Shown here piece after piece: positions 1 to 64,000 of a stretch of 64,000 nucleotides of DNA. Position 1 is the first letter of the stretch, and the number at the start of each line of letters is the position of its first letter. A model generated the notes under the pieces. That model made no database searches, had not been told where the DNA came from, and saw nothing but the letters and a program-made list of their open reading frames with translations. The translations under genes and the position numbers were made by a program. Where the stretch lies: contig JAEUII010000313.1 of NCBI GenBank assembly GCA_016795145.1, positions 1 through 64,000 on the forward strand. Direction: 5' to 3'. Source of the DNA: Planctomycetaceae bacterium (GTDB lineage Bacteria > Planctomycetota > Planctomycetia > Planctomycetales > Planctomycetaceae).

Positions 1-362
1 CCTCAATTCTGGATGTTCGAAGCGTCCAGGGAGCAACCGCCATCCTGCGTTACGCTCAGCAAATCAACGGAGGCAGACCAGAAGGCCGTTTGATTCTGAA
101 TCGAATGCGTCCTCGTGAGACGATCAGTCGCGAAGTCAAAGCAGCTGCCGACACCCTTGGATTGACGGTCGCCCTGCATTCGATCCGTGATCTCCAGGCG
201 TTTCGCGATGCCGCTCAGCAGGGAACGACCGTTGGACGACTCGGACCACGTGCGAAACAGGCTGCGACCGACACTCACCTGATGATGCACGGACTACTCG
301 ACAGTTCTGTAGCCGCGATCAAACATCAACGACTAGAGCAAAGGAGAGCCAGCAATGACTGA
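1..362 (+). CDS. ParA-family partition ATPase, C-terminal part (5' end outside window)
   Basis: The frame is open from base 3 to the stop at 360-362, about 119 residues, and continues left of the window. The visible part has a beta strand ending in LILNRMRP, then a helix with TISREVKAA, and a segment on choice of target (VALHSIRDLQAFRDA), as in the C-terminal half of ParA/MinD-type ATPases of plasmids. The Walker A region is not in view, so the ATPase call rests on the C-terminal pattern and context. Such proteins segregate plasmids or integrated elements with a small DNA-binding partner. The next gene overlaps by 8 nt and is the likely partner. Confidence 0.6.
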   Translation, partial: SILDVRSVQGATAILRYAQQINGGRPEGRLILNRMRPRETISREVKAAADTLGLTVALHSIRDLQAFRDAAQQGTTVGRLGPRAKQAATDTHLMMHGLLDSSVAAIKHQRLEQRRASND

Positions 363-807
363 ACGCAGAAAGCTAGGAGACGCCATGAAACTGACGCCAG
401 AAAAGTTGGCATTCATCCGCTCAGCTGACACAGGGAAGACTGGAGAGAGCCAACCTGGAAAGTCTGACGAAGTCACGACCTCTGATCTCTCGTTACAGAT
501 CAGACAGGAGGCCAGGTCGGAGGCTGCTATGCCGGAAACCTCGACTCGCAGCCTCCCGGAACACGAAACCGGCGGGGGGCAGCCGAAGCGAAAGCGGAAG
601 CCGGCAGAAATGGAATCCCGAGAAGCAAACGATGACTTTTACGGGCCCATCCTCGCCCCAATCACAACTCGACTGAGTCCTGCCACGGCTGATGCTCTTC
701 GACGAGCCTGCCTTGAGCAGAAGCTCGCCAGAAGACGGCCCCATACTCAGCAGGAAATCGTGGAACGGGCCGTTGTAACGTGGCTGGAGGCGAATGGATT
801 TCTATAG
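355..807 (+). CDS. small partner protein downstream of ParA (hypothetical)
   Basis: This 150-residue protein starts at an ATG with a good AGGAG 9-10 nt upstream, overlapping the ParA-like stop by 8 nt, so the two are probably translationally coupled. Residues 1-100 are hydrophilic, Ser/Glu/Lys-rich and probably disordered. The last 50 residues (TRLSPATADALRRACLEQK, then a helix rich in Glu/Val) resemble the short helical DNA-binding ends of plasmid proteins placed after parA, similar to ribbon-helix-helix or PadR-like partners. By position it may be the centromere-binding partner. I do not recognise a named family. Confidence 0.55.
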   Translation: MTERRKLGDAMKLTPEKLAFIRSADTGKTGESQPGKSDEVTTSDLSLQIRQEARSEAAMPETSTRSLPEHETGGGQPKRKRKPAEMESREANDDFYGPILAPITTRLSPATADALRRACLEQKLARRRPHTQQEIVERAVVTWLEANGFL

Positions 808-886
808 AGAGAATTCAAACCAGCCTGCACAATCTCACCGATGCATTGAAGTCGCACGGCTCGTTTCCATAGTGGGACCATGACAC

Positions 887-2737
887 TTAGGACTGCAAGT
901 ATCGTTCAACCTCTCGATCGAGCCTCTGCAGTGCAATCTCCTGATCAGTCACCGGAGCATTGGACTCACGCACTGCCATGTACTCCGGCCATAACTCTTC
1001 AGGCAGTTGTGAGCTACTGTAAAGCTTGATCAGCTCGGGCAATTCATCGCGGCTTCTTTTGTCCGTCACAAGGCGACATGCCAGTTCGAAAAGGATGGCA
1101 CAGCGATTCGCGGCTGAGGCAAATGCCTGCTGCACTGCAACAAACGTCTGGTCGAGCGTCTGATTAATTTCCGATCTTTGCTGAATCAGATTCTCGATCT
1201 GCTCTGCCAGCGGCTCGACTTTCGATCGATAGAACATTGTGCGGTATTCCTCCGCACGCGGAAACGTCAGGATGGCCGTTCCAATCTGACCAATCAATTG
1301 CATCACTTCCTGATGGCTGATCATGGTCCACTGCAGATAGCCCAATGCATCTCGCATCACCTTGTGACACGCCTGGGGGCTTTGAGTGGACTGCCATGTG
1401 TTCGCGAGTAAACGCAGATGATGAATGTATGTGATATGGCATTCGACGCACCGCCCCATTCGCATCCCGCTGCGCCAGGCAATCAGCGGAACGCGATCAG
1501 GAACAGCGTCCGAAAGATCTTCTGATCGTTCAACTTGTGGACAGCATTCCTTCAGTGCGGAGTCAACAGCGACTGCGAAATCCGCGGCAGAATCAAATCG
1601 CTCAAATGGTTCGTTTTGAATGCATTTCAGAATGATGTTTCCCACGAACTTCGGAATGGCGTCCGGCAGTGAGAGCTTTCTGGCCGACACGAGGGCAGTG
1701 ACCAGAGCATCCTCTTTTGTCGTGTCATCGACAGGACAGGTACCAGTCAGCATTTCATAAAGAATGATGCCCAGTGAATACACGTCCGTGCGAGCATCCA
1801 GTTGCCTTCCAAGTCCAACGAGTGCTTCTGGGGCCATGTAGGCGTATGAACCCACGCGATCTGGCGGAGTGCGGTTGAACTGGACCGCCTCTCTCAATGA
1901 GATTCCGAAATCAACAACGAAGACGCGGTCATCAGCTGTGAGCAGCAAGTTCTCGGGCTTCAGATCGCGGTGAATCAGCTTCTGCAGATGGGTGGCATGA
2001 ACCACATTGGCCAGATCACGAATCAGGGTCAGCGAACGTTCGAGTGAAAACGTCTCATTCTGCAAACAGTTTCTGAGGCATTTTCCCTGGACGAACTCCA
2101 TTACAAAAAATGGCGGCTCTGTCACCAGGGAAGCCGCGACGACCTTTGGAATTCCAGCAACGTTCAACTGTTGCAAAACCAAAACTTCCTCCTGCATCAA
2201 ACGCAGAGCCGTTTCTTTGAGTACAGGAACAACGCGAAGGACCTTCACGGCGACATCAATGTCCGTATGCTGATCAACGGCACGATACACGACACCGAAA
2301 CGCCCATGACCAACCCGCTGCTCCAGTCGATAGCGGCTCAGAAGGCACTGACCGAGATAACAGGGATCACCTGGTGCAGCGATCTGAAGCTCTTCGGCCG
2401 AGAGACCAAATTTCTCCAGCAAAGACCATAGAACCTGTGAGGAGGCACCGCATTCGATCGCGTCCGCAGCGACCTGCCGCAGAAGTTCTGTGACTGTGAA
2501 CTCGGGATGATTCAATTTCCCGGCGACTTGTTCCACTCGGGATCTCAGCCGGACAAGATCCCAACCTGTCTGCTCGGCTTCAACAAGCAGGAGGCTATAC
2601 AGCACTTCTGCACGATGTTGCGCAGGACTATTGGCGTCCAGCCACGCGTTTAAGTCCAGGGCTGAGTTGTTCGCGAACTCAGCAGCGTAGCGTTCAATAG
2701 TCTCGATGAGCCACTCATAATCAGGAGTTTCAGACAC
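887..2737 (-). CDS. cytosolic Ser/Thr protein kinase
   Basis: This 616-residue protein has a Hanks-type kinase domain at about residues 135-390. The glycine loop VGHGRFGVV is at 142-150, catalytic Lys at about 165 (AVKVL), HRDLKPEN at 256-263, DFG at 276-278 and APE at 302-304, so all core catalytic residues are present. The first 130 residues are a helical region as seen in planctomycete kinases paired with ECF sigma factors. The last 220 have two CxxC-like Cys (GRCVECH) and helices but no clear transmembrane segment or sensor domain. The start is a GTG with CGGAG upstream. It lies 52 nt after a sigma-factor gene on the same strand, which suggests that the kinase controls that sigma factor. 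Confidence 0.9.
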   Translation of the reverse strand: MSETPDYEWLIETIERYAAEFANNSALDLNAWLDANSPAQHRAEVLYSLLLVEAEQTGWDLVRLRSRVEQVAGKLNHPEFTVTELLRQVAADAIECGASSQVLWSLLEKFGLSAEELQIAAPGDPCYLGQCLLSRYRLEQRVGHGRFGVVYRAVDQHTDIDVAVKVLRVVPVLKETALRLMQEEVLVLQQLNVAGIPKVVAASLVTEPPFFVMEFVQGKCLRNCLQNETFSLERSLTLIRDLANVVHATHLQKLIHRDLKPENLLLTADDRVFVVDFGISLREAVQFNRTPPDRVGSYAYMAPEALVGLGRQLDARTDVYSLGIILYEMLTGTCPVDDTTKEDALVTALVSARKLSLPDAIPKFVGNIILKCIQNEPFERFDSAADFAVAVDSALKECCPQVERSEDLSDAVPDRVPLIAWRSGMRMGRCVECHITYIHHLRLLANTWQSTQSPQACHKVMRDALGYLQWTMISHQEVMQLIGQIGTAILTFPRAEEYRTMFYRSKVEPLAEQIENLIQQRSEINQTLDQTFVAVQQAFASAANRCAILFELACRLVTDKRSRDELPELIKLYSSSQLPEELWPEYMAVRESNAPVTDQEIALQRLDREVERYLQS

Positions 2738-2789
2738 CGGGACTACTCCGAAAAGAAGAACTGCTTTCCCACGACAAATGTCACGGCAC

Positions 2790-3419
2790 TCAGGGTTCGT
2801 CTACTGTGAACCAGCCCCTCGATCTCATTCTTGCCTGAACCACTTCCTTGAACTGTTGAATCCACAACTGACATGCTCGCAGGGATGGCTTCTGATCGTC
2901 CGGCATTTGACTGCGAACATCTGCGGCAGAATCACTGGTAGCAACGAAAATACTGAGATAGATTCGCTTCACTTCATTGTCGATTTCTTCAAGCAGTTCG
3001 TTAACGATGGCCGCCATTTCGCGAATCTTCTCTTCTCGCTTGCGCTGGCCCAGTGTGCCGCCAGAAACTGCATCGTCTTCCCGTATGGGAAAGCGTTTCC
3101 CTTTTGGATTGTGGGGATCCCTCGTTTCTCGGGCAATGGCATCACTGACACGTCGAGCCACCACGACCGTAAGGTAGCCACGAAGACTTTTGCTGGAGTC
3201 GAATGAGGCTTTACCGTCTATCAGTGCCTCAGCGAGATTGCGGGCAACGTCGTTTGCTACCTCAGTCTTGGAAACTCGAGTTGCCATTTCTTCCGAAAGC
3301 CGGTCTTCCACCTTCTTCCTGATTTCCTCAAAGAACATGTTTACGAGCCGTGTGATCGCCTCCGGATTCTCGGTCACCTGAGCCAGCAGATCTGTCGCGC
3401 TGGTTTTACGCTTTGCCAT
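2790..3419 (-). CDS. ECF-like sigma factor, planctomycete type
   Basis: This 209-residue protein is preceded by GGAGG 6 nt from the ATG. Its layout fits a sigma-70 ECF protein: a helical N-terminus with a sigma2-like segment (SLRGYLTVVVARRVSDAIARE, about residues 84-104), a charged linker and a C-terminal helical segment with SLRACQLWIQQFKEVV as a possible recognition helix. In planctomycetes many such ECF factors are encoded next to Ser/Thr kinases and are thought to be activated by phosphorylation. This matches the kinase 52 nt downstream. Similarity to characterised ECF groups is weak by eye, so a different helical transcription factor is possible. Confidence 0.65.
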   Translation of the reverse strand: MAKRKTSATDLLAQVTENPEAITRLVNMFFEEIRKKVEDRLSEEMATRVSKTEVANDVARNLAEALIDGKASFDSSKSLRGYLTVVVARRVSDAIARETRDPHNPKGKRFPIREDDAVSGGTLGQRKREEKIREMAAIVNELLEEIDNEVKRIYLSIFVATSDSAADVRSQMPDDQKPSLRACQLWIQQFKEVVQARMRSRGWFTVDEP

Positions 3420-3546
3420 TTGCGTCCTCCGTGAGATTCAAACAGGAATTCCGAAAACTGCGCAATTATCGTTGCGCGGTTCGGACAAATCCACTGATTA
3501 GTTTCATGAAGCATGTCACTTCATGTCACATCAAACGGAGCAGAAC

Positions 3547-4560
3547 ATGAGCAAGTCGCGTCAATCAAAGTCGGGAGCAGCGGAGAACGACGGATTGAGC
3601 AACCTTCCAGCGAGCGAGGCGAACTCTCCCATTCTGCTTCGTACGACTTATCCGAAGGGCTGCGATGACCCGATCAGCCGCATGCTCTACGACGAATTTG
3701 TTCTGCATCATACAAGATTCTGTGAAGCCCTGCGTGCCACGGTTTCAAGTGCAATCGCAGCCGGGGGCGCTCTGCATAGCCTGAAAGCTCGCACGGACCA
3801 GGGCAGCTTTGGGCATATCAGGGACCATGTGGCAAAAGAGTTCGGCATCTCAGAACGCACGGCTCAGAGATACATGCTCCTGTACCGGAATCGGCAGCGA
3901 CTGGCAGAGATTCTGCGCGAGCAATGCGCACCACAGGCCGAGGGCTTGTCAGACGAAAAGCTTTTGGAACAGATCACTCTGAATCAGGCGATGCGATTGC
4001 TGGCTGCTCCCGACAGCACAGACAGCACCAATGAGAAGTCATCGGCCACGAGAAGATCTGCGTGGCAGAACTGTCGAGTTCCCATCGCCGTTTGCGGATG
4101 TGTGCAGTCATGTTGGGATCATGGTTCCTGGTTCCTTTCAGAAGCAGACGAATCGAACACTCTCAACTTTGACAACTTCGTCGTCGGTCGCGGTGTGCTT
4201 CGCGACTCGTATGAACTCGCTGGCCGCGTCTTCGTGAATGCCATTCGTCCTGATCTGCCCAAAGCACTGCTTGGCTCTGTGTGCGATGCTTTCGATCGCG
4301 GTGTGATACAGGAAGGCCTGCTGCTGCTGCCCAACAACCACAAGACCACAGGCATCCGAACTCTGGCCAGACGTGGCCGGATCGTTTTTCGAGAGCTGTT
4401 GGTCTCGACAACACCGGTTCCGGACAAAGATATCATTGAGCAGGCTGTCTTCCCGGTTCCCGCCATGATCATTGCGCTTTGCACCGATGAGAGATTCTCG
4501 CTGATCGCCCACACGTTCGAGAGCATCGCAGACGCCTATCTGCCGCTCACGATGGATTAA
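3547..4560 (+). CDS. DUF3102-like plasmid/phage protein
   Basis: The chosen start at 3547 has GGAG 6 nt upstream; an in-frame ATG at 3523 has none. The 337-residue product carries, at about residues 55-120, a segment typical of DUF3102: an Ala-rich helix (VSSAIAAGGALHSLKA), then a stretch ending FGISERTAQRYMLLYRNR, which reads as a helix-turn-helix. Proteins of this kind occur on plasmids and phages, often near partition or replication genes. The C-terminal 150 residues match nothing I know. It lies 80 nt upstream of the tubulin-like gene on the same strand and may be its regulator. Confidence 0.6.
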   Translation: MSKSRQSKSGAAENDGLSNLPASEANSPILLRTTYPKGCDDPISRMLYDEFVLHHTRFCEALRATVSSAIAAGGALHSLKARTDQGSFGHIRDHVAKEFGISERTAQRYMLLYRNRQRLAEILREQCAPQAEGLSDEKLLEQITLNQAMRLLAAPDSTDSTNEKSSATRRSAWQNCRVPIAVCGCVQSCWDHGSWFLSEADESNTLNFDNFVVGRGVLRDSYELAGRVFVNAIRPDLPKALLGSVCDAFDRGVIQEGLLLLPNNHKTTGIRTLARRGRIVFRELLVSTTPVPDKDIIEQAVFPVPAMIIALCTDERFSLIAHTFESIADAYLPLTMD

Positions 4561-4640
4561 GCGTTCCTGCTGGTCACTGGAGCAGTTGCTTTCCGATCCT
4601 TCGTGGTCCGTCATCTCTGTTAATGAATTGAAGGTGCTGT

Positions 4641-6776
4641 ATGTCCATTTCGCAGAAGAAACACTCTGCCCATACACTGAAGACAGGCCATCAGGATTCT
4701 CGCACCAGAGGCCCCCGAGAAGCGCGAATTCTGCTGGTGATTGGTGATGGTCGCCGGGGAGTGATCACACGGCGACTGGCACAATGGTATGACCTGATCA
4801 TCGTTTTCGATGTTGCCAGTGAAATTGAGAAGAAGAAGGCGCAGTTTCGGAGCATCCCGAACATTATTTACTTCCCATTGGGTGCAGGAACAACGGCTGC
4901 CACGTTGTTTGAAGAGGCACCAGAGCACCTGCGTCATGCTGTCCAGCAGCTTGCACCATTGAACGCCGACGATGGAATGGGGTCCTTGCCAGGAATTGGT
5001 TGTCGCGCCGTAGAAATGGCGATCAACTCACCTGAGTTCAGCAAGCTCGCGGAATATGTCGCCGATCGGATCCTCATCGACACCAACGGCGCTCCCACTC
5101 GGGTAGGAGGACGAACTGTTTTCAGTGATTCCGGAGGCACGGGGTCAGGTGACCCAACCGAGCTGACGCGAGCATTGATTCGCAAACTCTGTGTCCTGCA
5201 GGTCCCGATTGACTGGGACTATGAGCCGGTTGGCTCGATCACATTTGCCGGCTTAGCCACCCGAGCCCATCTCAATGCAGCGTCGTCACAGTGGCGATTG
5301 CTCCGAAAGCTCATTCGAACTCCTTTGACCGACTGCCCGCTGGTCGTGGAATCCTGTCGACTGATGGAGTTGCTGCCGTTTGTAAACGATCAGGCTTCCC
5401 GCGATCGCATGGTGGCACTGGATGAACAGTCGTGGACGGCACGCAGACTTCAGGATTATCTGACATTGATCAAGCCGAACTCCGCCATGAATGGCAAGTA
5501 CGGCCTCACCAATGCTTGGCAGCTCGATCGCAGCGAACAACTCGACCCTCGAACGGAAATCGTTCCAGTTGTGGCTGTTAATCTCCGCCTGACTCTTCTC
5601 GATGGTCTTCTGCAGGCAGAACCTCAGCCTGCACGGGTTACGAGCCTCGAGGTCGACCCTTCAGCGGTAGAACTGCCACGTGAGTCGGTTGAATTTCTCC
5701 TCGAACAGGATCTCGATCCAGCGGACCTGATTGAGGAAATCTGCAAGCCGGGCACACATCACGAGTTCCGGCTGACGGCAATCATTGACGCGGATCAGGA
5801 GTTCAGTCTGGAGAGGCTCGAGTTCGATTTCCAGAACTCACCCCGTTCGCTGACCGAATTCACGAATTCCGTCCAGATCCTCGGTTCGATTGAGATCGTG
5901 CTTTCACAGAGGATCGCCGAATGCCATGAACTCTGCATGTCGCTCGAGTCCGAGAAAAAGGACCTCAGTGCAGTTGTGGCGGATCTCAATGAAGATCTGC
6001 GTTCCGGTCGCTGGCTTCTGTTTCCTTCGCGAAGGAAGCGAACCGTATCTTTGCATGAGACTGCCGAAGACCTTCGAGCCGTTGCCGATGACCTGAGGTT
6101 TCAGCAAATGCTGACGGCATCGCTGGATGCCGCCAGAAGTCGAGTCGTAAAGGAACTCACTTTCCTCGTCGATTCTCTGAAGAAGGTCGCGTCTATTCTT
6201 CAGGAGTGGTGTCCTCGCGGAACTCGTCGGGTCAACGACGAAGCGCCAATCCTTGTGCGTTCTTCGGACGATGCTTTTGCGGATCTGTGGACATTGCCGC
6301 ACCTGTCGCCGCAGGAACAGATTGATGTCCTGTCTCAACAGACGGCCGCCGTGACGCTTTCGGGTATGGCAAGGCTCGTGGGAACTGAGGAAGCCCGCCA
6401 GGAACGTATTGCCCAGTGTATTGCGGAAGATTGCTTCATCGTTCAGGGGCCGCCACTTGGGTCTAAGGTCATGTTTCGCGAGTCTCAGGAAGTCATTGTT
6501 TTGCCTCCCCTGCCAGCGGAATATCGAGAAACACTGCCCCCACTCATCAGCGAACTACGTCCCGAGACAATCGTTGTCGTTGCCGACACGGCTTCGGCGG
6601 GCGTCACTGTTGTTCGCTATACGTTCTTCACGGCAGACACGCTTGCCGACCTCTTTCCCGGTCGCCTGCGTGCCGACCTTCTCCGTGCATATCAGCATCC
6701 CCAGCGTGCACTGTTCTTCCCGGAAGGGACCGACGGCCTGGAGGATGACCTGCGTGACTTCGGCATGATCAAATAA
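4641..6776 (+). CDS. divergent tubulin/FtsZ-like protein (FtsZl/Tubulin_2 type)
   Basis: This is a 711-residue protein. Residues 30-60 form a Rossmann-like strand-loop-helix (ILLVIGDGRRG, then LIIVFDV). At 161-171 it has FSDSGGTGSGD, the form of the tubulin/FtsZ nucleotide signature (GGTGSG at 165-170), followed by a helix. Between them are a loop around residues 83-120 and a helix, and after them strands such as SITFAGLATRA, as expected of a tubulin core of about 300 residues. Residues from about 430 to 560 are helical, probably coiled coil, and the last 100 form an alpha/beta domain. The gene is followed 11 nt later by a membrane VWA protein, a pairing described for the FtsZl-1 family of predicted membrane-remodelling systems (Makarova and Koonin). 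GTP binding and polymerisation are inferred, not shown. Confidence 0.55.
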   Translation: MSISQKKHSAHTLKTGHQDSRTRGPREARILLVIGDGRRGVITRRLAQWYDLIIVFDVASEIEKKKAQFRSIPNIIYFPLGAGTTAATLFEEAPEHLRHAVQQLAPLNADDGMGSLPGIGCRAVEMAINSPEFSKLAEYVADRILIDTNGAPTRVGGRTVFSDSGGTGSGDPTELTRALIRKLCVLQVPIDWDYEPVGSITFAGLATRAHLNAASSQWRLLRKLIRTPLTDCPLVVESCRLMELLPFVNDQASRDRMVALDEQSWTARRLQDYLTLIKPNSAMNGKYGLTNAWQLDRSEQLDPRTEIVPVVAVNLRLTLLDGLLQAEPQPARVTSLEVDPSAVELPRESVEFLLEQDLDPADLIEEICKPGTHHEFRLTAIIDADQEFSLERLEFDFQNSPRSLTEFTNSVQILGSIEIVLSQRIAECHELCMSLESEKKDLSAVVADLNEDLRSGRWLLFPSRRKRTVSLHETAEDLRAVADDLRFQQMLTASLDAARSRVVKELTFLVDSLKKVASILQEWCPRGTRRVNDEAPILVRSSDDAFADLWTLPHLSPQEQIDVLSQQTAAVTLSGMARLVGTEEARQERIAQCIAEDCFIVQGPPLGSKVMFRESQEVIVLPPLPAEYRETLPPLISELRPETIVVVADTASAGVTVVRYTFFTADTLADLFPGRLRADLLRAYQHPQRALFFPEGTDGLEDDLRDFGMIK

Positions 6777-6787
6777 CGAAAAGGAAC

Positions 6788-8143
6788 ATGAAAATGTACT
6801 ACCTCATTCGAACATTCATCGGTTGGATTCCCGTCGTTCCAGCGTGGTGGCTGCTAAGTGCCCGCTCATTGAATGTCCTCGCACTAACACTCTTTGCCGT
6901 GGCGTTCCTGTCGATGTTCATTCGGCCAGCCGCCTCCGTCAGTCCTGCGAGTCGAAGGCCCGTCAGGAATCGCATTCCCAAAAGAGCAAACAGCACCAGC
7001 AATGTTGCGGCCGGACTGGTCAGCGGCCTTCTGGCATGTCTGTTATTGCTATTCGTTGTTGGGTTTCAGACATACATCCCTCGATTGACCCAATGGTGGA
7101 ATCGCGAGCGGGTGGAGGCGGAGAGGCAGGCAGTGGCGTCGCATGTCGATTCACTGGTGGAGAGTTCCGCTGCAATATGGAGCGACCCATTGACCGCCGC
7201 GAGCTTTCTTGACCGCGGCAAGAGGCTGAATGATAGCTTCCTTCTCGAACACAAGGCCTTGCTTGAGCAGTCCTCGAAATGGCGGGGACCGCGAATCCTG
7301 TCGTCCGACACCGTTGTTTCTATTGTGAAGCAGTCGTCACAGACGCCGATCTGGTCTGCTGACCTTGCGGTCACAGACAATCGTGGTCAGTCAATCACCG
7401 GACTCTCCAGGACAGACTTTCGCCTACTCACTCACAATCGAAATGTGAAGCCGTTTGTTCTCGAAGAACTGAATACACCCAGATCGCAGCTTCATCTGGC
7501 GATTGCCATCGACTGTTCGGCATCAACGACCGGCGAACCACACGCGCAGGCCGTCGAGGGAGTTTGCCGAATGGCCAAAAGCCTTAATGGTAAAGCCCGG
7601 ATGCGTCTGTATTCATTCGCCAAAACCGCCATCGCTGAGTGCGACTGGACACTCGATGGCCGAGACATCGAGACTGCAGCAAGGAGGCTGCTTCCCGATG
7701 GGAACACGGCACTCTTTAACGTCCTGGATGTTGCCAGCATGGATCTGGCAAAGCAGACTGGAGAACGTGCCATTGTTGTGTTCTCAGATGGCAAAGACTC
7801 GATCGGCGGAACAGAGCCGAACTCGACAATCGCCAGATGTCGCGAGCAGGATATTCGAGTCCATGCAGTTGCTCTCCAGACGCCAGAGTTGCAGGTTGAT
7901 CAATTGCGGCAGTTCACATCCGCGACACACGGTCAGTTATTGCTGATCACGGATCCGAAGCTCCTTATTGACGGATTTGAGAAGGTGATTGCTGAGTTGA
8001 CACGACCGCTCTACCGCATCACGACGCTTCAACAAAACGTTGAGGATGCTGTCGCACGAATTGATGTAGGGTCTAACCCGATCTCCGTTCAGATCCGACG
8101 TCCCGAAGCGACTGCGACGCACACTGGTCCGAGCACAGAATGA
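6788..8143 (+). CDS. membrane-anchored von Willebrand factor A domain protein
   Basis: The 451-residue protein starts 11 nt after the tubulin-like gene, with AAAGGA before the ATG. Two hydrophobic stretches near residues 8-45 and 75-97 anchor it in the membrane. A VWA domain follows at about 235-415 with a complete metal-ion-dependent adhesion site: DCSAS (the DxSxS motif), a Thr in GNTALFN and an Asp in VVFSDGKDS. Between anchor and VWA is a segment with ADLAVTDNRGQSITGLSRTD, typical of VWA proteins that bind partners. Tight coupling suggests that it recruits or anchors the tubulin-like protein at the membrane; the ligand is unknown. Confidence 0.85.
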   Translation: MKMYYLIRTFIGWIPVVPAWWLLSARSLNVLALTLFAVAFLSMFIRPAASVSPASRRPVRNRIPKRANSTSNVAAGLVSGLLACLLLLFVVGFQTYIPRLTQWWNRERVEAERQAVASHVDSLVESSAAIWSDPLTAASFLDRGKRLNDSFLLEHKALLEQSSKWRGPRILSSDTVVSIVKQSSQTPIWSADLAVTDNRGQSITGLSRTDFRLLTHNRNVKPFVLEELNTPRSQLHLAIAIDCSASTTGEPHAQAVEGVCRMAKSLNGKARMRLYSFAKTAIAECDWTLDGRDIETAARRLLPDGNTALFNVLDVASMDLAKQTGERAIVVFSDGKDSIGGTEPNSTIARCREQDIRVHAVALQTPELQVDQLRQFTSATHGQLLLITDPKLLIDGFEKVIAELTRPLYRITTLQQNVEDAVARIDVGSNPISVQIRRPEATATHTGPSTE

Positions 8144-8165
8144 AGGATGATTCCTGGCCTGAAGC

Positions 8166-8215
8166 GCAACACACCGGGGCATGCTTCGCATGCGGGCATT
8201 TGCCCCCGGGTTGTG
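8166..8215. other. large imperfect inverted repeat
   Basis: Between the VWA gene and the DUF7249-like gene, an outer arm with ACCGGGGCA can pair imperfectly with TGCCCCCGGG about 20 nt later. An inner perfect hairpin GCATGC-TTC-GCATGC lies at 8180-8194. No T tract follows, so it is not a textbook terminator. It could moderate expression between the two genes or be a protein-binding site. Confidence 0.45.
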
Positions 8216-8237
8216 AATCCCTCAGGAAAAGGAACGT

Positions 8238-8636
8238 ATGAATGACACGACAGAACCTAATCCCAGACCCTTCAACGGCTGGGCGAACTACGAAACCTGG
8301 GCGACTGCCCTGTGGCTGGATAATGAACGAAGCGGGTACGAGCAATGCCGACGGGAGGCGGCAGAGTGCTGGAAACTGGCAGAGTCACCACTGGCTTCGG
8401 TTGGTTTTGAGTGCTCGCAACTTGAAGCCGCCCAAATCCTGCTGGCCGGTCGACTGGCAGATTCCATTGATCATCACAATCCGATCGAAGCTCCCTGCCT
8501 CTTTGCAGACTTGCTGAATGCGGCTTTGGGGGAAGTGAATTGGCTTGAGATTGCTCAGCACTATCTCGCCGAACTCATGGAAGCAGGAAAAGAAGAGCCT
8601 GGAAGAGGAGGCCGGCGACATGGAAGTCATCTTTGA
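8238..8636 (+). CDS. DUF7249-like small protein
   Basis: This 132-residue protein has the motif GWANYETWATALWLDNE at about residues 14-30, as in the small proteins of phages and plasmids grouped as DUF7249 (NYETW..ALW). The rest is helical and acidic. AAAGGA lies upstream of the ATG. It overlaps the next gene by 17 nt. The family has no known biochemical activity. Its presence fits an extrachromosomal or integrative element. Confidence 0.65.
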   Translation: MNDTTEPNPRPFNGWANYETWATALWLDNERSGYEQCRREAAECWKLAESPLASVGFECSQLEAAQILLAGRLADSIDHHNPIEAPCLFADLLNAALGEVNWLEIAQHYLAELMEAGKEEPGRGGRRHGSHL

Positions 8637-8982
8637 ATACTCACGGGCACAAGCGATCGCGGATGGAGTCCTGATCGATGTGTCATGGATGGCAAATGAG
8701 GCGGGTTTCCGCTTCCCGGTGGCTCTGACATCTGCCGTCTGGGGCTTGTGTGTAGAAGTCCCGGAGAATGTCGGACATCAAGACGGTAATGGCAGGCTCT
8801 GGGACCTTCTCACCGTTCTTCGTCACAGCATTCGGCAAGCGAACAATCGTCACGAAATTCACTTTGACCTGAGTGTGCGGAACTGTGCTCAAAGAGCCAA
8901 CTCCGTGGCACTGAAGGCAGCCTGCGGACCGGGCGATGACCTCGAGCCGGTCATCACAGTCATGCTACATGATGAAGATTGA
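8620..8982 (+). CDS. DUF6573-like small protein
   Basis: I chose the ATG at 8620 because GGAAGAGGAG lies 9 nt upstream and the protein then begins with the family pattern MEVIFEYSRAQAIADG. The text continues LIDVSWMANEAGFRFPVALT, the conserved start of DUF6573, a family found on plasmids and integrative elements of unknown role. It is 120 residues long. A longer frame from 8545 exists but lies inside the previous gene. It is probably co-transcribed with the DUF7249-like gene. Confidence 0.7.
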   Translation: MEVIFEYSRAQAIADGVLIDVSWMANEAGFRFPVALTSAVWGLCVEVPENVGHQDGNGRLWDLLTVLRHSIRQANNRHEIHFDLSVRNCAQRANSVALKAACGPGDDLEPVITVMLHDED

Positions 8983-9093
8983 AGAACTCCCTCCGTGGAA
9001 AACGTCATGCGTGGCGGATTTCTCCCCGGGAGATACAGCATCAGAGCAGGCGAAAACAGGCAATTGACATTTTAGTCACACCGGGGCAGGCGT

Positions 9094-9172
9094 TGTAGAC
9101 AAGAGGTCACTCCGGCTGACTGGGTATCAGCACCAAATCAGACTTTGGAGTGTCTACAAATCTGTAGACAAG
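9094..9172. promoter_or_regulatory. repeats upstream of the mobilization genes (operator and/or oriT candidate)
   Basis: TGTAGACAAG occurs twice as a direct repeat (9094-9103 and 9163-9172). The second copy also forms a perfect inverted repeat, TGTCTACA-AATC-TGTAGACA (9151-9170), that ends 8 nt before the start of the ribbon-helix-helix gene. Ribbon-helix-helix proteins commonly bind such half-sites next to their own start and at origins of transfer. A TTGACA lies at 9064-9069 but I see no convincing -10 at proper spacing. Confidence 0.6.
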
Positions 9173-9178
9173 TGAGCC

Positions 9179-9508
9179 ATGAAAAAGCGAACGGAAGTTG
9201 TTTCGTTTCGGGCCACATCAGAACTGCTACAGCAGATCGATAGCAGTCGGCGGCATCCAGAAGAATCGCGTGGCGACTGGGTGAAGAACATCATCCAGGC
9301 ACATCTGCATTCGCAGGATCAGCAACTGTTGCTGGATCAGTTTCTCATGCTCGATGACGCTGTCCAGAAGCTCCAGGCGAGTCTGGAGGAACTGCGTCGC
9401 ATGCATTTGAAATCCACCTATCTGCTGCTGGTCACCAATGGAATCAGCCCTGAGTCCGCCAGAGAACGCGTTCGTGCACTTGCGCAGGAAGAGAGGACTG
9501 AGCCATGA
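9179..9508 (+). CDS. ribbon-helix-helix relaxosome accessory protein
   Basis: This 109-residue protein begins with KRTEVVSFRATSELLQQID, a beta strand then helix typical of ribbon-helix-helix DNA-binding proteins, and continues with a coiled-coil helix (about 50-85). It overlaps the start of the relaxase by 4 nt (ATGA). Accessory proteins of this type bind the origin of transfer and load the relaxase; they also repress their own operon. The repeats ending 8 nt upstream are its likely site. Confidence 0.7.
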   Translation: MKKRTEVVSFRATSELLQQIDSSRRHPEESRGDWVKNIIQAHLHSQDQQLLLDQFLMLDDAVQKLQASLEELRRMHLKSTYLLLVTNGISPESARERVRALAQEERTEP

Positions 9509-12156
9509 CAGCCAAGTGTCAGGTGCTGGGAATTGGGTTCGACGGCAGTTACTACGAGTCTTCCGTCAACCTGAACTACTGGGAAGAAGGTGGCACTGCC
9601 CCAGGTCAGTGGTTTGGTTCGGGGGCTCGCGAACTGGGACTACAAGGGATTGTGCGATCGCAGACATTGGCTTCAGTGCTTGCTGGCCGACATCCCGGTT
9701 CGGCGAAGCCTCTGTTGAGATCGATGAACAGCGAGAGCGCAAAGAATCACGGTCGTTTGGAATCTGTTGACGGTACTCACATCAGTCACCGACCTGGTTT
9801 TGACCTTCAGTTCGCCGTCCCGAAAAGCGTGTCAGCATTCTGGGCAGTGGCTCCGCCAGACGTCAAACACACGGTGCAGGACTGCGTCGATCGCGCTGTC
9901 CGTGCATCCCTATCCAGTCTTGAATCCAGAGTACCTCTCGCGAGGCGCATTGAAGGTGGGACGGTACTCCGGGAGAAAGCAAAACTGGTCGTCTCCATGT
10001 ATGACCACGTTACCAGTCGTACCGGGGACCCACACCTTCACCGTCATTGTGTGATCGCCAATGTTTGCCGACGCGACGATGGCGAGTGGCGCACGATTGA
10101 TTCTCGAAGCCTTCATCAGTGGACACGAACTATAGGCCCGTTGTTCCGTGCAAACCTGGCGCATGAACTTCGCTCCCGACTGGGGCTTTCACTCGAACCT
10201 GGCCGCGATCAGACAGGGAAGTGTCGCGAGTGGTTTGAGATTGAGGGAATACCGAAAGCCCTGCTGGGAGACTGGTCTACACGCCGAGAGAGTATCCTGA
10301 ACTTACTCAGTTCGACTCAGCGTAGAATCGCCAAAGCAAGAGAATTTGCTGCTCTGAAGACTCGACCTGACAAGGCTGAACTTGTCCCTCGAAAAGAGTT
10401 GTTCGACGGCTGGCAGAAACAGGCCGCAGGCCACGGACTAAACGCAGACGTGGCACGCTCGCTGTGCAACGCTCCCCAGCAACAAGCGCAGGTGCGAGGG
10501 GAACTGTTTCAGTCGGCATGGAAGTCGGCTTTGAATGACCTCACTTTGTCGAAGGCATGGTTTACAGAACGTGCTCTGATTCAAGCGGTGGCCGAACGGC
10601 TGCAGACCGGCTTTTACTCAGGACAGGATATCGAACGTCGAATTCAAGAGCGAATGAATCTCAGCAGCGAACTCATCCCGCTTCGCTCTGTCAACGGCGA
10701 TCGCAATTTCACGACCCGAGACATGTGGACCCTTGAGCAACAGTTTCTGAAATCGACTGAAGTGCTCCGGTCCCGGCCGGGAGCGCAGGTCTCGAAACGA
10801 AACGTGGAACAGACTCTCTCACGAAATCCTCAACTGGATGATGAACAAAGGTCTGCCGTCAGAACCCTCCTTACTCAGGACAGTGCCATTCGAGTTCTCA
10901 CTGGTGTTGCAGGCTCGGGAAAAAGCACAACGATTGGTGCCGTTCGGGACGGATTCGAACAACAGGGCTTTCGGGTTTTCGGAGGGGCACTTTCTGGCAT
11001 TGCGAAAGAAGAGCTGGTTGCCAAAACAGGGATCAAAGCGCGGACCGTCGCCAGTTACCTTTACCATCTGGACCGATCTACCGGGCAAAAAGTGTGGGAT
11101 CGACTGTCTCATGACGTCAGACAACTGACTCGAGCTGCATTCGGGCTTTCGACCAGTCGCTATCAGAAGGTGGGACTGGATGCTAAATCGGTCCTGATTC
11201 TTGACGAAGCCGGCATGCTTGGGACACGCAGTCTGCAACGAATTCTGCTACTGGCTGAAAAGGCGGGCGCAACGGTCATCCTTACGGGCGACACACGGCA
11301 ATTGCAGCCGATTGAAGCCGGCGGCCCGCTGCGTCGACTCGTTTCCGAATTGTCGACAGCGCACCTGTCTGTTAACCGGCGGCAACAGGACCCAAAGGAT
11401 CAGGAGGCAGTGCAGCAACTTCGCGATGGTAAAGTTGAAGAGGCAATTCGGAACTACGCTGAGCGGGGGCGGATCAAACTGAGTTCGGACCGCCACGGGG
11501 CCATACTCGACCTGGTTCGCACGTGGGAACAACAGGGCGGATATCGAACTCCATCGAAGCATGCAATTCTCACTCAGACCAGGGCGGAAGCGGCAACCGT
11601 TAACCGCGAATGTCAGACTGTTCGTCTTCAGAAATCTCTCATACCGCCAGTCCTTCGATTGACCCACGAAGGAGTGTCGTATTACCGCGGCGACCGGGTT
11701 CTCTTTCATCGCGCTGCCCGTGGGCATGGGATCGAGAATGGCCACAAGGGCACGGTGCTGTCTGTCAATCCCGTGCTTCGTACATTGAAAGTTCGTTTGG
11801 ATCGACCGGTACAAGGTGATTCCTCGCGAAGTGCAAGAGATGCCATTGTGACTGTTTCCGTGAAGGAATTCCGAAACTCCGGGATCTCGCTCGGCTATGC
11901 GTTTACGACACATAAGGGTCAAGGCACAACAGTGGAGCATGCATATGTGCTGGCTGGAGGCTTTCAGACCGACCGTGAGATGCTCTATGTCCAGGCCACA
12001 CGAGCACGCTGGTCCACACATTTCTTCCTGAGTCGCGACGACGCTGGTCCCAATTTGACAGCTTTTGTCGATTCTGTTCGACAGTCTCGAGCCAGTCAGC
12101 TCGCACATGATCTCGGTGAGCGACACACACGGCAATCACCACAACCGGAACGCTGA
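9505..12156 (+). CDS. MobF-family relaxase-helicase (TrwC/TraI type)
   Basis: This 883-residue protein has an N-terminal relaxase with Tyr pair YYESS at residues 16-17 and LNYW..PGQWFGSGA near 25-40, a region found in TrwC relaxases. The metal triad is H177-x-H179-x-H181 within DPHLHRHC. The second half is a superfamily 1 helicase: Walker A GVAGSGKST at 467-475, DEAG at 567-570 and, near the end, SLGYAFTTHKGQGTTVEHA, as in RecD-like helicases. It nicks oriT, stays bound to the 5' end and unwinds the transferred strand. All key residues are present, so it appears functional. Confidence 0.93.
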   Translation: MTAKCQVLGIGFDGSYYESSVNLNYWEEGGTAPGQWFGSGARELGLQGIVRSQTLASVLAGRHPGSAKPLLRSMNSESAKNHGRLESVDGTHISHRPGFDLQFAVPKSVSAFWAVAPPDVKHTVQDCVDRAVRASLSSLESRVPLARRIEGGTVLREKAKLVVSMYDHVTSRTGDPHLHRHCVIANVCRRDDGEWRTIDSRSLHQWTRTIGPLFRANLAHELRSRLGLSLEPGRDQTGKCREWFEIEGIPKALLGDWSTRRESILNLLSSTQRRIAKAREFAALKTRPDKAELVPRKELFDGWQKQAAGHGLNADVARSLCNAPQQQAQVRGELFQSAWKSALNDLTLSKAWFTERALIQAVAERLQTGFYSGQDIERRIQERMNLSSELIPLRSVNGDRNFTTRDMWTLEQQFLKSTEVLRSRPGAQVSKRNVEQTLSRNPQLDDEQRSAVRTLLTQDSAIRVLTGVAGSGKSTTIGAVRDGFEQQGFRVFGGALSGIAKEELVAKTGIKARTVASYLYHLDRSTGQKVWDRLSHDVRQLTRAAFGLSTSRYQKVGLDAKSVLILDEAGMLGTRSLQRILLLAEKAGATVILTGDTRQLQPIEAGGPLRRLVSELSTAHLSVNRRQQDPKDQEAVQQLRDGKVEEAIRNYAERGRIKLSSDRHGAILDLVRTWEQQGGYRTPSKHAILTQTRAEAATVNRECQTVRLQKSLIPPVLRLTHEGVSYYRGDRVLFHRAARGHGIENGHKGTVLSVNPVLRTLKVRLDRPVQGDSSRSARDAIVTVSVKEFRNSGISLGYAFTTHKGQGTTVEHAYVLAGGFQTDREMLYVQATRARWSTHFFLSRDDAGPNLTAFVDSVRQSRASQLAHDLGERHTRQSPQPER

Positions 12157-12165
12157 GGAATTCAA

Positions 12166-12618
12166 ATGACTCTTCGCGAACCACAACGCCGCACGTTGCG
12201 CGGGAACCAAAGCAGGCCACCCAAACGTCGTCAGTTTTCTGAACGGGCGGCGGATTTCTACGAATGGGCAGTCGGCATCATCGAGACTCTATTGAACGTT
12301 GGGATGGTGCTGTTTCTGGGATTCATGGTGAAGTGCTTTTTGCCATTCCTTGTCATCCTGGTAGTTGCCGTCCCGACAGTCATTTTGTTCTCACCCGTCA
12401 TCGTCGCCGTGCTCGCATATCAGGCAGGCCTCTGGGAAACGGTTCTGTACATCGTTTCGGTTGGTCTGGTGCTACTCGTTGGGTATGCCGCATCTGCTTC
12501 CGAGAAGCGGAACTACGTCTCACGAGGTCGCAAGCTGACCAGTGCGGAGGACGCTCGTAGCCGGACAAGTCCACCGGGCGCTCACCGCGGACTGCGGCAG
12601 CCGAAGCGCCGACCGTAA
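12166..12618 (+). CDS. small multi-pass membrane protein beside the coupling ATPase
   Basis: This 150-residue protein has a basic N-terminus of about 30 residues, then three hydrophobic stretches (about 42-62, 64-84 and 88-106) and a hydrophilic basic tail. It sits 9 nt after the relaxase and 66 nt before the soluble T4CP-like ATPase. I do not recognise a family. Because that ATPase lacks its own membrane helices, this protein could serve as its anchor; that is an inference from order only. Confidence 0.6.
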   Translation: MTLREPQRRTLRGNQSRPPKRRQFSERAADFYEWAVGIIETLLNVGMVLFLGFMVKCFLPFLVILVVAVPTVILFSPVIVAVLAYQAGLWETVLYIVSVGLVLLVGYAASASEKRNYVSRGRKLTSAEDARSRTSPPGAHRGLRQPKRRP

Positions 12619-12684
12619 CCAGATCGTCAATGTCAGATTCCATCGTTCATTTCATACACACCATTTGCCCCAGGGAGGCATCCG

Positions 12685-14121
12685 ATGACTCGAAGCAACC
12701 AATTCATGCAGTTCGGTGCACTGCAGTTACCACCGTCTGCAGCCACCAGTCACGTCCTCTTTTCCGGTACGACGGGAAGCGGAAAAACGACTTTGCTGCG
12801 ACTTCTGCAGGAAAGTCAGTTCACGGAAATTCGACCGGGGAACGACTGGCGTGCCATTGTTAACGACCCGAAACAGGACGTTCTTCCATTCCTTCAGTCG
12901 ATCGCCCCTGAAGCGACGATTGTGATCACTCACCCGTTTGATCAGCGCTGTTCGGCGTGGGACATGTCTGCCGATATCGACAGTCCGCAGCTCGCCGTCG
13001 AGTTCTGTTACACGCTGATCCCGCCAACGAGCGAGCCGCAACAGTTCTTCAACGATGCCTCTCGACACTGTATTTACGGTGTCATCATCAGCTTTCAGCT
13101 GAGTGGAATCTCATGGACATTTGCTGACTTGATTCGGGTGCTTTCTTCTCCCCGGATTCTCCGACATGTCCTGAAACGGCATTGGGAGACGGCACCGATT
13201 TCATCTTATTACCTCTCGGAAAAACGCTTGCGCGCAAATGTTCTGGCCACAATTGCATCGAAGCTGCTGCCCTTTGGGCCCATTGCAGCCTGCTGGGATC
13301 GCGCAACATCAAAATTCTCTCTGTCACAGTGGGCGGTATCTCCGATGATCCTGGTACTTGGCAGCTCTGACATCAGCCGGACTCCGGTTCAGACCCTGAA
13401 TCGGTGTATTTTCAAACGCGCGGCCGACATCACCCTGGAACAACCAGATTCAGAAACGCGAAGAACGTGGTTTGGGATCGATGAACTCTCCGATGCGGGG
13501 AAACTTGATGGCATCGTCGCACTCGCCAAGAAGGGTCGTTCCAAAGGAGCGTGCCTTTCCGTGGCATTTCAGTCCATCGCTGGTCTTCGGGATCCGTCTC
13601 TCTACGGTCCGCATCTGACGGAAGAATTCCTCGCTCAGTTCGGTCACAAGTTTGTGGGGCGTATGGAATGTGCCTCATCTGCAGAATGGGCTTCCGCGCT
13701 GGTCGGCGACCAGGAAGTCAATCAAAAGTCATACAGCTACACGACTGGGCAACATCCAACATCGACAACGACAATTCAGAAGGTGACTCGTCGAGGAGTT
13801 CTGCCAAGTCAGATCCTGGACTTTCCTCCCTGCAACCTTGAGAACGGACTGACAGGCTTATTCTTCGCGCCGTCCGTCGGAGTTTTCGTAGATTCAATCG
13901 ACGGACACGAACTCTTTGTTGATGGAGCTCCAGTCCCAGCCAGTATTCCTGCGTTCCTGCCGTGCCCGAAAGGTCATCAGTTTCTACAACCGTGGACGCC
14001 AGAACAGGCTGACGCCCTTCAGATTCCGACAGAGCTTTTGGCAACCCCCGGCAAGCCATCCGCGAACTCCAGAGCGAAGACGACTGCGAAGCCTCTCTCC
14101 TTTGACGATCTGTTCGCGTAA
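12685..14121 (+). CDS. T4CP-like (VirD4/TraD-type) DNA-transfer ATPase without membrane helices
   Basis: This 478-residue protein has a Walker A box GTTGSGKTT at 28-36 and a Walker B-like FGIDELSDAG followed by VALAKKGRSKGACLSVAFQS, the form seen in type IV coupling proteins (TraD/TraG/VirD4) and related DNA-binding ATPases. There are no N-terminal transmembrane segments, unlike most T4CPs. GGGAGG lies upstream of the ATG. It probably moves the relaxase-bound strand to a secretion channel; no mating-pair genes are visible in the window, so the element may use another's or carry them further left. Confidence 0.8.
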   Translation: MTRSNQFMQFGALQLPPSAATSHVLFSGTTGSGKTTLLRLLQESQFTEIRPGNDWRAIVNDPKQDVLPFLQSIAPEATIVITHPFDQRCSAWDMSADIDSPQLAVEFCYTLIPPTSEPQQFFNDASRHCIYGVIISFQLSGISWTFADLIRVLSSPRILRHVLKRHWETAPISSYYLSEKRLRANVLATIASKLLPFGPIAACWDRATSKFSLSQWAVSPMILVLGSSDISRTPVQTLNRCIFKRAADITLEQPDSETRRTWFGIDELSDAGKLDGIVALAKKGRSKGACLSVAFQSIAGLRDPSLYGPHLTEEFLAQFGHKFVGRMECASSAEWASALVGDQEVNQKSYSYTTGQHPTSTTTIQKVTRRGVLPSQILDFPPCNLENGLTGLFFAPSVGVFVDSIDGHELFVDGAPVPASIPAFLPCPKGHQFLQPWTPEQADALQIPTELLATPGKPSANSRAKTTAKPLSFDDLFA

Positions 14122-14251
14122 GCCCTAATTCCGTCTCGCAAACTTCACGGCCGCGCGGGTTGACCACGGTCGGAGTGACGGACCGTACGCCGACCTCTGA
14201 TTCACTTCAATCCTGTTATCCGTTTGTACCAACTCGAAAGGACTCAAGCCA

Positions 14252-14515
14252 ATGCCTCGCAATGATCATCCTCCGAACGCCGAACGACTCAATTCGAGCA
14301 TGAACCGCCTGATCGACCGGCGAGAGGCCTCCCAACTTGCAGCGGTCAGTGTTGCGACATGGGATCGCATGAATGCAGGGGGGAAGACCCCTGAGCCAAT
14401 TCATTTGTCCAAAGGCTGTGTTCGCTGGCGCTTTGACGACGTGCAATTGTGGATCCAACACGGATGTCCGGACCGAAAGCAGTTTGAGCATCTCAAATCC
14501 AACGAGAACCACTGA
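14252..14515 (+). CDS. excisionase/AlpA-like helix-turn-helix protein
   Basis: This 87-residue protein has a MerR/AlpA-type helix-turn-helix at about residues 18-62: LIDRREASQLAAVSVATWDR, then a turn and a wing ending RWRFDDVQLWIQ. The WRFDDVQLW ending is typical of excisionases and AlpA-type regulators. It lies 59 nt before the integrase gene, the usual place for xis. It probably directs excision and may repress int. Confidence 0.75.
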   Translation: MPRNDHPPNAERLNSSMNRLIDRREASQLAAVSVATWDRMNAGGKTPEPIHLSKGCVRWRFDDVQLWIQHGCPDRKQFEHLKSNENH

Positions 14516-14574
14516 AATCCCGATCCACATTTTCCTGTACGGCCCGTAATCTGATCTGCGAAAGGACAATTGAA

Positions 14575-16104
14575 ATGGCACGCATGTTTCAGCCTCGTAT
14601 CACACGATACCTTGATCCTGACGGTCACCGCTGCACCAAAGACACGCCCGGCGCTCGCAAAGTGACGGAACGCTCCAAAACGTGGCGCGGTGAGTATCGC
14701 GATCACTCCGGTATACTTCGGACAGTAACTCTCAGTTCGAACAAGCAGGCATCTCGCCAACTGCTGGCTGAACTGGAACGCAAAGCCGCCCATCAGAAAT
14801 CCGGACTGCTGTCGCCGTTCGAAGAGCATGGGATTCGACCGCTGCTTGAACATCTGGAAGATTTTCGACAGTCTCTCGAAGATGCCGGCAACACTGCCGC
14901 TCATTGCAAACTCGTCTTTGTTCGAGCAAAGACGGTCATTGAGAACTCAGGGTTCCGTTACATCCGCGATATCTCGTCCAGCAAAGTTCAGAAGTGCCTC
15001 GCTAATCTGCGAAAGGTTGAGAAGCGTTCACAACAGACCATCAACCACTATCTGAGGGCCATCAAACAGTTCACTCGCTGGCTGGTTCGCGACCGACGGA
15101 CAGAAGAGGATCGATTGACGTTTTTGGAAGGTGGCAATGTCCGGGTGGATCGTCGTCTCGAACGACGCGAATTGTCAGATGTTGAGATTCAGTGGCTTCT
15201 GCAAGAGACTCTCTCATCCCAGCCGATTGCCCTGCTCACCGGATTCCAACGGTATACGCTCTACGCTACGGCGCTGTCGACCGGGCTTCGAGCATCGGAA
15301 CTGGCTAGTCTGACGCCCACACATTTCAAGCTCGATGCCGAAGTGCCGGTCGTCCAAATTGCGGCCGAGAATGAAAAGGCGAGGAGAGGGGACATTATCC
15401 CGTTGCCACAGAGTCTGGTGCAGATTCTCCGACCCTGGTTTTCCGAACTGTCCAGGAACGCACTGTTGTGGCCGGGAAAATGGGCCTCCCAGAAGCGAGC
15501 CGGCAAGACACTTCAGAAAGATCTCGAAGCAGCTCGATCGGCATGGATTGCGGAAGCGAAGTCGGAGGAGATCCGACTTGACCGAGAAAAGTCTCCGTTC
15601 CTTCAGTTTCGGACGGAAGCGGGACAGGCAGACTTTCATTCCCTTCGACACACGTACCTGTCTCGGCTTGGTCGTTCAGGCGTGTCTGCGAAGGCGATGC
15701 AGCAGCTTGCTCGACACTCGACCGTCGAGCTGACGATTGGTCGTTACACCCACACCAACATCCACGATCTCGGCTCTGCGGTGCAGCAATTGTCACCACT
15801 GCCGATTCCTCGATGCACCGGGAAAAACGCGCAACCAAAGCACGACACTGACCATGGTTTGGTTGCACTAATGGTTGCCGGACTTTCCGGCAACCATAGC
15901 GAACCATTGACGACGGCTGAGGACCGACCACCGACGAATGAACCGGTCGAGCCTGAAAACACCGACAGCCGCAACCCCTGTCAACGTAAGACGTTAGACA
16001 AGGATTGCGGCTGTCTGAGTGCAATTGATAAAGCGGAGAGACAGGGATTCGAACCCTGGGTACCCTTGCGGGCACTCCGGTTTTCAAGACCGGTTTCGAT
16101 TTGA
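14575..16104 (+). CDS. tyrosine recombinase/integrase
   Basis: This 509-residue protein has an N-terminal arm-binding region (1-85), a SAM-like core-binding domain (about 85-190) and a catalytic domain (205-400). The catalytic set is complete: R239 in STGLRASEL, H355 and R358 in HSLRH, H381 and the nucleophile Y391 in GRYTH. Residues beyond 400 are a tail rich in Thr/Pro/Asp. The last 25 or so residues are encoded by the 3' half of a tRNA-Ser gene read on the opposite strand. The stop lies about 10 nt past that block, so the protein end would change upon integration. It should integrate the element at tRNA-Ser(UGA). Confidence 0.92.
   Translation: MARMFQPRITRYLDPDGHRCTKDTPGARKVTERSKTWRGEYRDHSGILRTVTLSSNKQASRQLLAELERKAAHQKSGLLSPFEEHGIRPLLEHLEDFRQSLEDAGNTAAHCKLVFVRAKTVIENSGFRYIRDISSSKVQKCLANLRKVEKRSQQTINHYLRAIKQFTRWLVRDRRTEEDRLTFLEGGNVRVDRRLERRELSDVEIQWLLQETLSSQPIALLTGFQRYTLYATALSTGLRASELASLTPTHFKLDAEVPVVQIAAENEKARRGDIIPLPQSLVQILRPWFSELSRNALLWPGKWASQKRAGKTLQKDLEAARSAWIAEAKSEEIRLDREKSPFLQFRTEAGQADFHSLRHTYLSRLGRSGVSAKAMQQLARHSTVELTIGRYTHTNIHDLGSAVQQLSPLPIPRCTGKNAQPKHDTDHGLVALMVAGLSGNHSEPLTTAEDRPPTNEPVEPENTDSRNPCQRKTLDKDCGCLSAIDKAERQGFEPWVPLRALRFSRPVSI
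16034..16092 (-). other. 3' half of tRNA-Ser(UGA), presumed att core
   Basis: On the - strand this block has a 5-bp anticodon stem with loop CTTGAAA (anticodon TGA, Ser), a long variable arm (GCCC-GCAA-GGGT), a T arm CAGGG-TTCGAAT-CCCTG and the 3' acceptor strand TCTCTCC plus G. The 5' half (acceptor, D arm) is missing: the bases at 16093 onward do not match it. It overlaps the end of the integrase gene. This is the att sequence shared with the host tRNA gene, not a working tRNA. Confidence 0.85.
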
Positions 16105-16139
16105 CGCAAGTCTATGTCCGCTAGGGAGTTGCAAAACCA

Positions 16140-16505
16140 TTAACTGCGATGGGTGCCGACAACGGTGACGGGCGTCCGGCTTCCGGAAAGCATGCGAAAT
16201 CTGAAGCGCAACAAGAAACACAGCGTCAACGCGGCCGTTGTGGCCAGAAATACATCTGAGTTCAGCGTTGGGAGCGCGAAAATGCGGAAGCCAAACCCGT
16301 GTCCGACAGTCCACGACAGCACAAACATGATCAACAGGTTGATCAGCGTGCTGCGCCAGATTCTGCCCAACTCTACATTTGAAAAACGATCAACATCTGC
16401 TTCCCGGCCACTGTTCAGCTTCTGACGACTTCTAAAAGCCATCCACGGCAATACCAGCAGCAGATAGAAAAGGAAGAGCAGAGAAGGAAGTCCCGGCAAT
16501 TGCAT
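16140..16505 (-). pseudogene. N-terminal fragment of a CPBP/CAAX-like membrane protease
   Basis: The 121-residue frame has a hydrophobic helix (LLFLFYLLLVLPWMAFRSR), then an RIWRSTLINLLIMFVLSW segment and two more membrane helices. This pattern is common in the N-terminus of CPBP intramembrane proteases of planctomycetes. The catalytic Glu/His helices found in the C-terminal half are absent. The frame ends 35 nt from the integrase stop and about 48 nt from the att block, so it looks cut off by the element boundary. It could instead be a complete small membrane protein. Confidence 0.45.
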
Positions 16506-16559
16506 ACTGCGCTCATGAGTTCCGAATTACTGGTGACCTCTTGCCTTGCAGCAAGGCAT

Positions 16560-18116
16560 TCATTCAGCCGCGACGTTAACAAAGCTCTCGATAGGAATTC
16601 CGGTTGCTCCGACAAGTGCAGCGGCCGACTGTGCGAGTTCATTCAGCAGATCAAGCTGGGCACGGCGATTCAGTATGAGGCTGTTACGAGCCTGTACAAC
16701 TCGAACGACATCAATTTCCCCCGCTTCGAACTGTGTTTCGAGGCCCTTCAATTCGCTGGGAAGATCCGTTGCCGGCTGATCCGACCTGATCTCCGACAAT
16801 AACGACAGCGCTTGTGCATACCGTTCCATCGCAGCCGTAGCCTCCAGCTCTGCGCGTCGCTGGATCTGTGTCCATGCGGTGATCCTCTGCTGGTGTTCTG
16901 CAAGACGTTGTCGCTCCAGGGGTTCGCCACTATTCACGACGGGCAAATCCATCTGTGCGCGAAATCCAAAGAACGTCGTACTGTCGGCAGTGGCCTGATA
17001 GTAGGGCCCAATCTGAAGATCCGGCGTTTTCGAAGCCGACGCCAGTCGCAGATTGGCTCTTGCAACATCGACATCAGATCGTGCGGCCATGACGTCGGGC
17101 CGCGACATCGCCCAGCTCACAGTGCTGGCTTTTGACTCAATCACCACCTGGTCCCAGTCTTCCGGGCCAATCTGTGCGAGCTGAATACTTGTATTGGGCA
17201 ATTTCCACTGAAACGATTGAAGGTCGCCAGCAACTTCAGTAAGTCCATCCGGCTCCATTCCGACTTGCCGTGCGAGATCGCGCAGTGAGTTTCTATAATT
17301 TGCATTTGCCAGTTGCCGTTGCTGTCGCGTCGATTCAGTATCAACCCGCACTATCGCCACATCAGCGGCAGTGATGGCGCCAGCGTTCAACTGATTCTCC
17401 AGAATCTGGAGCAATTGTTGATTATTCTTGTGACTGGCCTCAGCGAGCGATTGAATATCGCGCAGGTACAAGGCTGTAAAATAGAGTCGCTGCGTTTGAG
17501 CCAGTGTCTGCAGCTCAGCCTGGTGGATATTCCAACGCGTGCTGTTCAGAGCAAATTTCGCCCCCTGTTCCCGGAAGTCCTGCTGATGCGCGAGCTGGAT
17601 TGTCTGCATGAGAAGCACGTAATGATAGGTTCGATTCGGTCCTCCGTTACCGGCTTCCTGAAAAGGCGTTGCCTGTACCTGCAGAAAAGGATTGAATGGA
17701 TACGTATCAGCGACGCCTTTTGCTGCCAGACTGACTCGCTCTGTCTGCCGAAGTGCGACAAGGTCAGGATTATTCGAAACAGCCTGTTCACAAAGGTGTC
17801 TGAATGAAACCTCGACATCTTGTTCGGACGGGCTTACCGCAAGACCGACTTCATTTTCGCCCATCTTTGTCGGAGCCACGGTCGCTTTCGACCATGCAAC
17901 GGTACTGACTCCGGAATTGCTTTTCCCCGGAGAAGGGTTTGATAGATTCTCCGGTAAGGACTTGGTCGGTGGCTGCACTGCCTGATGTGAGTTGTCTGCC
18001 GCGAATCCGGAAACCGATGTTAAGTTCGATCCATGATCGACAGATCTGCAACCAACGCATATTGCTGACGCAAATAACGATGCGAGGCCAATGAAACTTC
18101 GATGAATTGATGCCAT
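16560..18116 (-). CDS. TolC-family outer-membrane efflux lipoprotein
   Basis: I start at the ATG at 18116, preceded by AAAGG. The 518-residue protein has a lipoprotein signal ending ASAICVGC, a Pro/Ser-rich stretch and then two helical repeats of the outer-membrane factor family (residues about 110-500). It includes the usual pattern of long coiled-coil helices with TQ and NRRAQLDLL. It would form the outer-membrane exit duct of the RND pump encoded upstream. It is the last gene of the operon, 192 nt after the pump gene. Confidence 0.85.
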   Translation of the reverse strand: MASIHRSFIGLASLFASAICVGCRSVDHGSNLTSVSGFAADNSHQAVQPPTKSLPENLSNPSPGKSNSGVSTVAWSKATVAPTKMGENEVGLAVSPSEQDVEVSFRHLCEQAVSNNPDLVALRQTERVSLAAKGVADTYPFNPFLQVQATPFQEAGNGGPNRTYHYVLLMQTIQLAHQQDFREQGAKFALNSTRWNIHQAELQTLAQTQRLYFTALYLRDIQSLAEASHKNNQQLLQILENQLNAGAITAADVAIVRVDTESTRQQRQLANANYRNSLRDLARQVGMEPDGLTEVAGDLQSFQWKLPNTSIQLAQIGPEDWDQVVIESKASTVSWAMSRPDVMAARSDVDVARANLRLASASKTPDLQIGPYYQATADSTTFFGFRAQMDLPVVNSGEPLERQRLAEHQQRITAWTQIQRRAELEATAAMERYAQALSLLSEIRSDQPATDLPSELKGLETQFEAGEIDVVRVVQARNSLILNRRAQLDLLNELAQSAAALVGATGIPIESFVNVAAE

Positions 18117-18308
18117 AGTATGCTTGTCGCCTTTCAACCATGAACTTGCTCATGGTTTGTTCGTCCGGCAAAACAACCTGATGGCAAACTCCTTGATTTC
18201 GTTTATGCAGAGTTAAGCTTGGCACTCAGCGACAGGTGTTCTCAATCGACAATAATTGCCGCTTGCCGTCCGGAGATCCGGCCTGAACCGATTGCGACGG
18301 TTGTTCCG

Positions 18309-21300
18309 TCAGGTCGATACCGACGGTAAAGTTTCACCATCTTCCCGAGGCGGAACGGCATGGCGACCCCAAACCAGGTAGAGTGGTGGAAGCACAAAAA
18401 GGTTCAGAATGGTTGAGGTGACAATTCCACCCAGAATCACAATTGCCAGCGGATACTCAATCTCGTGCCCTGGCTTATTACCTGCAACCACCAGTGGAAC
18501 GAGTGCCAGCGCAGTGGTCAGAACTGTCATCAAAATCGGAATCAGTCGCTCTTCAGCACCTCGCACGACAAGATTGAGTCCGAACGGCTCGCCTTCAACA
18601 TGCTGCAGATGACGGTAGTGACTCACAAGCATGATTCCGTTTCTGGCGGCTATACCCAGAACGGTGACAAATCCGATCAGGGAACCGAGCGACAAAGTGC
18701 CGCCAGCCACCGAGGCGGCTATGACACCGCCAATGAGCGCAAACGGGATTGTTAAGGCGACCATAGCAGTCAGTTTCAGTGACTGGAAATCCATATAGAG
18801 AATCAACAGAATCCCAAGCAGGGAAATGCCACCCAGTGCGATCAGTCGCCTCTGAGAAGCCTGTCGGGCCGCGTACTCGCCAAGAAACTCCGGATGATAG
18901 CCTCGATCAAAAGACAGGTTGCGGACAGCGGCCTCGACATCACGAGCGACGGAACCAAGGTCGCGTCCTTTCGCATCACAGGTAACATCGATTCGCCGTG
19001 AGCCACCTTCCCGCTTGACTTCATTGGGGGCCGGTACGATAGCAATATTGGCAACGTCGCGCAACGGTACCTGTCCGCCGGTTGGAGTATCAATTCGTAT
19101 TTCGCGGAGGGAACTCAGATCCAAACGAGTCTCTTCACTGCCCCAGACGACCACATCTTTCTTCTTCTGACCATCATAGACTTCTCCGACCTTTGACCCT
19201 CTGAGCACCGTCGTAATGGCCCGTCGCACCTGGCCGGAAGTAAGTCCAAACTGCTCAATAACATCCTCTCGAAGGCGAACTTCCAGTTGCGGCACCAGCA
19301 CATTTGCTTCAACTTTCAGGTTGCTGATCCCATCAATCTTTGCCATTACTGCTTCAGCTTCCTTCGCCTTGGCACGAAGGACATCCAGGTCAGATCCATA
19401 AATCCGCACAACTATGCTGGAACTGGCCCCCGAAAGAACTTCTTTCACTCGCTCCCGGAGATAGGTCAGAACATCCCGATACAGCCCTGGGTAGCCATCG
19501 ACGGCCGTCTGAATTTTGCCAAGCGTTTCGGCATAGTCCACATCTGTATCGATGCTGATCCAGAGTTCTGTGAAGTTGGGCCCGACGACTTCGTCCGCCA
19601 CCTCGGCTCGGCCGATATGGCTTCCAAAATTCCTCACTCCCGGAATCGACCTGAGTTCTCGGCTCGCATTGATCGTTACTCGATTCATTGCCTCGATTGA
19701 TGTACCGGGTTTTTCCACGAAGTGCATCAGGAAGTCAGTTTCCTGAAAGTTTGGCAGGAATTCCTGCCCGAGGCCGTTTAACACCCAGACTGTACCCGCA
19801 AGGGTTGTTGCAAGGAATGTAAATGCTGACTTCGGACGAACGGCAAACCATGGAAGCATGGCGCGGTACGGTCTTCGCAACCAGCGACTGAGCGGAGGTT
19901 CTGTCTCTGAAATCTGCTTCGCCGGAAGAATCATCAGACACATCGCCGGAGTGACCACCAGTGCGACGCACAGCGATGTCAGAATTGCCACGACGTAGCC
20001 AATCGCGAGCGGCCGAAAGAATGCACCGGGCAGTCCTTCGAGGAAGAAAACTGGAAGGAAAACCAGCATGATGATGACCGTTGCATAGACAACGGCACTG
20101 CGGACTTCCAGCGAAGCCTCCAGAACGACTCGGAACGAAGATGCGGGTTTGGCGAGTGTACGATTAAGCCTGAGCCGCCGGACAATGTTCTCGACATCAA
20201 TGATTGCATCATCGACGACCTCACCCAGCGCGATAACCAGTCCGGCGATGATCATCGTATTGATCGTCAGCCCCATCCAATAGAGCAGAACGATTGTCGC
20301 CATGAGAGAGAGTGGAATTGCCGTCAGGCTGATAATCGCAGTTCGCCAATCGAAAAGAAAAGCGACGATGACGACAACGACGAGGACACATCCGGTGAGG
20401 AGAGACGATGTCAGATTATCGATCGACCGTTCGATAAACGTGGCAGGACGAAAGATCGTCGGGTCAATCTCAACATCTTTCAATCCCGGTTGCATCGCTT
20501 CCAGTGCAGCCTCGACCTTTCGTGTCACTTCCAGCATGTTCGCGGAAGGCTGCTTCTCCACAATCAGCAGCAAACCGAGCTGGTCATTGATGATCGCATC
20601 ACCAATCGCAGGCGGAGTTCCTATTCGGACATCAGCAATATCCCCCAGATGCAGGGCAGCTCCGTCACGAAAAGAGACCACCGTGCGAGCGAGTTCTTCC
20701 GGTGTCCGCGCTGACGAAGACTGCCGAACAGCAAGTCGCTGATTTGGAGTGTCGACAAAACCACCGGCGTCCATCGCAACCGCTTCACGCGCACTTTGCA
20801 TCACACGGTCAAGCGATACGTCATGAACAAGTAACTGCTGTGGGTCCACGATGACCTGAAGTTGTTTGTCCTTTTGGCCCCATATAGCCACGTTGGCAAC
20901 TCCAGGAATTGCCATCAATCGAGGTCGGATGGTCCAGACTGCCAGTTCGGTCAGATCACTTTGATCAAGCTTTTGCGACCAAATTCCGATCTTGAGCATC
21001 CGACTCAGCGATGACAGCGGCTGGAGGATAACAGGGGGCCGGGCGACGTTTGGAAGACGAGGCCCTTCTGCGGCCAGCCGTTCCTGCACCAATTGACGGG
21101 CGCGATAAACATCCGCATCCTGATGCAGCAGCAGTCGGATGGAAGACAATCCCATCACTGATTTTGATCGTAGTGTCTCCAGTCCAGGAGTGCCAATGAG
21201 GGCGTTTTCAAGCGGAAACGTGACAAGATTCTCGACTTCTTCAGCCGACAGGCCCGGAGCTTCTGTCTGGACCTCGATGTAAGGCGGAGCGAATTCCGGG

Positions 21301-21413
21301 AAGACATCGAGGGGCATAGACGGAACCAGCCGAAGTCCGACTGCCATCAGAAGAACGGACAGCGCCAGAACGGCAATTCGCATACGGAGCGCCAACTCAA
21401 TCAGCCAACTCAT
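18309..21413 (-). CDS. heavy-metal/multidrug RND efflux pump (CusA/CzcA-like)
   Basis: The 1034-residue inner-membrane pump has the duplicated RND fold: N-terminal helix, periplasmic porter domain with DVFPEFAPP at 36-44 and [17 protein letters not shown] near 53-69, then twelve membrane helices in two sets. Helix 4 holds [13 protein letters not shown] (397-409), with Asp401 and Asp402 in the place of the proton-relay Asp. This helix 4 variant is shared with the second RND pump in the window. Proton influx powers metal or drug export via the adaptor and outer-membrane factor encoded alongside. I cannot name the substrate. The neighbouring sensor is CusS-like, which hints at a metal. Confidence 0.93.
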
Positions 21414-21457
21414 GATCCAAGTACCCTGTGAAACGGAGCCAAACTGTGAATCGGCAA

Positions 21458-22753
21458 TTACTTCGCAAATCCGAATTCAGTTCCTGCCAGTTCCGCAACG
21501 GCCGCAGTGACGATCTCTGTGCCGAGCGGGGGGGAGTGCTTCAACGCCGCCCAACCGTCGGCCACAAACGCCACTTCAACTCGACGCCGAACGAAAGTAC
21601 TCTGCCCCATCCGCTCATAGACCCACTGATTTCCATAAATGTCGAGATATATAGCCGACCAGGGTATGGCAGTTTGTGTCGACTCACCTTTCAGGCGAAT
21701 CTGAACACTCAATCGCTGCCCCGGCCGATACGCAGCGTTCTCGTTGGGGAGTTCGTAATAAACATCCACTGTTGACGCGAGGGCGAAGGCCGTCGGAGGC
21801 ACTGTGATTGGTTTTACGTCGATGACTGTTGACCCCTGAAGTTTTCCCGGAGCTGCAATTCTGGCCTCTGCGGTCAGGTCGAGGCCTTCGAGGTCGCCGA
21901 CATACACAGGTACCCGCACCCAAAAAACCTTGTTGTCCATGATCTCGAACATCGCCGAACCGGCAGCCACAATCTGTCCGGGCTGTGTCTGGATGCTCCT
22001 TACAATTCCCGAAATCGGAGACACGATTGAAATTGGCTTAAGAGTTCCTTCTTCAGCATCCAGCTTGATTCCATCAACAATTTCTTTGCGAGCCTCTGCA
22101 GCCTCGAGGGCAGCCTCTGCCAGCTTGAGCTGTGCAGTTGCTTCATCAACTGCCCGGATTGTGCCAGACTTGTCTTTCAGCAGCCGCTCCGCACGTTCGA
22201 GGGCGATCTGAGCCGCTTCAACCTGCACTTTCGACTGCTCCACCTGAGCAGCCGCATCATTCTGAGATTGTGCGATAGTATTTCTGACTTCCGCAAACCG
22301 AACTCGTTCAGCTGGCGTAAGAACGTCGCGTTCCGGTGACAGAAGCGGGAGCAGCTGCAGTACCTCTGTTCCTTTTTCAATCTGATTACCGGGACCGGGC
22401 AGTATTCTGTTTTCCTGAAGTTTCAACATGCCTGCAACCGGCGCAGAGACCAGAACGGACGCCCCGGTTGGCAAGACAACCTCCGCTCCGTAGGCTCGTA
22501 CTTGCGGCATATTCCGTTCAACAATCGGCTGATGTTCTACTCCGAGTCGCCGGATCGCGTCGTCGGTAAGTTCAATAGTATTCAGATTCACCTCGGACAC
22601 TGCGAAGGATGTCTTCGCCGGTGACACAGGTGCTGTCTTCTTCGTCTCAACGGTCGGCTTCTGACATCCGCAGAGGGGCAGCATCAAGCAACAGGATGCA
22701 ACAGCAGCAAACGACCGCAGTAAGGTGCCATGGCACAATGAATCGTTGTGCAT
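21458..22753 (-). CDS. RND periplasmic adaptor (membrane fusion) lipoprotein
   Basis: The 431-residue protein has a signal ending LPLCGC, a barrel-sandwich half ([18 protein letters not shown]), a long helical hairpin (about 165-230, Ala/Glu/Gln-rich), the returning lipoyl half ([18 protein letters not shown]) and beta-barrel and membrane-proximal domains. This is the order of HlyD/CusB-type adaptors that link pump and outer-membrane duct. Its ATG overlaps the stop of the sensor kinase gene as TAATG, and the pump gene follows after 44 nt. Confidence 0.9.
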
Positions 22754-24207
22754 TATGAGATGAACTCCATTGACTTCTTTGTTGAGAATTCCAAATGAAC
22801 AGCCGCGTTGTTTCCTGACGATGACACGGGGCGTGCCGGAAGCGTCACAGTCACTGTTGTGCCTCTCCCGACCCGACTTTCGATCGAAATCGTGCCTCCA
22901 TGCGATTTCACATGTCCGTCGGCAATTGAAAGTCCAAGCCCGGCACCGCCTGACTCGCAGTTTCGCGAGGGATCAGTGCGAAAGAAACGCTGAAGGACTT
23001 TCGGAAGATGCTCAGGAGAGATTCCGCATCCATCATCCTGAACGCTGCAAACAACCGACCCGCTCTCGTAATGGCAGCAGACCATTACCGTTCCGCCGGC
23101 TTGCGTGAATTTTAGTGCGTTCTCAACAAGGTTCACGAAGACCTGCCTCACCTGCAGATCACTTCCCCTGACCTCACACGGTTCAATATTGCCGCCCGAA
23201 AGCCTGATGGATCGCTCCACAGCGAACGACTGCATCTGCTGCATGACGTCTTCCAGCAAAACGTGCAAAGGGAACCACTCGGCACAGTCAGGAACGATTC
23301 CTGCATCATTCCTGCTCAGATTCAGCAGTTGATCGGCAAGCCGACACAAACGATTGGTCTCTTCGACGATTACACGCAACGCATCCTGGTACTGGCGAGG
23401 GCTTCGATCTGCGCGAAGAGCCAGTTCGGCTTCAAGTTTGAGGGCGGCTAAGGGCGTTCTCAGTTCATGTGACGCATCTGCAGTGAACCGCCTGATCTCT
23501 GTAACTGCATGTTCGAGTCGGCAAATCAGGGAGTTCACTGTTCCTGCCAAATGGCCCATTTCATCATGGGGGTTTGGCACTTGAATTCTTCGATCAAGGC
23601 TGTCAATCGTGATCGAATTCGCAACTTCACAGATCGAAGTTACAGGGGCCAGCGCCTTCCCGGCAAGCACATAACCGAGTGCCACCGTCAGCGTCAACGC
23701 CAGGGGCAGAAGTCCGGCCGCAACAAATTCCAGCGTCTGTATTTCTACCAGAAGCGGCTGGAGTGATGTGACAGCAAACACTTGATGCGGGCCAAACGGC
23801 GCATTTACAGGCTCTTTCGTATAACGAACAACATTGCCATTCGAAAGGGTCCTCGTTTCAAACTTTGGTGACCCATCAGGCGAGCTGTGCGAAAACTCAC
23901 TCCCATCTCGTTCCGTGATGCCAGCACTCAAAAAAACGGCTTTCTGCCTATTGTCAGTCACCACGAAATCATAGATGTCATGATGAAAGAATCGGGAATC
24001 TGCAGATCGCTGAAATTCGTCCAGCGACTCATGCAGTGTAAGCTCAAGGACGATCTCACGAAGTTCTTCACGCAGTGCGGCGTCTGTTCGGTTCAGCAAC
24101 TGCTGGCGAGTCATGAATATCAGTGTAGCACCGAATGCAATCAGAATCAGAGCCAGTGCTGCAGCAAACAGCAGCGAAAGCTTCCATCGAATGGATAACT
24201 TGTTCAT
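22753..24207 (-). CDS. sensor histidine kinase (CusS-like)
   Basis: This 484-residue protein has membrane helices at about 10-33 and 160-183 flanking a periplasmic domain of about 125 residues, then a HAMP linker, a dimerisation domain with ASHELRTPLAALK (H247 the phosphorylated His) and an ATPase domain with NLVENALKFT, DDGCGI and GGAGLGLSI. It should sense the efflux substrate outside the membrane and phosphorylate the partner regulator. It overlaps the regulator gene by 4 nt (ATGA). Confidence 0.93.
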   Translation of the reverse strand: MNKLSIRWKLSLLFAAALALILIAFGATLIFMTRQQLLNRTDAALREELREIVLELTLHESLDEFQRSADSRFFHHDIYDFVVTDNRQKAVFLSAGITERDGSEFSHSSPDGSPKFETRTLSNGNVVRYTKEPVNAPFGPHQVFAVTSLQPLLVEIQTLEFVAAGLLPLALTLTVALGYVLAGKALAPVTSICEVANSITIDSLDRRIQVPNPHDEMGHLAGTVNSLICRLEHAVTEIRRFTADASHELRTPLAALKLEAELALRADRSPRQYQDALRVIVEETNRLCRLADQLLNLSRNDAGIVPDCAEWFPLHVLLEDVMQQMQSFAVERSIRLSGGNIEPCEVRGSDLQVRQVFVNLVENALKFTQAGGTVMVCCHYESGSVVCSVQDDGCGISPEHLPKVLQRFFRTDPSRNCESGGAGLGLSIADGHVKSHGGTISIESRVGRGTTVTVTLPARPVSSSGNNAAVHLEFSTKKSMEFIS

Positions 24208-24887
24208 CGTGCGTCTCCGAGTCGATATCCTTTGCCCCGAACTGTCTGAAGTATCGGCGGTTTGCCAGGGTCTTCGAGTTTCTTTCGCAGCTGGTTGATA
24301 TGCACCTCAATAACATTTGTCCACGTTGCGTCAGGCTGCTTCCAGACGCTCACTGCAATCATTTCGCGAGTCACAATCTGATTTCGGTGCCGAACAAGAA
24401 ATGCGAGTAACTCGAATTGTCGCTGCTGCAATTCAATTGACTGGTCGTTGCGAACGACAGTTCGTTCAAGGAGATCAAGCTTGATATCCTCAAATTCCAG
24501 CATCAATGGTTCTTTGGGAAGCTCGGAACTCCTCCTGCGAAGTACAGCTCGAATTCTGGCAAGCAATTCATCAACCGCGAACGGTTTGACGATGTAGTCG
24601 TCAGCACCCGAGTCCAATCCTGCGACCCGATCCAAGACGGAGTCCCGAGCTGTCAGAAGGATCACTGGCACGTCTTTGCCGGCACGTCTGACATCCTGCA
24701 GCCAGTCGAGCCCACTGCCGTCTGGCAGCATTATGTCCAGGATAACTGCGGAGACATTTGTGGAAAGCTGTTCTGCAGCCTCACCAATCGTTGAGGCTCC
24801 AACTGTGTCAAACCCTGCTTCACTGAGTGCTGCAATGATGCTTCTCCGCAGGTTTCGCTGGTCTTCGACAACAAGAATTCTTTGCAT
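24204..24887 (-). CDS. OmpR-family response regulator
   Basis: This 227-residue protein has a receiver domain with acidic residues E8-D9, phospho-acceptor D51 (VILDIMLPDGSG), a Thr in LLTARDS and Lys in IVKPF. A winged helix follows at about 130-225 with LELQQRQFELLAFLVRH and IEVHINQLRKKLEDPG. It is the first gene of the five-gene efflux operon and should activate it when the kinase phosphorylates it. The 225 nt between it and the divergent methyltransferase gene must hold the promoters of both. Confidence 0.93.
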   Translation of the reverse strand: MQRILVVEDQRNLRRSIIAALSEAGFDTVGASTIGEAAEQLSTNVSAVILDIMLPDGSGLDWLQDVRRAGKDVPVILLTARDSVLDRVAGLDSGADDYIVKPFAVDELLARIRAVLRRRSSELPKEPLMLEFEDIKLDLLERTVVRNDQSIELQQRQFELLAFLVRHRNQIVTREMIAVSVWKQPDATWTNVIEVHINQLRKKLEDPGKPPILQTVRGKGYRLGDAR

Positions 24888-25112
24888 TGACCCCGAGTCG
24901 CAAGAAGCTGGAAGAAAGACACGGACAGCAATTCGATGAATAGTCTAGCGGCGCACTGATTTTGATGCGTGCTGCAACCGCTGAGATAAATTCGAATTAA
25001 TGACGTGTGATCTGGCATCGAACGGAAGGTTGCGATACGAAACGCGGGATGCGAGTGATCTGACTTACGAGCAAACGCGATTTAGGTTTGAGCGCACTCA
25101 ATCATCCAGATA

Positions 25113-25871
25113 ATGGCTTTGGAACTTCACATGGGTCTGCAACGCGAGCTGACAACTACCGGAAACTGGCTCTTTCGCTGGCGCAGTTTCCTTCCCATTG
25201 TGGTAGTGGCCGGGGCAATCATTGCCATGTTTCCGTTTCCGGTACCAAAGCACGATGGACGTTGGGGGGATGCCCTGGAAGTGGTGTTTCTGAGTATCAG
25301 CTTCATCGGGCTGTTGGTCCGCGTCGTCACGGTGGGGCATACGCCGGCAGGAACATCGGGACGCAATACCGTTGGTCAAATCGCTGAATCGCTGAACACC
25401 ACAGGGATTTACTCGACCGTTCGTCATCCCCTTTATCTCGGCAATTTTTTGATTGGCTTTGGACTTGCTGGTTTCACACTGACCTGGTGGTTCGTCGTGA
25501 TCTACGTGCTGACATTCTGGCTTTACTATGAGCGAATCATGTTGGCTGAGGAGGCATTTCTCCGGTCGAAGTTTGGCGAAGAGTTCAGTGTCTGGGTGAG
25601 CATGACACCGGCATTTCTGCCCAGTTGGAAGAATTATCGTCCGGCTCAACTGCCCTTCTCACTGCGGAACGTGCTGAGACGCGAGTACAATACAGTACTG
25701 CAAATCGTTGTGGTTGGGTTTCTCCTGGAATTGTTTGGCGACTGGTTCGAAACAGGCCGAATCTCATACTCGGTACCATGGTGTGTCTTTCTTTGCAGTG
25801 GATTTGTGATTTGGGGGATTCTTCGCACCCTGAAACGCCGAACTGATTTGCTTGTCGTTGATGGTCGATGA
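25113..25871 (+). CDS. isoprenylcysteine carboxyl methyltransferase-like membrane protein
   Basis: The 252-residue protein has about five to six hydrophobic helices and, at about residues 105-170, the ICMT/PEMT pattern: GIYSTVRHPLYLGNFLIGFG, then YYERIMLAEEAFLRSKFGEEF. The RHPLYLG and E..L...FG motifs are the SAM-binding signature of this integral-membrane methyltransferase family, which acts on lipids or prenylated substrates. The start could be the ATG at 25113 or the one at 25131. It diverges from the efflux operon, and its role there is unknown. Confidence 0.85.
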   Translation: MALELHMGLQRELTTTGNWLFRWRSFLPIVVVAGAIIAMFPFPVPKHDGRWGDALEVVFLSISFIGLLVRVVTVGHTPAGTSGRNTVGQIAESLNTTGIYSTVRHPLYLGNFLIGFGLAGFTLTWWFVVIYVLTFWLYYERIMLAEEAFLRSKFGEEFSVWVSMTPAFLPSWKNYRPAQLPFSLRNVLRREYNTVLQIVVVGFLLELFGDWFETGRISYSVPWCVFLCSGFVIWGILRTLKRRTDLLVVDGR

Positions 25872-25879
25872 ATTGCAGG

Positions 25880-26623
25880 CTATGACTGGCGATCACCAGA
25901 CGACTGCTTCATGTCGTACGCAGCCAGAGTACCGAGGTCCATTCTTGCTTCCACGGATAGAGGCAGGGCATTGATGGTCGACAAAGCAGAAGCAATGTAC
26001 CACCGCTCGTCGTCCGGTCCTCGCATTAACGCCTGCCCGTGGTAGGCGCCGGTTGATCCCCAGCGAAAGATGTAGGATGGACTGGCAACGGCGCACGGAT
26101 CTCCAGCAGGACCGAGTCCTCTGAGCCGGGCGATCAGTTGTTGATCAAAGTCTCCTCGATGCGTCAGTGGCCAGCCACCGACCTGTTCGATCGCCTGCCG
26201 AGTAAAGGCGAGGCTTGCATGAAAACGGCCCGTCGCATCTTCTTGCTCGACTTGCCCTGTGTAATCACTCAGCACTCTCGAGGGCTTTGACCACAGATGA
26301 CCGGCCATCGCTGCAACATGGCTGCTGATGTGATGCGGCAGGTAGATGTCGTCGTCTTCCCAGACCACCAGAATGTCTCCCTGAGCCAGTCCGGCGAGAG
26401 CGTTGAATTTCTCCGGCAGTGACCGAAACCGCCGGGCGATGCTGATGATCTGCCAGCCTTCACTGGTTTGATTCTGCAGTTCGTCGGCGTCGTCGAGGAT
26501 GATCATCTCTCGTCGATCGGCCGGATAGTCCTGCGCCAGAAAACAGGCGATCGAATTTTCGAGCAACTGGGGCCGCCGATACGTGGGACACAGACATGAG
26601 ACAAATGGCAGCTCACTCGCCAT
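25880..26623 (-). CDS. GT2-like glycosyltransferase at the end of the phage cassette
   Basis: The start at 26623 gives a 247-residue protein beginning with a GT-A core (PFVSCLCPTYRRPQLLENSI, residues 6-25) and a DDD-like metal-binding region (VVWEDDDIYLPHHI at about 92-105). The upstream gene overlaps by 11 nt. It would transfer a sugar from a nucleotide-sugar donor. A longer frame to 26809 lies inside the upstream gene and is ignored. It is the last gene of the structural cassette, unusual in phages, and may act on the Thr/Ser-rich virion protein. Confidence 0.8.
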   Translation of the reverse strand: MASELPFVSCLCPTYRRPQLLENSIACFLAQDYPADRREMIILDDADELQNQTSEGWQIISIARRFRSLPEKFNALAGLAQGDILVVWEDDDIYLPHHISSHVAAMAGHLWSKPSRVLSDYTGQVEQEDATGRFHASLAFTRQAIEQVGGWPLTHRGDFDQQLIARLRGLGPAGDPCAVASPSYIFRWGSTGAYHGQALMRGPDDERWYIASALSTINALPLSVEARMDLGTLAAYDMKQSSGDRQS

Positions 26624-28388
26624 GGGCCACCTCCTGCTTCTGATTCCATTTCCCGAGCGGACATTCACTTGATCGCCAGGATGCCTTTTCGGCGAGGTAA
26701 CAGCCGCAGACGCTGCAGCGATCGTCGTTTCGTTGGTCGCACAAAGTGCAGATTTCAAGGCGGTGCTGAAGTTCCGGGGCTTCGACCTTCTGCAGGCCAT
26801 CAGCCACATGGGCGGCCAGTGACTTCGTGAAGTTGGCCGCCATTTTGATCGTGCCTGGTAAGGCCGGCTTGTCGCGAGGATCCCGGCTGAGTACCGTCAG
26901 TCCATGATTCATCTGCGTGTGATGCACGACGGACCATTCCGGATTCTCGCTCAGGAATCGCCGGATAGCCGGCAGCAAACCGGCCCCCCCATCTTCGCCA
27001 CGTTCCCCGAAGATCTGCGTGTCATGCAGCACGATCCAGCGACGGACTCTGCCGGCGTGGCGCTGGAATTCATTGGACAGCTGGTCCGCCGTATGTCGCG
27101 TGTCGATGAACAGCAGATCGCACGGATCAATATGGACCGAGAGCGAATCCCCCTGCACAAACGAAAACTCCGTGGTTCCCTGCTTTGACTTCAGGATCTC
27201 GGCAACGGGGTCATGATTCAGGTCGTACGAGATCATCCGTTTCGGCTGACCTGCCAAGAGGGCCACCGTCGACACTCCATGCCGCATGCCAAACTCGATG
27301 ACGACTTCTGACTGGCTGGCAAGTTCCCGGAGCTTGTCGCAGTGTTCATTAATGTCCGACGGTGTATTGCGGGCTTTCTGAAACATGTCCTCCAACGTCA
27401 TCCCTTCGTAGACCTGCGTCTGTGATTTGCAGACACCGCACGACGACACGCGAGGTGGATACGTCACCGGATCCGCTGCCAGGGCAGCAAACTGATCGGC
27501 TGTCAGTCGCCCGTCGGCATTGATCGGTGACTGTGGATCTTCGTTGAGTACATCCACATAGTGGCGACGCAGGCGATCGAGCGACAGCCCCAGTTCCTGA
27601 TGGCCAAGGATGTAGTTGCGGATCTTGCCTTCTACGCTGCGACGGTATGTGCGGCCGGCCGCGGGATCCGCGAACCGATGCTGCCACCGCAGGAACGGCA
27701 GGCACAGGCATTTCGCTCCGGCCTGACGGTACTTCTCATGGATGTACCATTCCTCGCCGCCGAACTCGCGGAAGTGCGGATTGAACTCCAGCCACGCATC
27801 CCGGCGACACGAGAACAGTCCCAGTCCTTGCGCAGGAATTTCAAACGGCGGATTGTGTACGGAGAGGCCTCGCGAGTCGGTGTCCCATGTGCCCCACATG
27901 CCATCCCGCCATTTGTCGGCGAAGTGCGTATGGACGCCGGCGAGACTATCCAGCACCAGTGGTCCTGACAGCAAGTCCCGACAATCCGGATTGCGTTTGT
28001 AAAAGTCCATGAGCCGCCGCACGGAGTCCGGCCAGAGCAGTACGTGGGAATCAATCACAAGCACCGCATCGCCTGTCGCGACCTTGAAGATGTGATCACG
28101 CGGAGCCGAAGTTCCCGTGTTGCCGGGCATGGGCACATACTGAACGTTGTACGGCTGCGGGAAGTCGCGCACGGGTTTCCGATCGGCCGGATACGGAATT
28201 CCGGCTCCTTCAGCGACCTGCCCCAGAAATCCTCGCAGACGTTCCGCCTGCGGTCCTTCCGGATCATTGTCAACCACGACCAGTTCCACGTTGTGCATCA
28301 CATCTGCGTGATACAGCCGCAGAGCGTTCAGCGAGAAATAAACACCGTCGAAGTCACGATACGTTGCCATGCCAATCGTCAATCGCAT
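26613..28388 (-). CDS. glycosyltransferase fused to a SAM/hydroxylase-like domain and a Cys-rich tail
   Basis: From 28388, with GAGG five nt upstream, it encodes 591 residues; 28406 is an alternative. Residues 1-260 are a GT2-type domain (LTIGMATYRDFDGV, ELVVVDNDPEGPQ, a DSH metal motif in AVLVIDSHVLLWP). Residues about 330-510 resemble a class I methyltransferase or cephalosporin-hydroxylase-like fold: VVIEFGMRHGVSTVAL, then SYDLN and LLFIDTRHT, IVLHDTQIFG. The C-terminus has CTLCDQR, CSVCGC and ECPLGK, a short zinc-binding unit common in phage and planctomycete proteins. It could add and modify sugars. Confidence 0.75.
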   Translation of the reverse strand: MRLTIGMATYRDFDGVYFSLNALRLYHADVMHNVELVVVDNDPEGPQAERLRGFLGQVAEGAGIPYPADRKPVRDFPQPYNVQYVPMPGNTGTSAPRDHIFKVATGDAVLVIDSHVLLWPDSVRRLMDFYKRNPDCRDLLSGPLVLDSLAGVHTHFADKWRDGMWGTWDTDSRGLSVHNPPFEIPAQGLGLFSCRRDAWLEFNPHFREFGGEEWYIHEKYRQAGAKCLCLPFLRWQHRFADPAAGRTYRRSVEGKIRNYILGHQELGLSLDRLRRHYVDVLNEDPQSPINADGRLTADQFAALAADPVTYPPRVSSCGVCKSQTQVYEGMTLEDMFQKARNTPSDINEHCDKLRELASQSEVVIEFGMRHGVSTVALLAGQPKRMISYDLNHDPVAEILKSKQGTTEFSFVQGDSLSVHIDPCDLLFIDTRHTADQLSNEFQRHAGRVRRWIVLHDTQIFGERGEDGGAGLLPAIRRFLSENPEWSVVHHTQMNHGLTVLSRDPRDKPALPGTIKMAANFTKSLAAHVADGLQKVEAPELQHRLEICTLCDQRNDDRCSVCGCYLAEKASWRSSECPLGKWNQKQEVAHGE

Positions 28389-28407
28389 ATCTGCCTCAAT
28401 CCACATG

Positions 28408-31347
28408 TCAGAGTTCCGGAGGAGTGAAACCGCCAGGGGTTGTGGTGCTCGGTGCTGGAGTGGTTGTGCTGGAGGTCGTTGACGAAGTGCTAGTGGATGT
28501 TGTGGATGTCGATGTGCTGCTCGTGGAACTGGTGGAACTCGACGTCGAAGAACTGCTGGAGGTGCTTGTGACGGGGGCCTGCGTTGTGGCCGCAGCTGTG
28601 GTGGTCGCTGGCGGCAACTGCGTCGTGGTTACAGGCGGCGGTGGCGGTGGATTGATCGTTGTGGTGGCCGGAGCCTGAGTCGTCGAAGTCGTGGGCGTGC
28701 TGGTTGTGGTACTCGACGAAGTGCTGGTACTGGTTGTCGAACTCGATGTGGAACTGGTCCCCGACGCCGTGGTGGTCGAAGACGTGGTTGGTGCCGATGT
28801 CGTTGTCGTTATTGGCGGCGGATTGATCGTGGTGGTCGTCGGTACCGGCGTCGTGGTGGTTGAACTTGTTGTCGTCGACGTCGTTGTGGAACTGGTCGTC
28901 GATGTTGTCGTACTGGACGTCGTGCTCGACGTAGACGTGGACGTACTTGTCGAGGTAGACGATGTCGTTCCCGGGCCGCCCGTGGTTGTCGACGAAGACG
29001 TTGTTGGAGTCGGAGTGGTCGTCGTCACCGGCGGTGGCGGTGGATTGTAAGTCGTGGTTGTCGGTGCCGGCGTGGTGGTTGTGGTCGACGTCGTGGTGCT
29101 GGACGTCGAAGTAGTCGTTGATGTTGAGGTTGACGTACTTGTCGACGTCGTCGAAGTCGACGTGGAGGTTGACGTCGTTCCCGGACCGCCGGTCGTCGTA
29201 CTCGTCGAGCTGCTGCTCGACGAAGTTGTCGGAGGCGGCGGTGGGTTGTACGTCGTGGTCGTTGGGGGCGGCGTTGTCGGGGCTCCTGTTGTCGTCGTGG
29301 TCGTGGACGTCGTTGTCGACGTCGTCGACGTGGTGGTTGGCGGTGGCGTCGTGGGAGCGGGTGTCGTGGTTGTGGTCGGGCTCGGCGTTGTTGTCGTGGG
29401 CGGATCTTCGTCACAGCATTTGCACTTTGACACATCAGCCGAATAGCACTGAAACAAAAACGTCGGTGGTGTCTTCGAACAATCGACACTGGACACCGTG
29501 CAGGGACCAGCCGACGGAACGGCACATGGAACGTTGAACGACGCCTGAATGTTGCCGTTCCCCTTGCAGCACACGGTCAGCTGAGCAAAGTCACCGCAGT
29601 CAAAGATGTTCGACCACTGCCAGCAGCCGGGGCCGATTTTGACCATGTGCAGCGTCTGGTGAATCTCGGACTTACAGAGCCCGAGACCAATAACGGGCAG
29701 GTCCCATTCATCACCAAACTTCTCACAGCAGCCAACCGCAAACGTACAGCGCACCTGCTGAACCTGACCGTTCTGAGTTCCGGGGAATGGCGGTGCCGAA
29801 TCACACGGACAGAACTCGGCGCAGGTCGACGACTGGAGGACCCAGGTGGTCCCATTCCACTTCCAGCGACAGAATCCTTCGCAGTTGTTGGGATCGCCGG
29901 TCGTAGTTGATGGCGGAGGCTCGCAGGGATCATACGTCGTCGTCGTTCCGCCGGGCGGAACCGAGCATCCGGTGCTGCCACGTGTGTTGCAGTCGACCCC
30001 CGGATAGTTCGGCGGAGCGCAGGCACAGCCAGCGGGACCGCCGCCACTGCAGTTGCCGGAAATCCGGACCCAGATGTTTCGTGATGGTTCCCAAACCCAG
30101 TCGCAGGATCCGGTACAGCCCGGAGGAGGTGGTGGTGGCGGAGGCGGCAGAGGAAAGCAGCAACCCGTATTATTGGTCTGACACTCGGGATCTCCGACCG
30201 GTACTCCCACCGGCGGACAGCACGAGCAGTTTGGCCCCGTGCAATTGTTTTCGATGAGATGCCAGCCGCCGAATCGGTAATACCAGGTGCAGCCCGTTCC
30301 GCAGCCGCCGTTCGGTGATGTGGTTGCCGGCGGACAGGTGGTTGTGGATCCACCGCAATACGGAGGACGAGGAGCCCCGCCGGAAATGCAATCCGTGCGA
30401 GTGGATTCTCCGGCCGATTGTCCACAGAACTGCGGAACATCGCAGGCGCACTGCGATGCACAGTCCGATGACTGAATCGTCCAGGCCTTCGAAGTCGCAT
30501 CCCATGTCCAGACACACGATCCGGAGCAGGGAGCGGGTGTGGTGGTTGTCGAAGTCGTCGATCCCGTACAGCAGGTTCGTCGCTGCTCACCGGCTTCCGC
30601 CTGTTCGGGCGTGGGATCCGGCGTTGGTGGCTGGCAGGAAAAGTTATAGGCGCAGCGATCGACGGGTTCCCGGTTCTCATCAAGAACCAGCACCCATTTG
30701 GTCACTTCCGGATCATCGACATCGAATTCCGCTTCGTACAGGCAGTGGCCAGTCGTCGGACTGCAGGTCGTCGTAGTGGTCGTCGGTCGAACCGGCTGTG
30801 GATTCAGATGGATGACCACCCACCTCAAGTCGCCTTCGCCGAGAATATCGTCGGCCCACACAATCGGAGCAATGGTCTTCGTACGGCGACGAACGCTGGT
30901 GACGATGTCCTGCCGGACATCCGCATAGAATCCTTCCGGACCGTTAGCGGGATCATATAAGCGGGCGATCGTCAGTCCGACGGCCACGGCCAGGCCGATA
31001 CCATCGTTGCGGATTGGTTCCTGCAGGACGACAAAGCGGCCGGAGTGTTCCTGTTCATCCGGAACGACACCCCGAAACGTGACTTCACGACGGAATGCAT
31101 CCAGAGATTCCTGTGGATCGAAGATTGGAGCTTCGATACCCAGCACTTCGAACTGCTTCAGATCGCGGTCACTGGTATTGCGCACGCGGATGAGTGTCGA
31201 CGATCGTAACTCCGGCGACCCAGAGCGCACGCCGGTCTGCTGGTTCCTCTGATACGCCGCTGACGCATCAAGGAAAGCATTGTAGGCAGCGGCCGGAATC
31301 TGCAGTGGCTGGCCTGGCTGCACACGTCGAAATGGATCGCCCGTCAT
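28408..31347 (-). CDS. virion-associated protein with Cys/Trp modules and a mucin-like Thr/Ser tail
   Basis: The 979-residue protein has a globular N-terminus (1-190) with short RNTSDRDLKQFEVLG and YADVRQDIVTS segments, similar to domains in phage tail-tip proteins. Four related Cys/Trp modules follow at about 274-302, 349-377, 411-443 and 489-515. Each has the form CxGxCxWxW, then W, then C..C.C, separated by Pro/Thr linkers. A fifth Cys-rich region spans 540-650. Residues 651-979 are almost only Thr, Ser and Pro with four NPPP repeats. It starts 4 nt inside the previous gene, so it belongs to the tail operon. It is probably a surface spike or adhesin, possibly O-glycosylated by the two following genes. 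Confidence 0.7.
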   Translation of the reverse strand: MTGDPFRRVQPGQPLQIPAAAYNAFLDASAAYQRNQQTGVRSGSPELRSSTLIRVRNTSDRDLKQFEVLGIEAPIFDPQESLDAFRREVTFRGVVPDEQEHSGRFVVLQEPIRNDGIGLAVAVGLTIARLYDPANGPEGFYADVRQDIVTSVRRRTKTIAPIVWADDILGEGDLRWVVIHLNPQPVRPTTTTTTCSPTTGHCLYEAEFDVDDPEVTKWVLVLDENREPVDRCAYNFSCQPPTPDPTPEQAEAGEQRRTCCTGSTTSTTTTPAPCSGSCVWTWDATSKAWTIQSSDCASQCACDVPQFCGQSAGESTRTDCISGGAPRPPYCGGSTTTCPPATTSPNGGCGTGCTWYYRFGGWHLIENNCTGPNCSCCPPVGVPVGDPECQTNNTGCCFPLPPPPPPPPPGCTGSCDWVWEPSRNIWVRISGNCSGGGPAGCACAPPNYPGVDCNTRGSTGCSVPPGGTTTTYDPCEPPPSTTTGDPNNCEGFCRWKWNGTTWVLQSSTCAEFCPCDSAPPFPGTQNGQVQQVRCTFAVGCCEKFGDEWDLPVIGLGLCKSEIHQTLHMVKIGPGCWQWSNIFDCGDFAQLTVCCKGNGNIQASFNVPCAVPSAGPCTVSSVDCSKTPPTFLFQCYSADVSKCKCCDEDPPTTTTPSPTTTTTPAPTTPPPTTTSTTSTTTSTTTTTTGAPTTPPPTTTTYNPPPPPTTSSSSSSTSTTTGGPGTTSTSTSTSTTSTSTSTSTSTTTSTSSTTTSTTTTTPAPTTTTYNPPPPPVTTTTPTPTTSSSTTTGGPGTTSSTSTSTSTSTSSTTSSTTTSTTSSTTTSTTTSSTTTTPVPTTTTINPPPITTTTSAPTTSSTTTASGTSSTSSSTTSTSTSSSTTTSTPTTSTTQAPATTTINPPPPPPVTTTQLPPATTTAAATTQAPVTSTSSSSSTSSSTSSTSSTSTSTTSTSTSSTTSSTTTPAPSTTTPGGFTPPEL
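28430..29400. repeat. low-complexity DNA coding for Thr/Ser/Pro tail
   Basis: On the + strand this is GTNGTNG-type sequence over about 970 nt with few other codons, the reverse of ACN/AGC codons. Four units of TT(Y/I)NPPP spaced roughly 60-90 residues apart mark an internal repeat. The sequence is prone to recombination and to assembly error. Confidence 0.85.
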
Positions 31348-32138
31348 GATCCGATCCCCAGCAGTGAAAAGTTGCCGGAGGGGTAGACGCGATTCACGAT
31401 GACCGCGACAGGTCGTTTCACCAGCATCTGTGCGGCTTCGTCTTCAAAGTCCGCATATCGACACCAGAGATACTCCCAGCCCTTCTTGTTGATACCGGTG
31501 ATACTGCCGATCGTCAGTCCCGTGACATTCGGAGAAGCCGCGAACGCAAACGAGATCTCCCAGTCACCCGCACCGCGACGACTGCCACGGGCCCCCTCGA
31601 AGAGCACTTCCTCTGGTTGAAATCCTCGAAACCCGAGGTTGCTCACCCGACCGGTCAGCCCAAACAGCGTCGCCTTGTAGCCACCAGTGACAATAGCTGC
31701 CGGCAGCCGGAAGGTTTCGGTCCATTTGTACGTCGGCACCACAATGTCGACGCCATCGACCGAATCCCGAGAGACACCGATGGCATTCTTGAAGTCAGGT
31801 GCCGTTTGGCCGGGTGCGACATACACACCGGACGTGCCAATCGCCTGTGTGATGTGCGCTGTGCCGCCACCCGTCTCAAACGTGAACGATGGTTCGGTGT
31901 CGGTGGCCGGCTGCGTCGCATAACGAACGGTGGCTTCCCATTCCTTCTCCCCCCTGCGGGCAAACGTCACGCTCTCTCGAGGCAGTCCGTTATAAGCCGT
32001 TGGACTGTCGAGCAGTACCTGTGATGCAACTTCCGCATCGTTGTCGGTACCGGTCACCAGAAAACGGAGCTCGACCGCACTGGATTCCGCCAGCGTGGTA
32101 TCGCGAGAGTCCCATTTTTCCAGAACGGTGACGGGCAT
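31344..32138 (-). CDS. phage tail protein (hypothetical)
   Basis: The 264-residue protein lies between the tape measure and the Cys-rich protein, its stop overlapping the start of the latter by 4 nt. It is beta-rich with no signal peptide or membrane helix. It has VTVLEKWDSRDT at the start and PLRESVTFARRGEKEWEAT-like strands. By position it may be a distal tail or baseplate component. I do not recognise a family. Confidence 0.6.
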   Translation of the reverse strand: MPVTVLEKWDSRDTTLAESSAVELRFLVTGTDNDAEVASQVLLDSPTAYNGLPRESVTFARRGEKEWEATVRYATQPATDTEPSFTFETGGGTAHITQAIGTSGVYVAPGQTAPDFKNAIGVSRDSVDGVDIVVPTYKWTETFRLPAAIVTGGYKATLFGLTGRVSNLGFRGFQPEEVLFEGARGSRRGAGDWEISFAFAASPNVTGLTIGSITGINKKGWEYLWCRYADFEDEAAQMLVKRPVAVIVNRVYPSGNFSLLGIGS

Positions 32139-32200
32139 GACGAAGAGTTTTCAGTTGGGAGTCTTGAGTTTTCAGAAAGCACAGACAGAACAAGGGTGAT

Positions 32201-34195
32201 TTAGCCAAACGTTGGCTGGCCAAGGCGAGAGCGCTCTTCGAGTTTCTTGACGGATTGGGCGGTGGCTTCGGTGGCTCGGGCTGTTCGTTCTTCAGCGGAC
32301 CCGCCGCCAAGACCACGGACGGCAGCGGCGTTGAAGGTGCCGGTGGTACTCAGTCGCTGTTCGCGGACATTGACGAGGCTGTCTTCCATGCCGGTGAGGT
32401 TGTCCTGGGCACGGCGAAGACGATCGGGAAGTTCCGGAGCCGTGGCATCCTTCTGTTTGGCAGCCGCTTCAGCGATCGCCGCTTCCCATTGGCGTCGGGC
32501 TTCCGACAGCGCATCGGACGACGCCTGCAGATCGCTGGCATTCTGCTTCTCACGGGCCTGTCGTTCCGATTCCGCCGCCTGAGTCACTTCCGCCTGTGCA
32601 CCCTGACGGTCGCTTTCGATCTGTGATCGCCGCTGCTGGCGCTGCTGGTCGCTGGCTCCGATCTGTTCCTGCATCTGCTGATCTACGGTGGCATTGCGCT
32701 TCTGCAGTTCTTCGTCGAGGATCTTGGAGGCCTCGTCGACATTCAGTTCGCTGTCGAACAGCTGCATCAGCTTCAGCACACCTTTGCTGATGAAGTTCTG
32801 GGCGGTGCTCCAGCCTTTCGTCAGGCTGCCGGTGAAGATGGTCCAGGCATCGGACATGAAGGCTGTGGTTTCAACCCACGCGACCTGCATCCCGGCCCAC
32901 GCATCCACCAGCAGTGACACGGTGCCATAAAACGCGTCGGCAGCCAGACTGATGAAGAACTCCTTGAAGCGGATCCAGTGTTCCTCAAGGAATGCCACGC
33001 CCTTCTGCCATTCCATTTTGAGCGTCAGCCAGAGAATCTTCGCAGCCAGTGCCAGATCCCCGGCGGCGAGGGCATCGCCGATCCCTTTCCATGCCGCCAG
33101 AGCTTCGTCCTTCAAAGCCTGAAACGTTTCTGACAACCATGCAAGCGCCGCGGAGCCGGCATCGGAGACATACAGCAGGTAACCGCCGAGTGCGACAACG
33201 GCCGCGATGACCAATCCAACCGGTGAGAGCAGCGCGGCGATGATCGTGCCGAGTGTCGCCAGCACCGTTCCAATTCCGGTGATGACCGTCGCCACCACAC
33301 CAAACGCGGCACCGACACCCGAGATCAGAGCTCCCAGAGCAAACAGGGTGGCTCCCGCCGCGGCTACGCCGGCGGCAATCTTGAAGACCGTGACGATCAG
33401 CGCTTTGTTTTCCCGGATCCACTTCACGACCGTTGTGATGATGTGCGACGTCGACTGCACGAGTTCTGTCAGCAGCGGAGCGAGAGCCCCGCCGATGGCA
33501 TAGACGCCGGACTTGAGCACGGCCCACAGCTGATCGAGAGCGTCGCCAAACGCCGCTGCCGACTGAGCATCCTCAGTACTCATCACAATCCCAAGGTCGC
33601 GTGCTTCCTGCCGAAACGCCTGAATGCCAGCTGCACCGTTCTGCATCATCGGCAGCAGTTCAGTCCCGGTCTTGCCGAAGATCTCCATGGCTGCCGCCGT
33701 TCGCAATGCCGGATCTTTGATCTTCGAGATGCGATCGGCGATCCGTTCAAACTGCTGATCGGGACTGAGTCCCGCGAGATCGGCGATCGTCAGTCCCAGT
33801 GCCGCCAGAGAATTCGTCGCTCCCTCGGAACCTTCAGCCGCCGATGCCAGAAACTTCTGCATCTTGCGGACGCCGCCTTCGAGCGTCTCCAGATTGGATC
33901 CGGACAACTGGGCAGCGTAACCCAGTTCCGACAGGGCTTCGACGGAAACTCCAGTGCGCTGGCTCATGTCATCCAGCTGGCTGCCCGCATCATTGAACGC
34001 GGCGACAGCACCCAGAATCGGTGCAACAACCGCGGAGCCCATCCCGAACAGCGATTTACCAATGGTCTGCACGCCGGCCCCGAACGCCTGCAGCTTCCGT
34101 TCGGCGGCGCGCAGTCCGCGCACGAGTTTCGTGTCGTCAGCAAACAGATCGACGAACGCTCGTCCTGCACGAATGGCCTGTGCGTTGGCTGCCAT
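32201..34195 (-). CDS. phage tail tape measure protein
   Basis: The 664-residue protein has the tape-measure layout: an N-terminal helix with DDTKLVRGLRAAERKLQAF (16-34), repeats rich in Ala and Gly, FNDAGSQLDDMSQRTGVSVE and a central hydrophobic stretch (about 265-355) of Ala/Gly/Val-rich helices. A coiled-coil Gln/Glu/Arg-rich C-terminus follows. Its length sets the tail length; about 600-700 residues would suit a tail of roughly 100 nm by the usual scaling. It is preceded by the tail-assembly chaperone pair, as expected. Confidence 0.9.
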   Translation of the reverse strand: MAANAQAIRAGRAFVDLFADDTKLVRGLRAAERKLQAFGAGVQTIGKSLFGMGSAVVAPILGAVAAFNDAGSQLDDMSQRTGVSVEALSELGYAAQLSGSNLETLEGGVRKMQKFLASAAEGSEGATNSLAALGLTIADLAGLSPDQQFERIADRISKIKDPALRTAAAMEIFGKTGTELLPMMQNGAAGIQAFRQEARDLGIVMSTEDAQSAAAFGDALDQLWAVLKSGVYAIGGALAPLLTELVQSTSHIITTVVKWIRENKALIVTVFKIAAGVAAAGATLFALGALISGVGAAFGVVATVITGIGTVLATLGTIIAALLSPVGLVIAAVVALGGYLLYVSDAGSAALAWLSETFQALKDEALAAWKGIGDALAAGDLALAAKILWLTLKMEWQKGVAFLEEHWIRFKEFFISLAADAFYGTVSLLVDAWAGMQVAWVETTAFMSDAWTIFTGSLTKGWSTAQNFISKGVLKLMQLFDSELNVDEASKILDEELQKRNATVDQQMQEQIGASDQQRQQRRSQIESDRQGAQAEVTQAAESERQAREKQNASDLQASSDALSEARRQWEAAIAEAAAKQKDATAPELPDRLRRAQDNLTGMEDSLVNVREQRLSTTGTFNAAAVRGLGGGSAEERTARATEATAQSVKKLEERSRLGQPTFG

Positions 34196-34201
34196 GACCC
34201 A

Positions 34202-34645
34202 TCATCCCAGCGGAGACCGACGATCCACAAAGACCGCCTTGAGAATCGAAATGTCGGCAAGGGGTGGCTGGGGCTCGGATGATTCAGTCGAATGGGTGTG
34301 TTTGCGGAGCGGATGAAAGTCGTCGGGTTTGGCGAAACGGCCCTTCTTGGGATCCCTGTTCACATTGGCAATCAGGGCCATCACGGACGCGGTGTGGTTC
34401 CACTGATCGCGTTGTCGGGCTTCCGCCAGCCAGACAAGTTCCCGGAGCGTCAGTGGTCCGGGATAGACGCCGGCGATTCCGGCCAGTTGCCAGATCAGCT
34501 GCCAGACGTCGCAGCGAGTGCTGTCTTCATCCGCTGTTCGAGTTCGGGACTCTCCAGTCGCTGCGTCGCCGTGTCGATCGCCAGGGTCTCCAGTTGCTTG
34601 AGCTTGCTCAGCGCTTTGCGGAACACGGCTCGCTTCGCGCTGGGG
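34202..34645 (-). CDS. tail-assembly chaperone frameshift extension (T-like part)
   Basis: In the -1 frame relative to the upstream gene, the reading frame is open without stops from 34645 to 34202 (147 residues). It contains LRELVWLAEARQRDQWNHTA, then VMALIANVNRDPKKGRFAKP, a sequence form typical of the second half of tail-assembly chaperones. The first usable ATG, giving 60 residues, lies after much of that conserved part, and no GTG/TTG start precedes it. This suggests translation as a fusion with the upstream gene after a -1 slip, as in lambda G-GT. Confidence 0.65.
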   Translation of the reverse strand, partial: PQREASRVPQSAEQAQATGDPGDRHGDAATGESRTRTADEDSTRCDVWQLIWQLAGIAGVYPGPLTLRELVWLAEARQRDQWNHTASVMALIANVNRDPKKGRFAKPDDFHPLRKHTHSTESSEPQPPLADISILKAVFVDRRSPLG

Positions 34646-34935
34646 AAAAAATCGACGAGTTCCTCGAGCAGTGCCGTGGTGGCGAATTCGAGCGTATCAC
34701 CACCCAGTGCTCGGCCAAAGTCTTCGTCGCTGATTCCCCTGGAGATCGCCTCCGGCTGAATGACGACAAACAGAATGTCACACAGCAGCACGGGATCGGT
34801 GATCAGTCGCTCCAGCAGCTTGCCTTCAATGGCTTCGAGCAGATTGATGTTCAGCACGGACCGCACGCGACGAATGGCATCGACGTTGAGCGTGATGGTC
34901 CACGGGCGGCCCTGAGTATCGGTAAACGTATGCAT
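34495..34935 (-). CDS. tail-assembly chaperone (G-like part)
   Basis: The 146-residue protein begins MHTFTDTQGRPWTITLNVDA, a pattern common to tail-assembly chaperones placed before the tape measure, and continues with helices (VLNINLLEAIEGKLLERL). It lies between the tail tube gene and the tape measure. It would coat and keep the tape measure soluble before tube assembly. Its stop is passed by a -1 frame that starts at a slippery site within it. Confidence 0.75.
   Translation of the reverse strand: MHTFTDTQGRPWTITLNVDAIRRVRSVLNINLLEAIEGKLLERLITDPVLLCDILFVVIQPEAISRGISDEDFGRALGGDTLEFATTALLEELVDFFPSAKRAVFRKALSKLKQLETLAIDTATQRLESPELEQRMKTALAATSGS
34645..34651 (-). other. slippery heptamer T TTT TTC for -1 frameshifting (candidate)
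   Basis: The codons GAT TTT TTC CCC, encoding DFFP in the upstream gene, contain the canonical heptamer form X XXY YYZ as T TTT TTC at 34651-34645 on the - strand. The -1 frame is open from here through the extension. I see no pseudoknot I can fold with confidence. Confidence 0.55.
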
Positions 34936-34970
34936 GACGGAATGGCCTCAAGATCAGGAGAACAGGGAAA

Positions 34971-35411
34971 CTACGTGACGGTCATCCAGGTTGGTGCGGT
35001 CGATGAGTAGGTTGGTTTGGCGGTCACGCTGACTTTGATGGCTTCTTCGAGCGGTTCACTGCGAGTGAAGTTGATGATGGCCATGCTGGCCCGCAGTCCC
35101 TGAGACCCGGACTGATTGCTGGCACCATCGAGCACGGCAAATTCGATCGGCGTGTTATTCAGGAACGCCTCGCGGATGGCCGTGAAGTCGTCATCGGCCG
35201 TGTCCCACATCATCTCGAATTCCAGCGTGGCTCCCTTGAGCGTGGCGATGTTCGCTCGCCAGCCACCGTTGCCGCGTGTCGAGACATCCGCTTCGCCCGT
35301 CTCCAGATTCAGCGTGACATCGCGGACGTTTGCGATTTCATTCCACGCCGGTGTGCCCGCACTGCCGGTGTTGCGGTAGAGCTTGGCATGCAGCCCCAGT
35401 TTGACGCCCAT
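34971..35411 (-). CDS. phage tail tube protein
   Basis: This 146-residue beta-rich protein has VRDVTLNLETGEADVSTRG and KGATLEFEMMWDTADDDF, typical of siphovirus tail tube proteins, and sits directly upstream of the chaperone genes. It would polymerise into the tail tube around the tape measure. No sheath gene is nearby, pointing to a non-contractile tail. Confidence 0.85.
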   Translation of the reverse strand: MGVKLGLHAKLYRNTGSAGTPAWNEIANVRDVTLNLETGEADVSTRGNGGWRANIATLKGATLEFEMMWDTADDDFTAIREAFLNNTPIEFAVLDGASNQSGSQGLRASMAIINFTRSEPLEEAIKVSVTAKPTYSSTAPTWMTVT

Positions 35412-35426
35412 GGTGTCCGACTCCTG

Positions 35427-35771
35427 CTATTCATAGATCGCCACGACGGCATGGCCGGCGGCGATCATGGCTTCATTCAAATTCACGTCGCCGGCAATCA
35501 GCGTCGCGAGACAGCGGCCGTACTTTTCGGTCGCATCTTTCTGCGTGCGGATCGTGAGTTGGTTCTTGGAGTCGGTATGTGACTGGATCAGGTGTTGGAG
35601 ATGGTCCCGGGCCGCCAGCCCGGCAGGTCGAGTCGGCCCTTTGATTTCGGGCGTATTGATACCGAACAGTCGCAGCATCATGCGGGAGGAGATGTGGAAG
35701 CCGAGATCGACCTCGGCTTCCACGGTGTCGCCGTCGATCACGCGAACAATCCGTGCGCGATATTCGTACAT
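35427..35771 (-). CDS. thermonuclease-family (SNase-like) protein
   Basis: The 114-residue protein matches the staphylococcal nuclease fold: RVIDGDTVEAEVDLGF, then LRLFGINTPEIKG with the catalytic Arg and Asp/Glu positions, and EKYGRCLATLIAGDVNLNEAMIAAGHA at the end. No signal peptide is seen. Phage genomes sometimes carry SNase-like genes, with a possible role in DNA processing. It is shorter than full-length SNase but holds the core. Confidence 0.85.
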   Translation of the reverse strand: MYEYRARIVRVIDGDTVEAEVDLGFHISSRMMLRLFGINTPEIKGPTRPAGLAARDHLQHLIQSHTDSKNQLTIRTQKDATEKYGRCLATLIAGDVNLNEAMIAAGHAVVAIYE

Positions 35772-35816
35772 GCGACTCTCCCTCCGTCATGGCCTTTTGT
35801 TGACTCTCAGCCCTCG

Positions 35817-36605
35817 TTAAGCGCCCGGGGCTGGTGCAAACGATTCATTGGAAATGGTCGTTCCGCTGCTCGTTGTGCCCACTGGTCCGCTAGGCCAGCG
35901 GCCAAGCACTGGCAGCTGACTGATCGGAATGCCGTCGGTCAGCACCTGCAGATCATCTTCCGTCGGCCAGTCTTCCAGCGGCGGAACCGTGTCCAGCATT
36001 TCGGTACTCGTGAACCAGACCGAGGGGTTGTAGGTCGCCAGCTGTTCGTCGGTCAGAGTGAAGTCCGGTTTGGAGGCTTCATCAGTGGGCACTCGAAACA
36101 GTTCGGTGGCCATCAGTCGGTACACGCGCTGGATGTACTGACCGATCAGTCCGGAGAATGCGAGGCTGATCTCCAGCGGGCGAGCGTTCTCCTGGTGCTG
36201 CATCGATTCCGTCAGCGACAGCAGGATCAGTCCCGCATACTGTTTCAGCCACTGGTTACGGACGCGGAAGTAGGGCGTCGGATACACCAGAAACTCTTCC
36301 GGGGCCGGAAGCGCGTGGGCCGTTTCCATGTTGGGCGTAGCTGCCGGAACCGCACGACTGGCCAGAATCGATCGGGCTCGGGTGCAGAGCTTGTGAATAC
36401 GAGTAAGCGTGTTGATCGATGGCGGGGTTCGGAAGCGCGCATCCGGATGCCAGAGAATGGCCTGCAGATTACGGCCCATCACATCCGTGAGATAACGGAT
36501 GGTGTCGTTCTGCGAACGCGTGTCATTGGAGAAGTTCGGGATGGCGAGACCATAACGGCCCCAGTCACCGACGTTGTACCACAAGAGAGCATCTGTTCCG
36601 GGCAT
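35817..36605 (-). CDS. phage structural-cassette protein (hypothetical)
   Basis: The 262-residue protein has no signal peptide or membrane helix. It begins PGTDALLWYNVGDWGRYGL and has helices around 110-180 (LKQYAGLILLSLTES). It lies between the trypsin-thioredoxin gene and the SNase gene on the same strand. I do not recognise it. It may be a virion or assembly protein. Confidence 0.55.
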   Translation of the reverse strand: MPGTDALLWYNVGDWGRYGLAIPNFSNDTRSQNDTIRYLTDVMGRNLQAILWHPDARFRTPPSINTLTRIHKLCTRARSILASRAVPAATPNMETAHALPAPEEFLVYPTPYFRVRNQWLKQYAGLILLSLTESMQHQENARPLEISLAFSGLIGQYIQRVYRLMATELFRVPTDEASKPDFTLTDEQLATYNPSVWFTSTEMLDTVPPLEDWPTEDDLQVLTDGIPISQLPVLGRWPSGPVGTTSSGTTISNESFAPAPGA

Positions 36606-36647
36606 AGCAAAGAATCCTGTTAACGACGGAGGAAGAAGATCGACTCA

Positions 36648-38021
36648 CTAAGGTTTGTTCGGTCGCTTGATGCCACGAGAGGCGAGGTACTGGTTGATCA
36701 GTCCCTGCAGTGATTCGAGCGTGCTGACGACTCCCGGATACTTGCGAGCCATTTCCGCAGCCGCCCAGGCAAAGGCTTCCGCATGGGAATCACGTTCGTA
36801 GGCGGCAAACCGGGTTTCCGGGACGATCGCCTGTGGCAGTGGGGCTGAGTCGTGTGTGATGGTCGGTGGCGGATTGATGGGTGGCTGAACAATGGATGAT
36901 GCTGGCCGTCGCCTGCGAAGAGTTCGCCAGAGAGCCAGTCCTCCGAGCAGGATCCCGGCTGTGCCGCCGGAAAGGCCCGTAACACCAAGCCAGGTCGCGA
37001 TGGAGATCGCGTGCTGCGTCAGCGAAGTGAGTCGATCGATGGGATCGGAAGGAGGCGTAACAGGTGAAGATGGTTCAGTGGTTGGTTGTGGTTCCGGTTG
37101 GCCAGTCACGGGGACTGGATCCCTGACAGGCGGAGGCGCGGGATCCGGTTTCGTCCTGAGACCCAGATCCATCAGCAATTGTTCGGGGCCGGTGTAACCG
37201 ACAATCCGCAGTCCCTGTTCGCTGATGAACACGGGCACCTGTTCGATCGCATATTTCTTCGCCATCTCCGGCCGCTGATTGATGTCGACCCACACCAGTT
37301 CGTAGGTCGATCGCAGCAGTGCAGAGAAACTGCGGTTGGATGTAAGGTCCGCTTTGAACTGCAGACACGGGCTGCAGGTGGGCGTTCCGAAGACGAGTAA
37401 CTGCGGAAATTGCTGTTCGGAACTTTCCGCTGGCTGTTCGGTCTGCTGTCGCGCGGCGGCATACGCCTGTCGTACGGCTGCGGAAGAGATAAACACGCTC
37501 GTGCGATCGTCGCTGCTGTTGAGCAGTCCGCAGACTTCACCTTTGGCATTGAGCAATGGTCCGCCGCTCCAGCCACTGCCACAGGCAAACCCCAACACAT
37601 TCCCCGTAAACTCACCGCCCGCATACTTGAAGGTGCCCCAGCGCAACAGCGGGCCACAGTTGCGGCGGAGTTCTCGCTGGCCGCCGAGCGACGGATAGCC
37701 AAACGACCAGAGCTTCTCGGCGATTGCCGGTGCTGTAACGGCCACCGGAAGTGACGGATATCCATCGCCGTCACAGTCATAGGCCACCGGTCCTTCGGTG
37801 TCGTGACTTTCATACACGCGAATCGCCCGAACGCTTCGCTGCTTGAATCGCACGGTGACTTCCCGCGGCAGATCGCAGTGTTTGGCCGTGAGCACGATGC
37901 CATTCGGATCAACGCAAACACCGCTGCAGCCATCGACGATCACAATCGCTTCGCTGACGTCTGCTTCGGCGTCCGGCAGAAACACAAGCAGTACGGCACA
38001 CCACCAGAGAACATGTTTCAT
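36648..38021 (-). CDS. exported trypsin-like protease fused to a thioredoxin-like domain and membrane anchor
   Basis: The 457-residue protein has a signal peptide (1-20), a chymotrypsin-fold domain with H48 in LTAKHC and S152 in SGWSGGP, a likely catalytic Asp near 82-84, and a thioredoxin-like domain at about 205-290 with CSPC at 216-219. After a Pro-rich linker comes a membrane helix (about 352-372, with basic residues after it). Its stop overlaps the upstream peptidase gene by 4 nt. Such a fusion is unusual in a phage cassette. It could process virion or host envelope proteins, or be a cargo gene. Confidence 0.85.
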   Translation of the reverse strand: MKHVLWWCAVLLVFLPDAEADVSEAIVIVDGCSGVCVDPNGIVLTAKHCDLPREVTVRFKQRSVRAIRVYESHDTEGPVAYDCDGDGYPSLPVAVTAPAIAEKLWSFGYPSLGGQRELRRNCGPLLRWGTFKYAGGEFTGNVLGFACGSGWSGGPLLNAKGEVCGLLNSSDDRTSVFISSAAVRQAYAAARQQTEQPAESSEQQFPQLLVFGTPTCSPCLQFKADLTSNRSFSALLRSTYELVWVDINQRPEMAKKYAIEQVPVFISEQGLRIVGYTGPEQLLMDLGLRTKPDPAPPPVRDPVPVTGQPEPQPTTEPSSPVTPPSDPIDRLTSLTQHAISIATWLGVTGLSGGTAGILLGGLALWRTLRRRRPASSIVQPPINPPPTITHDSAPLPQAIVPETRFAAYERDSHAEAFAWAAAEMARKYPGVVSTLESLQGLINQYLASRGIKRPNKP

Positions 38022-38638
38022 GACTGATTCTCCTTCGAGAACGAGCGTTCCAGCTGCATCGTGCCTTCACGCGCCAGCTGACGCAGGAGAGTGCCGGGGT
38101 TGTATTTGGTTGGGTTGTCTCGATTCAGTCGGCCCAGTCGCATCAGCACTTTGGCAGCGAGTTCGGAGCAGAACAGCTGATTCAAATCCGCACTCGGCAA
38201 CAGCCGTGTGTGCTTGAACAGCCGGGTTCCCGAGAGCAGTGCTCCACCCACATCGTACGTCACACTGCGACCAACAAAGTGCCGGATCAGAATGCGTGTG
38301 AGCAGCTGCGATTCAGCAGTCGACAGACGATCGACCGGCGACAGTCGATAAAGATCCACATGGCCGCCGCTCGCCACATAGTCCTGAATCCGTATCTCCA
38401 CCGGATGCACCTGACAGCCCGCCACCTTTGCATGGCGAACGAGACACGGATGCGGACACAGCGTTGTGGACTCAATCCATACCGGCAGCCCATCCACATG
38501 ACAGATCACTGCCACGTGTGACGGTCCGCGACGCAGCCGTCGTGGAGCGAACGGCGACGCTGTCAGCCACGAGATGGCTTTGGACGTCGGATCCATGCCG
38601 TAGCAGGCGGCGATGTCGAGTGGTTCGAAGTCGCTCAC
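38018..38638 (-). CDS. papain-like NlpC/P60 (YiiX-like) peptidase
   Basis: The 206-residue protein has the layout of YiiX/NlpC-type hydrolases: GPSHVAVICHVDG with the catalytic His near residue 40 and NQLFCSELAAKVL with the likely nucleophile Cys near 155. The order His then Cys is the circularly permuted form. It may cut peptidoglycan or act as a lytic enzyme. It overlaps the neighbouring genes by 4 nt on both sides, so it is part of the same operon. Confidence 0.75.
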   Translation of the reverse strand: MSDFEPLDIAACYGMDPTSKAISWLTASPFAPRRLRRGPSHVAVICHVDGLPVWIESTTLCPHPCLVRHAKVAGCQVHPVEIRIQDYVASGGHVDLYRLSPVDRLSTAESQLLTRILIRHFVGRSVTYDVGGALLSGTRLFKHTRLLPSADLNQLFCSELAAKVLMRLGRLNRDNPTKYNPGTLLRQLAREGTMQLERSFSKENQS

Positions 38639-38910
38639 TTGGGTTGGATCCTCTCAAAGAGCCGATCGAACAGCACGTCGTGCCGATCCAGTCGACGCCG
38701 CACGTCTTCCAGTTCGCTGGCCCGGATGTCGTTGGTCGCTTTGACCTCGGCCTTGATGGCACTGACGTCGTTCGAGATCGACCAGGCCCAGAGCACGGCC
38801 CCGACAAATACGACCGACACCAGAAAGCTCAGAAACGACACGAACCAGCGGGGAATGACCACGTAGCCATTGCCGTTGCCGTTTGTTTCTGTCGATGCCA
38901 TACTCGCCAC
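38635..38910 (-). CDS. single-pass membrane protein with coiled coil (holin/spanin-like by position)
   Basis: The 91-residue protein has a membrane helix at about 22-46 (RWFVSFLSFLVSVVFVGAVL) and then a charged coiled coil (AIKAEVKATNDIRASELEDV). It overlaps the peptidase gene by 4 nt. By position next to a lytic-type enzyme it might be a holin or i-spanin, but the family is not recognised. Confidence 0.6.
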   Translation of the reverse strand: MASMASTETNGNGNGYVVIPRWFVSFLSFLVSVVFVGAVLWAWSISNDVSAIKAEVKATNDIRASELEDVRRRLDRHDVLFDRLFERIQPK

Positions 38911-38913
38911 AAG

Positions 38914-39345
38914 TCACCTCACTGAGTTGCGCCAGAGCTGTTCCAGCTTGTCTTGTTCTGCCTCGAATGCCGGACCCATGTAGGGCCTTGGCCGATAGGT
39001 CATGCGGACGCTTCGACCGCCGATCCGCCGGATCACGGTGCCACCATGTTCCAGCAGTTCCGAAGCCCCGGAGCTCTTGTTGAGCAGCACGGGACCGATC
39101 ACCACACTGCGTCGGGTTGGTTCGTACACGAAGAAGATATTGCGTTTCAGCAGGCCCGTGCGATTGGTCGGTGGCTGGCCGGGATCCGAGATGCGTTTGC
39201 GGGTGCGGATGCTGGATCGCGCACGCTGTCGCACGTAGGCTCCAAACCGGGACAGGTTTTTGCGGGTGGTTCGATCAACGGCGTTGGTCACGCGAGTCCG
39301 GTCAAAGAACAAGCCCTTCGCAGCTTTCAGCCGCATGCCGATCAT
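38914..39345 (-). CDS. head-tail/minor tail protein, HK97 gp10-like
   Basis: The 143-residue basic protein has a pattern seen in HK97 gp10-like proteins: helices at the N-terminus, GPVLLNKSSGASELLEHGG and RPRPYMGPAFEAEQDKLEQL at the end. It sits beside the terminator-like gene with 4 nt overlap, the usual position between head-tail connector and tail tube. It probably caps or joins the tail. Confidence 0.75.
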   Translation of the reverse strand: MIGMRLKAAKGLFFDRTRVTNAVDRTTRKNLSRFGAYVRQRARSSIRTRKRISDPGQPPTNRTGLLKRNIFFVYEPTRRSVVIGPVLLNKSSGASELLEHGGTVIRRIGGRSVRMTYRPRPYMGPAFEAEQDKLEQLWRNSVR

Positions 39346-39773
39346 TGAATGACTCGGTAGGTCAGCGTCAGCACACTCGTGAACTGACGCAGTTGTTCCA
39401 TGTGTTCCGGAGCGTAGAGCACCGGCACTTCGGTCTTCAGCCAGAAGGCATTCGGAAATGAGTCCAATCGCTGTTTGGTTCGAAACAGCAGGATGATGTC
39501 CTGCACCAGCTGAACGAGAGCGTCCAGTTCTTCATTCGATCCGCTGCCGTACTTCTTCTGCACAGCCACATCGAAGCTGTAGTCCGACTGACTGCGGCTG
39601 CGATCCGGATTGGCCACCACAAGGCCTTTGGGAACAACCGTCACATGCAGTGCCTGCATCTCCGAAAGCTTGTACTGCGGCAGATACGCTCGCACGGCAC
39701 TCACCGGCTGACTGAGCGTGGCCGCATTGAGTTCGGCCACAATCGCATCCGCCACATCGCTGACCACTGACAT
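39342..39773 (-). CDS. tail terminator-like protein
   Basis: The 143-residue alpha/beta protein has an N-terminal helix with VADAIVAELNA, strands such as HVTVVPKGLVV and a DIILLFR helix. It sits between the connector and gp10-like genes with 4 nt and 1 nt overlaps. By size, fold and place it matches tail terminator proteins, which end the tail and join it to the head. Sequence identity with known terminators is not evident. Confidence 0.55.
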   Translation of the reverse strand: MSVVSDVADAIVAELNAATLSQPVSAVRAYLPQYKLSEMQALHVTVVPKGLVVANPDRSRSQSDYSFDVAVQKKYGSGSNEELDALVQLVQDIILLFRTKQRLDSFPNAFWLKTEVPVLYAPEHMEQLRQFTSVLTLTYRVIQ

Positions 39774-40138
39774 TACACGGGCTCCGTTCCGACATGTTTG
39801 GTTTCAATTCGAAAAGTGCGGCGATAGGGATCGGAGTACCTCCAGCCCATCACCTCGAAGATCAGTTGGTTGGTTCCCTGTGGCTCACGGATCTGATCAC
39901 CTTCTTCTGGCAGCGTGGCAATCCCGTTCAGGATCAGGTCCGCCACCGAGATCAGGAAATCTCGATCCGTGAATTCCGTGCGAACGACCTGCCCGTCGTC
40001 GGTCTCGTACTCCGTGCGGCCAACGGTCGCTTTGACCGGGGCCGTGATGATCCCACGGGCGTAGGTCACGTCGCGGGTCATGTGGAGCTTGCGCTGGCTT
40101 TCCAGCCAGGCCGAGCCTTTGTCGAGCAGGTCTCCCAC
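39773..40138 (-). CDS. head-tail connector-like protein
   Basis: The 121-residue protein begins with a helix with GSAWLESQRKLHMTRDVTYA and has beta strands with VGRTEYE, EPQGTNQLIFEVMGW. It sits between the DUF2190 gene and the terminator-like gene. This order is that of small connector proteins in siphoviruses. The function is inferred from place. Confidence 0.5.
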   Translation of the reverse strand: MGDLLDKGSAWLESQRKLHMTRDVTYARGIITAPVKATVGRTEYETDDGQVVRTEFTDRDFLISVADLILNGIATLPEEGDQIREPQGTNQLIFEVMGWRYSDPYRRTFRIETKHVGTEPV

Positions 40139-40151
40139 GGCTGTCGCTCCG

Positions 40152-40481
40152 TCACTGACTCATACGGATTCGAACGGTCGGGTCAGTGGTCGCAGCGGCC
40201 CGGACGACTTTGCCGATGACCTTGTTGCCGGTGGCCGTCGCGGTCACGACGTTGTTAGTGTCGTCCCAGTACAGGATGGTGCCGACCGTGTAGGCGACAT
40301 TGGTCAGTTTGTTGAAGTCCAGCACACCTTCGACGATCAGCGAACCCAGCTCGCCGATGGCCAGGGATCGTGTGACCACGCCCACCAGATCTCCCTGCAC
40401 AACGACGTCACCGACCGCCACCGCGGCAGCCGGCGTATAGTCGATCGTGTCCCCTTCCAAAACGAATGTTGCCTGTGGCAT
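40152..40481 (-). CDS. DUF2190-like capsid-associated protein
   Basis: The 109-residue protein has the DUF2190 pattern: VLEGDTIDYTPAAAVAVGDVV, then strands with YTVGTILYWDDTNNVVT and a final IGKVVRAAATTDPTVRI. This family lies next to capsid genes and is regarded as a decoration protein. It lies 63 nt after the capsid gene. Confidence 0.8.
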   Translation of the reverse strand: MPQATFVLEGDTIDYTPAAAVAVGDVVVQGDLVGVVTRSLAIGELGSLIVEGVLDFNKLTNVAYTVGTILYWDDTNNVVTATATGNKVIGKVVRAAATTDPTVRIRMSQ

Positions 40482-40544
40482 CGCTTCAAAACTCCTGAAT
40501 CAGAATGTTGTTCCCACTGAAAACTGACCACTGTCAACTGGCGA

Positions 40545-42551
40545 CTAAACCTCGCCCTTCATCTTCACGCCGCCGCGAGGATCCTGCAGGGCGACGCCGA
40601 AGTCGTGGTAACCGCGCATTTTCACACCCAGCACATTGAAGTCAGCTTCAGCCGTCTCGATCGTCGGCGACTCCTGACCGTTGAGGAACGCGACTTCGAT
40701 CACCGGCAGGTCATTGGGTTCGGAGAGCAGGTACCATGCCTTGACCGAGTTGCCGGTGTACGAAGCGTTGGCGAGGTAGCGACTAACCTCAACGCGGAAC
40801 TTCCCCTGATGCGGGTTATTGGTCGGTGATTTCGCGTTGGCCGTGTTGTCGCGCAGTTCGACCGACTTGTAGAGCTGAGTGCCCACAGCAGACAGAGCGG
40901 TCGGTACCAGCACAATCGCCGGCATCACACCGATCGGTTTGCCGTCACCATCGACCTGATCCATAAACGTCACTTCGGCCTTCGTCATGCCGTCGATGGT
41001 CAGCACAGTGTCTGTGCCGGCCTGGTAGTTCTTGTTACCGGCGACAAAGAAGGCGGCGTTGTTCAGGAAGATCGTCCAGAACACGTCGTTGATCTTGAGA
41101 CCGGATCCGCGACCGAGTTTGCGCGGAACCGTCGTAATGGCCCCGAGGTCATCGTTGATGATGTCCCGGCGATCAATCGACAGCATTAGTCCATATGTGT
41201 CGGCTTTGTTGGAGTACTGTTCGTTGCCCAGCGTTCCGTGCTTCAGTTCTCCGCCAGGAGCCACCTGCTCGTACTGATCCTTGCCGATAAGGCGGTAGCT
41301 GGTGACGGTCTTGAAGTCGGACACGTTGCGGACGGCACAAATGTTGCGCCAGACACGCTCGACGCTGAAGAAACCTTCCAGCAGGAACTTGTTGGCGACG
41401 TTGGACAGGATGCCGCCAATGTCGATCGTTGACCAGCCAGCCTCAATGTCACGACCGAAAGCAAAACGCATTACCGCCCGACTGTCACGGAAGTTGCGCC
41501 CGGTATAGCCATTGGCCCATGCGGCTTCGAGGAACAATTCCTGCAGCCCCAGTCCACTTCGATAACGGTCATTTGCCAGTTGCAGCGTCCGATCATCAAA
41601 CATCGTCTCTAGGTTCTGTGATCCGCCTGTCATCAGGCAGGCAGCCTCAAGTACCTGGGCATTCACTGCCGTGTTTTGCACATGGACTGCTGGAGCAGTT
41701 GGGCGATTTTGACGCAAGAGTTCCAACTCCGTTCTCTGCAGATCCCAGCCATCCCGAATGGCCTGCGCTTCAATCTTTGGCTGGCGTCCCGCGCACAAGG
41801 TCCGAATCCCATCGATGCGTTCGATTTCAGCAACCGCCTGATTCCTCAGACGCGTCACAGTGTCCGCCGCCGCCATAGCTGGCATTGGCGTACACGGAGC
41901 AATGCTGGTGGCCGCCCTCTGGCTGCCCGACGCCGACGGATCATCGGCATCGACATGATCGTGCAGTGAATCATCAGGATCTGTATCAGCACTGGTCGCA
42001 GTGACGTTCGCATTCGTAGATCCATCCGCACCCAGATCCACAAAACTGATCTCACCGAGCGTCGAACGACGGACGACATTCAGCGGACCTGTGTACTGCC
42101 TGCCGTTTACGGTCACCTGCTGCGACTCCTTCACAAATTCAAACTCTTCCACACTGGCGCCGACAGATGCCTGCCAGGGGAATCCGTTGCGGGAACTGGT
42201 CACGACCTCGCGTGCTGCTGCTGTGTCACGTGACACGAGACCACTGGCAACGAGTTGTCCCTGCTCCACACGAATGCTGTCTGTATGCCCCACACCGGAC
42301 AGCGGGTCATGACCAAAGCGAATTGGACGGGACTGAGACGGAATTGACAGCCCGGCCAGGTCGAGAATCACCGGATGTCGCCAGCCACCAACACGCATCG
42401 GTGTTCCGGTGTAGGCCAGCATCCGAAAACGCGGCAGCATCGTTTGTCCGTCCGCACCGGCAGCCCCCTCGACTTCAATCGTGGCATCGGCTGTCAACTG
42501 CATCAACCGCGGTTCACTCGGCGGCAACTGGGTCTTCATCGGGTACGACAT
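40545..42551 (-). CDS. prohead protease-major capsid protein fusion
   Basis: The chosen ATG at 42551 has GGAGG 6 nt upstream; it gives 668 residues and overlaps the portal gene by 38 nt. Residues about 1-210 resemble a prohead protease, with PIRFGHDPLSGVGHTDSI and a Ser-rich FPWQASVGASV. A linker of about 100 residues rich in Asp/Ser follows. Residues from about 330 onward resemble an HK97/Mu-type capsid, with ERVWRNICAVRNVSDFKTVT and ADTYGLMLSIDRRDIINDD. The protease would cut itself from the capsid during head assembly. Such fusions are known in some phage and planctomycete genomes. Confidence 0.85.
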   Translation of the reverse strand: MSYPMKTQLPPSEPRLMQLTADATIEVEGAAGADGQTMLPRFRMLAYTGTPMRVGGWRHPVILDLAGLSIPSQSRPIRFGHDPLSGVGHTDSIRVEQGQLVASGLVSRDTAAAREVVTSSRNGFPWQASVGASVEEFEFVKESQQVTVNGRQYTGPLNVVRRSTLGEISFVDLGADGSTNANVTATSADTDPDDSLHDHVDADDPSASGSQRAATSIAPCTPMPAMAAADTVTRLRNQAVAEIERIDGIRTLCAGRQPKIEAQAIRDGWDLQRTELELLRQNRPTAPAVHVQNTAVNAQVLEAACLMTGGSQNLETMFDDRTLQLANDRYRSGLGLQELFLEAAWANGYTGRNFRDSRAVMRFAFGRDIEAGWSTIDIGGILSNVANKFLLEGFFSVERVWRNICAVRNVSDFKTVTSYRLIGKDQYEQVAPGGELKHGTLGNEQYSNKADTYGLMLSIDRRDIINDDLGAITTVPRKLGRGSGLKINDVFWTIFLNNAAFFVAGNKNYQAGTDTVLTIDGMTKAEVTFMDQVDGDGKPIGVMPAIVLVPTALSAVGTQLYKSVELRDNTANAKSPTNNPHQGKFRVEVSRYLANASYTGNSVKAWYLLSEPNDLPVIEVAFLNGQESPTIETAEADFNVLGVKMRGYHDFGVALQDPRGGVKMKGEV

Positions 42552-43968
42552 TAGAATCCTCCATGGAAGATTGAGGTAAGAGTGAGACCGAAGACAATCC
42601 AAGCTCATGCATCAGTAAGAGCTCCTTAGCCCGTTGACGCAGCTGTGTTTCCCAGTCCTGACCGCGTCGCGCGTACTCGTCGGCCAGCGTCGTCGTATGA
42701 TTTGCGAGACGCGTAGCCTGAGCATTAGCCTCTTTGGCAGGATCGACGTGTTCGTGGCCATCCCAGAACCACTGATGCGACCAGTGATTAAATGGACCAA
42801 GCCCGGGAGGCAGGAGATTCGGAATGAGTGCTGCCTCATCAAGCCATGCGGTGAGCACACGATCGAGCGTCAGGAGTTCCATCCGCGACTGATCAATTCG
42901 CAGAGACTTGAAATAGGTCTGATGATCGAGTCGCCCGGACGCATAGTTATAACTTGAGCTATTCCCGGCTGCGACATTATATGGCATATTGAGGCAGCGA
43001 GCGATTTCATTCAGTATCTCATGTTTAAAGTCAGCATAGGAACCCGTTGGTTGCTCCGCCTGGAGCTGACTCATTCGCCAGCCACCTGGCATTGTGAGCA
43101 ATGTGTTGCGTTCGAGTTCAATGGGATCGAGCGGTTCGATCGCATCGGATTCCCCATTCGGAGGTGCATCTGTGTAGATGATCCCGGAGTAGTAGGCAGC
43201 GGCTTTGGCCGCATCGAGCGTCGCCAGCGAATACTCACGCAGCATCGCAAACAGTGGCAGCGCCGGAGTGATTTCGGGAATGCCGCGCTGCTGACCGGGT
43301 CGATCCGTACGGAAGAGATGCAGCATCGAGTCTGCCGGAATTCGATCCGATTCTCGATTTAGGCCGATGCCTTCACCCGGGTGCTGCCGCAGGACGTGGT
43401 ATTCCATCGGATTGCCGGCATCGTCAAAGACAATGCCGTCCATGGCACGCCTGTCGCTCCGTTGAAGGTCAGGCGTGGCAACCTGATCGGCTTCGATCAG
43501 TCGCAGATCCAGCTGAATGTCCGTTGGCAGCAGAGGGTTACTGATCAGGATGGCGAACGCTTCTCCGTCCTGAATACGTGCCATATGGAGTGTCCGCAAC
43601 TTTTCCGCGAGGCAGATCGCCTTCGCCCAGCGATGGAAAGCCAGTTCAATACGGCGATTGGCGTCCGGATCTTCGGTCAGCATTTGCAGTCGCGGCCCCG
43701 TTCCTACCACATCGTTCGCCAGCGTGAGGACGATGCCGCGGGCGTAGCTGTTATTGGCGACTTCGTAGCGGGCACGGTTGCGGAGAATGCGTCGGACTTC
43801 CGGGCTGTTGGCGGCGTTGGCCGACAGTCCATCTGCGTGCGCCCAGTGACGTCGGTTGTGATCCGACGTCATGGCCGAGTCGTACTTTGCTCGAACAAAC
43901 CGTGCGGATCGAGATCCGGCACGGCTCGAGAAAGGCGACAGCAGAGTTTTGCGCAGCCACGACAGCAT
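42514..43968 (-). CDS. phage portal protein (lambda family)
   Basis: I chose the ATG at 43968, with GGAG 10 nt upstream, giving 484 residues; a longer frame to 44181 overlaps the small gene before it. The text has lambda-portal-like elements: NSPEVRRILRNRARYEVANN, YARGIVLTLANDVVGTGPRL, LRLIEADQVATPD, IVFDDAGNPMEYHV and GQQRGIPEITPAL. Twelve copies form the ring through which DNA enters the head. The partner terminase is not present in the window. Confidence 0.9.
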   Translation of the reverse strand: MLSWLRKTLLSPFSSRAGSRSARFVRAKYDSAMTSDHNRRHWAHADGLSANAANSPEVRRILRNRARYEVANNSYARGIVLTLANDVVGTGPRLQMLTEDPDANRRIELAFHRWAKAICLAEKLRTLHMARIQDGEAFAILISNPLLPTDIQLDLRLIEADQVATPDLQRSDRRAMDGIVFDDAGNPMEYHVLRQHPGEGIGLNRESDRIPADSMLHLFRTDRPGQQRGIPEITPALPLFAMLREYSLATLDAAKAAAYYSGIIYTDAPPNGESDAIEPLDPIELERNTLLTMPGGWRMSQLQAEQPTGSYADFKHEILNEIARCLNMPYNVAAGNSSSYNYASGRLDHQTYFKSLRIDQSRMELLTLDRVLTAWLDEAALIPNLLPPGLGPFNHWSHQWFWDGHEHVDPAKEANAQATRLANHTTTLADEYARRGQDWETQLRQRAKELLLMHELGLSSVSLLPQSSMEDSNVVPDEDPVAAE

Positions 43969-43970
43969 GA

Positions 43971-44168
43971 CTAGCCCGCTCCAGGTGGGACGATTTTGGT
44001 GATGCGGAGTCCCAGCCGTTTGGAACGAGTCGCTGCCTTCGAAGCCAGATAACGATCGGCTTCGATCTGTTCGGACAGCGAGTGCTGTTCGACACTGCCG
44101 GAGTCGCCAGCAGCCTTGGCCGGCTGCTGAGCGTTCTCGCGGATCGACTGTTCGAGTTCTTCGGGCAT
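43971..44168 (-). CDS. small head protein upstream of portal (gpW-like by position)
   Basis: This 65-residue helical protein ends KRLGLRITKIVPPGAG, 2 nt before the portal start. Lambda and its relatives carry a similarly small gene between terminase and portal (gpW), so position supports a role in head completion. Sequence similarity to gpW is not clear. The start has no strong ribosome-binding site. Confidence 0.55.
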   Translation of the reverse strand: MPEELEQSIRENAQQPAKAAGDSGSVEQHSLSEQIEADRYLASKAATRSKRLGLRITKIVPPGAG

Positions 44169-44594
44169 GGGGTGCTCTCACAATGGTAACAATTGGTTGC
44201 CTATCTGGAGAGCTACCCGGTTGACGGGCAGACTGACGGTCAGGGACGTGGAATCTGCATTGGAATTACGGGACATCTTCGTCGAAGTTGACCGCGGACC
44301 ATCGAGCTTTGGTGAAATGACTCGGAACCAAGACACACGCTTGTGACTCGTGCCTCCACATCCACAACTCGACAAACGAATCTGCATAGGGGTGCAAGGT
44401 AATAACAGACGTCGAGACCGTGGGTTCCATTTGCAATACCGGTCCGGCACGCCGAAGTACGTGCAGTCGCGTGCAGTCGATCTCAATTCGATGTGATCGT
44501 ATCAGCAAACGGTTGGACGTGAATTAGTGCGGTCTATATCACGTCGCACTCACCGGAGTAGTGTCAAAGCAATTAGTTAGAATTGACATCTTTA
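44169..44594. other. boundary region between phage cassette and metal island
   Basis: No gene is convincing. A - strand frame (44266-44508 and slightly beyond, starting at a TTG) has a protein-like composition with RRAGPVLQMEPTVSTSVITL, and a shifted frame continues to 44178. It may be a remnant of a gene, but it does not resemble a terminase. Confidence 0.4.
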
Positions 44595-47090
44595 TTATGG
44601 AACTTGGCCGATGGCTAGAAGTTTCGGTGCTCGTTCGTCGTTTTGATATGCGAGAAGTCTTAATGCATTGAATACCACGAGCAGTGTTGAACCTTCATGG
44701 AGCAAAACCGCGGGGCCGAGTCGCAGTCCCAGAATGGTCGCTGGTACAAGAAACGCCACCATGCCAAGACTTAACCAGAGGTTCTGCCGAATGATTCGAC
44801 TTGTTTGGCGGCTGAGGCCGACAACGAACGGCAAATGGTTGAGGTCATCAGCCATTAACGCAACATCTGCGGTTTCGAGCGCGACGTCCGATCCGGCTGC
44901 ACCCATGGCAATCCCCACAGTGGCATTGACCATGGCAGGAGCATCATTGACTCCGTCACCAACCATCGCCACGCTCGCTTGCTCACTGAGCTTTCTGATG
45001 GCCGAGACTTTGTCGTCAGGCATCAAATCTCCCATCGCTTCATCAAGGCCGACATCTTTCGCCACGGCATTGGCGACCTGTTGATTATCGCCCGACAGCA
45101 TAATCATTCTCTGAATGCCAAGCTCTCGCAGTCGAGTAATCACGTTCCTGGCGGAACCGCGTGGAGTGTCCATCAAGCCAATCACACCAAGGTATGTTTC
45201 GCCTCGATGCACGATCATGGTGGTTCGGCCATTTGCCTTTAGTTGATTCAGTGTCTCCAAAATCACTGGGGGCATCGCTGTGCTGTTTGATTCTGAAAAT
45301 AAACTCTCTTTACCGATGCTGACGACCTGACCTTCAACAGTCGCCCTCACTCCTCGACCAGTGACACTCTGCACATTATGGGCCTGAAGGACAGGCAGGT
45401 TCTGAATCCGAGCTTTCCCTCCCGTTACGACCGCCGCGGCAAGTGGATGATCGCTCAGCAATTCCACGGCAACTGTCACACTCAGCAATTCAGCTTCCGT
45501 CACACCTTCAGCACAGGCTACATCTGTTAGTCGAGGTTTCCCTTCCGTCAGCGTTCCCGTCTTGTCGAATGCGATCGTCTGTACCTGTCCGAGGATTTCC
45601 AAAGGAGCACCGCCCTTGACGAGCACTCCCCCCCGTGCGGCACGAGCGATCCCGCTCAAGACCGCACTTGGTGTAGAAATGGCAAGAGCACACGGACTGG
45701 CAGCCACGAGGACAGCCATTGCTCGATAGAAAGACTTGCTGAATGGTTCGTTGATCACCAACCATGCGAATAGCAGAACAACTACCAGCACAAGGATTGT
45801 CGGAACAAACCTTCGCTCAAATGTATCCGTCAGTCGCTGCGTTGGGGATTTCTGCGTTTCGGCTTTGTTCACCATCTGGACAACGCGGGCCAGTGTGGAT
45901 TCGTACGCCAGTTTCGTGACCTGAACCTCAAGGGCACCACTGCTGTTGATTGTTCCGGCAAAGACCCGGTGGGCGGCATCGAGTCGATCCGGATTGGCAG
46001 CAGCCTGCTGAAGGTCTGTGACCGGTCGTTTGTCGACGGGGACACTCTCGCCTGTGATGGGAGCCTGGTTGACGCTCCCTTCGCCTTTGATCACAAAGCC
46101 GTCCGCCGCAATTCGCTCATTGGGCTTTACCACGACGACGTCAGCAACCTGAAGCAGTTCGACTGGGATTTGCTCAATTCTGTCGCCTCGACGAACTAGA
46201 GCCGTTTCCGGTGCGAGTTGTGCGAGGGCCTCAATTGCCCGCTTGGCTCGGCCCATTGCAAAGTGTTCCAGAGAGTGCCCGAGGCTGAACAGAAACAGCA
46301 GTAACGCTCCTTCTGCCCATTCTCCAAGGCTCGCTGCACCAAGGGCCGCCACCAGCATCAAGAAATCAATTTCAAAACGCCGCGCCAACACATTTTCCAG
46401 GGCCTCTCGGAAAGTAAAATAGCCGCCGAAGATATAGGCGGCGAAATACAGGCCCCATGGAATCGAAGGGGAAAGGCTCGTGAAGGTCGAGACGAGCCAG
46501 CCCGACATTAGCAGTATGCCGCAAATGCCGGCAAACAGCAGCTCTGTCTGTTCGCCGAGCCAACCGCCGTGTCCATGTTTGTGTACCTGTTCCGGATCTT
46601 TCGGTTTTGTCCCGGGTCGGTTGACGTCGACCACAGAAACCGGCGTATCAGTGAGTGGAACTCCGATCTTCCGCAGTGCGGAGCGGATGCTGTCTTCGTT
46701 CGCCACCTGGCGATCGAATTCAATCTTCAGTAAACCGGCAGGCGATACTGCTACATCCATTATCCCGGGGATAGCCTTTGCTCTCGCTTCGACGGAGCTG
46801 GCCTTCCGAGCGTACATGGTTCGGGAATTCAGTAACAAATGACCGAACTGCCGGTCCAGTTCCGCTCCTGCACGAATCGCGAGTTCTCGCACCTCACCAA
46901 TTGACAGTCGCGTCGGATCGAAGTGAATGCATATCTGATTCACACCTTCTGCGGTCGTGTCGACTATATGAGTACTCTGAATTCCCTTCTTCGCCAACAG
47001 GATATCGCTGAGCCGTCGAACACACGCATCACGGGCATCTGGCACTGCTGGCAATAGCAGGGCAATATCCAACTTCGTCTTTTCCGTCAT
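44595..47090 (-). CDS. P1B-type heavy-metal ATPase, SPC/P1B-4-like
   Basis: The 831-residue transporter has eight membrane helices. Key motifs are TGES (about 346-349), SPC at 465-467 in the transport helix (VLVAASPCALAIS), DKTGT at 509-513, MVGDGVNDAPA and, near the C-terminus, LLHEGSTLLVV. SPC with HEGxT marks the P1B-4 group, which exports Co2+, Fe2+ or Zn2+-like ions. The N-terminus holds two HMA-like folds lacking CxxC, so they probably do not bind metal by Cys. The His-rich loop VHKHGHGG lies near 169-176. Confidence 0.92.
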   Translation of the reverse strand: MTEKTKLDIALLLPAVPDARDACVRRLSDILLAKKGIQSTHIVDTTAEGVNQICIHFDPTRLSIGEVRELAIRAGAELDRQFGHLLLNSRTMYARKASSVEARAKAIPGIMDVAVSPAGLLKIEFDRQVANEDSIRSALRKIGVPLTDTPVSVVDVNRPGTKPKDPEQVHKHGHGGWLGEQTELLFAGICGILLMSGWLVSTFTSLSPSIPWGLYFAAYIFGGYFTFREALENVLARRFEIDFLMLVAALGAASLGEWAEGALLLFLFSLGHSLEHFAMGRAKRAIEALAQLAPETALVRRGDRIEQIPVELLQVADVVVVKPNERIAADGFVIKGEGSVNQAPITGESVPVDKRPVTDLQQAAANPDRLDAAHRVFAGTINSSGALEVQVTKLAYESTLARVVQMVNKAETQKSPTQRLTDTFERRFVPTILVLVVVLLFAWLVINEPFSKSFYRAMAVLVAASPCALAISTPSAVLSGIARAARGGVLVKGGAPLEILGQVQTIAFDKTGTLTEGKPRLTDVACAEGVTEAELLSVTVAVELLSDHPLAAAVVTGGKARIQNLPVLQAHNVQSVTGRGVRATVEGQVVSIGKESLFSESNSTAMPPVILETLNQLKANGRTTMIVHRGETYLGVIGLMDTPRGSARNVITRLRELGIQRMIMLSGDNQQVANAVAKDVGLDEAMGDLMPDDKVSAIRKLSEQASVAMVGDGVNDAPAMVNATVGIAMGAAGSDVALETADVALMADDLNHLPFVVGLSRQTSRIIRQNLWLSLGMVAFLVPATILGLRLGPAVLLHEGSTLLVVFNALRLLAYQNDERAPKLLAIGQVP

Positions 47091-47204
47091 CGTCTTTCGC
47101 CTTCATGAAGTACTTCACGCTGGTGACGCTGACGGGCAGAGACGACACCAAAAATCAGCGGGACTTTGGTTCGACTCCCGCCATAGGGGACAACGCATGC
47201 AATG

Positions 47205-47765
47205 CTAGTGTCTATGCCCATCATCATGCGTATGTTCTCCTTCGTGCTTGTGCTCAATCTTCCCGGAGAAGGATTTGCCGTCGATCATGACGACCAACTT
47301 CGCAGTGGCATCGTGACTATCGAGGTCGCTGGCAAGCTCTTCGTCCTTTACCGAGAAGCGAGACGACTTGCCCTCAGGGTCGGTTGTTTCACGTTCGGCA
47401 GGCAGCTTGAACTGCTCTGCTTTTCCGTCGTGCGAAATGTTGATCATCAATTCGGCCGCTTCGATTGGAACCGCAACCTTGGCGGCACTGTCCAAAATGT
47501 AGACGGTTACGCTGCCTGCTTCGCCGTGGACAAGTTCTGCGTGATATTCTTCATTGCCCAGTTCGACGAGGTCGCCGTGATGAGGTCCCTCACTCGGATG
47601 AGCATGCTCTTCATGACTGCCCGTGTCCGGAGGAAGCTCTGCAATTGTGTTGTCAGGAACAGTCGATCCGGATTCGCTGCATCCAGTGACACAGACAAGA
47701 GAGACTCCCAGAATCGGCAGCGTGAGGCACTTCAGAAGTCGAAACGAACGAGAGAATGTGGCCAT
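47205..47765 (-). CDS. His-rich exported lipoprotein
   Basis: The 186-residue protein has a lipoprotein signal ending SLVCVTGC, then His-rich stretches (HEEHAHPSEGPHHGD near 50-65 and HKHEGEHTHDDGHRH at the end) around a beta-rich core. It precedes the P-type ATPase gene on the same strand by 114 nt. His-rich tails suggest that it binds metal in the periplasm. I do not recognise its family. Confidence 0.75.
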   Translation of the reverse strand: MATFSRSFRLLKCLTLPILGVSLVCVTGCSESGSTVPDNTIAELPPDTGSHEEHAHPSEGPHHGDLVELGNEEYHAELVHGEAGSVTVYILDSAAKVAVPIEAAELMINISHDGKAEQFKLPAERETTDPEGKSSRFSVKDEELASDLDSHDATAKLVVMIDGKSFSGKIEHKHEGEHTHDDGHRH

Positions 47766-47790
47766 GACGACCTTCTTTCATCAACAGAAA

Positions 47791-47829
47791 GCAGACCTTT
47801 TTTCGGCGACACACCGAAGAAAGGTCTGC
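47791..47829. terminator. nested stem-loop, likely terminator
   Basis: GCAGACCTTT pairs with AAAGGTCTGC (47791-47800 and 47820-47829), with an inner TTCGG/CCGAA hairpin. It sits after the ABC ATPase gene and before the lipoprotein gene on the same strand. It may separate the two. Confidence 0.6.
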
Positions 47830-47874
47830 AGGATTTCAAATTCAATCAGTAACCGAATTCACAACGACGAGGCA

Positions 47875-48564
47875 TCAGGCGGCCTTTGCGTGCGGCAAAG
47901 ATTCTTCGCTGATTCTCCCATCGGTCAGCACCAGTCTTCGCTTTGCACGTGCCGCAGCGGCAAGGTCGTGCGTCACGGTAATGATGGTTCTCCCTTCATC
48001 ATAGCAGGTGTCGAAGGCTTTGAGCACGACTTCGCGGCTCGTCGGATCCAGGTTTCCGGTTGGCTCATCCGCCAGGATGATCTGTGGATCATTGACCAGC
48101 GTACGGGCCAATGCGACTCGCTGCTGTTGTCCAACACTCATTTCAGATGGCTTGTGATTAAGACGATCGCCAAGTCCAAATCGCTGCAGCATTGTTGTCG
48201 CCATTCTGACTTGATCTCCCGGTGCAACATGATTCAGAGTCAACGGAACCTGAACATTCTCCAGAGCCGTGAGGTACGGGATCAGATTGAAAGTCTGAAA
48301 CACGAACCCCATGCGCTCACGCCGGATGGCCGACCGTGCGACAACCGACTGTTCATAGACTGAAGTGTCATCCAACCAAATGCGGCCGGATGTCGGTGAG
48401 AGCATCCCTCCAATCAGCGACAGCAGCGTCGACTTGCCACTGCCACTTGGGCCAACGACAGCCACGTACTCACCCGCTGAGATTCGAAGGTCCTCACATT
48501 GCAACGCCGTCACCGTCTGTCCGTGACGAGTGTAGGTGCGGTTAACATTTTCAAGTCTGATCAT
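47875..48564 (-). CDS. ABC transporter ATP-binding protein (LolD/MacB-like)
   Basis: The 229-residue protein has Walker [10 protein letters not shown], signature MSVGQQQR, Walker [13 protein letters not shown] and a His switch in TVTHD. It is of the MacB/LolD type that works with FtsX-like permeases. The permease gene lies 3 nt upstream. It probably powers extrusion or release of a lipoprotein or peptide. Confidence 0.93.
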
Positions 48565-48567
48565 AGA

Positions 48568-49791
48568 TCACACCTCCTGGAAGCAAAGACAAGGATCAAG
48601 TTTTGCTGCCTGGCGAGCCGGCCAGTATGCGGCCAGCACAGCCAGCAAAGTTGCTGCACTGACAGCCAGCAATGCCAGCCCCGGCAAAGGGACGACGTTG
48701 ACTCCGGCCCATTGCGGCCCAACAAGCACAGCCGTCAGCAGACCAATCAGACAGCCGATGGTCCCAGCAACCAGTCCCAGCACCAGCGCCTTCATCAGGA
48801 ACAGACGCTGAACAAATCCCGGTGTAGCCCCAATCGCCATTAATGTGCCAATCTCGCGCCTTCGTTCACGAACATTTGCCGCAATTGCGCTGGCAAGGCT
48901 GGCACCGCCGACGAGGACTAAGATTCCAAGAACAAACCAGGATGTCCCGGACATCAGTCGGTTGACTCCAACCTGTGTCTGCACGACCTGGGAAACGGTC
49001 ACGACTCTGGCATTTGGCAATAGCTTGCTGAGTTCCGGAACGAGATCCCCGGCCGCGTCTTCACAACATCCAATCACTTCAATCGCGCTGACAACTTCGC
49101 CGGATTTGGCCAATTCCTGAACTGTGTGCAGATGCGCAAAGACTCTCGAATCGTCGACTGTCCCGGTTCGTGAAAGCGTCCCCAGAACAGTGAAGGTTCC
49201 TCCCAGAAGTTCCACCGTGTCTCCGGCAGAGAATGCGGATCGCTCCGCCACGTCTGCACCAAGCACGATCTGATTCTTCTCAAGGTTGTCGATGGCGCGA
49301 GTCGTGTTCAGCGACTCTGGAGTCTTGTCAGCGTCTGAAGGTTCATGGCTGGCTTTCTTGCATCCGTCGTGTTTCTTCGGCGTAAACAATGCTGCCGTCT
49401 GCCACGCCTGCTGCGCGGTAAACTCGCTCTGCGGAAGAATTCCGGTCAGTGTCACTTCGAGTCCGCCCAAACTTGCCGGCATGCTGAGTTTTGGCGTGAC
49501 TTTCTCGACACCGGCCAGTCCCGCCATCAGCACTTCTGTCACATGCTCTTCCGGCAATGTCTGACCATTACGATCGGCCGCATAGTAGTTCTGCAGCGAC
49601 GCCTCTTTGGGAAGAATCAGAATGTTGGCCCCAAGGCTGGAAAGCTGTCGAGAGATTTCCTGTTCTGAATGGACAGTGACGTGACGAATGGCCACAAGTG
49701 CCGCTACGCCGAGCAGTATTGCAATGCTGCTGGATACCACCGACCATGGTCGTTCTCGCAGCTCTTTCCAAACAAGTGATCTGAGATTCAT
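48568..49791 (-). CDS. ABC transporter permease (FtsX/MacB-like)
   Basis: The start at 49791 has GGAAG upstream and gives 407 residues. It has an N-terminal membrane helix after RSLVWKELRERPW, a large extracytoplasmic domain (about 45-260) and three membrane helices at the end with ERRREIGTLMAIGATPGFV. This is the MacB/FtsX fold. It pairs with the ATPase gene 3 nt downstream. A Cys/His stretch (HDGCKKASHEP) occurs in the external domain. Confidence 0.88.
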   Translation of the reverse strand: MNLRSLVWKELRERPWSVVSSSIAILLGVAALVAIRHVTVHSEQEISRQLSSLGANILILPKEASLQNYYAADRNGQTLPEEHVTEVLMAGLAGVEKVTPKLSMPASLGGLEVTLTGILPQSEFTAQQAWQTAALFTPKKHDGCKKASHEPSDADKTPESLNTTRAIDNLEKNQIVLGADVAERSAFSAGDTVELLGGTFTVLGTLSRTGTVDDSRVFAHLHTVQELAKSGEVVSAIEVIGCCEDAAGDLVPELSKLLPNARVVTVSQVVQTQVGVNRLMSGTSWFVLGILVLVGGASLASAIAANVRERRREIGTLMAIGATPGFVQRLFLMKALVLGLVAGTIGCLIGLLTAVLVGPQWAGVNVVPLPGLALLAVSAATLLAVLAAYWPARQAAKLDPCLCFQEV

Positions 49792-49793
49792 GG

Positions 49794-50636
49794 TTAGTTC
49801 TTCCTTGTTGAATTCGATTTGACTGCCTGCTGAGCCGGTGCAGCTGCATGCTTGCAATTCGGGTCATCGCAACACTGTCCAGATTTATGAATCGCAGCGG
49901 CGATCTGAGCCGGTGTCGACGCGGAATCGAAATGCCCCACCATTACGCCGGGAGGAGCAATCAAGACAGCGTATGGCCCTTCGACTCGAAGCGGGTCAAT
50001 CTTCATTTGACTGATGAAACGCATTTCCTGCGGATCATCGACTCGCAATGAAGTGAACGAAATTCGATCTTTGAACTGAGGGTCCGACTGCAGCGATTTC
50101 ACGCCGTTCGGAACAGCGGCCTTGTCGCTGGCAGAAACAAGAACGAATACGAGCTGCTCGTTTTGCAGTGACTTCATGCACTTCATCATTGTCGGAGTGA
50201 CAATTGCAGCGCTGATGTGTTCATCAGAAATTGTTTTTGCGAACACGCCCGTGATGGCTCCGTTTGGAGCCACTGCGACCGTCAGGGGCATCGGTGCCCG
50301 AGCAATACCAAAATGCTGCACGAGTGGCTGCTCGGCAGGGTCGTTGGCACGTGCCGTGACCACAACGGCCTGTTCATGTCGTTCGGCGACGCCAGTTTCC
50401 ACAGTGCCCAGCATCTGTCGGGCGGCAGCATTATCTTCCTTTGAAAACACAATGAACGTGAATTTTCCTGCACTTCCGGCTGCCTTGAGAGACTGCTCAA
50501 GTGGACTCAGGTTGCGAGACTGTACAACAGCCGAAGCCGTTGTCTGTCGTGTCGCCGTCTGCGCCCACAACGGCTCGTTGAGTGTAATCCATCCTCCGAC
50601 AACACCGAACAAAGCAAACATAGTTGAAGACTTCAT
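49794..50636 (-). CDS. exported thioredoxin-fold-like protein of the ABC operon
   Basis: The start at 50636 gives 280 residues with a signal peptide (about 1-27, ending LWAQ). The body has two similar alpha/beta halves (FTFIVFSKEDNAAARQML and LVFVLVSASDKAAVPNGV), reminiscent of thioredoxin folds but without CxxC. The C-terminus has CCDDPNCKHAA, a possible metal site. It starts an operon with the permease gene 2 nt downstream. Confidence 0.65.
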   Translation of the reverse strand: MKSSTMFALFGVVGGWITLNEPLWAQTATRQTTASAVVQSRNLSPLEQSLKAAGSAGKFTFIVFSKEDNAAARQMLGTVETGVAERHEQAVVVTARANDPAEQPLVQHFGIARAPMPLTVAVAPNGAITGVFAKTISDEHISAAIVTPTMMKCMKSLQNEQLVFVLVSASDKAAVPNGVKSLQSDPQFKDRISFTSLRVDDPQEMRFISQMKIDPLRVEGPYAVLIAPPGVMVGHFDSASTPAQIAAAIHKSGQCCDDPNCKHAAAPAQQAVKSNSTRKN

Positions 50637-51010
50637 TTTGATTCCCTTCGATTGGAAACGTGTCTCAGACACGCTCGGGTGACTGAAAATCGAGTGCATA
50701 AAAATTGATCGCTGCTTCCGAACATCATCAATGTGCGACACCCCTGCATGATGCATGACATTTCTGTATGCCGCACAATCTGATCAATAGTCACATTGCA
50801 AGTCCCGACGTTTGGTTGCACCGGCACTCAATTGAAATGAGTGTCGGGAGAACGACGTGCTTACAATGGACTGAGACTGTGGAGGGAGGCATATCCAAAC
50901 CGATCCGAGCGTAGCTGTAAAAACAATGCCAGCAGCCAAATCAAAGCTGGAAGATGCCTTTCCGAAAAAGGCTCACCGCAGATAGAGGGTCAAACGCACG
51001 CTCGCGTGAC
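50637..51010. promoter_or_regulatory. intergenic region upstream of the ABC operon
   Basis: It holds TGCATGATGCA (50745-50755), an inverted repeat, about 110 nt before the start of the operon, and a hairpin with CACTCA/TGAGTG arms at 50825-50843. I see no gene. The promoter of the ABC operon should lie here. Confidence 0.4.
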
Positions 51011-51529
51011 TTAACAGCGTATGACAGTCGACGACACAATGGTCAAGCCGACCGTAAGACAGCGGGGTAACTCGACAGACCTTCTGTCTGTGGCTGCCGT
51101 GACTCTCGTCCCGCGATCATAGTCGAACGGAGGAACCGTTGGGCGAGAATGTTGCCGAGTCGATAATGTGACTCTGCAGGACTTCTGGGAAGAAGTGGCG
51201 GTGCTGGACGTTAACGGCAAATGACGACAACCGCACGGATCATTGGTAGTCAGCGGAGACTCGAACAGAACAGGCTCTTCAGGCGTGTTTTGACCTTGTT
51301 CCTCGCATCTATGAGCCCCAGCGATTGCACACAATGAATGAGCATGTCCGCTATGATTCTCTGGACGCGATTCTCTTCCATGTTCGTGTTGGCAACAGTT
51401 ACACGCTTCGGCCAATTCATGAACACAGCAAATGGAGCCGTCACTCCGCAGGCACAATGTCGCGTTGCCACAGAATCCGGTGAGGATCTGTGAAATAAGC
51501 AACATTGTTCCAAACAGAGATCTGACCAT
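51011..51529 (-). CDS. small Cys/His-rich exported protein
   Basis: The start at 51529 has GGAG 9 nt upstream, giving 172 residues. It begins with a hydrophobic segment (SLFGTMLLISQILTGFCG) and then has repeated Cys and His (CNCCQHEHG, HSGHAHSLC). The rest is Ser/Thr-rich. The composition suggests periplasmic metal binding. Similar proteins occur at 58151 and 61226 in this island. I do not recognise a family. Confidence 0.6.
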   Translation of the reverse strand: MVRSLFGTMLLISQILTGFCGNATLCLRSDGSICCVHELAEACNCCQHEHGRESRPENHSGHAHSLCAIAGAHRCEEQGQNTPEEPVLFESPLTTNDPCGCRHLPLTSSTATSSQKSCRVTLSTRQHSRPTVPPFDYDRGTRVTAATDRRSVELPRCLTVGLTIVSSTVIRC

Positions 51530-51732
51530 CGCAACTAACTCCAAACTACAATCCGTCTCTCTCTTTTCGACCACTCAACGCCTACTGTATCACCTGTGAG
51601 GAGGTCACAACTCAAACTTCTACACGCCAGCCGATTTAGCCCAGTTCGCCGGAATTATCATGCAACATTCGCAAGTACTGAATTCGCAAAGGTTCTTTAC
51701 CAACGTGCAACTAAGCAGTGTCCTTCGACGAA

Positions 51733-52374
51733 CTACTCATGCTCGTGTTTCACAGAAAACCCGAGTTTAGTAAGCCACTCTGCACGCTTCTCCGCCGCTT
51801 CGTGGCCGGCACATTCGATCGTTCTTGGCTTAACACAACGAAATGACACATCAGCATGTCCATCGTGAACGTCTTCTTTGAACTCACATCCCAGAGCTTT
51901 GCAGACGACGACAAACTCTGCGCCCGTGTCCGACTTCTCGAAATGCTTCTCGACCCAGTCTGTTGTCTGAAACGCGATGACTTCCAACTCGGCTTCATGC
52001 TCATGAGCTTCATCGTGCTCTTCTTCATGAGAAGGGTCTTCACTGTGTAGCGTTTCGCAGCCTGCATCATTCAACCAATCCTGCCATTTGTGAACCAGTT
52101 CCTCAGACTGCAGAGTGACCAGAGTCCAACGGGGCTGCTGAAAAGTCACATCCATGTGTCCATCGTGAACTTCAGTCTTCGACTTACACCCAAGCTTTCC
52201 CAGAGCCTTCACAAAAGCCTCTCCTTTTTTTGAATCCTCAAACTCCTTTGTTTGCGGTTCCAAAAGGCGATAGGCAAAAACAAACGTCTCTTTTTCATCA
52301 GCCGCCATCGCGGGTGAAGGCATCGCCAGGGCGCAAAAGCCAGCCAAGAACATCGAGATAGGTAACAATCTCAT
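51733..52374 (-). CDS. exported protein with two His/Cys 'LGCE-HxGHxDVxF' domains
   Basis: The start at 52374 has GGGAG 8 nt upstream; 213 residues with a signal peptide (1-24). Two copies of a domain of about 80 residues follow, each with LGC(E/K), then H-DGH-x-DV-x-F, aromatic strands and a helix with the pattern W..WL..GF/C. The linker and C-terminus are His/Glu-rich (EEEHDEAHEHE; KHEHE). It is a paralogue of the next upstream gene. I do not know the family. Its His, Cys and export suggest metal binding. Confidence 0.7.
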   Translation of the reverse strand: MRLLPISMFLAGFCALAMPSPAMAADEKETFVFAYRLLEPQTKEFEDSKKGEAFVKALGKLGCKSKTEVHDGHMDVTFQQPRWTLVTLQSEELVHKWQDWLNDAGCETLHSEDPSHEEEHDEAHEHEAELEVIAFQTTDWVEKHFEKSDTGAEFVVVCKALGCEFKEDVHDGHADVSFRCVKPRTIECAGHEAAEKRAEWLTKLGFSVKHEHE

Positions 52375-52465
52375 CGAACAACTCCCTTTTTCAGGAACTA
52401 ATCGCAGGAACCAGCCAATCAGGACTCGTTCGACACTCGAACCAGTCTCATCAGACTTCAAAAAA

Positions 52466-53062
52466 CTAGTGAACGTGCTCTGTCTGAAATCCTTTTTTCT
52501 CCAGCCACGACTGGAGCGAATGGGCTTCGTCATGGTCAACACAAATCAGACTCCTTCGCGAGGTACATCGAAAGCTCACATCGATATGACCGCTATGACT
52601 GCCTTTCCGGACTTCACAGCCGAGACCTTTGCAGATGGCCAAAAACTCTGCCGCTTTTCTGTCGTCTTCAAAGTGCTGTGACTGCCATCCACTCTGCATG
52701 TATTCCACAACGATTGCATTTTCTGTCGGGGAATGTGCATGGCCATGTAGAGTTTCAAATCCATTCTTATTCAGCCACTGTTCCCAGCGATCAGCATTTT
52801 CATGTGATTCCAGGGTGATTTCTCTCCATTCAACCGATCGAAATTTCACATCAGAATGGTCTCCATGATTATCAACCTTTGTTTCACATCCCAGCTTTCG
52901 GAGCATGGCAAGCGTCTTTTCTGCATCGGCTTCATCTTTTGCATGAAGGCTCTGCCATTCCTTTGAACGAAATGCCACGGACTCCCCGTTCTCCGATGCT
53001 GTGGCGATCGAACAGGTGATTGAAAGAACTGCAAACACTGGCAAAATAGTTTTGAACAACAT
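52466..53062 (-). CDS. paralogous exported protein with two His/Cys domains
   Basis: The 198-residue protein has a signal peptide (1-23, ending ATA) and two domains like those of the next gene: KLGCETK, then HGDHSDVKFR, and GLGCEVR, then HSGHIDVSFRC, each ended by W..WL(N/E)KxGF. It ends EHVH. The paralogue lies 91 nt downstream, so the two form a pair. The RND pump gene ends 166 nt upstream of it. Confidence 0.7.
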   Translation of the reverse strand: MLFKTILPVFAVLSITCSIATASENGESVAFRSKEWQSLHAKDEADAEKTLAMLRKLGCETKVDNHGDHSDVKFRSVEWREITLESHENADRWEQWLNKNGFETLHGHAHSPTENAIVVEYMQSGWQSQHFEDDRKAAEFLAICKGLGCEVRKGSHSGHIDVSFRCTSRRSLICVDHDEAHSLQSWLEKKGFQTEHVH

Positions 53063-53227
53063 GACTGCGACTTTCCTGATGCGTTCGAGAGGCTTGTCAT
53101 AAAAGCACCCTTGAACAGTGATGTTTCAACCTCGGTTCACACACATGGAACAGAGGACAAAACATCTGTGTCGCACTTTGTATGCCGCCGATAGAATTTC
53201 TTTGACGTCAAGTTGATTGAAGTCCGG

Positions 53228-56200
53228 TTATACGGATGCAACCGCAGTCTGGTGAGTCTGTGTTAACTCTTCATGCGGCTCCACCAGTGGAATCTCTTCC
53301 GCAGATTCGCTAACTACCCGTTGCGCTGCCCGTAGACCAAACAACCAGAACAGAGCTGGGTGAACGAAGAAGTCGAGAAGTGTCGAACTTATGACACCAC
53401 CTAGTATCACAGTCGCGACAGGGTAGAGGATTTCTTTGCCTGGCTCGCCAGCCGCAAGAACCAACGGGACGAGTCCAATGCCTGCGGTCAACGCTGTCAT
53501 CAAAACAGGTGCCAGTCGTTCCAGCCCTGCTCGAATGATCATGGAGTGCGACCAGGTCTCGCCCTCGTATTTCACTAGATGCAGGTAGTGATTTAGCAAC
53601 AAGATGCCGTTTCGGGATGCGATGCCGGCCAGAGAAATGAAGCCCACCATCGCCGCGATTGTCAGCGTCTGTCCTGTCAGCACCAGTGCCGCAACGCTGC
53701 CAATAAAGGCCATCGGCAACGCGGCCATCACCTGGAGACTCAGGTTGACGGATCGAAACATGGCGTACAGCGTCAGGAACACGCCCACAAGAGAGACGAC
53801 GAAAAGCACTCCCAATATCCGACTGGCTTCCTTCTGACTTTGAAACTGTCCACCATATTCCACAAAGTAGCCGGGTGGCAAACTCGCGGCAATGGGGTCC
53901 AGCTTCTTCTGGATATCCGTCACAACGTCCACCACACCACGTTCACTCACATTGCATTGCAGGACGATTCTGCGTCGGACATTCTCGCGATTGATCGTAT
54001 TGGGACCGCCTGCTTCATAGATGTTCGCTACCGATTCCAACGGAACGGTTCCACCTTCGGGCAGATCAATGGAGAGGCGTCGTAATGCTTCGAGATCTTC
54101 GCGATCCTTATTGTCAAACCGGACCAGTAAATCGAAAGTACGCTGTCCCTCAAGGACTTCGGAGACCACAACACCGTTGAGTGCTGTTTCAATAAACTGG
54201 TTGACCTGATTGGCTGTAAGGCCATTCAATGCCAATTTTTCGCGTTTGAGTTCAATCCTCAACTGAGGGATCAGGACCTGCGGCTCCAGCATGAGGTCCG
54301 CTACCCCTGGGACAGACTTGATCGCCTGCTCCATCTCCTGTGCCTTTCGCCGCAGAAGATCCAGGTCATCTCCGTAGATTTTGATTCCGATTTGGGCCTT
54401 TACTCCCGACAGCATGTGCGAGATCAAATGGGAAATCGGCTGTTCAACGGCTGAAACCACACCAGGTATATCGGCCATGGCTTCCCGAATTTCATTGATC
54501 TGCTCCTCTCGGGTCAGGCGTGAAGTTTGGTCTAAATCGATAATGAATTCACTTGTGTTCACTCCTTCGGCATGCTCGTCGAGTTCCGCTCGTCCAGTGC
54601 GTCGACCAACCCTGACAACATCCTGTACCTGCATCAACCGTTGTTCGCATCGAACGGCAATACTATTCGAAACTGCTAGAGACGTTCCTGGCGGGAGCAC
54701 CACATTGAGCTGGATGGAGCCTTCGTTAAACGGTGGAAGGAAGTCACGTTCCAGATTGATGACAAACAGACCAGAAATCAGCACACTCACAACCACAACC
54801 GAAAGATTGAGTCGTGGATACGACAGACTGAAGCGAATGACCCGATCGGCAATACCCTTTAGAATTCGTAGAAGAAATCCATCTTCGCCATGCTCTGACA
54901 GTCTTGCGTGACCAAGCAGCAAGTACGACAGCACCGGTGTCACGGTCAGAGAAACCAGCAGCGACGCTGCGATCGAAACGATATAGGCCACCCCCAGCGG
55001 GGCAAACAAGCGTCCTTCCATGCCAGTCAACGCAAACAGCGGAATGAAGACGATGCAAACAATGATCGTGCTGAAAACGATCGAGTTTCGAACTTCGGTA
55101 CTTGCCTGAAACACAATCAGTAACGGGTGCTTTGGTTTCTTGGAGTGCCGGTTCTCTTTGAGTCGCCGGAAGATGTTCTCCACGTCAACAATGGCATCGT
55201 CGACTAGTTCGCCCAGTGCGACGGCGAGACCACCCAGCGTCATCGTGTTGATTGACATTCCAGCCGCTGCAAAGACCACAGCAGTAATGACCAGCGACAA
55301 AGGGATCGCAGTCAGCGTGATAAATGTTGTGCGGATGTTCATCAAAAACAGAACCAGAATGATGACCACCAGAATAACCCCGTCGCGCAACGCTTCGACA
55401 ACATTCTCAATGGCACGATCGATAAATGACTTCTGTGAATACAAAGGAATCACTCGCAGATCTTTTGGAAGTGACGGCCCGAGTTCTGCAATGGCCCGAG
55501 TAACATTGTCTGTTACGGCGCGAGTGTCTGCGCCGGGCTGCTTGTTGATGGTGAGTACCACGCTCGGACCGCCAGACCAATCACCCGGCTCCTCCACGCC
55601 ACCATCAGTCGCCCGTTGATAAGCTGCACTGTCACCTCGTTTCACCTGCCCGCCCGCAACAATCCGTGCGACCTGAGGAAGCATCACCGGACGGCCCTCA
55701 CGAATTGTCACCACGACTTGTTCGAGATCTTCGACGCTTTGGACTCGGCCAAGTGCTCGTACCAACAGTTCATTAGGCCCCTGCTGATCCAGATACCCGC
55801 CCGTTGCGTTCTCATTGCTGTTGACGACGGCATCTTTGACTTGTTGCAGTGAAACACCGAAGCGAAGCAACTCCTCCGGATTGACCAGGACTTGAAACTG
55901 TTTCCTGTTCCCACCCATTGTGAAGACCTGAGCAACTCCCGGAATTGTCAGAAGGCGCTGGCGTACGCCCCAGTCTGCGAGAGTTCGCAGTTCCAGGGGA
56001 TCAGTCTTCCCGTCATCGCTGTACATTCCGAGCATCAGGATCTGACCCATGATCGAGGAGATCGGAGCCAACTGGGGTGTGACGCCATCTGGAAGTCGCC
56101 CCTGCATCAACTGCAGCCGCTCATTCACGACCTGTCGATCGTTGTAGATATCCGTATTGAAACCAAACTCGACGTAGATCACTGAAATCCCAACGCCAGA

Positions 56201-56455
56201 CGAACTGCGAACAGCTTCAACGCCATTCGCTCCATTCAGAGCAGTCTCAATTGGGAAGGTGATCAGCGATTCGACTTCCTCCGGCGAAAGTCCCGGAGCC
56301 TCGGTCATCACGACAACTCTCGGCCGATTCAGGTCCGGAAACACGTCGATCGGCGTATTCAGAGCCAGATAACTGCCGTATCCTATCACCAGCAGTGCAG
56401 CGGCAAGCACCAACATTCGCTGGCGAAGCGCAAAACGAATAATCGCATTCAACAT
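53228..56455 (-). CDS. heavy-metal RND efflux pump (CzcA/CusA-like)
   Basis: The 1075-residue pump has the full RND layout: DVFPDLNRPRVV near 37-48, PGLSPEEVESLITFPIE, twelve membrane helices and helix 4 with GELVDDAIVDVEN. It shares this motif with the pump at 18309-21413. The adaptor gene lies 14 nt upstream. It is predicted to export metals using the proton gradient. Substrate is unknown; the His-rich adaptor suggests Zn, Co, Ni or Cu. Confidence 0.93.
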   Translation of the reverse strand: MLNAIIRFALRQRMLVLAAALLVIGYGSYLALNTPIDVFPDLNRPRVVVMTEAPGLSPEEVESLITFPIETALNGANGVEAVRSSSGVGISVIYVEFGFNTDIYNDRQVVNERLQLMQGRLPDGVTPQLAPISSIMGQILMLGMYSDDGKTDPLELRTLADWGVRQRLLTIPGVAQVFTMGGNRKQFQVLVNPEELLRFGVSLQQVKDAVVNSNENATGGYLDQQGPNELLVRALGRVQSVEDLEQVVVTIREGRPVMLPQVARIVAGGQVKRGDSAAYQRATDGGVEEPGDWSGGPSVVLTINKQPGADTRAVTDNVTRAIAELGPSLPKDLRVIPLYSQKSFIDRAIENVVEALRDGVILVVIILVLFLMNIRTTFITLTAIPLSLVITAVVFAAAGMSINTMTLGGLAVALGELVDDAIVDVENIFRRLKENRHSKKPKHPLLIVFQASTEVRNSIVFSTIIVCIVFIPLFALTGMEGRLFAPLGVAYIVSIAASLLVSLTVTPVLSYLLLGHARLSEHGEDGFLLRILKGIADRVIRFSLSYPRLNLSVVVVSVLISGLFVINLERDFLPPFNEGSIQLNVVLPPGTSLAVSNSIAVRCEQRLMQVQDVVRVGRRTGRAELDEHAEGVNTSEFIIDLDQTSRLTREEQINEIREAMADIPGVVSAVEQPISHLISHMLSGVKAQIGIKIYGDDLDLLRRKAQEMEQAIKSVPGVADLMLEPQVLIPQLRIELKREKLALNGLTANQVNQFIETALNGVVVSEVLEGQRTFDLLVRFDNKDREDLEALRRLSIDLPEGGTVPLESVANIYEAGGPNTINRENVRRRIVLQCNVSERGVVDVVTDIQKKLDPIAASLPPGYFVEYGGQFQSQKEASRILGVLFVVSLVGVFLTLYAMFRSVNLSLQVMAALPMAFIGSVAALVLTGQTLTIAAMVGFISLAGIASRNGILLLNHYLHLVKYEGETWSHSMIIRAGLERLAPVLMTALTAGIGLVPLVLAAGEPGKEILYPVATVILGGVISSTLLDFFVHPALFWLFGLRAAQRVVSESAEEIPLVEPHEELTQTHQTAVASV

Positions 56456-56469
56456 GGCTGGCTCCTGAA

Positions 56470-57990
56470 TTAATGGTTGTGTCCGGCATGTGGGTCAACA
56501 CCGCCGCCAGACTTGTTCTTCAGAGCCATTTGCATCTGATGCGCACCTCGCTGTGCGACTACGTCTCCGGGAAAGAGCGAACCATCGCTGGCTATGACTG
56601 CGTGCGATGAATCGCGATACCGCACGTGAACGGGAACTCGGTCAAAATGCTTTCCGTTCTGCTGAAAGACGAATGATTCAGCACCCTCGCGAGCGATCGC
56701 CTCTACTGGCAATACGATTTGCTCAGTCCACTCTTCGACCGGAACTCGCAATTGAACTCGCTGCCCTGGGCGATATTTCCAGTCCAGAAAACGCTGACCG
56801 TTGGGAGAAGGCATTTCTCTGGCAACTTCATTCGGAAGTCGAACAAAGAACGATAGCGCTCGTGACTCCACATCAATATCGCTGGCCGAATAGACGAGAT
56901 CCAGATCCTCGACTTTCTGGATTGAGTTTCCAGCACCTTCGAACAGAGCGGTAATCTTCCAGTTTCGCTGGCCACTTTGCGACAACATCTCCACATCTTG
57001 TTCGAACGCATTCCCCTGAATGTAGAGTTCCGAATAATCTGCCAGCACAGCCAGCGTTGTCCCGGCAGAGACAGTCTCACCTTTGTGAACAAGAACCTCC
57101 TGAAGGATGAGCGGTGTATCATCCACGTCGTCGGCAACATGTGGTGCTTCACCAACCAACTGGGCGCGTTCCGATGTCACCGATACAGGACGAACGGCCG
57201 TGCTTGACAACTGGAGTTCATCTTCACCATGACCATCTCGGCCAGGCGCAACAATCTGAAGGTCTCGCAGAAGGCGTCGATTCTTGGTGATGTCTTCAAT
57301 CTGACGCTCTGACAGTCCATGCAATCGCAGGGCTTCTTTTTGAGCACCTAAGAGGACTTCGAGCTTTTCTTTAGCGTACTGTCTCTCCAGCAAGGTCTTC
57401 TGCGGAACGGCCCCATCTTGAGTCGCCTTTGTGAGACGCATGATCTCGCGATTTTCAACGTCAAGTTCCCCAACGGTTCGCAAGAGATCTGTTTGCGTCG
57501 ACACGAGCGCCTCCGCGGTGATTCGCAGTTGAAACAGCAGCGTTCCCGGCTTCACAGCTTCGCCCTGAACGGCGTGAACGTGGGTTATCACGGCTGCCAT
57601 TGGCGTCGAGATCTCAACGCGAGTTCGACCGGGGCGTTCCACAACCAGGCCAGGTACGGTGATGGAGCGGCGAAAAGTTTCAGCCCTGAGTGGTTGCAGG
57701 AATTCAGCAGTGAGCCCAATGTTTCCCTGTGCCTGAGCGGAGAGTTCCAGCGTCCCAGACTCGTCGCCTCCGTGATCATGTCCCGCGTGAGGATCTGCAG
57801 ATTCAGTCGCCGAGCCATGATCATGCTCATCAATGGCAGGCTTGCTTCGTTTTCCGGAGATGGTGCTTCGAACAACTTCCTGCGTCGGCTCCCACCAATG
57901 CGATCGCGTGGCATATCCGACGCCAACAGCGAGTAATGCGCAAACACCCCAAAACAGTTTTGTACGTAACAGAAGCGTGAAGAGTTTCAC
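56470..57990 (-). CDS. RND periplasmic adaptor with His-rich ends (CzcB-like)
   Basis: The start at the GTG at 57990 has GGGAG upstream; 506 residues with an N-terminal membrane anchor. His-rich stretches DEHDHG and HAGHDHGGDE lie before the adaptor core, and DPHAGHNH ends the protein. The core has the halves of a lipoyl domain and a coiled coil. CzcB-type adaptors bind metal with such His. It precedes the pump gene by 14 nt. Confidence 0.88.
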   Translation of the reverse strand: MKLFTLLLRTKLFWGVCALLAVGVGYATRSHWWEPTQEVVRSTISGKRSKPAIDEHDHGSATESADPHAGHDHGGDESGTLELSAQAQGNIGLTAEFLQPLRAETFRRSITVPGLVVERPGRTRVEISTPMAAVITHVHAVQGEAVKPGTLLFQLRITAEALVSTQTDLLRTVGELDVENREIMRLTKATQDGAVPQKTLLERQYAKEKLEVLLGAQKEALRLHGLSERQIEDITKNRRLLRDLQIVAPGRDGHGEDELQLSSTAVRPVSVTSERAQLVGEAPHVADDVDDTPLILQEVLVHKGETVSAGTTLAVLADYSELYIQGNAFEQDVEMLSQSGQRNWKITALFEGAGNSIQKVEDLDLVYSASDIDVESRALSFFVRLPNEVAREMPSPNGQRFLDWKYRPGQRVQLRVPVEEWTEQIVLPVEAIAREGAESFVFQQNGKHFDRVPVHVRYRDSSHAVIASDGSLFPGDVVAQRGAHQMQMALKNKSGGGVDPHAGHNH

Positions 57991-58150
57991 GTCATGGCTC
58001 CCGAGCAACGACCAGCAACACCGCGTGGTTGCGATATTCGAAAAGAATTAGACTGTGGTCGCCAGTGATCTCTTTTCGCCGCACATGCAGTGACGGCAGT
58101 GAATCAAACCGGCAAACGAACCAACCGAAGGGCAAGTTGGTCAATGGCTG

Positions 58151-58606
58151 CTAGATGAGCCAAACCTGGGAGCGCGCGCGCGGGCTCAAGACGCAAGGCG
58201 TGGCGATTCCTGACAGCAGCCAATTATCCAGAGAAGAGCTACATGGTGTAGGTTCGCTTGTCGCGAAATACACTTGATCAGGAGACAGTTCCGGGCTGGA
58301 AAAATCAACTTTCACGACCTCGGACACAACGAAAGTGCATTCATCCTCCCCACAAGGTGATTCGTTCTCGCGAGGACAACATGGGATTTCTGGACTGCCG
58401 GATTCACCGTGATGTGAACCACCGGGAGATTTGCACTCATGACTCTGAGATTCACGAGTGCCATGTCCACCGCAGTTGGAATAGATACTCGATGTCTCGG
58501 CGATTGCAGGACCCGCCATCGCGTGCGCATGGTGCCAACAACAACCAAAAATGCTGTGGAACAGCATCGTCAGCAGTGTTGAAACAATTGCAAGCGAACG
58601 GAACAT
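58151..58606 (-). CDS. small Cys/His-rich exported protein
   Basis: The 151-residue protein has a hydrophobic start (SLAIVSTLLTMLFHSIFG) and then CCWHHAHA, HGESGSPEIPCCPRENE and ESPCGEDEC, with more Cys later. It lies upstream of the adaptor and pump genes on the same strand, so it may be in their operon. Similar proteins lie at 51011 and 61226. No family recognised. Confidence 0.65.
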   Translation of the reverse strand: MFRSLAIVSTLLTMLFHSIFGCCWHHAHAMAGPAIAETSSIYSNCGGHGTRESQSHECKSPGGSHHGESGSPEIPCCPRENESPCGEDECTFVVSEVVKVDFSSPELSPDQVYFATSEPTPCSSSLDNWLLSGIATPCVLSPRARSQVWLI

Positions 58607-59080
58607 GAAATGGAATCCTGAACGGGAACAGTGGTGGCGAAGAGTCTAATGGAGCAAGTTGAATGCCTCAATACCAAATAGCAACTGTAAGGGCCAAATC
58701 CACTGCCAAGACCAGAATCCGGATTGATTTGATATCGGTATACACGAAGGATGGCCTCGAGGATTTAAGTTTGCTGACGTCGAATGCAGGAGTGACTGGT
58801 GAAGCACATATTGGGGATTTCCACAAAGCGGTGAGTGATACCATTCGGATGTCATGTGCGATCGAGATGAGGACATGTGATCTCGGGGGCACTGACCTGA
58901 ACCGAGGGTATTTTCACCCACCGGCAATTTCTGCCGCACGGCACGGCAACTGCATCCTGGTTTTCGTTGAACGACTTCCGGCTGCCTCCATTCTGCATCA
59001 CTGAGTGTTGCTGGATTCACCGAGTCGCACCCTCGCGGGCGGCGAAGGTCATCATTTCTGAAATAGTGAAAGGCTGAGTC
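58607..59080. other. intergenic region between divergent genes
   Basis: No supported gene. Open frames on both strands (for example + 58663-59004) lack recognisable motifs and overlap each other. The promoter of the exported protein at 58606 and that of the + strand gene at 59081 should lie here. Confidence 0.35.
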
Positions 59081-59458
59081 ATGAACAGGATTTTGATGAC
59101 TGCGGTAATTGTTTGCGGATTTGCAATGTTTGTCGGAAACGAGACGGTCCAAGCCGGACATGGCTGCGCTTATGGTGGCGGGTATGTCTACTCGGCTCCA
59201 GCCTATTTCTTTGCTCCAGCTTATTCGTATGCACCTCCTGTCTACTCATGCGCTCCAACATATCAGTCGGCATATGTCCAGCCTTCCTATGGCTACAGCA
59301 CAGGAATCAGCATTGGATTCGGCCATAGCCACCACGGTGGGCACGGAAGCTACTACGGAGGACATGGCGGACACTGCGGTGGTCACGGTTCACATTTCAG
59401 TGGCCACGGCGGTCATTTCGGAGGTCACCATAGAGGTCATCAAGGCGGACATCATTGA
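59081..59458 (+). CDS. exported Gly/Tyr/His-rich protein
   Basis: The 125-residue protein has a signal peptide (MNRILMTAVIVCGFAMFVGN) and then Tyr/Ala/Pro repeats (YSAPAYFFAPAYSYAPPVYS) and a Gly/His-rich tail (HHGGHGSYYGGHGGHCGGHG and similar). Low complexity and many His suggest a surface or matrix protein binding metal. It is followed by a terminator. It is on the strand opposite its neighbours. Confidence 0.7.
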   Translation: MNRILMTAVIVCGFAMFVGNETVQAGHGCAYGGGYVYSAPAYFFAPAYSYAPPVYSCAPTYQSAYVQPSYGYSTGISIGFGHSHHGGHGSYYGGHGGHCGGHGSHFSGHGGHFGGHHRGHQGGHH

Positions 59459-59481
59459 TTGATGATCACAACAAGCTCAGG

Positions 59482-59518
59482 AAGCCCGGCTCGTTGTCGA
59501 CAAGCCGGGCTTTATTCT
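59482..59518 (+). terminator. Rho-independent terminator
   Basis: AAGCCCGGCT at 59482-59491 pairs with AGCCGGGCTT at 59503-59512, then TTATT. It ends the Gly/Tyr/His-rich gene and can also serve the converging outer-membrane gene. Confidence 0.85.
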
Positions 59519-59527
59519 TGTACTGGG

Positions 59528-61066
59528 CTATTGTCCATTCAATGATTGATCACGAAGTCCGCTGTCAAACTCAGTGTCGCGGGTCGTATCGAGTCCCCCA
59601 ATCAAGACCTGGCCTTCGACTAGAACCAATGCCTTTGCAAGACTTAACTGAGCATTAACGTATTCCAGATTGGTTTCGAAGAAGGTCTTGCGTGCAATGA
59701 GCACCTGCAGGAAATCAAATTCTCCAGACTTGTAAGCCTGCTCTGCCAAGTCAAGGGTTTCCTGTGATCTTGGCAGGATTTCCCGAGAGTACTGATCGAC
59801 TGCGGCGGCAGCAGAGTCATAGTCACGGCTGACTTCGGCAATGCGAGCTTCGATCGATAACTCCGTCCGACGAACATCCTGTGAGGCTCTACAGAACTCG
59901 GCGTGGGCGGCTGCAATGTTTCCCTGATTCTTGTTGTGAATCGGCAACGGCAGCCCGACCTGAGTATTGATCATTCCCGAGCCAGTTCCATTGTCGCGAC
60001 CGGCTCCTACCAGGAGTGATAAATTGGGAATGGCTTGAGCCTGCTGCCTGTCAACGTTTGCGCGTGCCCGTGCCAGCCGTGCACGTGCTCCTTGTAGTTC
60101 AGGGCTGGAAGTGAGGATTTGCGTTTTGATGGCTGTCCAGTCTTTTGCCTCAGCCACATGCGTAAGCGAGCCATCTAAAGTTCCGGGTTGCACTTCTGGC
60201 ATTCCAGCGGTGGCCATAAGTTGTTTCCATGCTCCCGTGAATGCAGCAGAAGCCTGACGACGCTGAAGCTGAATCTGTTTGAGCTGAATTTCAGCTTGCA
60301 AAACCTCGGGGCGAGTTCCTTCTTTCGCATTCACTCGAGCCTCTGCGAAGCTCACTCCCGTGTTCGCTACGTCTTCAAATTCTGCGGCCAGCTCCATTCG
60401 TCGTTGTGCGGCGAGGGCTTCATAAAATCGTTGACGAATGTCGGTCAGAACCCGGAACCGCTGTGTTTCGACCTCCCACAATTGCGACTGAATTTCCTGA
60501 CTCAGAACACGTTGGTTCTTTCGTAATTTATCACCAAGCACAATGTCCTGTTCAATGAATGCCACATGCTGATCTGTTCCACGGTCGGCAAGCTGACTCG
60601 CCTGGTAGCCAACCACAGGATTGGGCCTTAACCCAACTTGACCTCGATATCCCATTGCTTTGTGAGCTGACGCTGAAGCCTGAAGGACCGCAGGATTCTG
60701 CTGCAGTGCCAGTGATTCAATTTCAGAGAGTGACCACTTCTGAAGATCGACGTTTGAGTCACTTGGGGTACTGGAGACATTCGCATCTTCAAGCTCGTGA
60801 CTCACAGGTTGAATATCCCTGGCATCGTTAACAGAGCCCGCAGAGGTAGGGGGAACTGATGGGCTGTAAGGCATCTCCGCAACGACATCCTTGGCTTCGG
60901 CTGGATGCAAAACGACTGATTTTGCATCGCCCTCACCCGCCCACGCACGATCAACATCTGATTGTGACAAGGGTAGAGAGGGTTTCGTTCTCGAAGCCGT
61001 GCATCCAGAACTGCAAATGACGATCACAAGGTAGAGAATTGTCCATTGAAATCTTGTCTTTGGCAT
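59528..61066 (-). CDS. TolC/CzcC-family outer-membrane factor lipoprotein
   Basis: The 512-residue protein has a lipoprotein signal ending VICSSGC, a Ser/Pro/Asp-rich linker and the duplicated coiled-coil outer-membrane factor fold (about 110-490), with LQAEIQLKQIQLQRRQAS and FLQVLIARKTFFETNLEYV. It is the third part of the second RND system, encoded 1 kb upstream of the adaptor gene rather than directly beside it. Confidence 0.88.
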   Translation of the reverse strand: MPKTRFQWTILYLVIVICSSGCTASRTKPSLPLSQSDVDRAWAGEGDAKSVVLHPAEAKDVVAEMPYSPSVPPTSAGSVNDARDIQPVSHELEDANVSSTPSDSNVDLQKWSLSEIESLALQQNPAVLQASASAHKAMGYRGQVGLRPNPVVGYQASQLADRGTDQHVAFIEQDIVLGDKLRKNQRVLSQEIQSQLWEVETQRFRVLTDIRQRFYEALAAQRRMELAAEFEDVANTGVSFAEARVNAKEGTRPEVLQAEIQLKQIQLQRRQASAAFTGAWKQLMATAGMPEVQPGTLDGSLTHVAEAKDWTAIKTQILTSSPELQGARARLARARANVDRQQAQAIPNLSLLVGAGRDNGTGSGMINTQVGLPLPIHNKNQGNIAAAHAEFCRASQDVRRTELSIEARIAEVSRDYDSAAAAVDQYSREILPRSQETLDLAEQAYKSGEFDFLQVLIARKTFFETNLEYVNAQLSLAKALVLVEGQVLIGGLDTTRDTEFDSGLRDQSLNGQ

Positions 61067-61225
61067 GTGATTGATCCCGAGAAAGCATCAAGCCGGGACG
61101 TTTGCATACGGCACATCAGCCTGCAATGTCCGGAATCTGATCTTGTTGTGAAGAAGGGCATCCGCGTTGAAGAACTTGCAGTCCGTAAGCTGCAGCCTAC
61201 CGATGACATGAGTCATGCGAATGGA

Positions 61226-61690
61226 TTAGACCTGCAGACGCAGGACTGCCCCCGGATCAATCTTCAGATGTGTGATTCTCCGACTCGACAGGAGGTTTGC
61301 TCGTTGCACATCACGCAGGCCCTCTCTCGGCCCAATCCCATTGCGTGTCGAAACACAGGATTTCAGGACAACATCAGCATTTTCGGTCTTCGAAGTTGCT
61401 GTGCCGAAGAAACGATGACAAATGGAATGACGTGAATCTGGGTCGAATGTGGACAGGTAATGCGTTCTATGAATTCGGCTGCCACCCAGAGAATGACGCG
61501 TCGACGCATGATGATGCGACGAGTGACTGCAACCCTCTAGCGAAACTTCTGAGTTCGTATTGTGCAACGTTGCGTTGACAAATCCGTGGCTGCACATCGC
61601 GCATCCACATGGCACGACTGATTGCCACGTGATTGAGAGGGCTACGATCAGAGTCACTATGTGTCGCGTAAGTTTCACTGAGGAATCCAT
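61226..61690 (-). CDS. small Cys/His-rich exported protein
   Basis: The start at 61690 gives 154 residues with a basic, hydrophobic segment (LTRHIVTLIVALSITWQSVV) and then CGCAMCSHG and GCSHSSHHHASTRH. The ribosome-binding site is weak, so the start is uncertain. It lies upstream of the CzcC-like gene on the same strand. It resembles the proteins at 51011 and 58151 in layout. Confidence 0.5.
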   Translation of the reverse strand: MDSSVKLTRHIVTLIVALSITWQSVVPCGCAMCSHGFVNATLHNTNSEVSLEGCSHSSHHHASTRHSLGGSRIHRTHYLSTFDPDSRHSICHRFFGTATSKTENADVVLKSCVSTRNGIGPREGLRDVQRANLLSSRRITHLKIDPGAVLRLQV

Positions 61691-62114
61691 TCCGCAGGAG
61701 TTGCAGTGGGGCGTCGGCGCCCGTCCGCCTTTAGCATCGACCACGTTGAATGGGCATTGCCACGAAAAGGGAGTGCTGTGCGGAAAATTCCAATTCTGCC
61801 ACCTATTCTGCAACACAGTCAGCACAGACGCTAGAGTTTGCCAGCGAGTCGTTAGCAGAACGCTCAGGTTGGGGTCGCAGCGAAACCACAACCGGCAAAA
61901 ACTCCCGCATCACAATGATTACGATAAGTCAAAATGAGCACACCCCATCACCTGAAAGTTGGCATTTGTTCTCATTCGACGTCAGAATTTACGGGGAAAT
62001 GCAGTGTTCTTGTCAATTTGAATTCCTGGCACGAAACGAGCGGGATAAAGACAACAGTTGTGGCAATCTGCCTCACAACGAAGTCCTCAAAACCATCGTC
62101 AAGGAGACGAAAAC
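61691..62114. other. intergenic region before the exported Gly/Tyr-rich gene
   Basis: No supported gene. AAGGAG at its right end is the ribosome-binding site of the gene at 62115. I see no other clear signal. Confidence 0.35.
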
Positions 62115-62648
62115 ATGTCCCATTTCAAAGTCCTCGTTTGCTCTTTCCTGTTAGCTGCGGCTGTTTCAGCATCTGCGAATGTACAAGCTGACCATCGTTA
62201 TTCTGTATTCCAAAATGCTGGCTGCGGTCGAAACAGCGGCTATGGCTCAGGAACTGGCTCGTATGGACTGAATGTCCCGGTTTACGCACCACATTCGAGT
62301 TCGAATGGGTACCAAAGCCAATGGAATACCGGTTACGGTGCGAATCAGCGATTCAATAGCGGACACTATTCGCCGGGGTACAGTGGTACCACACACATTC
62401 GAGACCAATACTCACGTCCTCAGAATTTCGGCTACTACCGAAACACTCGCGAATCCGCGTGGGGCAGCGATTCGTACGGCTACGGTGCTTCGAATTCGAA
62501 TCTCAGAACAAACACAGTTTACGACAGTATCCACGGCGACTACCATGCGGTCCCCATACAGCGTAACCGACCGACTTACAATGAATTCAGGGACGTTGAC
62601 CCTCTTTCGCATGAACGTCACGGGGTGAACCTGAATATTGGTTGGTAA
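62115..62648 (+). CDS. exported Tyr/Ser/Gly-rich protein
   Basis: The ATG at 62115 has AGGAG 8 nt upstream; 177 residues with a signal peptide (MSHFKVLVCSFLLAAAVSAS). The remainder is rich in Tyr, Ser, Gly and Asn (SGYGSGTGSYGLNVPVYAP; TGYGANQRFNSGHYSPGY). It ends with a conserved-looking segment YNEFRDVDPLSHERHGVNLN. It may be a matrix or surface protein. Terminator follows. Confidence 0.75.
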   Translation: MSHFKVLVCSFLLAAAVSASANVQADHRYSVFQNAGCGRNSGYGSGTGSYGLNVPVYAPHSSSNGYQSQWNTGYGANQRFNSGHYSPGYSGTTHIRDQYSRPQNFGYYRNTRESAWGSDSYGYGASNSNLRTNTVYDSIHGDYHAVPIQRNRPTYNEFRDVDPLSHERHGVNLNIGW

Positions 62649-62675
62649 TCAAGCCATGGCAAGTTTGATGAAGTG

Positions 62676-62706
62676 AAGGTTGCCGCTCAATGGCGGCAAC
62701 CTTTGT
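62676..62706 (+). terminator. Rho-independent terminator
   Basis: AGGTTGCCGC at 62677-62686 pairs with GCGGCAACCT at 62693-62702, then TTGTT. It ends the Tyr/Ser/Gly-rich gene. Confidence 0.8.
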
Positions 62707-62790
62707 TACTAAACTTCACGGCTAATGAACCTGTTTGAAATTGCTTTCTGAGTAACTCGTTTCTGTTTTCTTCCAGGACGGAGGTTTGAC

Positions 62791-63585
62791 ATGACCAAGT
62801 TTTGCGTGATTGGGTTATTAACGGCTTCCTCGTTGATGTTTTGCCCTGAAACGGCCTTTGCTCAGCACAGGCATGGATCGGGACATACCGACCTGATTCA
62901 GCATGGTGGCCATGTTGATGCGGTGCATCATCATGGTCGGCACTTCGGTCACAATGACTGGAACTACGTTGTCCCTCATCATGACGCTCATCACCACCAC
63001 GGTTCCTATTACGTTCAGGATAATTCGTACTATTACACTCCAACACCGGTCGTTCGAGTCTCTCCCACCGTAATCCAAACGGCAGAAGTGCACCCTGTCC
63101 AGGTTGTTCAGAAGCCAGTTCAATTGCAATTTGGTGGATACGCGAGATTTGAAGATCTCTCAGGTCGGCTGGAAGTGGAAGTGAACCGCATGTGTCTCGA
63201 CATGCATTACAACTATCGCCACAACGCCGGATTTGAAGAGTGCTACCGCGAAGCCTACGCGTTACTCACGGCAGCAAAATTTGTACATGCCAAGGAACAT
63301 CAGGGTGATCGAAATGCGATTCGTGAACAGGTGGTTCAGATGGATCAACTGATGCACCATGTTCAGGGCGAAGTAGTGCAATGGTCGAGACAGCACGTTC
63401 GTCAGGTCGCCTCAGGTGGCGTCATTGAAAAATCCAGTGCAGTGGAAGCGATCCTCCATCATCTCTGCTTCGATGTGGGTATTGAGCCGCACGGCAATGA
63501 CGAACCTGCTCCCGCTCCAAACGCTGGTGAAGAACAGGCCCCAGCACCTGGCGGAGTCATTAATACGGCGCCTCCAGGCTTCTGA
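62791..63585 (+). CDS. exported His-rich protein
   Basis: The 264-residue protein has a signal peptide (1-24, ending AFA) and then a His-rich stretch (QHRHGSGHTDLIQHGGHVDA; VHHHGRHFGHND; HHDAHHHHG) at 25-72. A helical domain follows at about 115-235 with RLEVEVNRMCLDMHYNYR and YREAYALLTAAKF. The Pro/Ala-rich end may be a linker. It may bind metal and act at the surface. GGAGG lies upstream of the ATG. Confidence 0.75.
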   Translation: MTKFCVIGLLTASSLMFCPETAFAQHRHGSGHTDLIQHGGHVDAVHHHGRHFGHNDWNYVVPHHDAHHHHGSYYVQDNSYYYTPTPVVRVSPTVIQTAEVHPVQVVQKPVQLQFGGYARFEDLSGRLEVEVNRMCLDMHYNYRHNAGFEECYREAYALLTAAKFVHAKEHQGDRNAIREQVVQMDQLMHHVQGEVVQWSRQHVRQVASGGVIEKSSAVEAILHHLCFDVGIEPHGNDEPAPAPNAGEEQAPAPGGVINTAPPGF

Positions 63586-63614
63586 TCGTTCGAATTCAAA
63601 CTTGCAGCCTCCCG

Positions 63615-63639
63615 CGCCTCGCTCATGCGAGGCGTTTTT
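63615..63639 (+). terminator. Rho-independent terminator
   Basis: CGCCTCGC-TCAT-GCGAGGCG (63615-63634), then TTTTT. It ends the His-rich gene. Confidence 0.9.
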
Positions 63640-63833
63640 GTTTGCGCATTATTGTGTGCTTCAATGTCCTCGAAGTTCGTCCAGCACGTTTCTGCCGATT
63701 CGAAGTGTCGACTCAAATCGCCTCAGTAAAATGTAGCCAAGGCTACATCTCTTCCTGTGGCGCTCAACGAGAACTAGTCGATGTCAAATGTTGTTGAATG
63801 CTCACTGCCTGGATTCCAAATGAATCGAACATC

Positions 63834-64000
63834 ATGTTACCACCACACAACCAGACGGCTCCCGCTCACTTATTGCGAAGTCGGTACTTTGCCTTGCTAG
63901 TTGCATTGTTGTCATCGCAGATCCTCAATGCTGAAGAACCACCTGTTCTTTTTGAGTCGATCCGTGACGTAAGCGTGGTTGTCATGAAAATCGACCACTT
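63834..64000 (+). CDS. exported protein, N-terminal part (3' end outside window)
   Basis: The frame starts at ATG 63834 and is open to the window end. The first 35 or so residues have a basic stretch and a hydrophobic helix (YFALLVALLSSQILNAEE), like a signal peptide, followed by PPVLFESIRDVSVVVMKID. No family can be assigned. It may continue the metal island. Confidence 0.5.
   Translation, partial: MLPPHNQTAPAHLLRSRYFALLVALLSSQILNAEEPPVLFESIRDVSVVVMKIDH

Follow-up and report, generated by a model that had tools for sequence, protein, structure and literature searches.

FtsZ-like proteins of the FtsZl1 type (Pfam Tubulin_2) were described in operons with VWA and kinase partners by Makarova and Koonin in 2010 (PMC2875224), and P-loop GTPase and OmpA partners were frequent in that set but not defining. 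Tubulin-like and VWA genes also occur in the GAP1-N2/tubulin/VWA conflict systems of Kaur et al. 2020 (PMC7159879), while Tubulin_2 proteins are encoded by archaeal Borg elements (PMC9879509). In the literature searched, no assigned function was found for the FtsZl1/VWA operons, nor any report of a tubulin-like/VWA module on a mobilizable element. The locus described here carries a short FtsZl1-type/VWA version fixed in the core of a mobile element; this setting is the new part, and it offers a system in which function could be followed through the transfer of the element, its inheritance or its exclusion.

The window, by which we mean the whole 64,000-nucleotide stretch of DNA analysed, begins at base 1 of its contig, and its first gene is cut by the contig start, leaving the C-terminal part of a ParA protein (3..362, + strand). 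The left end of the element thus lies off the contig; in the related element of genome G512, the ParA gene (L017:15433-16215) runs beyond the point where positions 1-2925 of the window begin, with 90% nucleotide identity over 1-2925. The next gene (355..807, +) encodes a small partner of ParA, ParB-like as judged by position and size; no Pfam match was found for the protein, and its homologues adjoin ParA in G512, G086 and G622 (44-93% identity). These are followed by a serine/threonine protein kinase (887..2737, −; PF00069, E 2e-41) and an ECF-sigma-like protein (2790..3419, −) with weak matches to PF07638 (E 0.004) and TIGR02937 (4e-5), both under the cut-off. A kinase counterpart is present in the G512 and G086 elements and was not found in those of G138, G622 and G680, and the kinase/ECF pair is not universal among the elements. 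Downstream lie a predicted DNA-binding adaptor with a DUF3102-type HTH and a remnant Dam-like methyltransferase domain (3523..4560, +; PF11300, E 0.009), the predicted tubulin/FtsZ-like GTPase, a diverged protein of Tubulin_2/FtsZl1 type (4641..6776, +; 711 aa), and a membrane-anchored VWA protein with a complete MIDAS (6788..8143, +; 451 aa).

The remaining genes of the element, all on the + strand, begin with those for a DUF7249 protein (8238..8636; PF23907, E 2.9e-7), found in the equivalent place in G512, G086, G575 and G016, and a DUF6573 protein (8620..8982; PF20213, E 6e-26). A small protein directly 5' of the relaxase (9179..9508) is probably a ribbon-helix-helix DNA-binding protein, to judge from its sequence, and its position is kept in other elements. 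The TrwC-type (MOBF) relaxase-helicase (9505..12156; PF08751, E 2e-75; PF13604, E 7e-53) is followed by a small membrane protein of hydrophobic sequence adjoining the coupling protein (12166..12618), which is kept in G512 and has a similar small gene at the corresponding place in G680. The TrwB-type coupling protein (12685..14121; PF10412, E 6e-46) has no N-terminal membrane segment, its open reading frame starting immediately before the Walker A motif. A small HTH protein, excisionase-like by its position (14252..14515), has relatives in the equivalent place in G512, G138 and G575, and the tyrosine integrase (14575..16104; TIGR02225, E 8e-15) extends into a tRNA-Ser(tga) gene (16033..16119, −; ARAGORN), the right end of the element and its probable attachment site. 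The G512 element adjoins tRNA-Ser(cga), and similarity stops at the tRNA. The ParA fragment, ParB-like protein, TrwC, TrwB and the integrase beside tRNA-Ser bear out the partition, relaxase and integrase genes that a sequence-only reading had placed around the tubulin-like gene. No clear att repeat was found in the G086 or G138 elements and no rep homologue of the element in the window's assembly; promoter and terminator scans performed no better than shuffles.

The tubulin-like family was found in nine sampled planctomycete genomes, the window's and eight others, and as far as the contigs extend the gene order around the homologues is identical: rep, ParA/ParB, the kinase/ECF pair where present, adaptor, tubulin-like gene, VWA gene, DUF7249, DUF6573, relaxase, coupling protein and integrase. 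A DNA-binding gene lies upstream and a VWA gene downstream of the tubulin-like gene in 8/8 visible cases each, and the contig also carries a MOBF relaxase and coupling protein in 7/7, so that the association with VWA and mobility genes proposed from the window recurs wherever neighbours can be seen. G086 carries its cargo apart, as a DUF4011 helicase block. The relaxases of module-bearing elements form a single clade (support 99/99), and the divergence of the FtsZ-like and VWA proteins tracks that of the relaxase and coupling protein (78/5040, 154/5040, 3/5040 and 5/5040 in exact Mantel tests). Because homologues occur in eight other genomes, the tubulin-like and VWA genes are retained as a pair at 20-28% identity and dN/dS against a close relative is about 0.20 (tubulin-like 0.20, VWA 0.21, adaptor 0.21), the pairing goes beyond chance, and the module genes are under purifying selection. 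The window's element shares 85-93% identity with that of G512, from another genus, whereas its FtsZ-like protein shares only 25-28% with those of its own genus, as is expected for a mobile element. One further match from the class search, in G731, was short, covered the coiled-coil region only and had unrelated neighbours, and it was rejected.

Homologues of the adaptor in the equivalent slot match PF11300 and PF05869 (Dam). Only G622 keeps the Dam-like catalytic NPPY intact, and there two separate genes encode the halves of the adaptor; in G138, a ParB-like protein occupies the slot. The VWA protein matches PF13519 (VWA_2, E 9.5e-10) and PF00092, and it has the features read from the sequence at the outset: a start 11 nt downstream of the tubulin-like gene, a complete DxSxS (DCSAS at residues 242-246) and two membrane helices (hydrophobic stretches at about 22-45 and 73-91). 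The MIDAS is intact in every aligned VWA partner (8/8 visible loci). Since a basic loop precedes the last transmembrane segment, the positive-inside rule places the C-terminal VWA domain outside, probably in the periplasm.

Taken together, the results make it very probable that 4641-6776 encodes a divergent protein from the Tubulin_2/FtsZl1 branch of the FtsZ-tubulin superfamily and that the adaptor, tubulin-like and VWA genes, lying close together and evolving in concert, make up a core module of planctomycete integrative mobilizable elements. The best reading is that this is probably a DNA-to-membrane core module serving transfer or positioning. The adaptor would bind element DNA, and the tubulin-like protein would bind GTP and assemble there. 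The VWA protein would receive the resulting polymer or complex at its cytoplasmic end, and its VWA domain in the periplasm would use the metal site to bind a partner in the envelope. The module may thereby tether and drive the DNA of the element at the cell envelope, most likely aiding transfer by the relaxase and coupling protein, with positioning as a possible additional purpose; this part of the proposal is tentative, and the explanation as a whole, identity and function jointly, stands a little closer to doubt than to acceptance. As a fixed core set in hosts with no recognisable conjugation channel, the module may be a new means to anchor, move or transfer such elements. TubZ and PhuZ are tubulins that serve replicons, and a tubulin relative acting with a membrane protein on mobile DNA would, if the reading is true, join them.

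An unlikely alternative is that the module acts on the envelope or in conflicts to the benefit of the element, by remodelling host membranes, by entry exclusion or as a defence-type system of the Kaur et al. kind that the kinase/ECF pair would regulate. Loci with predicted roles in membrane remodelling and conflict contain sets of tubulin, VWA and kinase genes (PMC2875224, PMC7159879), the GAP1-N2 systems likewise bringing tubulin-like and membrane VWA genes together; the FtsZ-like and VWA proteins change faster (about 18-30% identity) than the relaxase (38-49% between most elements), and the ECF gene looks swapped between near-identical elements, its product being only 56% identical to the G512 counterpart against 84-93% for neighbouring genes. 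However, the module occupies a fixed core position, flanked by the par and mob genes and outside the variable cargo, and its place in a mobile element core sets it apart from the GAP1-N2 systems; the TRAFAC GTPase, the FNIII component and known effector domains were not found in the scanned elements, and PADLOC matches were limited to generic kinases and weak matches of coiled-coil type.

Rather unlikely too is a positioning or partition role, in which a membrane-anchored, type III-like (TubZRC-like) segregation system works beside ParA/ParB in an excised, replicating element. The DNA-binding gene directly preceding the tubulin-like gene in all visible cases, ParB-like in G138, recalls the DNA-binding protein and tubulin-like GTPase co-encoded on a mobile replicon in TubZRC plasmid partition, and the nearby rep and ParA genes imply a replicating phase. 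Against this, a ParA/ParB-like pair is already present, the adaptor is of DUF3102-HTH/Dam-like or ParB-like type and no TubR relative by Pfam, neither tubC-like iterons nor clear cis sites were found next to the adaptor gene in four elements, and TubZRC has no VWA membrane protein. The partition already provided by ParA/ParB also counts against our best explanation, as do the negative search for iterons and clear cis sites and the patchy presence of the kinase/ECF pair.

It is improbable that the relaxase and soluble coupling protein pass DNA to a tubulin-like GTPase/periplasmic VWA complex that is itself the mating channel or its motor, in planctomycetes that mostly lack a T4SS. Homologues of VirB4, the TraG P-loop and VirB10 were not found in seven host genomes, and VirB4 was present in 4/382 genomes of the phylum, results that speak for our best explanation as well. 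Yet there are further planctomycete MOBF elements that lack the module, likewise from a family in which VirB4 was not found, and therefore whatever moves those can do without it, a point against the best explanation too; because of these elements, replacement of a T4SS by the module is not established. How planctomycete MOBF relaxases and coupling proteins move, with VirB4 almost absent from the phylum, is the question that this raises.

The tubulin assignment of the sequence-only reading holds at the level of the family, supported by sequence comparison and a moderate model. The window's protein alone matched nothing in Pfam, NCBIfam or PDB sequences, and direct searches found nothing in PHROGs, PADLOC, plasmids or IMG/VR; searches of plasmids, phages and IMG/VR with further family members were likewise negative. 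A full-length homologue from an equivalent neighbourhood in G138, aligning with the window's protein over the full length (E 1e-26), passes Pfam Tubulin_2 (PF13809; 28.9 against a cut-off of 27 bits), while most members score below the threshold (20.5 bits for the G013 homologue). By hhalign, the family N-domain aligned with planctomycete Tubulin_2 over 164 columns (P 3.2e-6, score 51), compared with at most 19.5 for 60 column shuffles, at most 18.8 for five other families and 26-28 for reversed profiles; a larger Tubulin_2 set was required, few members giving a weaker result. As the full-length AF2 model was too poor for a fold search (pLDDT 52.5, pTM 0.33; alignment of four sequences), modelling was moved to the G013 homologue's N-domain (pTM 0.57, moderate), giving the strand/helix order expected for a tubulin/FtsZ core and, with VIA-align, 29 top rows that were all tubulin, FtsZ, CetZ or TubZ (Z 12.5-10.6). 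That the domain has the fold of a Rossmann enzyme or of some other nucleotide-binding domain, with a convergent GGTGSG loop, is very improbable: SDR Rossmann enzymes rank first with Foldseek alone (E ~1e-4) and glycine-rich loops slightly lift hhalign scores even with reversed profiles, but a homologue matches Tubulin_2, the hhalign alignment extends beyond the loop, and the best Rossmann row in VIA-align (Z 10.5) falls below the best tubulin/FtsZ row (12.5).

Within the 711 residues originally read from the open frame, an N-domain (about 25-330) is followed by a coiled coil (about 404-522) and a C-terminal domain (about 540-711). The GGTGSG noted at 165-170 belongs to SGGTGSG (164-170), which has S in place of the first G of the T4 signature GGGTG(S/T)G, and in other members the loop is altered to GAGGTFSG, TGGAGFHGG or SAAGGTYSG. 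Past the putative H7, where the T7 catalytic acidic loop was sought, a conserved PN is followed by D/N-G, in a region where model confidence is too low to place the acidic site. The full-length model has helices at 404-454 and 461-522 (pLDDT up to 89) before the further domain, and a PDB-sequence profile search with the family returned only coiled coils, falling in the 404-522 region, and chance matches.

With its relaxase and integrase and no T4SS of its own, the element is a MOBF integrative mobilizable element, sharing the TrwC relaxase, TrwB coupling protein and integrase at a tRNA gene; it differs in its hosts, which show no T4SS to borrow, in its fixed tubulin/VWA module and in its plasmid-like rep and par genes. 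The parallel first drawn with the FtsZl1/VWA operons (PMC2875224) fits in layout and partners: an N-terminal FtsZ-like domain, a coiled coil and a C-terminal domain, an adjoining membrane VWA gene with intact MIDAS and, at the window's locus, a serine/threonine kinase; P-loop GTPase or OmpA partners were not found among the scanned element ORFs. In contrast to planctomycete Tubulin_2 open frames, mostly of 900-1300 aa, the window's protein is shorter, and its family resides in a mobile element core with a relaxase and a DNA-binding gene immediately upstream.

The contig, of which the window covers bases 1-64000, is 67.6 kb long and belongs to a draft genome of 8.1 Mb. As the sequence-only reading had described, the ORF at 4641-6776 encodes a 711-residue tubulin-like protein with GGTGSG at residues 165-170, followed 11 nt downstream by a VWA gene (6788-8143; 451 aa) whose product carries a VWA domain (PF13519, E 9.5e-10), a complete DxSxS site at residues 242-246, and two hydrophobic regions close to the N-terminus. 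The tubulin-like protein by itself had no match in Pfam, NCBIfam or PDB sequences, and its assignment was borne out through homologues, found in nine genomes in total (counting the window's), by a Pfam match, a controlled profile comparison, and a model of the N-terminal domain. The homologue in the planctomycete genome G138 is similar to the window protein over its full length (E 1e-26), lies in the same gene neighbourhood, and passed Pfam Tubulin_2 (PF13809) with 28.9 bits at a cut-off of 27; the homologue in a further genome, G013, scored 20.5 bits. When a profile of the N-terminal domain (residues ~25-330; seven family members) was aligned by hhalign with a profile of 27 planctomycete Tubulin_2 proteins, P was 3.2e-6 (probability 88%) over 164 columns starting at the T4 loop, compared with a P of 0.13 for the C-terminal half. 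The true score was 51.2, against at most 19.5 for column-shuffled profiles (n = 60), at most 18.8 for five other element families, and 26-28 for reversed profiles. Judged by eye, FtsZ-like features appear in sequential order, namely S1/T1 (IGDGRRG), S2 (IIVFD), a T3-like GMGSLPGIGxxA, and T4 (GGTGSG), with TFAGLATRxxxNAA at what would be the T5/H6 position.

The AF2 model of the full-length protein from four input sequences was poor (pLDDT 52.5, pTM 0.33), and still has a long coiled coil at residues 404-522. The N-terminal domain of the G013 homologue was modelled with a pTM of 0.57 and has its strands and helices in the order seen in tubulin. In the fold check by Foldseek, SDR enzymes came first, with low TM-scores, and tubulins came next. 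Rescoring the same candidates with VIA-align placed tubulin, FtsZ, CetZ, and TubZ in rows 1-29 (Z 12.5-10.6; E. coli FtsZ at Z 12.2 over 159 residues with 21% identity), against a Z of 10.5 for the best Rossmann enzyme. The fold and sequence evidence agree, with a modest margin from the fold alone.

Within contig reach, the gene order of these integrative mobilizable elements is ParA and ParB-like genes (kinase and ECF-like genes), a DNA-binding adaptor (3523-4560), the tubulin-like gene, and the VWA gene, followed by (DUF7249 and DUF6573), a small DNA-binding protein, the MOBF relaxase TrwC, the coupling protein TrwB, and an integrase; the left end of the window's element is missing because its contig starts within the ParA gene. 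An RPA/TrfA-like replication gene is also found in G512, G086, G138, and G680. The proposed survey of the homologues' neighbours recovered the VWA gene in 8/8 loci; in 7/7, the contig also carries both relaxase and coupling protein genes. Tyrosine integrases are situated at tRNA-Ser in the window and G512 and near tRNA-Arg in G138, the G086 element has a large serine recombinase instead, and the cargo differs among elements (a DUF4011 helicase in G086). Since integration genes and cargo vary while the module of adaptor, tubulin-like, and VWA genes is constant, the module is core and not cargo. The adaptor is a DUF3102-type HTH fused to a Dam-like methyltransferase remnant, in which the catalytic motif NPPY is changed to HPPH or lost. 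In G622 (L105:14828-16053) the two parts are separate genes, with NPPY intact in the methyltransferase, and in G138 this position is taken by a ParB-like protein; thus, a DNA-binding gene lies upstream of the tubulin-like gene in all visible cases.

Relaxases from module-bearing elements form one clade (support 99/99). Eight further planctomycete MOBF relaxases fall outside it, and no module is within sight at their loci. The tubulin-like and VWA proteins have diverged in parallel with the relaxase and the coupling protein (exact Mantel test: 78, 154, 3, and 5 of 5040 permutations), and dN/dS was 0.20 for the tubulin-like gene and 0.21 for both the VWA and adaptor genes. Between the window element and that of G512 the similarity is 85-93% although their hosts are of different genera, while within the window's genus the tubulin-like proteins are 25-28% similar, a pattern expected from horizontal movement.

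Other features were observed in and around the element. The ECF-like gene (2790-3419) is 56% identical to its G512 counterpart (L017:12367-13002; dS 1.07), compared with 84-93% (dS 0.24-0.59) for the other core genes, as if this single gene had been exchanged. In G016, the contig (C327, locus L074) begins at the DUF7249 gene and does not reach the stretch upstream in which tubulin-like and VWA genes would lie; this element belongs to the same relaxase clade, and its relaxase gene is broken across two frames. The TrwB-type coupling protein of the window (12685-14121) is without the usual N-terminal membrane segment and has a separate small membrane protein gene (12166-12618) directly upstream, possibly a split coupling protein. 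The integrase ORF extends into the tRNA-Ser of the opposite strand (15950-16119), and its final residues therefore derive from the attachment site. Directly outside the element, 16560-24887 was judged from sequence to be an efflux-type operon with genes for an outer membrane factor, an RND pump, an adaptor, a sensor kinase, and a response regulator. A prophage-like region of higher GC (0.58-0.60) at ~26000-47000 contains a protein of 979 aa that includes long Thr/Ser repeats (28408-31347), a tape measure (32201-34195), a head protease (40545-42608), a portal (42514-44181), and a phage-type ATPase (44595-47090).

In the classification of Guglielmini et al. (PMC3158045), an element with a relaxase but no VirB4 counts as mobilizable and uses a borrowed type IV secretion system (T4SS). 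No T4SS to borrow was seen in the tested hosts: PF03135 (VirB4), PF19044 (TraG P-loop), and PF03743 (VirB10/TrbI) matched control genomes and none of the seven hosts, although MAGs are incomplete and T4SS of an unfamiliar type could escape such searches. Across the phylum, MOBF relaxases with coupling proteins occur despite VirB4 in only 4/382 genomes, which all belong to a single distant family. The same absence of a visible T4SS applies to other planctomycete MOBF elements that do not have the module; therefore, the module as a T4SS stand-in is not established. The genomic and fold evidence suggests a device coupling DNA to the membrane, in which the adaptor would sit on element DNA, the tubulin-like protein would assemble in the cytoplasm in a GTP-dependent manner, and the VWA protein, predicted by the positive-inside rule to have a basic loop inside and its VWA domain outside, would take the link through the inner membrane and, via its metal site, on to a partner in the periplasm. 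Transfer is its most likely purpose; positioning ranks second, about level with an envelope or conflict role in third place.

In a literature search of partial coverage, no publication was found that describes a mobilizable element with a tubulin/VWA module. Tubulin_2 proteins are also encoded by Borg elements (PMC9879509), and one survey left them out of its trees as too divergent (PMC9871819). The genomes of the window and G512 hosts carry an additional Tubulin_2 protein of ~1090 aa elsewhere. Makarova and Koonin described FtsZl1, the Tubulin_2 type, with a coiled coil, a VWA partner, and kinases, planctomycetes included (PMC2875224); the present family is of the same kind and constitutes a short, diverged branch in a new gene setting.
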